This document shows, piece by piece, positions 1 through 54,393 of a stretch of 54,393 bases of DNA. Source of the stretch: Mesaphorura yosii (lineage: Eukaryota; Arthropoda; Collembola; Poduromorpha; Tullbergiidae); contig WIXG01000453.1 in the NCBI GenBank assembly GCA_009869945.1, positions 1 to 54,393 on the forward strand, in the 5' to 3' direction. Position 1 is the first letter of the stretch; each line of letters opens with the position of its first letter. Made by a program: the position numbers and the translations under genes. The notes beneath the pieces were generated by a model that searched no databases, had not been told where the DNA came from, and worked only from the letters and a program-made list of their open reading frames with translations.

Positions 1-235
1 CTTACCGATAGCTTGCAAAATCAATGGCAAAGATTGGTCCATACACTTTTTTCATTTCCATGAATTTTTTAAATGGATGTGTACCCAATTGATGAAGATT
101 ACCAATAAATGGAAGCGAGCGTGGTCCAGGTGGATAATTTTTGGGTCTACGCTGGAGAAAAATGAGCAAACCCAAAACAACACCCAATAAAACCCCAAAA
201 CTTGGGAACTGGACAAAATCTGCGAATGCTGACAT
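1..235 (-). CDS. Cytochrome P450, N-terminal part (cut by window edge)
   Basis: Only about 78 N-terminal residues are visible; the gene continues past the left edge. I start at the ATG at 235 because the longer frame to 268 opens on GTG. The protein begins with a hydrophobic membrane anchor (about residues 12-27) and a basic stop-transfer segment. The proline-rich hinge PPGPRSLPFIGNLHQL follows, which is the classic microsomal P450 signature of CYP2-clan-like enzymes. The haem-binding cysteine lies outside the window. Family knowledge predicts an endoplasmic-reticulum monooxygenase. The subfamily and substrate cannot be read from this fragment. The hinge is unmistakable; whether the gene is complete cannot be judged. 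Confidence 0.85.
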
Positions 236-1089
236 TGTGTAACCGTTCCTTTGCTTGAAATCGAACACTAAAGTGAGGAACTGTAATTGTAAGTGAACCT
301 ATTAGAGCAAATTACTCATTATATAATCTCATGCAAAAAATGACATTTGGACAACTATCTGTGCTCGTGGCGTGTATAAGTAACATTACACACACATCAC
401 TGGTTGTCCTTGGACTTTTGTTGGACTGTAATTGGTTAGCAATATGAATTTGTTGAATTCAAGTGCTATCATGTTTTATTCACGAATATTTTCATGAATA
501 CACATTTCGGAATCAAATTTTGTTCAATATAATTTTCTTGTAGATTTTCCTTAATACCAGGTTAGTGAGTGCCGGTCCGGCTCAAGAAGGCATTGACATT
601 TGGTTCAGTAAAAGTAGCGCAGGGAAATCAGCAGCAGGGCCATGAAAACTCGAACGCGACGGCAATATGGAAATCTAAAGTTCTCGAAAATTACGTTCTA
701 TTGTTGTAATGGGAAAACGTAATGGTCGGTCGACAAATGTTTTGACTCCAGAAATACCTCTGCCAGTTGTACTATGTATAAAATCTCACTGTCACAGAAG
801 ATAGGGCTTAGGAGCGAAGCATAAGGTCCTTTTTTAATTCACTTGCCTTATAATGGCATTAATGATGATCGCGTACATTTAAGGCTGTTGTAGATGGAAT
901 GCAACGAGATGCAAAAATCGGATTTCAGTAATAACGAAGTAGTCGAGTTTTATTGCACTGCTAACAACATCATTCAACATAGAACATTGGCCAAATGCTG
1001 GCATCATTTAATTGCGATGTCTTTCCATTGCATTGGTTTAACACAAAATAGCAACTAATTATAGCGAGGACAAGCATGCGAATTTCTTA
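236..1089. other. Intergenic, 5' flank of the P450 gene
   Basis: I see no credible coding exon here. An AATAAA on the minus strand at about 948-953 is a plausible poly(A) signal for the minus-strand repeat-protein gene that ends at 1090. Confidence 0.5.
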
Positions 1090-3455
1090 TTACTGAAGCA
1101 AGAAATAAACATCGCGGGGGTCGGCGAATTTGCGGTGTCCTCCGACGATCGAAGTGTCTTCGTCACTGCTGCTTGGTTTTGGATCAGCCTTCTTGACTGT
1201 CTTCGTCTTGGTCTTCTTAATCACGATGTGTGTTGACTTGGATTTGGATGTCTTGGAAGATTTGACAACGACCTTCTTGCTGGCTTCAACGACGGGCTTC
1301 TTTGCGGCTGCGACTCCGACGCGGACAACTTTCTTTACCTTTCCTGGCGGCTGCTTCTTCGCCACGCTGATCTTGACAGTTTTCTTTCCGGGAGTCGTCG
1401 CCGGCGACTTCTTCGACTTGGTGAGTGAAACCTTTTTCTTTGGCTTCTCCTCGGATGAATCTTCCTTTGACACTGAAACGGATTCCGACGATTTTTCTTC
1501 GGACGAATCCTTTTTCGATTTGGATTTAGAAACTTTCTTGGACACCGATTTGGTCTTAGGAGCCGACTTGGAATCCACTGAAACGTCTTTCGCGACCAAA
1601 ACCGAGTTGGACTTTGGCGCTGAAACTCCTTTTGTTGCTGTCGCTGAAATGGAAACGGATTTGCTTGGGCTCGCCTTGCCGTTGACTACTGCGACTTCGA
1701 CATCAGCGCTCTTTGCTTTTGTTGGCGCACCAGCGTTGGAAGCCTTCGCCGTCACGGTAACGCTTTTGTTTATCGACACGGCCTTCAAACGCTTGGCAAT
1801 TGTTGCGCGGGTCAGATTCAAGACGAACTCGCGATCCACAGGCGTTGGCTTTGGCTTTCCTGGCACAGTTTTGGTGACATTGATATTTAGAGGAGCGCCC
1901 GGTGTAATTTGCTTGTCAATGGTAATTTCGGTATCGGCCGCAGTCACGGTTTGAAGAGAAGTTGAGCCTGGCGCTGGAATTTCTTTGTCAACGCTGACAT
2001 CAACTGGGCTTGACGAGGCAGGAGCAGCTTGCTTCAGAAGATGAAATCCGTTGCCTTTCTTGACGGAGGTGGGCTTGGCGCTTGGATCCTTGCTGATATC
2101 GATTGTGACCGTTTCTGTCACCGTCGAATCATCCGGCGCTGATGCACCTGTTGTATTTGGAGCTTCTTCGCCTACTTCGGTCGTCATTGCCGTTGCATCG
2201 TCGTCCGGTGCAGGCTCTGTCGTTTTAGCGTCATCCGCGGCGGCGTCCGTTGCGGTCTCATCACTTGCCGCAGGCTCAGTCGTCGTCGCTTCTTCTGGAT
2301 CGTCCGCATCTGCTGCTGTGGTTGCCTCGTCGTCGGCTGGTTCTGGCTCAGTTGTCTCGGCCTCCGCGTCAGCATCGGCGTCAGCGTCAGTAGTCTCTTC
2401 AGCATCGTCGGGCGCTTCTGTTGCAGTTTCAGTGGCCGTGTCATCGTCAGCAGGCTCCGATTCTGTTGTCGCCTCTTCTTCTGGAGCCTCGGTCTCATCG
2501 TTGGGTTCAGCTGGTTCGGTAACGTCTTCAGACACTGGTTCCGTTGTCTCATCTTCAGCATCAGCTACTGTGGTCGTATCCGCATCCGGCTCTGGCTCCG
2601 TCGTTGCCTCTGCTTCTTCAGTTGTAGTCGTTTCATCATTCGTTATGCTCACATCGACCGAGACATCACTCGCTGCTGTCGTGCTCCCATCAGCAGCAAC
2701 GTTAATATCCTTTGTGAGCTCAAAGTCCGCCTCAGCATCTGCTTCAGTTCCCGTTCCATCTCCAATCGTTTTGCTAATCTCCACGTCTGTGCCTGCTGTG
2801 TTAATGGCAGCGGTCGATGAATCATCTGATCCCAAGCTTATGTCTTTCGAAATAAGAAGATTAGCGTCCGATGGTGAAGAATTGTCCTTCACAATCTCTA
2901 TTTCAACATCGTTGCCGGCGCTAGCGGTTGGGTCCGCTTCATCTGTCTTGCTCTTATCTACTGTTATGTCGATGGATTTTGCATCTAAAATTGAAGGCAG
3001 AGTCAAACCAATAACCAATGGAATCGGGAGTCCCGTCGGTGTAATTTGGAAATGTGAATCCGGAAATTATACCTTCGTCCGCGTCGGCATCCGTGGTCGC
3101 GTCGAGCAGAACGGAGGAAAACAGACCGCTCAGGCCAGGTTCGGTGGCTTTCGCGTCTGTGTCGACGTCCTTGCTGATCTCAATTGTTACGTCGGAGGAT
3201 GCTGCCGGAGTGGAGTCGGGCCCAGCGCCCGCGGTTGAGTCAATGTCTACGGTTTTGTTCACCGAGACGGATCCATCATCACCGACGCCGATGCCAGTTT
3301 GGATTCCGACGGCTGAAATGCCAAAAATTGAGTAAGTTAAGCGTAAGTTTTTTGAAGCTGAATGCATTGATCAAAATTCTGTGCTCACCTTTGGACGAGA
3401 CTGATAATGCTCCCAATAACAGCAAAACTGCGACCTTCAGAATGGCGGTGCCCAT
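1090..3455 (-). CDS. Secreted charge-segregated low-complexity repeat protein (unknown)
   Basis: Three exons, 3455-3389, 3312-3073 and 2984-1090, join in phase to give 733 residues. Exon 1 encodes a clear signal peptide (MGTAILKVAVLLLLGALS). A short motif recurs through much of the chain: an alternating hydrophobic stretch, then [SND]-K-[DTSE]-[IV], as in VSVNKTV, IEISKDV, VEISKTI, IDISKDP, VDVSVDKEI and ITIDKQI. Between roughly residues 103 and 380 the linkers are acidic and rich in Asp, Glu, Ala and Thr. From about 400 to 715 they are rich in Lys, Ser and Val. The tail is SIVGGHRKFADPRDVYFLLQ. I recognise no family. The bias could suit an extracellular matrix, silk, mucin or biomineral role, but that is inference. 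The long opposite-strand frames are composition artefacts. Confidence 0.75.
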
Positions 3456-4420
3456 CCTGTTGTTGCCCTGATCTGGTCTGATTGTTGAACGGAAGAGTCG
3501 AAGGGTACTGATTCTGAGGCGGTTGGATTGTCCGTCTGAGTACTGCCAACACGAAATGAACGTAATGAAAGAATAAATGGATCCTGTAAAGCTGATGCTG
3601 AACTGCTAAACACAGAAATGAAAGGATTTAATGACATTAATCCGGATCTCATCTCAATCGAAACATCTGCAGATTTTCTTTGAAACCCTTCCAAGTTTGC
3701 ATAAAATAAAGGCATGTGCGTCAACGTCAACGAATGGTGGACAACCTCTTTCTTAATCTATCATGCTAAATTCAGTCACGTGGAAAACTTCAATCCGATT
3801 AGAATCAAACGCTTTGGCCCATGCTTGTTCGAAGTCTCGAAGTACAATTCCGTAGAGGCAATGAGCGCTGGACGGCTGGGCTTCTTTAGTAGAGCCACCT
3901 GCCTCCTTCCCATGTTGTTTGTTGGCCGTAGTCCCTTTCTTTGCAACATTGTTGGTTCCAGCAGTTCCAAGCAGTTTGGCACGGAAGTGGGTCGAGGTTG
4001 GAAATGCCATACGGACGACACGGGTTGCCGCTTGCCATTGTCGTGTGTTTGAATTGCTATTGCTTCAATGCAAATTGTCAAAAACTTCAAGTATCAGAAT
4101 AAGATGCATTATAGAACCTAACATCTGTAGTTTGATAAAAAAAACGCGAAATTGCGTGCTCACCTTCACGGACGATTGAGCAAAACTTTGATTTTGAGAT
4201 TAGTTAAGTTTAATCGATTGATTGCTATAACTTTTGTTTCTAGCCATTCGAATTCGAGCTTGAAGCTTGCAATGAGGGACCGTCTGCCCAACGCCAATTA
4301 AAATGTAAATTTTTTGCCAATTCACTGCTTAGTGCCAAAAGTTACCCACTACCAGTTGGTAAACTTGCTTACAATCATGCCAGGCATCAATCGTGAGTCA
4401 TCCAGCTGAATTCGCCCCAC
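3456..4420. other. Intergenic between divergent genes
   Basis: This spacer separates the repeat-protein gene (minus) from the ionotropic-receptor-like gene (plus). Several overlapping open frames exist on both strands at 3714-4179. None has a recognisable domain or matching splice partners; one is listed separately as a weak candidate. Confidence 0.4.
3753..4010 (-). CDS. Possible small ORF (85 aa), unsupported
   Basis: An ATG-initiated frame of 85 residues has a basic N-terminal half (Lys, Thr and Gly rich) and ends FHVTEFSMID. I see no signal peptide, membrane segment or known motif. A second ATG frame of about 50 residues starts some 30 bases upstream in another phase. It could be a small protein, an exon of an unseen gene, or chance. 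I do not assign a function. Confidence 0.2.
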   Translation of the reverse strand: MAFPTSTHFRAKLLGTAGTNNVAKKGTTANKQHGKEAGGSTKEAQPSSAHCLYGIVLRDFEQAWAKAFDSNRIEVFHVTEFSMID

Positions 4421-6874
4421 ATGGTCGTCAAATGGACAGCGATCGCCGTCGTAGCCGTCTGTGTCCAGACTCTACTTCACCTCGTGCCCGTGTCTGCCGA
4501 CTCGGTCGTGCCATCTTCCCAGGCAAAGAATTCTGATCGCCCCTTCGACCTTCAGCCATTCGTCCACCATTTTAAGCACGGTTCTGCCCACATAATCGCC
4601 TGCAGGCCCCGCATAGATCTGCGCCCTCAACCCGAAGTTCCACTCATCCTCAACACGGCGTACCACAACTCCATCGAGGTTGCAACAGAAAACCCTCGCC
4701 GCCCGTACACCTGGAAATGGGCCAACGTGACCTTCACGAACGCAGATGTCCTTCGCCATCAATTCGAAGCTCGCTACACAAGCTTGATGGTGCTTGTCCT
4801 ACACCCACAAGCCGTAAAGGACGTGAATTGGTCGATATTTTACTATCACAGCCTGTACTGGACCGCAATCAACACAACGACCGTCCACTACGCGCCGTAC
4901 TGGCGAATAAGCGAGCTTCGATACGTGAAACGGGCGTACATTTTCGTCGTTAAGGCGGAAGCGCCGGAAGGAAACGAAGTCCTGGCTGGGCAGCAGTTGC
5001 TGAGTTTCACAATTCCGCCACTTTTCGTGTTTGGTACCGCCACCGCCGCGGCCTCAGAACAAAATTCAAGTGAAAGCGTTCGCGCCGAGCGCGAGCAAGC
5101 CCAAGAAAAAGCCGCAGTCGTTCTGAAGGAAATGATTTTGTTTCAGCCAATCTACACTCGGTTCACTTTCAGCATCAGCAAAAACAAAAATACAATGCAG
5201 CAAGCTATGAAGGACCCTGACGCTGAGGGTTTTGCCCCAGCTCGAATAGATGCGGCGTGGAATTCGCTGCTGCGGTCGGCAGGCAGGTACCTCAGCTGGC
5301 AAGTGTACTACGAGAATAAAGCCGTGTCCTACTGCGGTGGGCCCGAGCTGCACCTGCAGCGAGCCAGCGCCATCCCAGCAGCTAGAAAATATCCACCGCT
5401 CCTGCTGACAGCCCTTCTCGTCGAAGAATTCGGGCCCAACACGACCATCGGCACGAATTTCACTGCATGCACGGCCGAGCAAAAGGCGCTTCGCCGTACG
5501 AATCTCGCGCTGACCTTTCCGTGGCAGATTTACTACGCCGAAGACGTGAGCAACGACATCGAGCCCTTTGGCGTGACGCAGTATTCGTTTGTCACATGCG
5601 ACGGCGTTTCATTCAACGGCATGCTGTCAGGGCTCATGGAATCCCTCAACTTGTGGGTGACGATCATCGCCTTGTTTCTTGTTATTAAACTCGTTCTCTG
5701 GGGCATCTTCAAATTCAAGGCCATCAACGCGAGCTCGTCACAGCTTACTTTCGCGCTCATGCTCACTTTCATCTTCGAAGCTTCACTGCCACTCTGCAAC
5801 GCTCAGGTCCGGCGTTACCTGACGTGGATCATCGTCTGCATTCTGCTCATGGGGATCGTCATCACAAACGAGTTCAAGTCGGTGCTCATCACGGAACTCA
5901 CGGCGCCCAACCGCTGGCAGGGCGTGAGGAGCTTCGAGGAAGCGCTGGTGAAGAATTATTCCGTGCTGTCACGGTTCTTTTTAGACAAAGGCTTCGCGAG
6001 CGATTCGCTTATGGACCACCTCGTCGAGTGTTGCACGAATGATACGGACGTCAATCTTTGGCGGAGCGCGAGCGGGGCGAAGGACAGCGCCAATGCCAAC
6101 GTGTATTGCAGGTTCAGAAAGGAAAAACTGGGCGATGCTCGTTTGCAGTCGACAGTCCCTCTGGACATCGGGCTCCCGAGTTTGGCCGAAGGCGCGCAGG
6201 CGGGCGTGACCAAGTCGCTAATGAGCTCAGTTAAGTACCCGTGCACTGCGATCCTTGCAGCAGCTGAGGCCGCAAGAGAAAGCAAAGACACAGGCGGGAG
6301 CATGGTCCCTATCTTTGACGAGGAGATCCTCAAATGCAAGTCAACCATTTTCGTCGACCACAGCCAATACTTTGAACGGACGTACCACAAGCTACAGAAT
6401 ATGAACAGAAAGCAAGATAAGAAGAACATGTACAAGATGGATGTGGGAGTCCTAGCAAGGCGCAAAGGATTCCTTTTCTTGTATACGCACTACCTGTGGG
6501 ATCGGGGCCTTATTAAAGAAAGGTTCAGGTGGATTCAGGCGGCGGGGTTTCATGTTTACTGGGAGCGGATCGTGCAAGAAGATCGTGTGCTGGAGTACCA
6601 CAACATGTCTAGAGGTATGAGAAAGGAGCAAGCCAACCTGACGACAACGGAGAAGAAGTTTTCGCAGGACGAGAGCGATCCGACCAGCAATCTGTCATTG
6701 GACGGGACAACAATTTGGGCGCTTTTCTTCGTGTACGTCGGCATGCTGCTCGCGAGCGCCCTGCAGTTTGTGATTGAGCTAAAATGGTGCAGGCGAAGTC
6801 TGTGGTGGGTACGAAGGAGAATTCGGCGTAGAGGTGAAGGCCAACCAGGAAGGTCAGTGGACATCGAAGCTTAA
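4421..6874 (+). CDS. Divergent ionotropic-receptor-like protein (iGluR fold), intronless
   Basis: A single 817-residue frame starts at the ATG at 4421. Visible parts, in order, are a signal peptide (about residues 5-26), a long extracellular region with many N-glycosylation sequons, and a membrane helix at about 410-430. A hydrophobic pore-like stretch follows at about 440-458 and a second helix at about 466-490 (TWIIVCILLMGIVITNEF). A second extracellular ligand-lobe-like segment with cysteines comes next, then a last helix at about 766-787 and a basic cytoplasmic tail. This M1-pore-M2-lobe-M3 order is that of ionotropic glutamate-like receptors, and lineage-specific arthropod IRs are often intronless and very divergent. 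A chemosensory role is inferred from the family. I could not place the canonical ligand-binding Arg/Thr/Asp residues, so it may not bind amino acids. Confidence 0.65.
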   Translation: MVVKWTAIAVVAVCVQTLLHLVPVSADSVVPSSQAKNSDRPFDLQPFVHHFKHGSAHIIACRPRIDLRPQPEVPLILNTAYHNSIEVATENPRRPYTWKWANVTFTNADVLRHQFEARYTSLMVLVLHPQAVKDVNWSIFYYHSLYWTAINTTTVHYAPYWRISELRYVKRAYIFVVKAEAPEGNEVLAGQQLLSFTIPPLFVFGTATAAASEQNSSESVRAEREQAQEKAAVVLKEMILFQPIYTRFTFSISKNKNTMQQAMKDPDAEGFAPARIDAAWNSLLRSAGRYLSWQVYYENKAVSYCGGPELHLQRASAIPAARKYPPLLLTALLVEEFGPNTTIGTNFTACTAEQKALRRTNLALTFPWQIYYAEDVSNDIEPFGVTQYSFVTCDGVSFNGMLSGLMESLNLWVTIIALFLVIKLVLWGIFKFKAINASSSQLTFALMLTFIFEASLPLCNAQVRRYLTWIIVCILLMGIVITNEFKSVLITELTAPNRWQGVRSFEEALVKNYSVLSRFFLDKGFASDSLMDHLVECCTNDTDVNLWRSASGAKDSANANVYCRFRKEKLGDARLQSTVPLDIGLPSLAEGAQAGVTKSLMSSVKYPCTAILAAAEAARESKDTGGSMVPIFDEEILKCKSTIFVDHSQYFERTYHKLQNMNRKQDKKNMYKMDVGVLARRKGFLFLYTHYLWDRGLIKERFRWIQAAGFHVYWERIVQEDRVLEYHNMSRGMRKEQANLTTTEKKFSQDESDPTSNLSLDGTTIWALFFVYVGMLLASALQFVIELKWCRRSLWWVRRRIRRRGEGQPGRSVDIEA

Positions 6875-7430
6875 TTGGAACAGCAACGTCATTAAGTATT
6901 CCTTTTCCTACCCTGCAGCAAGAACATGCTTCATTAATAATTCAAGAATCAAGAATTCTAGCAAAGCTGTTTGTTCAAGTATTAGTAATTTTCTTTATCG
7001 TCTCAATCAATTTTTAAAATAATAGTTCCAATCCTCATTCAGCATTCTTGGATCATATCCTCGTGATTGAAGGCTAAGGATTACGAAAGTAGCCTAATCT
7101 AATCTAAACCCCTCAAAAATAGAAGCGTGCATGTGAACCACAGACACGGTTACACTTTGCACTTTGGAACTTTGTAATCAAAAGCTACAGAACAGTATTC
7201 GGTTTTCGATAAGGTGAATCACATGGCGATGAGCTGTGGGACTAGGCACAGGCACTAGGCTAGGCTTAGAAGAGATAGAAGATAAGATTAAGACAAGAAT
7301 ATAACACGCCGATTATTTGTAATTGTGCGTAACAATCATTGATTTGGTAACTTTCGTGTTGTGTTGTGTCTTGAACTAGAATGGAAATGGAGTAGAAGCC
7401 CAGAAGCTATTTGCTATTTGCGGGTGGTGC
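6875..7430. other. Intergenic, convergent 3' ends
   Basis: AT-rich spacer between the converging IR-like and Mpo1-like genes. I see no coding signal. Confidence 0.5.
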
Positions 7431-8369
7431 TCATTTCTTCTTGCTTTTGCTTTTGCCATTGCCTCCTCCAGCGGCAGCCCGCTTTTCGGCCTTGAACTGG
7501 GCAATGTTCTTCATCACAATCCTCTCGACCTTCTTGTGGAAGTCCTTTCGGTAGCCGAACATGAAGAGAACTTCGAGGAGGACGAAAAATGGCGCCATTC
7601 TGGAAAGAGAAAAAAAATCAATGTGTGCCTGTTTAAAAGAACGTGCCCACGCCGAAATCTTACAAGAACGCCTGAAGCAAGTTGTCCAACAGCGCTGGAG
7701 CCCGTCCTTCGAAGTGTCCGTGTCCGAAAAACTGCAAATTTTGCAAATTTCCCGATTACATTGAATTTGAAGCAATAACAATCGAATAATATAGCCAAAC
7801 GATTGACAATTTTTGTCTACTTACTTGGGCAATCCAGCCAGCGATGTGAATAGCGAGTGCAATAACCCACGCCTGGTATCCGTAACTCGATTCAGCGGTG
7901 AGGAAGAATTTCCTCGATGTAATCAGGCACAAGCCCAAGAGAAAAGCAGCAAATGTTCCGGCCCTGAAATCGTGTGAAATGCGAATGTTTACAAGAAAGC
8001 AACGAAACCAATTTCATTTTACTTTTCACGTACTTTTGGTCGAAAATAATATAGAAACTGGCGTAGATCACAACCAGAGCAAACGTCAAGTTGACAGGAT
8101 GGAACGAGGAGAGAATTGCCGGTGCTGTTGTCCACTCGTACGGAACATATTCGGAGAATACCAGCCCGGTCCACAAAATTGGCCATACGCACAGGATGTG
8201 GATCAGTTTGTTCCACGTATCGTGGTGATACGATGCATAGAAGACGAACTGTGACAATAAATTAAATCACGACCCGGTTATAAAACACCCAAATTATGAA
8301 GTCAATCACAGAGCTTCGAGTTTCGGTTGCCAGTCCCCTTACATTTTCTTCCAAGTTAAAAAGTCCCAT
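7431..8369 (-). CDS. Mpo1-like (DUF962/YGL010w family) 2-hydroxy fatty acid dioxygenase homolog
   Basis: Five exons, 8369-8343, 8248-8034, 7963-7825, 7731-7664 and 7599-7431, join in phase to give 205 residues. Exon 1 encodes only MGLFNLEEN. The family hallmarks are clear: an N-terminal FYASYHHDTWNKLIH block with closely spaced histidines, several hydrophobic helices, and a later HIAGWIAQFFGHGHFEGRAPAL block that supplies more histidines. The last part is an APFFVLLEVLFMFGYR helix and a Lys-rich tail ending KSKSKKK, compatible with ER retention. Yeast Mpo1 is an iron-dependent dioxygenase in alpha-oxidation of 2-hydroxypalmitate from phytosphingosine. Whether arthropod homologs share the substrate is not settled by sequence. 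The length is normal and all expected histidine blocks are intact. Confidence 0.88.
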
Positions 8370-10844
8370 TTTGTCCAGCTGATCTGCTGCCTGCCTATGA
8401 CTGCAATTGTGGTCTTGTGTCCTGTCCGTTGTCCGTCTGCTTCCACGTACGCACTGCACTCACGAGCACTGACTGCAATTAAAGTCACGTAATATTACTG
8501 TTATGCAAAGTTGGTTTGAACTGTGAAGTGTTTTCGTTTCGCTGGGAATTTTCTTATCAATTCTGAGCGTGCGAGGAATATCGTATGATTTTACTATCAC
8601 TAACGTCCCCTTGAACTTTAGAGTCCGAACTCTGCTGCTGAGCACGATCGCGATTAAAATGCTAAAGCTGCATCGCGATGTTGACCGAATCTGTAGTGAA
8701 CTGAATAATAAAGCGTAGGCAAAAGCCAAGTGAGTGCATTTGACTTTAACACACATTAAACTGAGATTTAACTCCTGCGCTGCGCGGCACGCATAATTGA
8801 GGCTATATTAGTTTATTGCATGGTTATTGTGACATATTGCTGTACATCTCATATTCTCATACTTTGGGGCTACTATAAATGTGAGCTAAACTGTGTACCG
8901 TGACTTGGCTGCGTGGCTGTGGCTTAACTCCTAACCCATTTAAGAATGCATGCAGTCAGCCCGAGCCCGTTCGCCCAGCCAGCTGAGCTGAGATTTATCC
9001 CACTCGAGGCTCGACGCTTGACAAGCATGTAAGCCAATTTCTCAACGTTACATCATAAAAGTGAGAGTGTGAGAACGGTGAACAGAGAATTGACTGACTC
9101 ACATGGCATGTAATCATTAAGTCACTGCAATTAGTCGTTCAACGTTAACACAAGAAGCTACTGTCTAGGCTTAGAAATACTGACGCTCTTACCTAGTCAA
9201 ATTGTGGTGGAGCGGCAGCGGTCGTGCGATGCGAATGATTTGGTTTGACATGTCTGTCTGCATGATTAACGCGTGGAGCCACTTGTCGACGTGTCGTTTA
9301 ACGGGAGACAAATTCCTGATTCCATTGATAATGCTGAATGCTGATGATGACCAAATAACACAAGCTGAGCTGTGTACGCAAATTATGTCATCAAATAGTT
9401 TAATTGCTATTCAGTTTAGAGCAGTTAATTTCAAGGAGGAAACAGAAGCCTGATAGCAAGCAGCAGGCACTGACTTACCGAATTGCGAATTTTGGACTTA
9501 ATCAATCGTGTTGAGTGTTCAGCACTTGACTTCCGAACCGTCGTCCGTTTTTTCTTGAAGAAGTATTACACATCATGACTAAAGAATTACCCTGAACGAA
9601 GGCTACTTAGAAATCAGAACAAAATCGACAAATTAATGCCAGTCAACCATCCGCGACACAAAACAGAACCGTGCGCCGTGCATGCGAGCAAAAGAATTTG
9701 TTTTGATTCTCGCAGATGATCATTGAGCACATGTGCGGTATTCGACCGAGTAGCCGAGTACGTACTTCATGTGGAAATCCTTCTGCCAGTGACAGTGAAT
9801 CTTGCATTACATGTCCATGGCTTGTATTATTACGCAATGAAACCACTGAGGAATGACTGCTGACTACCACCAACATTGTGTTTAGTGTTTGGCTGCGCTG
9901 CTGTTTGTTGTCCTTTTCATAACCTTGATTTCTTTCGTAAAAATAAAAATGCATGACTCATTCTCATGCTGGTTTCTCATGACCGACTACCTTCGTACAC
10001 GTACGCAGCATTTAGCATTAATTTTACGTATTACAGGCAAGATTACTTTAAAAAATCGCTTGAATTCGTATTCGCAGCAAGCAGACAGTAACCACTAAAG
10101 TTTTCTTAATATACTTCCTCGGGCTAAGCTGGGCTTGGCTTGAGTTCATTCCTAAACCTAGTCGGCAGCTGTTAACATTAACTATTCGGGTTAATTCTTG
10201 TAAATAGTGTATAAAGTCTCTTCTCTTTTTCCACTAACTTCTGCTTTCAGTGATTACTATCGGTGCAGCTAACAAGATTTCAGTGAATTCACACTTTCCT
10301 TCAAAGAGCAGCTTTGAATGTCAACAAGAGTACAAAATCAAGGTCTAGCCCTGCCGTGCAAATATTAAATTAGAATCATTGAGCAAATATTTGAAATTTC
10401 TTAACACTATCCACAATCACAATCAGCAGTTTTTGCAGTCTAGGTCGGTTGACATTGGGGCCAGTACAACGTAAGCTTAAGGTGAGAGAAACTTAATTAA
10501 TGGAGCTGTGAGCTTGCAATACGACTGCTCGAGCGCATATTTTGTGTATGAGATCAGCAGATCGAAATAAGCCATTTATGGGCAAATCTCAAAATCAGAA
10601 TCCGCTTTTTGTGCATAAGGCCAGGATTATCTCAAATGCAAAGCTAAACTCTTGGTTGTATTTTCAGAGTAGAGGCTGATCCTCCGACGAGAAACAAATT
10701 GGCACTACTCCGTAACTCCACAATCATCGACACGGCCGCGTGCAACTTAACCACATTGAGTAATTAATTGGATTATCTTGAACTTGAACGCTTGGTGTGG
10801 TCTTTCAGAAATACATATCATTTTCACGACGAGAAACGTCAACC
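8370..10844. other. Long intergenic region, including probable 5' UTR of the LITAF gene
   Basis: About 2.5 kb separates the divergent Mpo1-like and LITAF genes. Open frames at 9202-9453, 9643-9954 and 8460-8756 show no recognisable protein. A GTAAGC donor at 10471 and an AG acceptor ending at 10667 could define a 5' UTR intron of the LITAF gene. No repeat or RNA gene was recognised. Confidence 0.45.
10210..10252 (+). promoter_or_regulatory. Candidate core promoter (TATAAAG plus TCAGT initiator) for the LITAF gene
   Basis: TATAAAG at 10210-10216 is followed by the arthropod-type initiator TCAGT at 10247-10251, about 39 bases downstream. That is a little longer than the usual spacing of about 31. 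With the UTR intron proposed at 10471-10667 it would give a leader reaching the ATG at 10845. Inference only. Confidence 0.3.
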
Positions 10845-11356
10845 ATGTATTCTCATCGAGCAACAAAGGCAGCACCACCTTCCTACACCGAAGCCATGGG
10901 AGGAGTGCAGGCATCTGCGCCGTACGTCCTGGGGAATCCAAGTAAGTGCCGCTCCAGAAAGGCCTCTTCCTCTTCAACAGGCATGCTTAACTGCTGTTTG
11001 TTTCCTGCAGTTACAACGGGTCCAACAATCGTGACCACGCTGGTGCCCCTTGGACCAAGATCAACGCACATGGTAAGCGAGCAGAAGAGAAGAGAGATCA
11101 AAATCGACGGGTTGGATGGGCAACATATTCCATAATTGCAATGTTTCTTTCTCAGATTTGTCCATACTGTCAATACGAAATTTCATCCGCCACACAATCT
11201 ACTCCTGGTCTGATAGCGTACATATCCGGGGCAGTCATTGCCCTCCTAGGATGCTTCTGGGGTTGCTGTTTAATTCCATGCTGCTTCGACGAATGCATGG
11301 ACGTCCGTCATACTTGCCCGAACTGTCGCTCCTACCTTGGACAGTACCGCCGCTGA
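10845..11356 (+). CDS. LITAF-domain membrane protein (LITAF/CDIP1-like)
   Basis: Three exons, 10845-10941, 11011-11072 and 11156-11356, join in phase to give 119 residues. The N-terminal part is Pro/Tyr rich with PPSYTEA, a PPxY-like motif that in this family recruits NEDD4-type ubiquitin ligases. The LITAF domain follows: knuckle one ICPYCQYEI, a hydrophobic Gly/Cys-rich insert (LIAYISGAVIALLGCFWGCCLIPCC) and knuckle two HTCPNCRSYLGQYRR. The four CxxC cysteines bind one zinc and the hydrophobic insert lies in the membrane on the cytosolic face. Family members act in endosomal and lysosomal sorting. Length and motifs are typical. I chose the ATG at 10845 because upstream codons in frame look non-coding. 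Confidence 0.92.
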
Positions 11357-12809
11357 CCTGACCAAGTCAAGACCAAATTTGGGTGTGTATGAGTGAACAC
11401 TGAATTTATTTCTCCACAACGGACGAAACAACAACCTATGCTATGTTACAAGTACAAGATGTAAACACAACAAAAGGTATCCACAATTCGCGAAATCGGC
11501 TTTGGGGATTTAGAATCTGCAGTTCTTTCTTACTGATGGTGGTGGTTTGGTGTTATCTAAGTTAATCTTGCTTACGATAAGGATTTGTATAAGGATATTT
11601 ATTGCAAGTACTTGTAAGAACAAGTTCTCGTATCGGAACACATATCCGTTATATAGAGCATATGATTTCATCACAAAAACATTTGTCTAAATGATGCAGT
11701 TATTAAAGCCAAATCTTATGGTTTGTGTTGGAAGATTCTATCACACTGTAGTGAATCAGAAGTACCGCTGGAATGCCCTGACCGGTACGGACATGTAAAT
11801 TAGTTGATCCACAGAGCGAGCGAACCCGATTGAGAGAGGATTAGATGTTACTGGAACTGTAGACATCTTCAGGCCCTAGTTCCGCGGATATGGTAATGAA
11901 TGTACTGACTCCCGAATTAACCGAACAATGAAATTCTTTTATTACTCCCACATTCACGCAAGTAAAGGACAGACACAAATAGTAAAAATACTTGATTTTA
12001 ACTAGTTGAGCTCTTCGAGAGAGGGTGGCAGCGAGTGACTGCGAATTGTTTTGCAGGTTGAGGTGAAAGCACTTCTGATGATTGGCCAAATTAAGAAATG
12101 GGAAGGTTCTGACAGAATATTATAAGGTCTGTGCGGCAAGTTCCTGCTAGGAAATATGTTGGGTGTGGGTCAGGATGTCGACGGATTTGCCGTTGGTCGA
12201 GCTATTAGACTGACAAAGCTAAGGCCCTGTAATGCCGTGATGTAGGACCAGTGTGTAAATGATTACTGGACACGAAAGGGTTTATTCGGAGAGCCAAGCA
12301 CTCAAATTACGCTTAATCGGATCGGCAATTAATTAATAATTAATCGACAACTACGGGATGGTGGGACCGAATTGTTGGAGAGAAGGACACCGTGTTGTAA
12401 ATGTGAAGCTTGAACCAAGTTTGTTAAACTGATTATTTATTTTGTCTTTTGGCCCAGTATTTATACTCCCGGGCCAGAGAGTTTACAACAAGCAATTTTA
12501 AGCTAAATCTGGAATGAAACTGTTACCTTACGGTACTACTCTGGTACTTCTGTCGTGCGTAGATCTCGGCAGATATATTGTTGATTGTATCAGTAACCTC
12601 AGCAATAAAATTGCTGTAATAAGTAATAAGCTCAGCGTTCGTATAACTGGATTGATCAGGTCGGGTCGCAGGTTCACTACTAGTGGTACGTTTTTGTGGG
12701 ACCTTAAACTGTCATACGTTAAGAATAATGTATGTGTTTGTTATACCTGAATAAATGAAAGCGCATCGACTTTATTTCTTTAATTATAATATCACAACTC
12801 ATGGAGTGC
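11357..12809. other. Intergenic region, no supported gene
   Basis: About 1.45 kb between the LITAF gene and the converging fucosidase gene. A 78-codon ATG frame at 12514-12750 starts with a weakly hydrophobic stretch, but it has no recognisable features and I do not support it. A TGTTG...CAACA-bounded stretch at 12372-12490 was considered and rejected as an LTR. Confidence 0.45.
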
Positions 12810-14493
12810 TTATTCATTAGCAGGAAGATTGATTACGAGAGTCCAGGCCCATTTGGATTGATTCGTATGCAGAGGTGGCAGTGTCACCAGGATTCCTGCG
12901 TTGGTCACGGCACTCCAATTCAGAAAAGTGCTTGGAGTTCCGAGGATTTCAATGGTTAACCCGGGCACTCCCTCCATTGCACCCAATTGAACTTGAGTCC
13001 CAGGCCAGCCTTGGGTGATGAAAGCGTACACTTTCGATCCGGATCGATTCTGTGTGTACCTGCATGGAAATAGACGGGTATCGCTTAATTTGCCAAACAT
13101 GTAAGCGGCGAGACAGAAGATCCAATTACACTCACCAGACGCCTGGAGTAATCGTATCATTCTGATGGGTCCACGTTGTCGTGTCATAAATTCCTTCGCC
13201 GTTGACTTCTAGCCACTGGCCCATTTGCAGCAAGCGTTCCTGGTGAATTGGCGGAATCATTCCATCGTGAGTCGGACCCACATTGACCAGAATATTTCCG
13301 CCACACGCCACTGTCTCTACAATCGTCCTCATCAGCTCCTCGGGCGTCAGGTAGTCCTCGAGGATCGCGTTTCGCCGGTGCGTCCATGCGTGACGATCGA
13401 TGGTCATTGCATTCTCCCATTTGTGCGGCTGAATAACTCCAGGATTGTGGCGATCATCAAAATTGTAAAATCCCCCATGCAGGCCACGAGTGTCCCACGC
13501 CCACCGATCGTTGACCACGACTTTTTCTTTGACGGGACTGTCATTGTAGAGCCAGGCGAGGAATTCCATCGACTGCCAGTACTCTTCAGGCGCTTCCCAT
13601 TCTCCGTCGCTCCAAATTATGTCTGGCTCATAGTTGTTGACCTACGGAATTAATTGCCCATCAAATTGCGTGCTAATGTCACAATTTTGTTGATGGAATA
13701 CACAACACGCAGTTTTAACTCACAACTTCTTTCAGTGCGGGAATCGACTTTGTTCTTGGGAAATTGTTCGTGGCGTAACCTGCATCTTGCTCGCGATCGT
13801 ATTCAGTGAACCATTCCAGGAGACTGTAATAAATTCCGAATCGGAGCCCAGCTTCGCGAACCGAAGTAGCCAAATCACCTGCGGGATTGAAACAATATCG
13901 GCATTACGATTAGAGCTTTCGGCTCCTTGCATGCCGCCTGCAGAAATAGCTTTCAACCTTACCAAGAAGATCGCGATGCGGCCCCACCTCGACTGCATTC
14001 CACGCAAATCCGTAACTATTCGGCCAGAGTGCGTATCCATCATGATGTTTGCTTGTTAGCACGACGTACCTGAAATTATGACCGAAATTAATGCAAAACT
14101 CTGTAGAACAAATGGTCAATGTGTGCCTTACTTGGCTCCAGAACGGCGGAACAGAGTCGCCCAATCGTTAGGGTTGTAAAACTCTGCCGTAAAATGCGGA
14201 GCAAATTCCTGGTAAGAGAAACCCGGCTTGAAGAAGTCTTCCATGAACTTTGCATGCGCTTCGCTATCGTGAGACTTCCAACTCTTCCAGAACCAGGCAT
14301 TGATGTACGCCGGGACGCTGTACACGCCCCAGTGTATGAAAATGCCCACTTTTGCTTCATCAAACCAGGCTGGAAGTGGACGGGAGTCGAGACTCTCCCA
14401 GTTTGCGTCGTATTGCTGGGCGTACGCCGCGCCAGCTGCCAACGCCAGGACAAGAGGAAGTAGTGCAGTCGACCTCATTCTGAATGCATGCAT
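12810..14493 (-). CDS. Alpha-L-fucosidase, glycoside hydrolase family 29 (copy 1, five exons)
   Basis: Five exons, 14493-14132, 14069-13963, 13878-13724, 13641-13136 and 13059-12810, give 459 residues. A signal peptide (about residues 6-25) is followed by [19 protein letters not shown], the family opening HWGVYSVP, and HHDGYALW in the substrate pocket. [15 protein letters not shown] follows, where Asp220 is the expected catalytic nucleophile of GH29. [10 protein letters not shown] and a C-terminal beta domain complete the chain. It should hydrolyse alpha-linked fucose from glycans, in lysosomes or secreted into the gut; secretion is predicted and the destination is inferred. A close paralogue lies immediately upstream on the same strand with two fewer introns. 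An alternative start at residue 6 would still keep the signal peptide. Confidence 0.95.
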
Positions 14494-14926
14494 GCATCGG
14501 GACTGACTGCTTTTATTGAAATTATGAATCCTTCTAATTAAATGACAAATTAAATGAGATCATCGACAGACATGAGTGTTTTGTTGAACCCAGTCACGTT
14601 TCCCAACTAACACTCTACATGACAGGTCAAAGATCATTTTGCATTGTCTCTTAAGCACTCAGCCTGAATTGGTCCTTGAGTCAAGAAATCAGTTCGTGAA
14701 TACACTCGGCCCGTTACCCAATTAAGTTGTCAAAACAATTCTCAGGTGACAATTTCCAACTAACAACCATTCTGATGAGTGGATACGTGCGCGACAGCGA
14801 CTGGAAAATAATACTTCAAAACATCAATCATGCTTCGCCTTTCCGATAATGAGGTAACAATTTATTTTTCAAGCCAAATACAGTACAGCCCCAAACACAA
14901 TCACTAATTTAAAGTAGAGACCATGC
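14494..14926. other. Spacer between the two fucosidase genes
   Basis: About 430 bases that should hold the promoter of copy 1 and the 3' UTR of copy 2. A TCAGT on the minus strand lies just upstream of the copy 1 ATG. Nothing else was recognised. Confidence 0.4.
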
Positions 14927-16453
14927 TTAACTCGTCAAGTGGATGACAAGTGTCCACGCCCACTGCGATCGGTTAGTGTGCAATGGGGGCAGCGTGACGG
15001 TGATGCCCGAGCCCGGAGCCGGGAACCAGTTTAATGGCGTGTCAGGAGTTCCAAGAATTTCGATTCTGGTGATCGGGAGTCCGTTAACTGCGCCCAGCTG
15101 AATTTCAGTTCCAGGCCAGCCGAGTGTGAACATGGCGTAGATCACAGTTTCAGCCCTGTTTTGCGTGTACCAAACCCCAGCAGTTGCAGTGTCATTCTGA
15201 TGGGTCCACGTCGTCGAATTATAGATGGCGTCGCCGTTGACTTCGAGCCACTGACCCATTTGGAGAAGGCGTTCCTGGTGGATGGGTGGAATCATGCCGT
15301 CATAAGTCGGGCCAATGTTGACGAGAATATTTCCTCCGCATGCGACCGTCTCAACGAGCGTCCTGATCAGCTCCTCAGGAGTCAAGTAGTCTTCGACATT
15401 CGCCTCTCTCCGATGAGTCCACGTGTGCTTGTCAATGCTCATTGCATTCTCCCATTTGTGCGGCTGGACAACGCCCGGATTGTATCGGTCGTCAAAGTTG
15501 TAGAAGCCGCCATGCTGACCGCGAGTGTCCCACGCCCACCGATCGTTGACCACGACTTTGTCCTTGACGGGACTGTCATTGTAGAGCCAGGCGAGGAATT
15601 CCATCGACTGCCAGTATTCTTCAGGCGCTTCCCACTCGCCATCACTCCAGATTACGTCCGGCTCGTATTTCGTTACCTGAATAATATTCACAAATTCATC
15701 TGCAAACGTTTCAACCGCAAAAGACAATTAATTTGACTGTAGACTGCTTACGAGCTCCTTCAGTGCAGGAATTGACTTTATCCTCGGGAAATTATTTGTC
15801 ACGTAGCCCGCGTCCCTCTCACGGTCGTATTCAGAGAACCATTCCATTAAACTGTAGTAAGTTCCAAATCGAAGCCCTGCCGCACGAGTCGCGTTTGCCA
15901 GTTCGCCTGTACAAGGTGTAAAAAATTACGTTCTCAGAAGCAGTCGCTTCAATGTTATATGCAAAGAATTTCACGCTAATTTACCAAGCAGATCGCGATG
16001 AGGCCCAACTTCCATCGCATTCCATGCGAAATGGTAGGTTGACGGCCACATTGCGTATCCTTCGTGGTGCTTGCTGGTCAGCACGACGTATTTCGCTCCC
16101 GATCGGCGGAAAATATTTGCCCAGTCGTCAGGGTTGTAAAATTCTGCCGTGAGGCCGGGCGCAAACTCCTGATACGTGAATCCCGGTTTGTAGTTGGCTT
16201 CCATGAACTTGGCGTGCCCTTCGCTGCCATGCCCTTTCCAGCTCAGCCAAAACCATTCGTTAATGTACGAAGGGACACTGTACACGCCCCAATGAATGAA
16301 GATGCCGACCTTCGACTCGTCAAACCACGTGGGAAGCGGACGGGAGTCCAAACTCTCCCAATTTGCATCGTACTGCTGGCCATGCGTGGTGTGGATCAGC
16401 GCCAGCGCTAGGGCGCTGACGAGCAAGAGCGTCGTGAGTGAAGCGAGCTTCAT
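14927..16453 (-). CDS. Alpha-L-fucosidase, glycoside hydrolase family 29 (copy 2, three exons)
   Basis: Three exons, 16453-15985, 15906-15752 and 15676-14927, give 457 residues. The protein parallels copy 1 along its whole length: signal peptide, [37 protein letters not shown] with the predicted nucleophile Asp220, [15 protein letters not shown], and the same C-terminal domain ending WAWTLVIHLTS. The two introns present sit at the same places and phases as introns 2 and 3 of copy 1. The introns that copy 1 has at the Lys-Tyr-Val-Val and Trp-Tyr-Thr junctions are absent here. Tandem duplication followed by intron loss or gain explains the pattern. The expected function is exo-fucosidase activity, secreted or lysosomal. 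Confidence 0.95.
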
Positions 16454-16887
16454 GATTATTACGATGTCAGTGTCAACGAGTGACTGAGTGCTTGCTGGAC
16501 TAATTTAGCCTGAAAATGATGCTTGGATCTGTTTACAAGTGGACATTGGACCATGAGTTCATTATAGCGAACAGGCATATCGTGAAATCGTCAGCCTTGT
16601 CAATCGCACAATAATTGTGATAAGCCAATATTGATGAATTGCATTGAATCACACAAGTTCTTTTGGGGGTGAATTGTTTTTCCAGTCGCATTGAGAAGAA
16701 ATAATTAAATTGAACTCGTAGTTCGTGGCCAAATTGTCAGTGATCTAATTCACTTCAATACCTCAATCAAGAGAATAAACACTCGAATTACGTGCGAATT
16801 ATTGCGACTTCGTGCCGGGACTTTTAATGAATAAGTGCTAAGTGCCATTTGCTGGAATCATGAATTCTGTTTATGGACGGATGCGGA
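16454..16887. other. Intergenic spacer
   Basis: Upstream flank of fucosidase copy 2 and downstream flank of the DM13 gene. No coding signal was recognised. Confidence 0.45.
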
Positions 16888-17632
16888 TCATGGAAAATAT
16901 CCACCAGTCGTATTCGCAGGAGCTGCGCTGGTGCACTGGACTGGTATGAACTCGTCGGCCAAAATTCTGTCCTGCTGCTTGGTACAGTCGTCCATTCCCA
17001 CATCGGGGCCCTGAAAAGTAAACAGGAGCGAGAGCGATTTTCTGTAGTAATTATCAAACTGAGAACAAGGTCAGGGCCATTGCTATTGCTTACTTGATAG
17101 GCGTCCAATGCCATTTCCTTTGCCGTCGATGGAATTTTCACGTAGCCGAACAAGTGCCCGTGCTTATAGCAGTAAAGTCCAATAAAATCAACGCCCTTCC
17201 AAGTTAAGGAAGACGGCAGGGTGAGAACAATGTCTTGACCGGTGTAAGATTCTGGTTTATGATGACACCTGCGAATTTGGTCAATAAAATTAACACTATC
17301 ACTTAATCGTAGAGTGAGATCACGTACTGCCCCTTCTCGTCGGGAATAATGACCGATTCATCCTTGGCACGATAATTGCAGCAGGGATTCGGATCATCCT
17401 TTCGCGTGGCATTGACATCGGCCATGAACCAGGCCTCCGGTCCTTTTCCATCGTAATTGAAGCCTTGAATCTTGATTTGCCGATCGTTCAGCAGCGTGCA
17501 CATGCCAGCCCGTGTCCCATGAGCATTGTAATTCCAGTTCCCGATCTCGACTTCGGCACAACGGGCAAGTGCGAGGAAGCAAAATGCCCCGAGCGCAAAT
17601 CCTGTGAGAAAACGGCTCCTGATTTCCATCAT
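16888..17632 (-). CDS. Small secreted DM13-domain protein
   Basis: Three exons, 17632-17328, 17268-17094 and 17010-16888, give 200 residues. After a signal peptide (about residues 8-24) comes a DM13 domain: IGNWNYNAHGTRAGMCTLLNDRQIKIQGFNYDGKG..AWFMAD, then TLPSSLTWKGVDFIGLYCYKHGHLFGYVKIP. In animals DM13 is best known next to DOMON domains, in Skeletor-type proteins and others, and has been proposed to act in redox or electron transfer through a conserved cysteine. Here the domain stands alone. A cysteine sits in the expected GLYCYKHGHLFG segment, and a short Cys-containing tail follows (MDDCTKQQ, PVQCTSAAP). The role is unknown; extracellular redox is inference. ATG-ATG at 17632 fits the signal peptide. 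Confidence 0.8.
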
Positions 17633-19399
17633 CCTGGCTTCGTGTGGCTTTGGATTACTAAATTCGGATTTCTTTTGGCCTGGAGCTTAGTGGAAGGAAG
17701 ACTGGATCAACTGAGACCAATCGCCAGTTCTTTTAAGGCTAGGATGCCAGAAAATCCCCTGCCAAGCGTCAAACTCTGAACACAGGTTCCAAGAATCCGT
17801 ACGGAGGTAATACCTCGTTTGTATTTAAATTGGCCGTGGCTGTACGTTGAAAGTCAAGGGCAAATGTGCAGAAGCGAAAGTATCTGAGGGCAATGTCGAG
17901 TTGTCGAGCACACTTATTAAGTAATTAAATTAACAAGTAAACTGCATACTCAGATTTAATTGTTCCCTAGAACTAGCTGGAGCCCATTTGCGACGGAAGC
18001 AGCTGCTGTGCGGTTGTCCGCTGGCGTGACGTGTGATGCATTTTTATGAACGCAACATCCTTCAACGAAGATTGCTTGACGGGAACGACTGAGTCGGGAA
18101 ATTTGGACAGATTGACGTTGACTCCTGCCACGGCGCTGTGAGAAGGATATGCATGAGGCTTAAATTGCACGGAATCTGATTTCGGGCTCCAATGTCCGGA
18201 TGACCGATCTGACATCTGGAGGATGTGTAAAGCAGCCAAATTGGCCGCGCCGTCGTGTCGTGCTTCCACTGGATTTACCCTGCAGTCGACTTCGGCGTTT
18301 CGACTGGTGTAAAGGAGCTGCTGAGCAAGAAAATCAAAATTTCAGAAAATCTTCCGGAAGAAAAGATCAGATCTATTATTGTCCTTGCTGGAGTCGCACT
18401 GCGAGTAAGGTTTCACTTTCATTAGCTCCGCATTCCCATCTTCTTGCAAGTCCGTTGCTATTTTTAGAAAATTGTGTTCTCAGATAATCTTTTCCTTCGT
18501 GTTTCCACTCCTGATTCATGATTCCATATGTAAAATACAGCTACAAAGCAGATGCGCTGTTTTATATTCAACCTATCTTGAACAATTTGTCATGAATGTG
18601 AACAAATTTCTTGTTTTCATTCATACATGGGAGAAACCTTCTGTTGTGCAGTGCAGGCGGAATCAAAAAAGTCAAGTCTTCCAAGTTCTGAATAGAAACA
18701 GTTAACAGAACAGAGTTAAGAAACAAAGCAAAGTATTGCCTGGCTTAAGTATACAATCATTTCGCACACATCCATTGCAGACTGCCGTCACCGCATGTAA
18801 GGCAAAACAGAGCCCGCAAGCTTTTTAGCTACATGTATATTTTTAATGTACTGTAACATAACATAATTACATTGCAAAATCACGTAGAACGTGTTCATTC
18901 TGCTCATTGTGTTTTGTACTGTGATCAGGTGAGATGAGAACTCGTGAAACTCGCGATGGTGCCGTGAAACATGGGACAGCCTTCAACCTAGTTTTTCAAC
19001 TCATAAAAACGTGTCTGGCCGTGGCCGCCGAGCTGCGTAACTGTTTATTTTAGGAGATGAATCAATATTGTACTCAATCTTCGCACAATTGCCAGTAATT
19101 GAACAGATTTTTCTCAATACGTTGTCCATTTAACTGCTCTTTGCTTTGCAAGATACATAGAGCGCTCTTTAATTAAAGGGGGCGAACATCAATAACTCAT
19201 TTTAGGCTATAAACTTGGGCACCGCGTGTAAATGACAAGGCAAGCAATCTAATCATTCATTTCCTCTGATAAGAGCCGTCCTTTAAAAGTGATGTGATTG
19301 TGGAGCAGTAGGAGCAGTGATTCAGACTTACTCAGATTAATGGCAGCGGCAGCATTTTAACTCTTAAACCCTCTGTTGTGACTCGTAAAGAGTGGAATC
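17633..19399. other. Intergenic region with one weak ORF
   Basis: About 1.8 kb with many stop codons. Only the weak minus-strand frame at 17973-18269 stands out. TTTAAAAG at about 19282 with GCAGT at 19315-19319 is a possible core promoter for the plus-strand gene starting at 19400. Confidence 0.4.
17973..18269 (-). CDS. Uncharacterised frame, possibly a terminal exon
   Basis: This frame stays open upstream to a stop codon near 18345 and could follow a TTGCTCAG acceptor at about 18320. The listed 98 codons open on GTG, so this would have to be an internal or last exon, ending TAQQLLPSQMGSS. No matching upstream exon or known domain was found. I treat it as a lead only. Confidence 0.15.
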   Translation of the reverse strand: MEARHDGAANLAALHILQMSDRSSGHWSPKSDSVQFKPHAYPSHSAVAGVNVNLSKFPDSVVPVKQSSLKDVAFIKMHHTSRQRTTAQQLLPSQMGSS

Positions 19400-20075
19400 A
19401 TGGCTCTGGTCGAAGCCGTCTGCTGGGACATCACTCTCGGCGCCATCGGAACCAGAATTGGCGCAAAAATCATGGAAGCCACGAGTAGTTCGTCGGACAT
19501 GATTCCAGACGCAATTGACCACGCGGGCATCAAAGTATTTGGCTACCTGTACGAGTATGGCGATATGGGCATCCTAAAATCCGACGTAAGCCGGTTTCCT
19601 TGACCAATCGGTCAGTCAAATCACCAGATTTTGTTGTAACACAGATTCCAGAAGACGGAAAACCCATAAGCAAGTATCCCGTCTTTCAATTACGGGTAAT
19701 TGAGGAAATGGGCACGACGGACGTCTCGCAGGAAGCGTTTGAGAAGTGGATCGCCGAGCAAAACACTACAGAATACGAGTAAGATAATGCTGAGCCAACA
19801 ATCCAGCAAATAAACGTTTGACCTTTTCGTAATCTCCACACAGACCGGACGATTACAACGTCGTAAACCGCAGCTGTATTGTTTGGGCGCGCGATGCTTG
19901 CACTTTCCTCAAAGTGCCACATCCTCTGAATTGGGACAAAATATGCGACTGGGCTGAGAAGAACCAGAAAGTCGCGAATATTGTTGGCGCGGCCGGAATG
20001 AGCTCCAGAAAACCGTTTACGCAGAAGATATCATGCTTTCCATGCTGTGGAGGATCCAAAACGGAAGAAACCTGA
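19400..20075 (+). CDS. Uncharacterised protein, possible divergent PPPDE/DeSI-like thiol hydrolase
   Basis: Three exons, 19400-19585, 19645-19778 and 19844-20075, join in phase to give 183 residues. No exact family was recognised. Two segments resemble the catalytic blocks of PPPDE (DeSI) deubiquitinase/deSUMOylase-type permuted papain folds. One is HAGIKVFGYLYEYG, with His41 where that family has its active-site His followed by a hydrophobic strand. The other is YNVVNRSCIVWARDACTFL, with Cys118 placed like the nucleophile in the family's N-x-C block. The spacing of 77 residues is compatible. The tail has a cysteine cluster, CFPCCGG. A poly(A) signal sits at 20281-20290. The gene model is solid; the family assignment is tentative. 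Confidence 0.6.
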
Positions 20076-20600
20076 CAAAATTTCCAGGGACAGGATGACG
20101 TAGTCCGAGTCGTATTCTAAATTAGAATGAAATGTACAACGAATTAAACATGCCGTGCATGTTATTTCGAATTGTGGTTCAAGTTTTCAGGAGACGATGG
20201 CCATACAGTTTCTGCTAATTTCTTTTTTAGTTTATGAATGACAATTTGTATATTTTGACAATTTTGGCTGCATTCTGTGCAATAAATAAAGTACATCAAG
20301 TCCAGAATCAAATGATTCCAATCTCCATTCCAACTTGTGTGTGGTCCAAACCCACTTGGGAACTCACAAGCTAAAAGTTAAACCAGAAGCGAGTGGGGGA
20401 ACTTTGAGAAGCTTTCTTGGGTCTAGCGAATCTCATGCACGAAATATGAACAGCGATATTTTGATATTTATATTTTACAATGAAGTCATAGATCGAGGAT
20501 CTTTCTCACGTACTACTACTACTATTTCTTAACATTGTTGTGCCATTATATCAACAAATTGCTGCTTCAATCCAAGTCGCAGCGTTCTTGGTCATTGATC
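20076..20600. other. Intergenic spacer
   Basis: 3' UTR of the preceding gene (AATAAATAAA at 20281-20290) and promoter region of the zinc-finger gene. No coding signal apart from short frames without features. Confidence 0.45.
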
Positions 20601-22435
20601 ATGGACCATCCTGTCACTGCCACTGAACCACCAGCCCAGCCAGAGCCAGAATTAAGCACTTCACCAAAATTGACAACTTGCTTCATTTGTGGACAAGATG
20701 CAGAAAGCCTTCGACCCAGACGAGGCGAGGACACCAAGTCTGACGTCGACACTGATAGTTGGACAATAATTCAACCCCGAGTGTTGTCGGCGTGCCTGTT
20801 CAAACTGTTTTACCTTGCACAAGAAGAAGGGCCCGCTTCTATTCAAGAAACGTACTGTCGGAACTGCCAAGAACTTTTCGCCACAATCTGTGTGATTTAT
20901 CAGCAACTGGAGAAACTAAATAGGGAGCTAGAGGACAAACGAGAAATTGTGTCTCAGCAGTTAAGTTCTGCATACGCCAGTAGCGTGGAAGCGACTGAAA
21001 CCATAACCAGCTTCCGAGATGATTCTCTTCAGTCTCGAATGCAGCTGCGGAAGAAACTGCTGAATGGTAAGGACAAGCGTAAATTCGTGGAGTGGCCAGG
21101 CCACGTTTAATGTGTTAATTTTATTTAGGAGTGAAATCCAAGCCAAGCTCATCAAATGAGTCCACCAAAGCCAACCTGGACAGGAACCGTCTGTGTACGT
21201 GCGATTGTCGTTTAAATACACACGCCACTTATACAGGCGAAAAAGATGTCACCATCATCCCTGAATTGATTGAAATTAAAATGGAGCCACAGCCACAAGA
21301 GCAATGTTTTGAAGGGGTTGAAGATGAAGACGAGATAGAGACGGACAGTCAAGATCTCGACGGTGGTGGTGGAGATGCCGGTGCCACTAAGACAAACCTC
21401 GGCCCCAAACAAGAGACAGAAGCTTCGAGTGAGGAGCTGCTGTCCCTCACACGTTCAAGAACAAGACTGAAGGAGAAAAGGTATAGTCACTTCTTCCAAG
21501 ACTCTGAATCTGATCAAGGCGAAGACGACGGTGGTCCTGTATCAGATGGGAACGAATATTTCGACCCGAATTTTGAAGAGAAGGAGTTTGATGGAGCGAA
21601 CGCTCCCGAGAAAAAGAGCCAAAGACCATTGAAAACTCGACCAGCAAAAGCGAAACTCGGGAAGAAAAATTCAGTTTCTGAATCCGGCGTCAAAAGCACC
21701 CGACGCCGTCAAAATAAGTCCCGTGTGTGCCGAACATGTGGCAAAACTTGTAAATCGGGATACGACTTGAAGTACCACGAAGAGAATCACAAACCGGACC
21801 ACGAACGGAGGCACGTTTGTGACGTCTGCGGCAAAGGTTTCTTTAAGAACTCGCAACTCGTCAACCACAAACGGAAGCACCGTGCATCGGGCGATGACGG
21901 CAATTGCGAAGGTTCCAGCGCCCTTGCGGCGGGCCTTTCCCTCTGCCCAATCTGTGGTCGACACATGACGCAATTGATAACCCACATGCGATCTCACACG
22001 GGCGAGAAACTGTTCTCCTGCAGTATTTGCGGGCGCTCATTCGGAACTCGGGAGTCTGTGCGTGTGCATTCGAGAATTCACACCGGTGAGAAACCGTTCG
22101 AGTGTTCGACGTGTGGAATGCGATTTCGGACGTCCCAGGCACACCGTCGACACAGGACGGTGCATCTCGGCGAGAAGTCGTTTGTCTGCGACCACTGCGG
22201 CAGGGCTTTCAGGCTTCGACAGTCGCTGCGGGAGCATTTGCACGTGCATACCAAAGAAGCGCCTCATCGGTGCAATATTTGCGGACGGAGGTTTGCCAGC
22301 ACGGGCCTCCTCAATGAGCACCTCGCCACGGATCACACCGCGGAGCAAATTGAGCGGAAGAGGCAGAATTTGAGGCGGAGGAAGATCGAAGCTACGTTTT
22401 CCAGTGAAATAGCCACGACCAGTACCAACCCGTAA
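20601..22435 (+). CDS. C2H2 zinc-finger transcription factor with ZAD-like N-terminus
   Basis: Two exons, 20601-21066 and 21129-22435, give 590 residues. Residues 27-30 (CFIC) and 86-89 (CRNC) form two CxxC pairs around a hydrophobic segment. This is the layout of the arthropod ZAD, a dimerisation domain, followed by a coiled-coil-like stretch (QQLEKLNRELEDKREIV). A long acidic linker leads to seven C2H2 fingers from about residue 355 to 573: CRTC, CDVC, CPIC, CSIC, CSTC, CDHC and CNIC. Fingers 4 and 5 are preceded by TGEK linkers. The third finger is three residues short between its second Cys and first His. Nuclear DNA binding is expected; targets are unknown. I start at the ATG at 20601, since the longer frame opens on TTG. 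Confidence 0.9.
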
Positions 22436-22803
22436 TTATCAATGCACACCGGCACTGGCTAACACCAGGCTACATAGTTTCAGACATCAGTAATCATTGT
22501 CATGGATTTTCTGTCTTGTCTTTCGATCTTTGAGTTCGAGTCTTGAGTAATAAATACGAACTACCAAAACAAAAGAGATCGAGTCTCATTTTCATCTGAC
22601 AAAGAAGAGCTTCAGGCAAGCGCGATGCAAGCGGGAAGGCGAGTTTTCATTTTCATATGCGGACTGTAAACAAATCAATGCGTGAAATAATTAAAGACCA
22701 ATGATTTATGCACCCAATGCCTAGTGGTAGTGACCCATTTAATAAGTGTGAAGTTAATCTGGGCGTTGGCATTGCATTCATGGTCTAAGTTACATCATTG
22801 ACA
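22436..22803. other. Intergenic spacer
   Basis: 3' flank of the zinc-finger gene with AATAAA at 22549-22554 and the promoter region of the GPR107-like gene. Nothing else seen. Confidence 0.5.
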
Positions 22804-24964
22804 ATGTCACCAGTGCGGGTGCGTGCCCAGCGCCTAAGGTTGTTGATTATTACGGCGTGGCTATGCCTTACAGGGTGGGGCATTGGTATCGCGACGGCAC
22901 GAGAACATGAGCTGGTGCTGGAGGTAAGTCCAAGATCGAAATAGAAATTAGAGTTGACAGTTGATAGATAAGGATTCAGTTACAAGTTATGTGAAATGAT
23001 TCTTATTGCTGTTGTGTCTTCTGCTCTGCAGGCTGAAGATCGTCCCTCCATTCTCATCACAATCTTCGACTTCTTTCGAGGTGGATCTCTTTCCGTGAAT
23101 CTCCATAATATTACAATTACTGATAAGAATTCCAATGAGACCAGCACAATCAAGACGCCAGTACTGGAATCAAGACCAGATTATGGAAAGTACAATGGCA
23201 GGGTTAGTTAACAGTCATTAAAAGCAATCGTAACCAATGAACGAACTTGGCATTATGAAAATGTATCGCCGAATGGCTGAAATAGGTTGGATTTGTCCTT
23301 GATCGCACTTCCAGCACCGGAGGAGGGCCGTATTTTAGTTCTGCAGCGACTATCTCCGGAGCCGGCAGCTGCCCATTCAATGAGAAAGATGAAATGACGA
23401 TTTTTACGGACAACAGTGAGCCTGGTCTGATACAACGTATCATCTTCTCATTTAACTTCATCAAGAAATCGTAAGAAACTATTCCTGCCTTCCAGCACTG
23501 CTTGTACCTAATACTTGGAACCCCTCCAAATTGCGTGGACTATTATTGTACAACAGGGGCAAACCTGGATGCAATCGTATCAACCGAAGCCTACTGCAAG
23601 ATGTTTTCATTGTGTGGGACTCCATCACGGCCGAAAATTGCATTTCAAGACGAGCTCGATTCAAGGAGCTGACGAACCCAACTAGGCCGCCATCGCCAAC
23701 GTCAGCGGCGGTGACAGCAACTCAAATACAGCCGTACGCAATGAAGGTAAGTCAAAATCACTTCTTGAAGGAATGATGCTTCTGTATTGGGACAAATGAT
23801 TTATGTTTTTGGTTTTCTTCTGCTTGATAGTTTAACATTTCCATGAAGAGCGATCGAAGTGTTGGTATGTACAGTTTGTACTTTGTGCATTGCAACTCTT
23901 CGTCTTCGTCCTCTGGACTGCCAGCAGAGTTGATCAGCTTAAACGTGAGTTTAATAATTAACTTGACTTTGTTAGCACACGCGTAATTAAAATTATTGAT
24001 CTTCCAGATGACAGTTGTGGCCAAGAACAAGGTTCAACCACACGATCTCTTCTACTCCAGTTCGAAAGATTCATTCCTGTACTTCTTCATGGGAGCATTA
24101 TTTTTCGGAGCCGGAATATACTGGGCTTTCTATTTCCGGGGCACCTGCAGCAGTGACAGTGAAGAAGGCGGGCAGACCGTCCTTCGGGTGCATTATGCCA
24201 TGCTGCTTCTCGTCGTGCTCAAGAGTCTGTCGCTGCTCTTCCTCGCAGGCCATATCCATTACCTGGAAAGGTATGGTGAGCACAAAGCGAGCTGGGCAGT
24301 GCCTTATTACATCTGTAAGATCCTCACGTCCGTTCTCACATTCGCCGTCATCCTGGCTATCGAAACTGGGCTCGCGTTCATCACCGTCATCGCCAATTCT
24401 GGAAAGCCACGGCTCACTCCGAAGATTTTCATGATTCTCGCCGTCGTACTCTTGCAAGTTATGTCGAGTGTTGCGGAGATCATCACAGAAGGAAGCGAGA
24501 GCGGCCAGTCAATTCATTATACCGCCCTCATCATTTCAATCGTCCTAAATTCTGTGTCCGTTGGAATCGTGCTGATGTACCCGGTCGCAAGAAAATGCTA
24601 CAAGACTCCAGGCATCGGCGTTGGTGGAACCGCCTCGAATGGTCAAGGCTCCGTTTTTGACAACGACAACGAGGGAGTTTTCCGAGCCCGCGTCTGCACA
24701 AAGAAGCTGAAGATCTTTCGCCGGTTTTACATGGTCGTCTTCTGCTTCTTTTACATCACTCGCGTCTGGTTTGGAACTCTCGTTCCGTGGATGCTCCCGC
24801 AGGACCTCGAGTGGCTGGCGCAGGCTGGAGCGGAATTCACGACGCTCGTCGTCTTTGCGATTATTGGCTACATGTTTGGACCGAGCCGCAACAATTCTTA
24901 TCTCATACTCGGGCACGGGCAAGGCTTCGGGGCGGATGACTTGAATGAAGTGGCTTTCTCATAA
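22804..24964 (+). CDS. GPR107/GPR108-family (lung seven transmembrane) protein
   Basis: Six exons, 22804-22923, 23032-23202, 23286-23415, 23496-23746, 23831-23944 and 24008-24964, join in phase to give 580 residues. A signal peptide (LLIITAWLCLTGWGIGIATA) precedes a luminal domain with the family-type FFRGGSLSVN, GFVLDRTSS and YSLYFVHCN segments. About seven membrane helices follow in exon 6, including YFFMGALFFGAGIYWAFYF, LLVVLKSLSLLFLAGHIHYL and FYMVVFCFFYITRVWF. The C-terminus is polar and cytosolic. Vertebrate GPR107/108 act in Golgi and endosomal trafficking and are used by some pathogens and toxins. Length is typical for the family. GPR107 cannot be told from GPR108 here, since invertebrates usually carry one ancestral gene. 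Confidence 0.88.
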
Positions 24965-25229
24965 CTAACTTAATGACAATCAGGAATCTCGTATTTCAGC
25001 ATTGCATTTCACGTCTCAACGTTTGTATTATTTTTTTAAAATCTTTTTTAAACTTGTTACTTTAATTCCGCCATCTCATTTTTTATTGTTTCATAACACT
25101 AACCGGTGATTCGGTGATTTAATCGTTCAGTAAAATGAATTCGTTAAAGTATTACGATTACGACGTCGATTTCAGTCCTACTCATACTCATTATTTTAGC
25201 GCTAACTAGGCATCTAATAAATTACTATG

Positions 25230-27367
<2,138 letters not shown>

Positions 27368-27982
27368 CGTGTTCGTATTCGTGCTACTTCAATGCGGGCT
27401 GCTAATGCGTTTGATTGTGACTGACCTCGAAAATATTTATGTATGCACGCGAAACACAGCTAGATTTTGCATTTAACATTCGCACAGATAGCGATTAATG
27501 CAAGTTCATGATCTGATAGTTAGTCGGACATGACTTGCGTCAAAATAAATGTTTTCCACTCTCCACCTGTCAACTTTGAATTTATTTATCTTTTCGGCTC
27601 ACGTCAAGTGAGTTAATTTCACGTGCCACGTGTCAATGTTGCGCTGCACTGGCCCGAATAACAATGGGATAATTAAGCATTGTGTATTTCTGACACGCTC
27701 GATAAAAGCAGACATTGAATAGCATGACGATTGACGAGTGAACCGTATATCCTCATCATTGGACTAAATCGCAATCTGCAGCTTCAGCTGACCTCAGACG
27801 TCTGTCGACACCGGCTCACGTTCTCGATCGCTAATTAATAAACTTATGAATTAATACAATTACTAGCTGTTTATCAGTTTTAAGGTTCAATGAGATAAGC
27901 AAACGCAGGAGAATGAAGAACATTTTTCAAATGCAAGAACTAAAGTACAATTGACGACGACGACATTCTCATCGACAATGAA
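27368..27982. other. Intergenic, 5' flank of the GGT gene
   Basis: About 600 bases between two minus-strand genes. No coding signal, RNA gene or clear promoter motif was recognised. Confidence 0.45.
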
Positions 27983-30311
27983 TTATGAATGACTGATTCG
28001 TCTCCCAAATGACTCTCTTTTCCGTGCGCGTGCATGCAACGGGAGCTCGGACTCCATCTCGTCTTCGTCCTGGGAATCCATTCCACCGCAACAGCCACAG
28101 CAACCATCCTCATCACACCACCATCGACTGACACGCAGATCACGCAAAACCCAACCGATACATTTCTTGAGAACGTAAAACAGAAATTCGAAGAAACTCA
28201 GAGCGCTGAAGCCAATCGTCAGCCCGAGCAGACTTCCGATTGATGAGAGCAAATCGGTTATGCCGAGCAGCCGTTTTCTGATCTTAGGATACGTTGTGTC
28301 TTCGCGAAAGTAGATGTGGATGATGGACAACTGCTTCTCTTTCCTAAATTGCAAACAAACATTGACCGTTGAGCACGGAACAACAAAACAACACTGAGAT
28401 GGCAATTGGCCTCATTACCAAAGCGTTGAATTGATCCGCGAATGAGCCCAAATGTTGACATCATCACGCACCGGTCTTGAGCTCGTCTCCGTCATGTAAT
28501 TGATATTATTGCACGTTGGTAGACACTGCTTGCAATAATCGTCCAGGAATTGTGGACTGTCTTGAAGCTGTGCATCCAAGTCCAGTGTGCAGTTGATTTG
28601 TTCGTGTGTGCAGAGCTGACGGTTGGGGACTCCTGTAATGGGCAAGGAATAAACGAAATTCGCGGTTTCAGTTTCGCGCGTTAAAAATTCCAACCTTGAA
28701 AATTCACTACTTTTTAGCGTCAGCAAACATACTTGGCATGTAGAATCGAGTGCAGTCGCAGAACGTGAACGTGATATTCGCATAGCACTCCTCAGCACAG
28801 TTCTGCAGAGTGTACTTTGTGAAGTATGCCAAGGTATACTCGCTGGAAAAGTAGCAGTTCCGGTCTTCCAAAGGCAAATCTCGAATTTCGTCGTCTGCTA
28901 AGGTCACATCAGGTCTTACTTTCAGGTATGTTTCCGTGCCATGCGGAATTGCGTCTCCAAACTCGGAGATTTGAGGAGAATCAATCGGCAGATGGACAGA
29001 GATCTGAAAGTCGAAGCCAAGAATGGCAGAGCAAGTTTCCAAAATTCTTTCCAACAAATTATGGCAGCACATTGCTGACTTTACCTGAAATCCGACCGAA
29101 TCCGACGCCGTGCAAAAGTACTCACGGATGTCGGGGTCGACGACGATTGAAAGACCATTCGTTAGTCCAGAGCTTCGAGCTCGTTTGGGGTACTCGGGCC
29201 CAGTCTTCGGAGCGAAGTCGTCATCGCCCCCGTCGTCTTTCAAGAATAGTGAATCGATATCGAATTTCCCTTGATTCCATTGTCGTGCCAGGTGTTCATA
29301 AGTCTCGGCCGTCCTGGGGTACTTTGAGAGCAGCGACTCCGGGGCCATATTAAATGAGCAACACTTGCCGTAGTCTGTTATCTGTTCATGGAACAGCTCC
29401 GCACAGGACTCCACCGGTTGACTCTCCCAAAGACACACCTTTATCATGTCCGTGCACGGCTGGGCGTGCCTCTGCAAGAAGGGGACGACGTCGAAAACCG
29501 GCCCGCCACGTTGCGTACCTTCAAACCGATGGTTGAATTCCCTTTCGATCTCGGCCCCATTCATGAAAAAGTTGAATTTTGAGCTGAAGCTGGTGGACGT
29601 TGCATAGCAAACGTGCTGAAGGTACGTTATATTGTTGAGTGCCTCCTGAATCTGCTCCGGGCTTAGGCCCCGTTCGGTCCCATTCGTGGCATTGATGTAC
29701 AGATCATACACGGCAGAGTAACGCAGGTTGTTGACGTTGCAGATCGTGACGGCGGGGAACGGAACGTCGTCGATGTCGGTCGCCTGCTCTGTGAAGGCGA
29801 CCATAACAGGGCTGCTCAGATATTTGTCCACGTTCCAGTAAATTAAATAGACGGAAGCGACGACTGCGCCTAGAAAGATGAGCCCCCACAGAATTCGCTC
29901 CAGAAAGTGTCCGTGCGGCTGTCCAATGTACTTGAGGCCGTGGATATTTGACGCGACACAGAATTCCATCGACATGCACTCATTTTGACACGGCGCATGC
30001 GAAGAAGACGAAGGCGGTTCCCACCAGCAGTCGTGCCCATAGTATGAATTACAGCAGAACTCTTCAGCTGGAATAATGAGGACGGAATCGTCTGCTCCTT
30101 GCCGTTCTTGCTTCTTTGTTTTGTGCTGTTGACCTTTCCTCTCCATTCTGACCGATTTCGACCAAAAGAGTCGGACTGAATAAACTGAATATGGAGCACT
30201 GGGCAGACTTCTTAAAGCCATTTTAAATTGAACTTTGAAAAATGCTTCTGGTTCCTGCATTTCGACGTCTACAGAGAGCCAATTCCAGGAATCTCCTTGC
30301 GGGCTTTGCAT
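27983..30311 (-). CDS. Pickpocket/ENaC-family (DEG/ENaC) sodium channel subunit
   Basis: Four exons, 30311-29085, 29003-28733, 28632-28419 and 28343-27983, give 690 residues. The long N-terminus has a CC...C...C cluster, then FCVASNIHGLKYI, the family motif before the first helix (LERILWGLIFLGAVVASVYLIYW). A large extracellular domain carries many cysteines and sequons, with FPAVTICN near its start and LQNCAEECYANITFTFCDC and YCKQCLPTCNNINY near its end. The second helix holds the pore motif GSLLGLTIGFSALSFFE, in which the GxS-type filter is GSL. The C-terminal tail is Cys-rich (WWCDEDGCCGCCGG). Insect relatives act in chemo-, mechano- and osmosensation. The 81-base intron at 29004-29084 is in frame and lacks stops. 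Confidence 0.9.
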
Positions 30312-31072
30312 TTCGACAGATAGGTCTCATACTTCGTTTGTTCATTAATAATTCAATAATCTGGCTCTCGTCACGCAAATGAGACGATACTTTCATAATT
30401 TCAGAACAGGCAAATTGTCAGGAATAACATGATAGTACGTTGGCTAAGCTTCCATTGGCTTAGCCAATGCCTATGGATATGCCTAGAGTTTATACTTCTG
30501 AGAACAGTTCGCTTGTATCGCTTGACCTTTGAGCGAGCGCGTAGCATTTAGAAAAGTACAATCTCCTTCAATGAGAAACCCATAAATTGTTTTGCGGACT
30601 GTGTAGAAGAAGCGTGGTCTGCAGTCGTTTGAGTTGACGCGAATGCGTGCGTGCGTGCGTTCGTACGGATGAGGCTTCGACCATCTTATTTAAGAGTTGT
30701 CTCATTGTGTTTGCATACTTATATGATTGATTCATGTTTAAAACAATACGTTGACAAGTTGTAAATTGTTTCCAGACAATTGTTCCTTAATAATTTATTG
30801 TTTCCAGAGAATAAATTGTTCTGAAAGAATTTTTTCCGGTAAATTATTCCCAGACAATATTGTTTCCTGAAACTTGTTCCTGTGGTGAATAAAGTGCACT
30901 TCCTGAAGAAGGTAAGAAATTGTGCTGAATTATTCGAGGCGCCATGTAATAATTCTTTCATTATTTCTGGAATCAATTACCCAGTTTCTAGTCTGGTTAG
31001 TGAGCAGCTCATACGGTCCAACCTCCGGCGAAGGCCTTAGACTTGAACGAAGACAAGATTGGCACCCACAAA
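30312..31072. other. Intergenic between divergent channel genes
   Basis: Spacer upstream of both the ENaC-like gene (minus) and the four-repeat channel (plus). It contains a short GTGC tetranucleotide run at about 30642-30660 and a degenerate TTGTTTCC-type repeat, listed separately. The channel frame is open back to the TGA at 31001-31003, so an upstream coding exon cannot be excluded. Confidence 0.5.
30752..30882. repeat. Degenerate AATTGTTTCCAGA-type short repeats
   Basis: Related blocks recur: AAATTGTTTCCAGACAAT near 30764, TTATTGTTTCCAGAGAAT near 30796, AAATTATTCCCAGACAAT near 30841, then ATTGTTTCCTGAAAC. Spacing is irregular, about 30-40 bases. It looks like a decayed minisatellite. Confidence 0.45.
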
Positions 31073-33292
31073 ATGTCGACTATGGGGTTATGGAAGACGG
31101 AGTACGAACATCTACTAGCCTACAAGCGAAAATACTTTCCAAATCTATGGAACGAAATCAGAGAACTGATTTGCCTGCTCACAGTCATCCTGAGCTACCT
31201 CCTCGTCACGTACATGGCAGTCTTCGACTACCGCCACGAAGAAAACATTCCGATTCTCATACTCATCTACTCTTGCGACGTCGCCTACATCATCGACATG
31301 CTCATTCGGTTCGTCGAGAGCAGACGGAGAACGAGGCGTGACCTCGCCCACGTCGCGTACAGCCAGGCAATAGCCAAGTATCGCCAAAGTGACTCACCAC
31401 CGCCTTCAATCCCGAACAATCTAGGCATAGGCATAGGCATGGGTGTGAGAGTGTCCAGAGCCGAAAGATGGATAGCACGCACTCGACATTTGGTCTCCAA
31501 ATCATTTTGGAAAAAGTACTCTGAATTCTTCTTGGATCTTCTCTCGATTTTGCCACTCGAATTGTTCGTTCTTATCATTCAGCATCGAGTCAGTAAGAAG
31601 GTTTTCCTGATCGCGTTCTGTTGCTTGAAGCTAAATCGTCTGCTGAGGCTTTACAGGATCTCAAATTACTATCGTAAGGATTCAAAAAATCGCAATTCGC
31701 AATTAATTATTCACACGGCTGATTAATTTGAACGGATTGTCTCCAATTTCAGGGCGGAAAACGCACGAAATTCTTGTCAACTTCACCCGCCGAGAAATAA
31801 TGACCATGTCAGTCTGTTTTACGTCCTTCTTGGTGATTTTATTTCATGGCATCGCTTCAATGTGGTTTCGCCTCTCGTGTGACGGTGTTTATGAAACGAA
31901 CGAGCAAGTTCAGTGCTACGAACTGGGCGAGCCGACGTACAACTACAGCTTGAGTTTCGAAATGAGCGGGTATCGACCTCGAGTCAATCCGGAAGAAGGA
32001 GCATGGGGCATTTATGTCAGCCAAATTCATTGGGCAGTGACTTCATTGCGAAATTCTGGGTCAGTTTCGCTTTGTCTAGTTTTCCAGGCTCCTTTTTCAC
32101 ATATTTCCTATTTCCTCTTGCAGAAATCGTTACGACCCGCCTGTCACTGCTCCTCAACTTGTCTTGGCCATGTTTATCCAAGTATTCGGATTTCTGATGT
32201 GCACTGGAATTCTGCTGGTCGCCATTTACGTGTCCAGCCAAATTGACCTGAAGCGAGCGATTTTCTTTCACGAAGCGTACGGCGCATCAGCATTTGTGGT
32301 AATTAAGCATGACATTTCCTCACCCAGGTGGCTTTTGTCACTTCACTCACCCGATTTCACCCAATTCCCTCCCTCCCTCCCAATTTTCAATACCGACCTG
32401 AATTATTTTTTCAGAAACACTTTAAAATGAGTGGAACAGTCATCAAATTCCTGAACACCTGCTTCAACTTCATGTGGGAACAAAATCGTGCTTTCACCGA
32501 CCACAACATCCGCCCAATTCTGTGTAGGACGATGAAGACCAAGATCTTCATGTGTGTCTTCGAGCCAATGATTAAAGCAGTAAGTTTTCTCCACCATTTG
32601 CCTTATCGCGGTGTACCGTGCGTTGTTGCAATACGAAATTGAAAATTGTAATTGCAGTCGGAGCTTCTTCGATGTTTTTCGCGGGAGGAGCTTGAAAAAC
32701 TTTCCCTTGACGTTCAGTACCGGCATTTCTTCGCCAACGAGTTTATCGTGCGCCCCAACACGGTCGGCCACTACGTCTTCTACATCATTCAGGGCAGCGT
32801 CGAGGTGATGAGCGACGAAGACCCGACGCACGCTATCCTCACACTGAACAGCGGGAGCCTCATCGGCGAAGTGAATATCGTTTACCCGACCCGACGCTTG
32901 AATGGTGTCAAAACACGCACGCCCTCCGACATTTTGATGCTACCGTTCGCGAGCGTGATGAGCATCGGCAAATTCGACCCGGAGCGACTCGATCAAATGA
33001 TGACAATCGTGAAGAATCGAATGAATTGGCTGGCGGAGGAGAACGAGAAGAAGTTTAAGCAAGAGGTCGACTTGGTGCAGGCACAGCAGACGGAGGAGGC
33101 AAAGCGAAAGAAGTCGCTGGGCCTGCCAACTTCCGATGAAGGTGAAAATGGCTCGAGTCATAGTGTGATGGATCCGATGGAAATTCTGCTGTATCGAAGA
33201 AGTAAGGCAATGGCGGCGCCCAGGATGTCGGATGCTGGCCACCCCCCTGCAACTGCAGCAGCGCCGAAGAGAGTGAGCTCGGGCCCAACAAG
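31073..33292 (+). other. Channel repeat I (residues ~1-628): S1-S6, degenerate pore, cNBD
   Basis: S1 is at about residues 32-51 and S2 at 60-80. S4 carries KLNRLLRLYRISNYYR. The pore loop is AVTSLRNSGNRYDPPVTAP at about residues 295-312; it keeps the Tyr-Asp and prolines but lacks GYGD. S6 is LVLAMFIQVFGFLMCTGILLVAIYV. The cNBD begins SELLRCFSREEL and its phosphate cassette reads LIGEVNIVYPTRRLNG, which keeps the conserved Gly-Glu and an Arg. A Lys/Glu-rich linker and a Pro/Ala-rich tail lead to repeat II. Confidence 0.75.
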
Positions 33293-36200
33293 GTAATTGA
33301 CAATTTCGCTGAGCCTAGTCCAATGATTTTTTTTTACCATGTAAGCTCTGAGTTTTCGATTATACTGACCTATTCGCATGTTTTCTGTCAGGAAACCGAA
33401 AGGAGCACAATTCATGAGCGTTCTCGCCTGGCTAAATTTTTACAAGTGGGAAAGACGGGCGAAACGGCTCACGAAAAGTCAGAAGTACGCCGAGATTTAT
33501 GCACGAATGCAGCCGAAACTCAGAAACGAAGCGTCTGTCAAAATGTACAATGTGATTTCGGTCAGGCTTTGATTACCTAACCGCCTTTAATTATTAATTA
33601 GTTTTCAGTTAGCTTTCCTCTCGCTTTTTAGACAATTCCTTCCATCCCAAAGTACGTTTGGCGCTCGGTCAGAATTTCCAGGGACTCGAACGTCTTTGCG
33701 GTGTGGGAACTCTTCGTGATTCTTATCGTCGCCGTCCACGCATTCGTGTATCCGGTCGAGATTCTGATTGCAGTGAGTGATCCGAAGACCTGTGGTGTGA
33801 TCAACGTGATTGTGGAGGTTGTGTTCGGCTTAGATCTTTTCCTGAGATTATTCGTGTTTCTGGACCCAAATGGTGAGCTAATGCATGCAATGAAGAAGAC
33901 AAGATCAGCAATACATTCAATTCTTTAAAATTAACTTCGTAATTCTTAATTTCTCGTGCTAGAAATTGTTCCCGTGCTCTCAAGTCGTTGGGCGCACATT
34001 TGCCGCGAATTTAGAACGTTCAACATCTGGTTTGACATTATTCCTGTACTTCCCATCCACCATCTTGTGGGATTGGAGCTCGGGCGAGGCGAATACAGAA
34101 GCTACATGTACGCAAGAATGCCATTGTATTTGTTCAAGTCCATCAAAGTGAGTATTTGCAATTTAATTGCATTAAGAAGGCGTTTACGACTGTGTACACA
34201 TGAGTTTTCAAACGCAGCTCTTCCTGTTTATCCGAAAATGGGAGAACAACGTCCGAATCAACGTGACTGTCGTCCGCACCTTCAAGCACCTCATCTACAT
34301 GTCTGTTTACATCGTCTGGTTGGGCTCGACATACACGTACTTCGGCTGCCCGCAGTACCCAAACTGCACCCACGCGACCAAGACGGACCACCACGCCTTC
34401 CACCCGACAGCGTCCGTCCCGCACATCATAAATCAGACGTGGGTGGACAAATTCCTGAAGCAAAGCAACGCCAACGCCAATGCCAATGCTTCTCTGTACC
34501 GAATCGATTACTTTCCCACCGCATTTCCACTTTCAATGTTTTGGGCGGTTTGTGCAATATTCGGCATTCAATTTGACATTGCAACTCCGTCCACGCGTGA
34601 CGAAACGGCGCTGCAGACGGCTGGCTTATTCTGTGGGTTTGCGCTGATTATTTACTTTTGCTCGGATTTGGCGGCGACTCTCGCTGGGCTCGTCGAGAGC
34701 AAGTGCGTGGCAAAATTCCGAGAATTCACCGCCCGCCAACTGCCATCTTATGCAATTATACTGAATTTTCTTGGCCAATTAGGATAAATCACGTGGACAA
34801 ACTGGTCTGGATCAAGAATTACATGGACGAGCAGCTCATCGCGCTGAAGCTCATCGATCGAGTCACACATTACCTCACCCTGCAATGGAAAGCACTCCGA
34901 GGGCTCAGTTCAGAAGCGAGCAGCGCGAGCAGCAGCAGCAGCGGCTTCCTCCGCGTATCGCACACGATGAACACCGAACTCATGGTGCACATCGTTGGCG
35001 AGTGCTTGCTGAACGCATACTTCTTCCAGAACATGGACACGGACATTCTGCGCCGCTTTAGTCTGTCTGCGATGGTCTCCGTGATTCCACCCAATGAAGA
35101 GATTCTCAAGAGCGGGGATCTCGTCGCGAGGATGCACATTATACGAAGGGGCTACGTCCAAGTGTACTACGGGGACACGGACATCAAGATGGACGTGCTC
35201 ACGTCGGGCCAGAGTTTTGGCGAAGTCAACATGCTGTACGGGACTCCGTCTCGAGTGACGTGCCGGACCATCACGTACGCGGAGATCATCATGTTGGACT
35301 CGAGATCGTTTGAAAGAATTCTTGCGCTCTCGAAAATCAATCAGGACGAGCTCCGGAAGTTGAGAGCGGACAAAGAAGCGTTGGCGGTGAGAACTTCTTG
35401 AAGGATTTGAGTTTATGCCCGCGAATTTTCGAAATCGTGCTTCCTTGCCTTTGCTCGCAGAAATTTAATGCCACGTTGAACTCAGTCGTCGACACTTTGT
35501 CCGAAACCGAGCTCAAGGAACGCAAATACAGGGCACCTTCAGTAGACGCATCGCCGTTCATGCGGCGTGTCCGCAAGCAGGAGACGCGTATTAATAGCCG
35601 TGGCCTTCCCGTCACAGCTACACCCCTCGAGCCACATGGGCCAGGCCGGTCACATGAACAAGTCTACAACGAGCACAGGGTTTGCCAGTGGCTCCACGAC
35701 CTGCTTCTGCAACACACGTACCTACTCGACAGCTTCTTTCTCCAGTGCTGGGAACACTTTCGCGTCCTGACCATCTGCCTCACGATTTTCGTCGTTCCGC
35801 CCATCGAAGCGTACCCGGACTTCAAGGAGGAGGCCCGGCATTACGTTTACATTCTGGACGCGTTCACATTCATCGACATGTACATCCGAGCACACATCGC
35901 GTACTACGACTCTCGGACGCAGGAACTCATTAGACATCCACTAAAAACTATGAGACACTACTTTGCGTCGGGTTTTTTGGCTGATTTGTTGGGGAGTCTG
36001 CCTGTTTATGCAGTCATTGACATGGCTCTTGCTGGGTCATCATCGTAAGTTGATGGAATCTGAACTCTCATTACTTTAGTTAGCGTGATTTCCAACGTTT
36101 AGTGAATTTTAGATGGGACGCGACTCTCCTCGCCTTTTTTCTGCGGCTGAATAGACTCGTGCTGATTTATCGAGTTTTTGGATTCTATCGATACAAAAGT

Positions 36201-39200
36201 CAAGGCCGAGCCAGCATGGGAATGCCGATTCGAAAGTAATTTCAAGAATTAAGAAAAACAAGTGCTTGAATCCTGCCGTGTGAAATATGAGGAATTCTGC
36301 ACAACTTGTAACCTAGGATGATGATGCTCCTTCCTGTACTCGTCTTCCACGTTCACATTGTCGGCTGTATCGCGTCTGTGATTGCGTGTCCTTCAACAAT
36401 GAAAGCGTGGGACGACTTGCGTGTGACGACCCCGGACGCAAGATGCTACCCGAATTCTTGGGTCACAAGCAGTAAACACAAGGAGGCAGTCAACCCATCC
36501 AGCTTCCAGCTGTACGTCTTTTCGTTTTACTACATCGGAACCACATCCATCGGCCTGGGTTTTGGGGACTTCAAGCCTTCGAACCAGCAGGAGCTCATGT
36601 TCGCGACAGGCCTCTTCTTTTGCTGTAAGTTGGTGGGTCGCGGATTGATGCATTTTTACCCTCACGTCGAATTTTTTGGCAAAATATCAGATATTTTTAC
36701 CCTGACATACATTTTGGCGATATTTGCTGGAAGCCGAAGCCATACTGACTACAAATTGCTCAGATTTCAGCAGCACATGAAGTATTTGGTCGGGTTCATC
36801 GCACACGAGAAGCTGGACACTAAACTCGCGGCGTAAATCGCAATTCGCAAATCTTTACTTAATCTTGTCCGTGTGCAGTTTTGTCTAATGTCGTAGTTTT
36901 TAGCCGAATCATCCGCCACTACAATTATCAATGGCTGCGGGCGCGTGGAGTCGAGCCACAGCGTCTTTTCTCAAATCTATTCCCAGCACTGCGGAAGGAA
37001 GTCGCTCTCGACGTGTTTGAAGACGTGTTCGGGGAGGTGCCCGAGCTGAAGGGCGTCTCGGGCAGTTTTCTCCGAACGATTTGCGTGCACATGGTGCCAA
37101 CGTACTTTCTGCGCCGTGACGTAATTGTGCGACGCACCGACATTTGTGACACAATCTACTTTGTGTTTCGTGGCAAAGTGGCTGCGTCGAAGGACGACAA
37201 CGACGAGGAGACTTTCATTGAGAAAGGAGGCATTATCGGCGTTCTCGACCCAATCCTTAGGAACCCAGTCTACGACAGAACAATCGTCTCCATCACAAAT
37301 GTGGATTTGTTTGCGATTCCGAGGAAAGATTTCATTCGGGCACTACAGGCATTTCCTGAAGTCTGTTCTCGATTTAACGCCCGAAACGTAAGAAGACACA
37401 AAACACTCTGCCATTTAATTTTAAATATGCACTCTGCTCTGCAGTTGGTGGAAGCTGAAGAAGTTGAGGAAGTCTCTGCGCAGTTGGCTGTAATTAGAGC
37501 TCGACTCTCGGCACGCTCTTCAACGGCCGTGGTGGTGGCTGCGGAGGCGGAGCAGGAAGAGGTGGTGGTTGTCCCACGTCCACTTCCACACCCGCGCCTA
37601 CGCTCACGTCACGTGTCCATAAGCATAGAGGTTCAGACATTCCCAGAAGACCTTGACTCAGGTCAGAGCCGTCAAGGTCAAGGACTATCGAACGCCAAGT
37701 CGAAACCCCACGTCGAAATGAAGGCGCGCCGGAGCCGGAGTTACCGAGATTTGCAACGCGAGCTGCATTCCGAGGATTCATTTAGTGAATTGAGATCACG
37801 GTACTCGGACTACTCGGTTTCGATGGCCCTTCTGTAAGTTGTAAATTGCATTACACTCGATTAGCTCAAAAAATGGCAAGTCGGTTGCAAGCTTCGATGA
37901 CTAATTGAATTCTTCATCGTTCACCCACTGCCACTTTATTCAGGGAAGATCAGGAGCACAACATGAAGTATGACGAGGACGTGATCTACGCGCAGTCAAT
38001 CCTGCCCGAGTCCCTGTGCGTGCGAGTTTTGACGGTGCTCGTCCTCATCTCCGCCTGCTGTAGTGCGTCCTTGGCATTCTATCAGTACACTTTCGAAGTA
38101 AGTCAACCACAACCTTTTAAGCCCTGGAATTTGAATAAACATTTCCTTTGCTCTTCTTTTCAGGCGTACAATCTTAGCTTTTTTGTCGCCGGCTACATTT
38201 GCGACATAATTTACCTCATCAAGATGTGCATGGGCTTCCGAGTTAGCTATTTCAACGAGCAAGGCGACGTGATTGTCGATTCGACTGAGATTTCAAACAA
38301 GTGAGTTTAAGCCATGCTCATACCGGCGAAAAGTGAAAGGTGAAGGGCGAATCATCATACAGGCGAATTGTCGATTCATTGCTTTCAGATACCTGAGCGA
38401 GCTATCCGGCTTCACACTCGACTTTTTCTCCACATTCCCGCTAGAAGTATTTTCTGGCGTGTACGCGCTTGCAAAGTCGCAGGGCGGCGACTATCGGACA
38501 GTGTTTTACTGGTGGGCGGCTCTGCGGCTCAATCGCCTGATTCGTTTGGTAACTTCAAATGAGAATTGGCTAATTGTTTATCACATCACATGATTACATC
38601 TGACCAGATTCACGTGGGACTCTTTTACAAACGGCGCACGAGTAGATTTCTCGTCAACCTGATCCCCGTCAAGCTGGAGCGTATCCTCATGAGCACGCTC
38701 ATGTACATTCATTTCATGGCCTGCATCCTGCACAGCAACACGGGCTTCCTAAACCTGAAGAGCCCCTGCAATTGCACAGCTCGGCCCACCTGCACCACGG
38801 ACCTCGAACACGTGGAAGTGTGGTACCAGACTAAAAGTAAGCCACCGCCTCTCCGCCCGCATTCTTTAGAAACACAGAAAATTGACATTGCTTTCCTTGC
38901 TTTTGCTTGCAGATGTGGGCACCGAAGGCCAAGGAAGCCATCTGCCATGCCACAAGTACACGCTGAGCCTATACTTTATCATCACAACGTTCACCACCAC
39001 GTCGTACGCGGACGTGTTCCCGATCTCTGTCTTCGAGATGCTCTTCACGACCTTCCTCGCGTACTCGTCTAAAGTCTGGCTGTGTCTGGTGCTCTTTGAT
39101 ATCATGTCGGGACTGCAAAATAGCGTCGACCTCAGCTATCACTTGGCCGCAGACGGAGTGCTGGTACGTAGGCCCGTTTTACGACATGAAATTGACTACA

Positions 39201-40208
39201 ATTACTACAATATAAATTATTTTGGCTGGTCTTCTCTCGCAGATGCTTTACAAAGAATACGGAGTCCCTCGGCCGGTCCTTTCGAAGGCCGCCGACTACT
39301 TCACATACGCCTGGACACAAAATCATGGCGTTCTGTTCCCGGAATTCTTGGCTCGTGCTCCCGCCTGCTTGAAGATGGATATTTGCACAACGATTTATGG
39401 CGAGCACTTCCGAAAGGTGAGCGGAGCCTCGATTCCAAGTATATTATTTATTAATAGCACTACCGACGGGTCACAATTTGTTCTTTTACTACTTTTGCAG
39501 AGTTACCTTTTTCGAAGCATGCCGGACAGTTTTATACGTCAAGCCTCCATTCGCCTGAAGCAGGAGTGGATCATGGCTGGCGACTACGTCATTCACCAGG
39601 GCGAAATTGATGACAAGCTTTACTTCGTGCATCACGGCATAATCGCCAACACCCGAGTAGTGCCGCCGAAGCCCGGGCAGGAGCAGGAGCCGTTTTCGGG
39701 CCAACGCGGCGTGGGCATTGACTTTTCCACGGGACGAAGGAGCAGCAGAAAGCGACGGAGCCTTAACCACGGCTTCATGTCACGGTCGAAGCATTTCGGG
39801 GAGGCGCAAGGACTCCTTGGCTCCCTGCCACACACGAGCTCCTACCGCGCCGAGACGAACGTGGACGTCGTCAGCCTGTCGCACGCCGACATCGAAGACC
39901 TGTTCAACTTCTTTCCTGAGTACCGTCACACAATAATGCGGCGATTCCGGGGGAAGTACACGCCGACCAACTCGACAGAAGGGCGGGGCCGCCACAGCCA
40001 CGGCCACGGCTTGGATGAGAGTGTGCAAACAAGCCAACGCCAACGCCAAGGTAGTGAACCAGGCTCCGACGGCCGCGGGGGTGGAGGTGGCAAATCTGCA
40101 GGCTCAGGAGTGGAGACATCAAAGTACGTGACAGTGGTGGAAGACTTGGACGGAAACAAGTTTGCCGTGCCACAAGATGACTCGATACTTGGACAAATAC
40201 TGCAATGA
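31073..40208 (+). CDS. Four-repeat cyclic-nucleotide-gated channel (CNGK/tetraKCNG-like), 2430 aa
   Basis: Twenty-two exons join with every phase consistent: 31073-31673, 31753-32059, 32124-32298, 32415-32579, 32658-33292, 33392-33560, 33632-33872, 33963-34147, 34218-34702, 34783-35386, 35461-36044, 36113-36235, 36317-36624, 36879-37387, 37445-37833, 37944-38097, 38164-38300, 38389-38548, 38608-38836, 38913-39163, 39243-39416, 39501-40208. The product has four blocks, each with S1-S6, a pore loop, a C-linker and a cyclic-nucleotide-binding domain (cNBD), listed separately. This concatenation is known in CNGK channels of sea urchin sperm and zebrafish; ordinary CNG, HCN and EAG channels have one block per subunit. 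A plasma-membrane cation channel gated or tuned by cGMP or cAMP is expected. Poly(A) signal: 40360-40365. The start is uncertain because the first S1 comes only about 30 residues in. Confidence 0.82.
33392..35386 (+). other. Channel repeat II (residues ~629-1189): S1-S6, degenerate pore, cNBD
   Basis: S1 is WELFVILIVAVHAFVY and S2 is INVIVEVVFGLDLFLRLFVF. The S5-pore turret is long and contains an Asn-Ala run near 34466-34493. The pore loop is FWAVCAIFGIQFDIATPS; residues about 941-946 (FGIQFD) replace a potassium filter. S6 is TAGLFCGFALIIYFCSDLAA. The C-linker includes HVDKLVWIKNYM, which resembles CNG C-linkers, and a Ser-rich insert. The cNBD cassette is SFGEVNMLYGTPSRVTCRT, with Gly-Glu intact. 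Confidence 0.75.
35461..37833 (+). other. Channel repeat III (residues ~1190-1827): only repeat with a GFGD filter
   Basis: S4 reads FFLRLNRLVLIYRVFGFYRYKS. The pore is FYYIGTTSIGLGFGDFKPS, with GFGD at about residues 1506-1509, a canonical potassium-type filter. The cNBD runs from about HMVPTYFLRRDVIVRRTDICDTIYFVFRGKV. Its cassette reads GIIGVLDPILRN..DRTIVS, so the conserved Glu is replaced while the Arg-Thr remains. A long linker rich in Arg, Ser, Glu and Val (SRSYRDLQREL) joins repeat IV. The intron at 37388-37444 is 57 bases, in frame and without stops. Confidence 0.78.
37944..40208 (+). other. Channel repeat IV (residues ~1828-2430): SYAD pore and C-terminal cNBD
   Basis: S1 is LCVRVLTVLVLISACCSASLAF. 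S4 is FYWWAALRLNRLIRLIHVGLFYKR. The pore is YFIITTFTTTSYADVFPIS; residues about 2084-2087 read SYAD, a GYGD-type filter with both glycines replaced. The cNBD starts SYLFRSMPDSFIRQASIRLK. Its cassette, HFGEAQGLLGSLPHTSSYRAET, follows a long Arg/Ser/Gly insert. The tail is His-, Gly- and Gln-rich and ends in VTVVEDLDGNKFAVPQDDSILGQILQ. Confidence 0.75.
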
Positions 40209-40432
40209 CGATCGAATGCCAATGGAGCCGAAGTACACGATTACAAATACACTATACCACTCAAAGCCCTCAAAACCTCGCCAATTGTGAAAAACAAAAA
40301 AGCCCAGGTTTATTAAGGCTTTACCAAAAGACAATTTGGTCGAATTAACAAATAATAATAATAAAGCTGAAGCGTAATTTGCATTCAGTTAACTAATTCA
40401 TCAGTGAATAAACAATAAACACCATAATCATA

Positions 40433-41090
40433 AGGTGCGTTCAATTAAATAGGCTCAAGGGGTTTATCCCCTATAATTCGTGCATGTATTCACTTAAAAT
40501 CTTGAAACTTTACACATATTCGCAGTCACAGACTGCATAAATGTACCAACTTTGGCCCTTATCTGAATAACGGTACAGCCGATATGCCAAAAAAGAATGA
40601 AAAAGTGGTGTTCAAGAAAATAGACTCACTGCCCGAAATTAGGCTTTAAGTCACTCTCATCTAGTTCAGTCACTGTTTCAACGTCGTTACCCGTGCGACT
40701 CATGGGAAAAGCAACAGGTTTGACTGGGACCGAGCAGGGCCAAATTGATGTGCTTCATGAGGTTGGAAAGTCCCAACGTGAAATCGCAGCGTCCATCAAC
40801 AGATCACAGACAGTTGTGTCGCACTATCTTGGCAACGACGATAATTACGGTGAAAATGCAGGTCGCCCAACAAATGTTACGCAACATCATCAACGAAAAA
40901 TTGTGAATCTAGCACAAAAACAATTCTCTGTGAGAGAAATTGCCGACCATCGTGAAAGCAAACTCTCAATTGGCACGATTCATGCTATTATTGACAAGTC
41001 CGGTCAGCCGCCTTTGAAGGAGTCGCATTTGCTTGGCAGACTGGACTAGCGACTAAAAAAACTCTTGAGTTTATTTAATTGAACGCACCT
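40433..41090 (+). mobile_element. Non-autonomous Tc3-like (Tc1/mariner) DNA transposon, 658 bp
   Basis: The element begins AGGTGCGTTCAATTAAATA and ends with its reverse complement. The first 19 bases of the inverted repeats are identical, and a further CTCAAG matches after two differences. TA dinucleotides flank both ends (40431-40432 and 41091-41092), the target duplication of Tc1/mariner elements. It contains an open transposase N-terminus but no catalytic domain, so it is an internal deletion derivative that would depend on a transposase supplied elsewhere. The near-perfect ends and intact frame suggest recent activity. Confidence 0.9.
40702..41049 (+). CDS. Transposase N-terminal DNA-binding fragment (Tc3-like), 115 aa
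   Basis: The frame from the ATG at 40702 encodes a bipartite helix-turn-helix region. The first motif includes TEQGQIDVLHEVGKSQREIA and INRSQTVVSHYL. A GRPT-type hinge follows, then a second motif with NLAQKQFSVREIADH and SIGTIHAIIDKSGQ. This matches the paired-like DNA-binding half of Tc3-family transposases. Full-length transposases run to about 330-350 residues with a DDE catalytic domain, which is absent here. The frame ends with a few residues (HLLGRLD) at the deletion junction next to the right inverted repeat. Confidence 0.8.
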   Translation: MGKATGLTGTEQGQIDVLHEVGKSQREIAASINRSQTVVSHYLGNDDNYGENAGRPTNVTQHHQRKIVNLAQKQFSVREIADHRESKLSIGTIHAIIDKSGQPPLKESHLLGRLD

Positions 41091-41269
41091 TAACATAAAT
41101 ACCATTTGTACACAAAAATAGCAACTTTTGCTTTACCGCTGACGTCAAGTCAAGTTTTAGTTGACAGTTGCTAGTCTTCAAAGGTCGCAATTACTAATTT
41201 GTCTCTTCAGTAGGATTCCTAGTGGACATTAGCTACGTGTATTAGAAGCAATAATTTTTGGATTCTACA

Positions 41270-42800
41270 TTAAGTCGTCTGCGAAACGCCGACACCGAAC
41301 GAATGTAGATGCTGAAGCTGGAACTGGATGACTAGAATCGTGTAAGTCACGCTGAGCCCGACAACCTGCCAATGAAGTCAACATTCACTGCGTAACCCAG
41401 AACTAGGACTTATTCGTATCTCGTATTGACTGTGTTTAGTGCTTACAGTGCCCAGGAACCCGTACGTCATGGAGAAGAACCCTAAACCCTTGAACGCAAT
41501 CTGCTGGGAGGTCATGTCCATGTGAAGCGCGGTCATTACTGCCGGGGGCAGGCTGCGCTGCTTAAACAAATAAATCCCAGTGCCAGAGTCCTCGTAAACT
41601 TGGTTCGAGATCCAGTTATAGAATTCATCGGCCTAAATAATTAGGGCTTGTGTTAATCGCTAGGTCGTGAGATTTGTAATTTCAGTATTCTGTAGAATTA
41701 ACCTTTGCTGTGACTTCGGCACACAGAGTCAGGATGCCATAAATGGAGACTGCTTGAATGGTCATCAGGAGCAGACTTGCAATGAAATGCGTCGGATTCT
41801 GGACGGTCATGTCGAGCAGGAGGATGCCATTCCAGAGCGGATGGTAAGGAATGACGAGAACGATGAGGGAAAAGTAAAAGTATCCAAACGACGAATTGCA
41901 GAAGGTGATGACACTCTTTATCTTGCCGTAATACCAAAGAACCTGGGCGTAAACTGCTGTTGACACTGCATCCGGGGTGTCTCGGCCACCGTCGCCACTG
42001 CCCCTGCAAACTTGTAGAAGGTCAACCATCAAGTGTCGAAAGGAGAGTGGCTGAACAATCATGATGAACCGTGCAAAATAAAGTATGAAAAAGTTCGGAA
42101 ACAGCATCAGAACATGAAACGCCGCCTGCAGAAGCCAAAGCATAGAGTTCACCGAGCTCCAAGACAAGGGCCCTGGCTCCTTCTTCACAAAATAGAGCGT
42201 CTCCGCTTCGTGCCCGTTTCCCATCAAGTACTTGATCACGTCGGAGTCGTGCAGCGTGAAGTAGTAAAATTGCTCGCAAATGAAGAGGACGATGAAGAAT
42301 ACCGTGACGGACCTTTTCAAGATTGAAATCTACGCACGAAAGGATAAAATTATGTCGGAGCTCGAATCCAAGCGGGATAATTAAACTACCTTTCGCAATT
42401 CGGTCCTGACTTTTCCACTACTGAGTCTAAAATGAATCCTGTTGACTGTGTTGTTCAATTCAGCGATTCTCTTCTCGTTGAACCACACCGTATACATGTA
42501 AATACATACCAGGATGACTTTTGTAAACTTCTCGACGGTGCTGACTTTGTTGGCGAGATTGCTGCCACTAAAACGTGATGATGTCCCTGAAACTGACGCC
42601 CAGGCGTTGGCAAGGCCTTCGTAAAGCACGACCACGTGAACCACGACACAAGCGACTTGATGGGCACGACTCTTTATCATTTGCTGTCCGGATTTTCGAG
42701 GCGGACTCCGCCACGGAGTGCAGAGCAGGTAATAACCAATATTGTGCCCTAGCGTGTAGTAATCCATGTAATACGACTCGGCGGTGGCGGTGGGCGCCAT
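41270..42800 (-). CDS. Gustatory receptor (arthropod chemoreceptor superfamily), 439 aa
   Basis: Four exons, 42800-42390, 42329-41703, 41632-41447 and 41365-41270, are joined by phase 0 introns, as is usual near the C-terminus of arthropod gustatory receptors. The protein has about seven hydrophobic helices, an intracellular N-terminus and the signature TYTILVIQF (TYhhhhhQF) in the last helix, followed by a 16-residue tail. Segments such as FYNWISNQVYEDSG and MDMTSQQIAFKGLGFFSMTYGFLGT closely parallel the receptor at 49836-51708 (FYRWISS, MDMYSDQIALRGGSGFFRMNYRFFGT), so the two belong to one subfamily. Ligands cannot be predicted. Family members are seven-pass ligand-gated cation channels with reversed topology. 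Confidence 0.85.
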
Positions 42801-43457
42801 GATGCTCTGACACTGACCAGGTCTTGCTATCGTCGTTGTCTAGTTTTTCTTTTATTTATCGGACATGAAACACAGTTCGTCGTTCGTGCAAAAGATCATT
42901 CATTGTTTTTGCTGCAGAAATTAATTTGAGCATGCGACACGCGAAATGCCAGCCAATTACAGTTAATTAGACTGTAGGCCAAAAAAGGTCGCTGGCAAAT
43001 TACAGAGAATTGCAAAGCATAAATTGCATGGGGAGTGCCATAAAGCCAGGACCAAAAATAGCAAATTTGCTTGCTTCGGAGAATTCCCGATATTCCGACA
43101 GAAAATTGATTAACTGATGATTGCTGATTACATAATGATCATTATTACGGCTGATGCACTACGCAGGAGGCCGGAAGACGACTTCCCTCAGTTTCGTGTA
43201 TTTGCCTTTGGTTTACTGCACTAGTGTAATTGTGTACATTCTCCATCCTTATCTTGTCCTGTCTTATCAGGTGTACCCATTCATTCTACGTATTGATTAG
43301 CTAGCTGACTGGCACCTTTTTACAGGAAACTGTGTCATCAGCCAACCAACACGTTAAATTGACTAATTCGAGAGGTTGTGTTTTTGTGCAGACGTTAACG
43401 ATTCGATTTTCTCTTTTAGAATAGTGAAAACACTGAAAAGGAGCTAGAAGCTAGAGA
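42801..43457. other. Intergenic between divergent genes
   Basis: AT-rich spacer between the gustatory receptor (minus) and the four-pass protein (plus). No coding or RNA signal seen. Confidence 0.45.
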
Positions 43458-44180
43458 ATGGTGGAAAGATCACAAACTCTCGCTGGGATCTCAGTGGTGA
43501 GCCCTGTACTTGTATTTTAATTAATGCTGTTTATGTTTCCGATCACTTTAATTACAATAATTCATTTTATACCACTTTTACAGGCATTGGCGTGCTTGCT
43601 TCTGGTAACGGCATCTTTATTTTTGGACGACTGGCGAAAGGCGCAGACCGCTTGCAAGAAAATTGCCGACATTTTTGGTGAGCTTCAAGGCGGTTGCAGA
43701 AAGCCAGCGTTTTTTGTCTCTGGAGCGAGTCTGGGAATAATTGCGGCAGTGATTCATATTCTGTCCAGCGCTCTGGTGAATTTTGCAAAGAAATTCGCTC
43801 AATTCAGTATTAAAATTAAATCTTCACCTCTTCTCTATTTAATTAATTGACAGGGCTTTCTCAAGAAAACAAAGCTTTGGCTCTCCATGCAAATTGTCGC
43901 CGTCTTTTTCGCAGTCATCGGCTTGACCCTCACAATTATTGAAAAAGGATACGACATTCGATCGGACAAGGACAGCTACCCGGGGAGTCCGGGCTTGATT
44001 GACGCTGTCACAGTCTCGGGATTCCGAGGCTTCGCGTTTGTTGTTGCGTTGAGTCTTGATATACTTTTCGTTCTGGTAGCTGTGGCTGTTATTTATTGCA
44101 ATTGCTGTAGCTGCTGCGGAGGCAGTGAGCTCCGGGCTAAGTCCTGGTCGTCGGGCGCGTTCCAGGCGGTTCCGACCTAG
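43458..44180 (+). CDS. Four-pass membrane protein of unknown family, 185 aa
   Basis: Three exons, 43458-43496, 43584-43775 and 43854-44180, join in phase 0. Hydrophobic segments are LACLLLVTASLFL, SGASLGIIAAVIHILSSAL, IVAVFFAVIGLTLTII and GFAFVVALSLDILFVLVAVAVIY. A cysteine cluster (CNCCSCCGG) follows, suitable for palmitoylation, then a short tail. The layout recalls claudin-, MARVEL- or tetraspanin-like four-helix proteins, but I see no diagnostic motif (no CCG in a large loop, no W-GLW-C-C). The first exon encodes only 13 residues, so an alternative start is possible. No function is assigned. Confidence 0.65.
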
Positions 44181-44439
44181 GAGCCATAGCCCTAATAATT
44201 TAAAACTAAATATTAGCTATTGTTTAGAAATTTTAAATGGGATTTACTACTTTTCTCGCTATGAAAGCTTAATTTTAGATAAACAACACAATAAACTATC
44301 CTATTTGACGTAATTGAAAGAAATTGTGACTTGATTCATGTATTTAATGACGTGAATGCAATTCATATCTGTTGAAAAGTGGCCTTATCGATTCATTTCA
44401 TTCATCCATCTTTCGGAAGTCCACTGCTTTACCTGTGCC

Positions 44440-45597
44440 CTAATCCTTGAAGGTCAACAGCAGCGTCATAACATTCTGAACTACAAATTCAGTCACGAGG
44501 ACGAATGTCAACCTTGAAATGCTCCCGAATTCCCCGATTGGAATGTACAGTGGGCGGTACGACCGCTTTTGTCTCACAAGCAGTGCTCTCTGCTTCCATC
44601 CTCGCACCCCTACCCGCCCATGAAATGCTCCCAAATTATAAAACGACGTCGGAAACACCGTCGATGCTTGTGTGTAGGCCGCAGCGACCCTCATGCAGAG
44701 TTCCGTACTGAAAAACATCACGAGCGGGCAAAGGACTGTGATCAGAGCGACGAAGCCCGGCTGCCCCTTGTAGAACTTTGTCATGGAGTAGAAAAGTGTA
44801 ATTTGCACACCGCAGGACGAAATCACGGCGTACGTAATTAAGATATAAGCCAACTGTATGGCGAAGGAGTGAATGATTTGATGCGTCCGGTACGTGCGAT
44901 GATTTCGGCGAATCCGCGCTGGGTTGTATTGCAGGAGCCTCAAGAATTTGGTTGTGGAGTTGACAAACAGGAGAGCCGAATACAGAAACCATACGAAATT
45001 CACGTAGCAGACGACTGCGTGGTAGCCCGTGACAAGGCCAGCGATCAGATTGTACAGCACGCTGGACGAAGTCCCGATTGGTCCGAGCATTCGATGATTT
45101 TTCATGAAGAAGACCGTCGCACCGACCAACGAGCAGCATGACAGCGAGCCAGACGCTCCGATGAGCAGCTTCATGAAGAGCTCCAGACCGTCCTTCGAAT
45201 CTGGTCGCATTTTATAGCGCATGCTTAGTTTCTGGGTGAATCTAAACATCAGAGACAGGAAGTTGGCCATGGCGTGAGCGCCCAGGATGTTGTGAGCCTC
45301 AATCGCGAGGATGAACGAGTAGGCGACGATGGTGAAAAGAATGTATAGGGTTTCTGAGGCGGTAAGCCTTCCCGTGACCAAATTAGTGGACATGCTGCCG
45401 AGGAGTGTCCATTGCGCCACTAGGCTGCCCACCGCATACAGGCGCCAGCATTTGAATCTGGGGGCAATCTGAATGAATCCGCCGTGCCTGGAGTCGCCTG
45501 AGCCTGCGACATGCACCCATTCGTAGGGCAGCGCCTTCAGCCAGCACCCGGCCCGAATTATGTACGAGTAGAGCTTGTAGGACTCGTCAGAAATCAT
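44440..45597 (-). CDS. Divergent seven-pass chemoreceptor-like protein, intronless, 385 aa
   Basis: A single frame starts at the ATG at 45597; the longer frame opens on TTG. It has about seven hydrophobic stretches, including YAVGSLVAQWTLLGSM, LYILFTIVAYSFILAIEA, LYNLIAGLVTGYHAVVCYVNFVWFLYSALLFV, IQLAYILITYAVISSCGVQI and VALITVLCPLVMFF, with Arg-rich cytoplasmic loops. The C-terminal helix is RLTFVLVTEFVVQNVMTLLLTF, which loosely echoes but does not match the TYhhhhhQF signature of the two nearby gustatory receptors. Size and helix pattern fit a divergent gustatory/odorant-type receptor. It might belong to another seven-pass family. Confidence 0.6.
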   Translation of the reverse strand: MISDESYKLYSYIIRAGCWLKALPYEWVHVAGSGDSRHGGFIQIAPRFKCWRLYAVGSLVAQWTLLGSMSTNLVTGRLTASETLYILFTIVAYSFILAIEAHNILGAHAMANFLSLMFRFTQKLSMRYKMRPDSKDGLELFMKLLIGASGSLSCCSLVGATVFFMKNHRMLGPIGTSSSVLYNLIAGLVTGYHAVVCYVNFVWFLYSALLFVNSTTKFLRLLQYNPARIRRNHRTYRTHQIIHSFAIQLAYILITYAVISSCGVQITLFYSMTKFYKGQPGFVALITVLCPLVMFFSTELCMRVAAAYTQASTVFPTSFYNLGAFHGRVGVRGWKQRALLVRQKRSYRPLYIPIGEFGSISRLTFVLVTEFVVQNVMTLLLTFKD

Positions 45598-46819
45598 CTT
45601 GCCATAATGACGACGGTCAAAAGGCAAATGAACCTTTCCGGATTTCGAGATCGGCGTCGGGGGTCGAATTTATTAAAAGTGCTCTTTTTTCGTAAGCAGT
45701 AATTTGGAATTTCCCTCGTAGACAAGAAATTACCGTATTTTTCGTAGACCGCAATAAAAATCCAGCTTGATTGAATTAAAAAATTCAAATTGTTAATATT
45801 TCCATGACCTACGGCGGAATAATCCATGTACGTAATTATGCAGTTCTTTCGTAATTGGATTGGAAAAGTTCGCGAAACGTAGCACGTCATTCGCATCAAA
45901 GGCCTTCCTAAATAAATGCCAACTTTTGCTTCATTCATTTTAAATTTAATGCTCAGCATTCAAATTCAAAGCATTGAAAGCATCAATTGCCAATTTATAA
46001 TTTTGATAGGAGGGCCTACCTTCCAAAGTTAAAGTTCCAGTTGCAAGAAGAATTGCAAATTTCAATCCGTGACTATTAAATCGCTCTCATTTTCATTCCC
46101 GGAATTCCAAACGCATGAATAATTACAGAGTGAAGTGTAAATACCAGTAGAGCGTCCAGCAGTAGTGATAACTGATAACCAGAGGTAGCAAGCAGGCTCG
46201 GGTCGGCATTTCTTTATCGGTCAGAAAAGACAACAGAAGCAAACGACGCGCGACGCGAGGACTGTAAATACTATTGCCATGCTTTGCAAATGATTATAAA
46301 TAGAATATGGAACGGATGCAGGCTACAATCTCCAATCCAAATTGCGGCACATTCCGTTTCAGATTTCAGGAGTCCAGTTCTCTGTGTTGTGCAAATTCTA
46401 CAAATAGAAACACCGACGCATGACGTAATAAAGATGCGATGTCGAATGCGAAGGTATTCGCAAATATTTGCGGGTAGGTCAAAGCGAGTGCGAATTGCGA
46501 AACGAATTTCTTGTGCCATGTTCGAAAACTGGAACACTGGCAAATAAATCAACACAGACAACTTACAATTCATCCAGGCTAGGTTGCAAATTCTCGGAAG
46601 TGACAGCGGTCGTTCAACAGAGTTCGCGAATCACTTGCACAAGATAATAGATAAGAAAACGTTTCAACTGCAAATTCGCAGTGAATCGGAGACTGGCGAT
46701 GGCGAACTTTGTCGGTTCTTTAAAAGTAGAGTAGAAAGTTAAGCTTGAATTCAGTTCAACTTTGACTGCACTAGCGAGACAACGAATCTTAAGGTTGTGT
46801 TCTCATTTCTGCTGTGAAA
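45598..46819. other. Intergenic between divergent genes
   Basis: About 1.2 kb without a supported gene. The minus-strand frame at 45594-45959 overlaps the receptor start and probably represents its 5' UTR. Confidence 0.45.
46719..46757 (+). promoter_or_regulatory. Candidate core promoter (TTTAAAAG plus TCAGT) of the lectin-like gene
   Basis: A TATA-like TTTAAAA at about 46719-46725 is followed by TTCAGTT, with the arthropod initiator TCAGT at 46751-46755. The spacing of about 33 bases is near the expected value, and the initiator lies about 67 bases before the ATG at 46820. Confidence 0.45.
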
Positions 46820-49102
46820 ATGCACAAACTAATCAGAATCGTAGCGGCGCTGTCCGTCTTCGTTGCTGTCGAAGTCGATACTCTGCCAAATCCGTACCAA
46901 GTAAAAAGTGAGTTGGCTAAATTCATTAGCTTCAGAGCCTACGGCCTGAGTTGCCACATTCCTTAATTATATCGCTAATCTGTGTATTCCTGGTCTATTT
47001 AGGCTTGGAACTGCTCTTCGTTGGCCAGAATAAGGAATATTATATCAGCACCGAACCGGTATGCAATTTGTTAGGCAAATTTTTGTAAATAGAACCTGAA
47101 GTGGCTACAAAAAGAGCTTAAAACAGATTGCTAATTGTTAATTTCTGCATGCAGACCGATCTCGACTCTGCCCGACGCACCTGCACTGATTTCCGCCGGG
47201 GTGGTCCACGCCTGAGCTTGGTTGCCATCGAAGATGAAAAGGAGTACACAAAAGTGTTGTGGTATTTGATGCGAGTTCGTAAGTTGGACCGGACACACTT
47301 TAAGATGATTCCTGCTTTTGCAAGCTGAGATTAATTTGTGCCCTGTCGTTTGTTTGCAGAAAACGTGAAAGGTGTCTGGACATCAGGATACTACTCGGCC
47401 TCGAATGATTCCTACGTTTGGACTAGCACCAACAAGGAAATAACGTACAAAAACTTTGAAAGCTCTGTCTATGGTCACAGTTCAACAAGCTTGGCGGTCC
47501 CAAAATCAGAAGCTCGCCGCCGACGTGCTTCGAGCGCGTCCAACAAGTGTGCCCTGGAATGTCTTGTGTCCCTCGCCCGAGGTCGAGAACGACGCTCACC
47601 CAAGTCCATCGAAGTCGTTCGACCAAAGTCGGGTAAAGCAAGGAAGTGTGGGATACCATATTGTGAAGAAGTACCTTGCGAGCCACTCATAGTGCCGCCG
47701 TGTAATACGACAACGCCAAATTGCACTGTGACCTGCACCCCAAAGTGGTAAGTTCACGTAAGACAACTTTGAGGAGGAGAAAGTGAGAAATGAAAAGGAA
47801 TCACATTTCATTTGCAATTTGCTACTCACAGTACGACCCACCGGCCGCTTTGCTCAGTGAAATGCGAACCGTGCACAGTCTACACACCGCCTTGCGAGGT
47901 CAGCGAAATGGAGTGCCACGTGGAGGCCGCCAATTGCACCACCGAACGACCGCCTTGTACAGTGAACACACCACCATGTGTAACAATTCGCCCGCCCTGC
48001 AAGACTGAGCATCCAAAATGCATTGTCACCACTCCGCCGCCTTGCACTGTTCCAACTACCACAAAGTTGCCGTGCTTGACGCCCGTCATCTGCGAGGAGA
48101 CGAAACCGCCATGCAGGGTCAAACGAAGTCCGTGTGAGAACGACCCGGAGGAGGAATGCGAGACATCGACCTGCCCTCCGCCCACGACGACGTGCAGACC
48201 GAACCCGACTTGTGGGCCGGCCGTGTATTGTCAAAGCCCGGGTAAGTGTTGAGTGCTACACTTAATTAAATTAATTTCTCGTCTCGAGTGGGAACAGGAC
48301 ACTGGATATATCCGAATTCAGAACGATTTTAAATTTTGAACCTTTCTTTGCAGCGATAATTTGCCCGCCACCAATCACAACTTGCCCTCCACCCGAGACA
48401 AAGTGCCCTCCTGCAGAAGGTAAGCCCGAAGAGAATCTTATCTCATGGCATGGCATGGCTTATCTCTGCCTGCTCATCTAACAATTGACTTGTTTTGCAG
48501 TAAATTGCCCCGACCCCGAAACTATCTGCCCGGAACCTGAACACAAGTGTAAAAATGCGACGCATTATTGTCCTCCGCCAGGTAAACAAGTCAAGCAGAG
48601 GGGAATGCTCTGAGATTTGCAAGCGTTCAAATTGAGCATTGAGCCCATCTAATTTGTCGATCGATTCTCGACTGCAGTTATCACATGCCCGTCTCCAGTC
48701 ATCAGCTGCCCAAATCCGGTGACAGTCTGCGACCAGCCCGAAATCGAGTGTCCCAAACCCATCGTCGACTGCCCGAATATCACTCCGGTCTGCCCAACAC
48801 CGACGAAGTGCACTTTCAGGCCTTGCACTACGACTCCGATCCCTGAAACAGAACCGACGACAACGCTGGCGCCTACGCCTTCGACCACACCGTGCAGTTG
48901 TGCCTTGCAGCAGGTTCAGAACGATGCGCCCATCGACGGCGACGGAGACAACGAAGTTGATTTCCTGGAACCTGCACCTGCGCCGGAAGTTTCCAAACCG
49001 CCATCGGGATGGATTATCCTTAACTTCAAGCACAATTTCAAATGGGATGTCGAAACGTCGGCAAAGAAGGCATACCATTTCATTTGTGAAGGTAGTGCAT
49101 AA
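46820..49102 (+). CDS. Secreted C-type-lectin-like protein with a long Cys/Pro/Thr-rich insert, 497 aa
   Basis: Eight exons, 46820-46907, 47003-47058, 47155-47278, 47360-47747, 47832-48241, 48354-48419, 48501-48581 and 48678-49102, join in phase. A signal peptide precedes a lectin-like first half: EYYISTEP, ARRTCTDF, LSLVAIEDEKEY, GVWTSGYY, then an Arg/Ser-rich stretch with two cysteines. From about residue 145 to 440 comes a run of Cys-Pro-x-Pro and PPC-type units (TERPPCTVNTPPC, CPPPITTCPPPETKCPP, CPNPVTVCDQPEIECPKP). After an acidic linker the end reads FKWDVETSAKKAYHFICEGSA, matching the last strand of a C-type lectin domain (W-D ... Y-H-F-I-C-E). The lectin fold thus seems split by about 300 residues. 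No carbohydrate motif (EPN/QPD) is visible. Poly(A) signal at 49296-49301. Confidence 0.72.
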
Positions 49103-49835
49103 ACATGAAAGAGAAAGCAAAGGCTGTAATTCGTAATTAGCACGAGTTTTTGGCATTGTTTCCATTTCCAATTTCCAACGTAGAGGTTAGTTTAAATATT
49201 GCTGTTTTTGTATTGTGGGTCTGTCATACGACCAGGCTACCAATTTAGTCATGTTTGTGCCGTCCCAAGTTCTATAGAAACAAAAACAAGCAATCAATAA
49301 AATTGCCATTACTGAGGCTTGAGACAGAAGACCAAGACAATGGTCGAATCTCTTATTTTCTCATGTGGAGTAAACAGAAAGCAGACGTCATTCGTCCGCG
49401 CGGACGACGGCGGAAATTAAAGTCTGGACTCATCTTTCTCATTATGTAAAGAGCGTACTGGACATTAGTCGTGTGGGAAATGAAAATGAGACCAGCACCA
49501 ATTAATTTAATTGAACTTAATCGTTCTCTGCTGCGTTGCGTTCGTTCCCGTACCCACTTTCATTATTTGTCTCTCCGTCTCCCGAAAGAACGGAATTCAA
49601 TTCAGCGAATCCAACTTGATGCTTGACTCCTTTCTAATTTTGGTTGACTGATGACTTGCGCTTTGTGTATTTCTATTCTTTCAATGTAATGAGGCATGAG
49701 CTTTCACCGCCTGAATCTTCAGTTCTTCTTCGGCTTCAGATCAGAGCACTTATGGACTAAAATCGAGGGCATAAGGCACAGACATCAAATCTTCCTACTT
49801 AGGCAGTCAATAAATTAAGGTTTTCAATCGGCAGA
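49103..49835. other. Intergenic spacer
   Basis: 3' flank of the lectin-like gene (AATAAA at 49296-49301) and promoter region of the next gustatory receptor. No further feature recognised. Confidence 0.45.
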
Positions 49836-51708
49836 ATGTACGCGATGAAAGCCCTCGGCGTTCGCTTCAGAAACGGCTCCAGCGGCAGCAGCATCACCGC
49901 CGCCAACACCAGCAAGGATCTTCACAATCACGGTCAAAACAACCTAAGCCACACGAACAGCATTAGCATCTTCCCTCCAACGCCCAGCAAACTGGCTCCA
50001 CTCAACTACATACAGGCGCTCGTCGATCTTGGCTTTATATCGTTCATGATCCCTTATCGCATCACGTGGGCGGGGAACGGAGCAGGGTACAGAGTCTTTC
50101 AGAACAAAATCCACCAGACCCTCTGCATAATATGTCAAGGGCTCGTCATTTACGAAATGATCACTTTATCCTGGCTAATGTTTATCCATCGACGGGAGCT
50201 GCAGGTCAAGAACACGTACTACATCCCGATCGCCCACTCCCTGAAGTGTGCCCTCCTCTGCGTGATTCTGATTGTCACTTTTTGTCTCCGGAAGGGCACG
50301 TTCCTGGAGATACTTGGAAAAATACAAAAGTTGCAGTTCGTGCAGCAAGACAGACGTCAGGAGCGAAAGGTAAGAGGCTACTACGTCAAATTTAATTAAG
50401 GGCTAGGTCAGGCCCTCGCCCTTTCCTGATTGCAGTTCTTTTTGACTTCAGGCGCTGGCCCTCGCTTACTCCATCTTCACATTTGGCATTTTCTGGGCGC
50501 TGGCCGAAATCTTCGGAATGTTTACCGCGAGTTTCTGCTCCGCATCCTCGCGAAGCTTTGTGTCGGTCCGAATGAATCTGCTTGTCAATGAAGCTCGCGC
50601 ATTGTACCTGCACAGGGACGACTTCTTCTTTCCCGGAACTGGGAATCAGACCAGCACAGAATTGAGCCCGTTAGAGTACGTTGTTACCGTCATTCACAGT
50701 CTAGCAATCTTTCCGCATTACGTGTGCGTCAATTCAGTGGACAAACTCGTGCTTCTACTCGCAATCTGCGGACGAAGTCTCGTCTCCGATTTTGTGTGTC
50801 ATGCGAAGATAGGGCTGGAGAAGATCGGAATCGACGAGGTAAGAATAAGAAGAATAACAACTGGTTACTGCCGCTACTTTTAGTCAGGTCAGGTTGAAAT
50901 TGATTTGAATATCCATTTGAAGATATTGACCCAGTATGAAGAGGTGAAGGCGATCGTGTTGGCGATGAATGACTCGTTGGGGTTGCTAATCTTCTGCTTT
51001 ATTGGAGCTTGCCTCCCACTTTACCCGACGTGGTCGGGCCTCATCTTCTCTTCAGCTACAGTCACGACTCCGCTTCAGTACGTTCAGTTCGTGACGTATT
51101 TTGGGCTCTTCTTCGTAATCCTCGCTGTCAGCGCCGACATGAATTCGAAGGTAACACACAAATGTCTCGAGTCTCGAGTCTCGGTCATGAAATTCTGTGC
51201 GTCTTCGTCTTGTTTCCCATCCCAGATTGGCGAATTCTACCGATGGATCTCGAGCAAAGAACTGGAGTCAACCTCCATCGCCGTCTCCGCCACCACCACC
51301 AACGCTGCTGGCTCCACTCATTACGTGACGCACCATCGGAAATTGCTCCCAGCCAGTAAAATGACGGCGTTAATGATGGACATGTACTCGGACCAGATCG
51401 CGCTGCGTGGTGGCTCCGGGTTCTTTAGAATGAACTACAGATTCTTTGGAACGGTACTTAACTTACTACTTTATTACGTGTTTCTTAACGGTCTTTACTA
51501 CGCTAACGCGTATTCAGAGTGACGGTGATGGCCGACCTCCGATATCAAGATGAGATTATTAATGACATTAATTGCAGCACTGTTGTGGTGCTTATCCTGC
51601 TTACATGATTTTGACGTTTTTGACGTATGCATGCCGCCGACGCTGCTGCAGGTGCTGGGGATCATTGTGACCTACACTATCATCAGTCTTCAGTTTTACA
51701 AACAATAA
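49836..51708 (+). CDS. Gustatory receptor (arthropod chemoreceptor superfamily), 477 aa
   Basis: Five exons, 49836-50369, 50452-50838, 50923-51150, 51226-51453 and 51652-51708, are all joined by phase 0 introns. A polar, Asn/Ser-rich N-terminus of about 60 residues precedes about seven hydrophobic helices. The last exon encodes VLGIIVTYTIISLQFYKQ, which contains TYTIISLQF, an exact TYhhhhhQF gustatory receptor signature close to the C-terminus. Exon boundaries and the penultimate-exon motif (MDMYSDQIALRGGSGFFRMNYRFFGT) match the receptor at 41270-42800. The stop codon overlaps an AATAAA at 51704-51709. Ligand unknown. Confidence 0.86.
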
Positions 51709-51817
51709 AAGCCATCCGATTGCCGTTTGGGTTCAGAATTAGTGTTAAGATTGTTTTATTCTTGAACTAATAAATTCTTACAAAAAATACACTTTCTCTA
51801 TTCGCCTAGACTTGTTT

Positions 51818-52188
51818 CTATTTTTTCTTCTTCGCCTTGCCACCCTTCGCACCCGTCGGTACTTTTGGGGTGGGCAGTACTCGGAGGGTTTGCCCATCAG
51901 CCGCCGATCGCTCTTTCGCAGTATTCTCGATTGTTGCATTGATTGCCTTTGTAATCTCCTGCCTTAGCGTGTTGGGATCCTTGTCCTTCTTTGGTGGAGC
52001 TGGACGATCTGGAATTAAGTGAGCAGCAGAAGAAGTATATCGATACCTTATCAGCACAGCAAATACATCAAATTCAAACGGTGCTTACTTTTCTTCTGGG
52101 ATTTGCCCGCATTTTTCTTAATCTTGCCTTGAGCAACGTGCGCCAGCGACGACTTGGATCCTTTCGATTTCAGATTGTGTTGCGGCAT
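51818..52188 (-). CDS. UPF0390-family small basic protein (C19orf53-like), 96 aa
   Basis: Two exons, 52188-52089 and 52008-51818, join in phase. The N-terminus is MPQHNLKSKGSKSS, followed by GKIKKNAGKSQKK, RPAPPKKDKDPNTLRQEITKAINATIENTAKERSAA and a Gly/Lys-rich tail ending in KKKK. Small size, the N-terminal K-x-K pattern and the central PKK..L...I...I...IE segment agree with the UPF0390 family (human C19orf53, a nuclear or nucleolar protein). The match is by pattern rather than a strict motif. High basicity predicts nucleolar localisation. Function is not established for the family. Confidence 0.7.
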
Positions 52189-52792
52189 CCTTAATCAGTT
52201 CCGTCACGGGTATACCTGACACTAATTGACTGATTAACCCGCTCTCGTGATAATCTTAGCAGGCTGTTTGTCAGATGAAAACTTTTCTTCGTTCTGTCAC
52301 ATGGAGTTGAATCTCGTCGCGCCTTCGTCCCAAGCAAGCATTCGAGTTGGTGGAGATGGAGAGGATGATCTTTGTTGATGACTGTTGGTTTAATTTGTTT
52401 ACTCGTTCTCGTTACTTCGCTTCTTATTCACACTTACCAAACGAAAGACGATGACGATGACGATGACGATGACAGCTGAACCTTCAACCTTCGACTCGCT
52501 CTTAATTTATGGCCTTCTTTTTTTGCTCTATCTTTTAAGATGTTATACGCGTTCATGAAGACGAAGAGATTAAGAAGTCGTATTTATCCTCTGTTCCAGT
52601 TTCTGTTCTGCTCTGTTCTCTGGTTGTGCAATTCTTCCAGAAGAGTCAATTGAGTCACCGCAACTACAAAAATATTCCATTCGCTGCTCTCCGACTTAAT
52701 TTACAAATAAATTACAGCGACAGTGACCAGTGACCCAGTAATTGCGATTTGCACTCTGGTCAGTCAAACTACAGCTACAAGAAAAGTTCAAA
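52189..52792. other. Intergenic between divergent genes
   Basis: Contains a short (GACGAT)n microsatellite at 52447-52473 and little else. It probably holds the promoters of the UPF0390 gene (minus) and the allantoinase gene (plus). Confidence 0.5.
52447..52473. repeat. (GACGAT)n microsatellite
   Basis: Four and a half perfect copies of a six-base unit. Confidence 0.85.
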
Positions 52793-54200
52793 ATGGCAAC
52801 TTACATCAAAGGCAACCGCGTCCTCGTCGAAGGTTCACTGACACCAGCGACTATCAAGATTGAGAATGAGAAGATAGAAGCTGTTTGGATTGGGAACGAG
52901 CCGGGGAGGCCTGAGATCGGCGCAAAAGAAGTAAATAGTAGTAAAATACAATTTAATTAATTTATTTGTATTTAATTTTCTGTTTTCCAGCTGCTGATCG
53001 ATGCTGGCGACAATGTGCTGATGACTGGAATCGTCGACTCACACGTGCACGTGAATGAACCCGGTCGAACCGAATGGGAAGGATTCTGGACGGCGACGCG
53101 AGCCGCTGCAGCCGGAGGGATAACAACTCTCATCGACATGCCCTTGAATTCCATCCCACCGACGACGACCGTCAAGAATCTGCAGGCTAAAATGAAAGCG
53201 GCGCAAGGCAAATGCCATATCGATGTCGGATTCTGGGGCGGAGTGGTGCCCGACAACGCTAACGAGCTGCAGGAGATGGTGAAGGCCGGCGTCGTCGGAT
53301 TCAAATGCTTCCTCATCGAGTCGGGAGTGGATGAGTTCCCCTGCGTGAATCAGGCCCAAGTTGAAGCGGCGCTTAAGAAGCTGAAGGGGACCGGAAGTTT
53401 GCTGGCCGTAAGACAATTGGGCAATTCACCAATTCGAAGTCAAAGGCGAAGGCAGTAAATGCCGGTAAATTAATTCTAACGCATTTTTTCAGTTCCATGC
53501 CGAAATCGAGTGCAATGCGGAGATAACCGGTCAAGATCCAGGAAAATACTCTACATTTCTGCACTCACGGCCTCCTAACATGGAGCACCGAGCCATCGAG
53601 CTAGTTGCCGAGCTCTGCAAGAAGTACGCTGACGTTCGATGCCACATTGTCCACCTCTCGGCGGCCGAAGCCCTTCCGATCATCGCTGAACTCAAGCTTT
53701 CTGGTTTTCCACTCACCGTCGAGACGTGCCCGCACTACCTCACGCTGGCCGCGGAAGAGATCACGACTCCAAAGAGCACACAATTTAAGTGCTGCCCACC
53801 AATCAGAGGCGCTGAGAATCAAAACACGCTTTGGGGCGGAGTTCGCTCTGGCCTGATCGACCTGATCGTATCGGACCACTCGCCGTGCACTGCCGAGCTC
53901 AAAAAACCCGGACAGAAGGATTTCATGGAGGCGTGGGGCGGGATTTCTTCGGTACAATTCGGATTGCCAATCATCTGGACAAAGTCACAAGCTCAGGCGG
54001 CGGCCGATGCAAACTTTGGATTTGGAATCCCGGACATTTCTCGGCTCATGTCGACCAATTCTGCTAAACTCGTCGGACTGGGCGACAGAAAAGGGCGGAT
54101 TGCAATCGGATACGATGCGGACTTTGTGATTTGGAATCCCGATCAAGAAATTAAGGTAAAATTGGCATTTGAAATTGCAATAGCACACGCTTTATTATAA
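52793..54200 (+). CDS. Allantoinase (cyclic amidohydrolase), visible 3' end short
   Basis: Exons 52793-52930, 52991-53407 and 53493 onward join in phase. The protein hydrolyses allantoin to allantoate in purine degradation. Visible hallmarks are the metal ligands [17 protein letters not shown], the Lys of [14 protein letters not shown] (normally carboxylated and bridging the metals), the FHAE histidine, [29 protein letters not shown] and the SDHSPC aspartate. [17 protein letters not shown] closes the conserved core. Read through, the frame stops at 54200 (421 residues). A GTAAAA donor at 54156 would instead give 406 residues and a further exon. Family members usually have some 50-70 more residues here, so either the C-terminus lies beyond the window or it has been lost. 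Confidence 0.88.
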
Positions 54201-54259
54201 TGTAATTATGATGTATGGTTGGCCGATGTGCCAATCAAGGGCTTGACCGATCCTCGAGC

Positions 54260-54393
54260 TTAGACAGATTTGTAAGCGTTGAGGGCATTAACACGTCCCC
54301 AGCCGAAGGCGTTGTTGGGCCATGCCGAGTCGGAGCGTCCCCCGCAATTCTGGCCACCGCCGAGCAGGGATGACTGGTCGCAGGTCGACGTGA
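54260..54393 (-). CDS. Subtilisin-like serine protease (peptidase S8), C-terminus only
   Basis: Reading minus from the right edge to the TAA at 54260-54262 gives about 44 residues: a Cys-containing segment (STCDQSSLLGGGQNCGG), then AWPNNAFGWGRVNALNAYKSV and the stop. The NNxFGWGRVNALxAY ending is typical of the last helix of subtilase catalytic domains. The active-site Asp, His and Ser lie outside the window. The gene converges on the allantoinase gene with only about 60 bases between their visible ends. Confidence 0.75.
   Translation of the reverse strand, partial: TSTCDQSSLLGGGQNCGGRSDSAWPNNAFGWGRVNALNAYKSV

Follow-up and report, generated by a model that had tools for sequence, protein, structure and literature searches.

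Does the genome of a springtail encode a CNGK-type channel, with four 6TM-CNBD repeats in a single polypeptide, and if so, do its pore and ligand sites still follow the CNGK pattern? The question was raised by an earlier note on a contig of Mesaphorura yosii (the window, 54,393 nucleotides), in which a gene was read as an arthropod homologue of the CNGK/tetraKCNG channels of sea-urchin sperm and zebrafish. CNGKs also occur in Ciona and choanoflagellates, and K+ selectivity and expression in the sperm flagellum are counted among the marks of the type. In the accessible text of the sources consulted, the CNGK filter is given as GYG or GFG (PMC4749565), and the four repeats as nearly identical and unspecialised, unlike those of Nav and Cav channels (PMC6259924). 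No arthropod, insect or Collembola CNGK was found in the literature searched, which covered few subscription papers and the others in part, and springtail genes would put CNGK-type channels in hexapods.

The gene, hereafter called gene B, is single and intact as modelled. It runs on the forward strand from an ATG at 31073 to a stop codon at 40206-40208 (Table 1), with a coding sequence of 7410 nt that contains no internal stop and 22 introns of 57-116 nt, every one of which (22/22) is GT-AG. The earlier count of 21 introns and 2430 residues is replaced by 22 and 2469, the claim of one intact gene is retained, and the inter-repeat junctions given before (33292/33392, 35386/35461 and 37833/37944) match the model exactly. 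Retention would break the frame for 14 of the 22 introns, and an in-frame stop lies inside 12. Ab initio splice prediction found 21 of the 22 introns in one run and 20 in another, a consistency check only, because the model was trained on gene B itself. Pfam cNMP_binding scored above the cut-off in all four quarters of the protein. Ion_trans did so in repeats II, III and IV, whereas repeat I reached 16.5 bits where 25 were required; with this reservation for repeat I, gene B has the CNGK architecture of four tandem 6TM and CNBD units per polypeptide. A structure prediction of CNBD I from exon 5 alone had a mean pLDDT of 44.7 and was set aside.

Table 1. Positions in the window of gene B, its repeats and its diagnostic sites.
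Feature	Positions	Strand	Remarks
Type-B four-repeat CNBD-channel gene	31073..40208	+	23 exons, 2469 aa
Repeat I (about aa 1-545): S1-S6, C-linker, CNBD I	31073..33044	+	
Filter of repeat I, N-S-G-N-R-Y (aa 301-306)	32052..32133	+	split by intron 2 (32060-32123) within Gly codon GG|A
CNBD I phosphate-binding cassette, E487 and R496	32868..32897	+	sole type-B repeat with both contacts
Exon 6 start, I-II linker with QFMSVLAWL	33392..33433	+	identical in Allacma P0001
Repeat II (about aa 690-1185)	33647..35374	+	
Filter of repeat II, G-I-Q-F-D-I (Allacma G-I-G-F-N-D)	34563..34580	+	
Repeat III (about aa 1275-1742)	35716..37462	+	
Filter of repeat III, G-F-G-D, sole canonical one	36558..36569	+	
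Repeat IV (about aa 1880-2395)	37984..39983	+	CNBD insertion relative to Allacma
Filter of repeat IV, S-Y-A-D (Allacma A-Y-G-D)	39002..39013	+	

An independently annotated protein of Allacma fusca (P0001) has the same four-repeat plan, is 42% identical to gene B and contains four cNMP_binding and four Ion_trans stretches. Together with the open frame and the Pfam matches, this orthologue upholds the description of the locus as four S1-S6 plus CNBD blocks in one gene. Among the matches listed, Allacma was the only other springtail with a type-B gene, and the type-B comparisons reported here rest on these two sequences.

The pore filters were non-canonical in three of the four repeats of gene B (GNRY in I, QFDI in II and SYAD in IV), with GFGD in repeat III only, a feature that the earlier note does not mention. 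A GYG or GFG filter, as described for CNGKs, was present in one of four repeats in both gene B and P0001. In GNRY an Arg replaces the second filter glycine, and across repeats I-IV this position reads R, D (N in Allacma), G and A (G in Allacma). At the Thr site of the TVGYG consensus the type-B repeats have N, G, G/S and T. The filter stretch of repeat I, SLRN[SC]GNRYxPP, is the same in both proteins except at two sites. The filter is in part still drifting, since repeats II and IV differ across the pair (GFND and AYGD in Allacma). An alternative exon that would restore a K+ filter was ruled out by a six-frame scan of 30801-40400, in which G[YF]GD occurred in pore context only at 36558. The 19-residue pore stretches exceed whole-repeat conservation in repeats I, III and IV. 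In repeat II the pore is no better conserved than the repeat as a whole (42 vs 42%), and the S6 stretch of repeat I stands at 35% against a repeat average of 43%, values that are also compatible with a loss of conduction.

A second four-repeat gene in the same genome, C353, has G[YF]GD filters in all four repeats. Its orthologues from Allacma fusca (P0005) and Orchesella dallaii (P0006) are canonical too, giving 12 of 12 repeats for this group, type A, against 2 of 8 for type B. Judged by its sequence, C353 is the CNGK-type gene of this genome. Types A and B share about 20-22% identity, with homology in register over the four repeats, and 11 of 22 intron positions are common to both and spread over all four repeats (controls averaged 0.47, and no rotation out of 2000 gave as many as 11). 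One of the shared introns falls inside a filter: the intron in filter I of gene B occupies the same codon position as an intron of C353, which anchors the homology of the A and B filters.

Phylogenetic analysis agreed with this correspondence. In a first tree (35 rows, LG+G4) repeat I of type B stood beside repeat IV (86/62), where long branches meet. Mixture-model trees were then built with 27 rows, eight EnaX and Mmetsp rows being dropped, and with 35 rows, eight oomycete rows being added; P0002 was outside all trees. In the mixture-model trees the A and B repeats pair with their matching counterparts, and all 20 springtail repeats cluster together, separate from the HCN and CNG rows of the M. 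yosii genome (99/96; 97/95 with the oomycetes). Gene B repeats are thus not nested among the single-repeat HCN/CNBD families represented by those rows. A clade uniting all type-B repeats was rejected (AU p = 0.00015), each AU test here comparing two trees and presuming a group named beforehand. The prediction that each repeat would group with the matching CNGK-type repeat was compared with springtail type-A proteins, and the mixture-model trees agree with it to that extent; sea-urchin and fish CNGKs were absent from the hits of the narrowly filtered protein searches. A recent tandem array, as well as independent concatenation, was rejected on the strength of the matched repeats, the shared introns and the AU test, and among the best candidates scored in the assembly there was no second copy of gene B, 21 of 22 matches being the window itself and the other an HCN-like gene. 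The closest relatives among the matches listed are springtail proteins, in agreement with an arthropod, and most likely springtail, origin. The CNGK label therefore holds for the four-repeat plan and not for the filters of gene B, the CNGK-like gene being C353 instead.

The ligand sites also diverge. In sea-urchin CNGK the third CNBD is reported to be the gating one. The Glu and Arg ligand-contact pair occurs in type A in CNBD III only (3/3) and in type B in CNBD I only (2/2), having been lost from type-B CNBDs II-IV. CNBD III of gene B has V at the Glu site and no aligned Arg, so that both contacts are lost and, as far as these residues indicate, it does not resemble the ligand-gating third CNBD of sea urchin. 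CNBD I is predicted to be the sole type-B site that binds cAMP or cGMP, like CNBD III of sea-urchin CNGK. The reading of gene B as a CNGK of the K+-channel type is not supported on either count, given the absence of GYG or GFG from three repeats and the state of CNBD III.

It is proposed, with a probability of about 0.45, that gene B encodes a four-repeat CNBD channel, sister to the CNGK type, that probably opens when one cyclic nucleotide binds at repeat I and probably conducts mixed cations, not purely K+. The polypeptide would fold as a pseudo-tetramer round a single pore, and the ring R, D/N, G, A/G would not be expected to provide the usual coordination of dehydrated K+. Because the K+-filter motif is missing in three of four repeats, gene B probably does not pass K+ alone, although selectivity is not predictable from primary sequence (PMC7576140, accessible text). 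Binding of one cyclic nucleotide at CNBD I would open the channel. With less confidence, type A (K+-type, hyperpolarising) and type B (mixed, depolarising) may respond to a common messenger within a single type of cell, which might be sperm, since the genome also has SLC9C1-like exchangers and a CatSper-beta homologue (a gene with exchanger, VSD and CNBD and a CATSPERB_C match are present in the assembly). Any such sperm role is suggested by gene content alone.

The filter Arg might just as well shut the pore, and gene B may then be a non-conducting pseudo-channel that senses voltage and cyclic nucleotide with the Arg filter shut, acting as a sensor or regulator of, for example, type A. The altered filters, including the Arg of filter I, and the modest conservation of the repeat II pore and the repeat I S6 would fit such a protein. 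The pore stretches of repeats I, III and IV, which are better conserved than their repeats, and the GFGD kept in repeat III of both species count against it, because a shut pore would not need them, and on balance it appears somewhat unlikely. Conversely, gene B may be an ordinary K+-selective CNGK in which altered filters are tolerated, as its plan, its common ancestry with the K+-filter type and the GFGD of repeat III would allow; the residues at the second filter glycine and at the Thr site make this distinctly improbable.

The missing canonical filters and the ligand contacts lost from CNBDs II-IV might instead mark a decaying gene heading towards a pseudogene. This has very little probability for a frame that is open over 2469 aa and 23 exons; the Allacma orthologue, 42% identical, shares filter I, and three of the four pore stretches are better conserved than the average of their repeat. 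It is scarcely credible that several one-repeat genes were falsely fused by the gene model, even though the three inter-repeat junctions are predictions from sequence: the Allacma annotation is likewise joined, with a conserved I-II linker motif, the junction introns are 74-110 nt long, every repeat has its own counterpart in type A, and shared introns occur in all four.

The mixed-cation reading of gene B invites comparison with Nav and NALCN channels, in which the filter rings are DEKA and EEKE. These are likewise covalent four-repeat channels with a filter residue that differs per repeat, one of them basic; they have no CNBDs and belong to a different family, so the likeness is one of design only. 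Animal CNGA/CNGB channels share with gene B a filter off the TVGY/FG consensus, but each of their polypeptides has a single repeat, the filter is TIGE, and the CNG of M. yosii falls outside the springtail four-repeat clade. Clade-level departures from that consensus in CNBD channels have been described as limited to animal CNG (PMC7576140, accessible text). Type B of springtails departs both from this confinement and from the unspecialised repeats of CNGKs, and alongside its unaltered sister in the M. yosii genome it provides a before-and-after pair for a covalent tetramer escaping fourfold symmetry.

Asymmetric filters with one canonical GYGD are also found in four-repeat CNBD channels of oomycetes (P0007, P0008, P0010-P0013 and P0015). 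In all seven examined, from 12 oomycete matches listed, one repeat has R or K at the site of the second filter glycine. The basic residue lies in repeat III and the canonical filter in repeat II, unlike in gene B. A clade joining repeat I of springtails to repeat III of oomycetes was rejected (AU p 0.0045), and the shared basic residue is apparently a convergence. Taken jointly, it is possible, if unlikely, that gene B is a cyclic-nucleotide-gated pseudo-tetramer with broken fourfold K+-filter symmetry, its mixed-charge ring (R, D/N, G, A/G) being the CNBD counterpart of the Nav/NALCN rings, that springtail sperm use A (through CNBD III) and B (through CNBD I) off one cyclic nucleotide, and that oomycetes independently acquired a basic residue in place of the second filter glycine. 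Other cNBD loci of the M. yosii genome were rejected as extra four-repeat genes upon reading by eye, in which they appeared PKA-R-like, NTE-like, RapGEF/Epac-like, HCN-like and CNG-like (Pfam was run on the CNG model only).

The window takes up the whole of contig C453, one of 1127 in the 93.0 Mb Mesaphorura yosii assembly. The gene was modelled with 23 exons encoding 2469 amino acids without a stop; its 22 introns (57-116 nt) are all GT-AG, 14 break the frame if retained, and 12 contain an in-frame stop. cNMP_binding scored above the Pfam cut-off in all four quarters of the protein and Ion_trans in three repeats, with repeat I, at 16.5 bits, falling short of the 25 required. The gene ends and three inter-repeat junctions proposed in an earlier note match this model exactly and its four-repeat frame holds, while its figures of 21 introns and 2430 residues were slightly low. 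In a protein search with the window protein (4171 candidates scored, threshold E 0.001), only P0001 and P0002 passed. P0001 (2195 aa; product unnamed), which comes from the springtail Allacma fusca, was 38% identical across 70% of the window protein in the search and 42% identical in an end-to-end alignment; it has four cNMP_binding and four Ion_trans stretches and an identical I-II linker motif, QFMSVLAWL. Since P0001 was annotated independently by others, the joined four-repeat gene rests on more than the present splicing model. A search of the assembly with the window protein produced 22 matches, of which 21 fell inside the window and the last in an HCN-like gene.

A cyclic-nucleotide-binding-domain search of the assembly returned 24 matches; two of these, both on C353, pointed to another gene with four repeats, designated type A; the window gene and P0001 are designated type B. 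The C353 gene was predicted ab initio as 37 exons and 2447 aa, with a doubtful N-terminus and one exon forced in. Its orthologues P0005 (Allacma, 2307 aa) and P0006 (Orchesella dallaii, 2274 aa) were 54% and 52% identical to the C353 protein over the searched stretch, and could be aligned with it almost end to end at about 37% identity. P0005 gave 24 matches in the assembly: 20 on C353, covering all four repeats, three in the window and one in the HCN-like gene also matched by the window protein. In register, identity was about 20-22% between types and about 40-42% within either.

Features located in the window, in other contigs (C) of the assembly and among database proteins (P)
Feature	Location	Strand	Basis
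Type-B four-repeat CNBD-channel gene	window 31073 (ATG) to 40208 (stop)	+	gene model
Type-A four-repeat CNBD-channel gene	C353 about 7642-17503 (L009, L010)		ab initio model
Oomycete four-repeat CNBD channels examined	P0007, P0008, P0010-P0013, P0015
DEG/ENaC-type channel frame, directly upstream of type-B gene	window 28710-30326	-	ASC, E 1e-63
Tc3-type transposase helix-turn-helix fragment, just 3' of type-B gene	window 40624-41046
825-aa frame, perhaps an ionotropic receptor	window 4397-6871		weak Lig_chan match, E 0.004, below cut-off
CatSper-beta domain match	C66:52010-52294 (L027)		CATSPERB_C, E 8e-27
Two neighbouring exchanger-type, SLC9C1/sNHE-like genes	C247 49500-66499 (L025, L026)	-
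Four Ion_trans matches in a row	C477:39937-43575	-

Matched repeats, rejection of a separate type-B group and common introns argue that types A and B most probably trace back to a single gene with four repeats. CNGK-type channels were represented in the trees by springtail type A alone, beside two type-B sequences. In the 27-row mixture-model tree each repeat's five springtail sequences grouped together (branch supports 85/80, 96/94, 97/96 and 100/97 for repeats I-IV), and all 20 springtail repeats formed one group (99/96); in the 35-row tree with oomycetes the repeat groups had supports of 95/87, 99/96, 100/97 and 99/97. A first tree (LG+G4, 35 rows) matched repeats II, III and IV between types and placed type-B repeat I beside IV (86/62). 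A single group of all eight type-B repeats was rejected (AU p 0.00015, 27-row tree). Eleven of the 22 window introns match predicted C353 introns to within 2 columns and with identical phase (3, 2, 2 and 4 in repeats I-IV); the mean for rotated controls was 0.47, and not one of 2000 rotations gave as many as 11. Springtail repeat I pairs with IV in the 27-row and 35-row trees, whereas the available text of PMC7576140 pairs CNGK repeats I with III and II with IV.

The K+-type filter G[YF]GD was found in 12 of 12 type-A repeats (C353, P0005 and P0006) and in two of eight type-B repeats, repeat III of each protein. The other type-B filters read, in the window and Allacma respectively, N-S-G-N-R-Y and N-C-G-N-R-Y (I), G-I-Q-F-D-I and G-I-G-F-N-D (II), and T-T-S-Y-A-D and T-T-A-Y-G-D (IV); filter I aligns without gaps with T-I-G-Y-G-D of the bacterial channel SthK. 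In the window gene and C353 alike, an intron splits the corresponding glycine codon of filter I (GG|A); the codons that follow are AAT CGT TAC and TAC GGC GAT, respectively, and this common intron provides an independent anchor for filter I homology between the types. The earlier note's CNGK label fits the four-repeat plan but not the K+ filter: because GYG/GFG is absent from three repeats, the window gene is not filed as CNGK. It is classed, by its sequence, as the asymmetric paralogue of a channel of CNGK type, and it differs from two published accounts, as far as their available passages go: CNGK repeats described without specialisation (PMC6259924), and filter deviations as rare and individual, animal CNG channels excepted (PMC7576140).

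Twelve oomycete proteins were also among the matches of the search that found P0005 and P0006; on oomycete CNBD channels, the available part of PMC7576140 covers two-repeat forms only. A group of springtail repeat I with oomycete repeat III was rejected in the 35-row tree (AU p 0.0045). The filters of the seven proteins examined read G-[FY]-Y-D, G-Y-G-D, G-S-[RK]-E and F-Y-G-D in repeats I-IV. Like type B, these channels have a single canonical filter and a basic residue where the filter's second glycine would stand, but the basic residue lies in repeat III rather than I and the canonical filter in II rather than III. The preferred reading is that an asymmetric filter set with a single basic residue has two separate origins, in springtails and in oomycetes.

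The Glu of FGE and the Arg of the RTA motif are classical ligand contacts of the phosphate-binding cassette. Both were scored from alignments with HCN-like and CNG-like channels of the same genome and with SthK. The pair is kept in CNBD III only in type A (3/3 proteins) and in CNBD I only in type B (2/2). Elsewhere in type B, CNBD II keeps Glu and has Ser at the aligned Arg (the next residue is Arg in the window only), CNBD III has lost both contacts, and CNBD IV keeps Glu and has His for Arg. Ligand binding is predicted to occur via CNBD III in type A and CNBD I in type B. In its available portion, PMC4749565 also gives the Arg contact a role and reports gating of sea-urchin CNGK by a single cGMP through CNBD III, the domain with the intact pair in type A; it adds that intact-looking CNBDs of zebrafish CNGK need not respond to cyclic nucleotides.

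With a probability of roughly 0.45, type B would be a cyclic-nucleotide-gated channel whose single chain forms a pseudo-tetramer with a mixed-cation pore, gated by cyclic nucleotide bound at repeat I. The chief rival reading, in which type B does not conduct and serves as a sensor or regulator, is rather unlikely: between the two type-B proteins, identity of the 19-residue pore against the whole repeat was 63 vs 43% in repeat I, 58 vs 45% in III and 63 vs 49% in IV. The repeat II pore is no better kept than its repeat (42 vs 42%), and the S6 stretch of repeat I is only 35% identical between window and Allacma. Type-A pores of the same length, own versus Allacma, were 74, 57, 53 and 63% identical in repeats I-IV. 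An ordinary K+ channel is less probable still; repeat III has the K+ filter, and an alternative exon carrying one was looked for in the type-B locus and none was found.

Springtail sperm are flagellate, and from gene content we infer a possible sperm setting for type B. The CatSper-beta match on C66 runs over stops, which exon prediction puts outside the exon. The exchanger-type genes on C247 have a voltage-sensor-like domain; Pfam, run on one of them, placed Na_H_Exchanger, Ion_trans and cNMP_binding in a single gene. In sea-urchin sperm, according to the available text of PMC6660944, CNGK acts upstream of both sNHE and CatSper.

Other channel genes were also seen in the assembly. HCN-like genes were recognised by eye on C21 (L005), C136 (L015) and C998 (L016), with a tandem pair on C998, and their filters differ mutually (TLGH, LGYGF and LGYGL). 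The C477 locus, with open frames of about 1310 aa, seems to encode a four-domain channel and to have few introns, if any.
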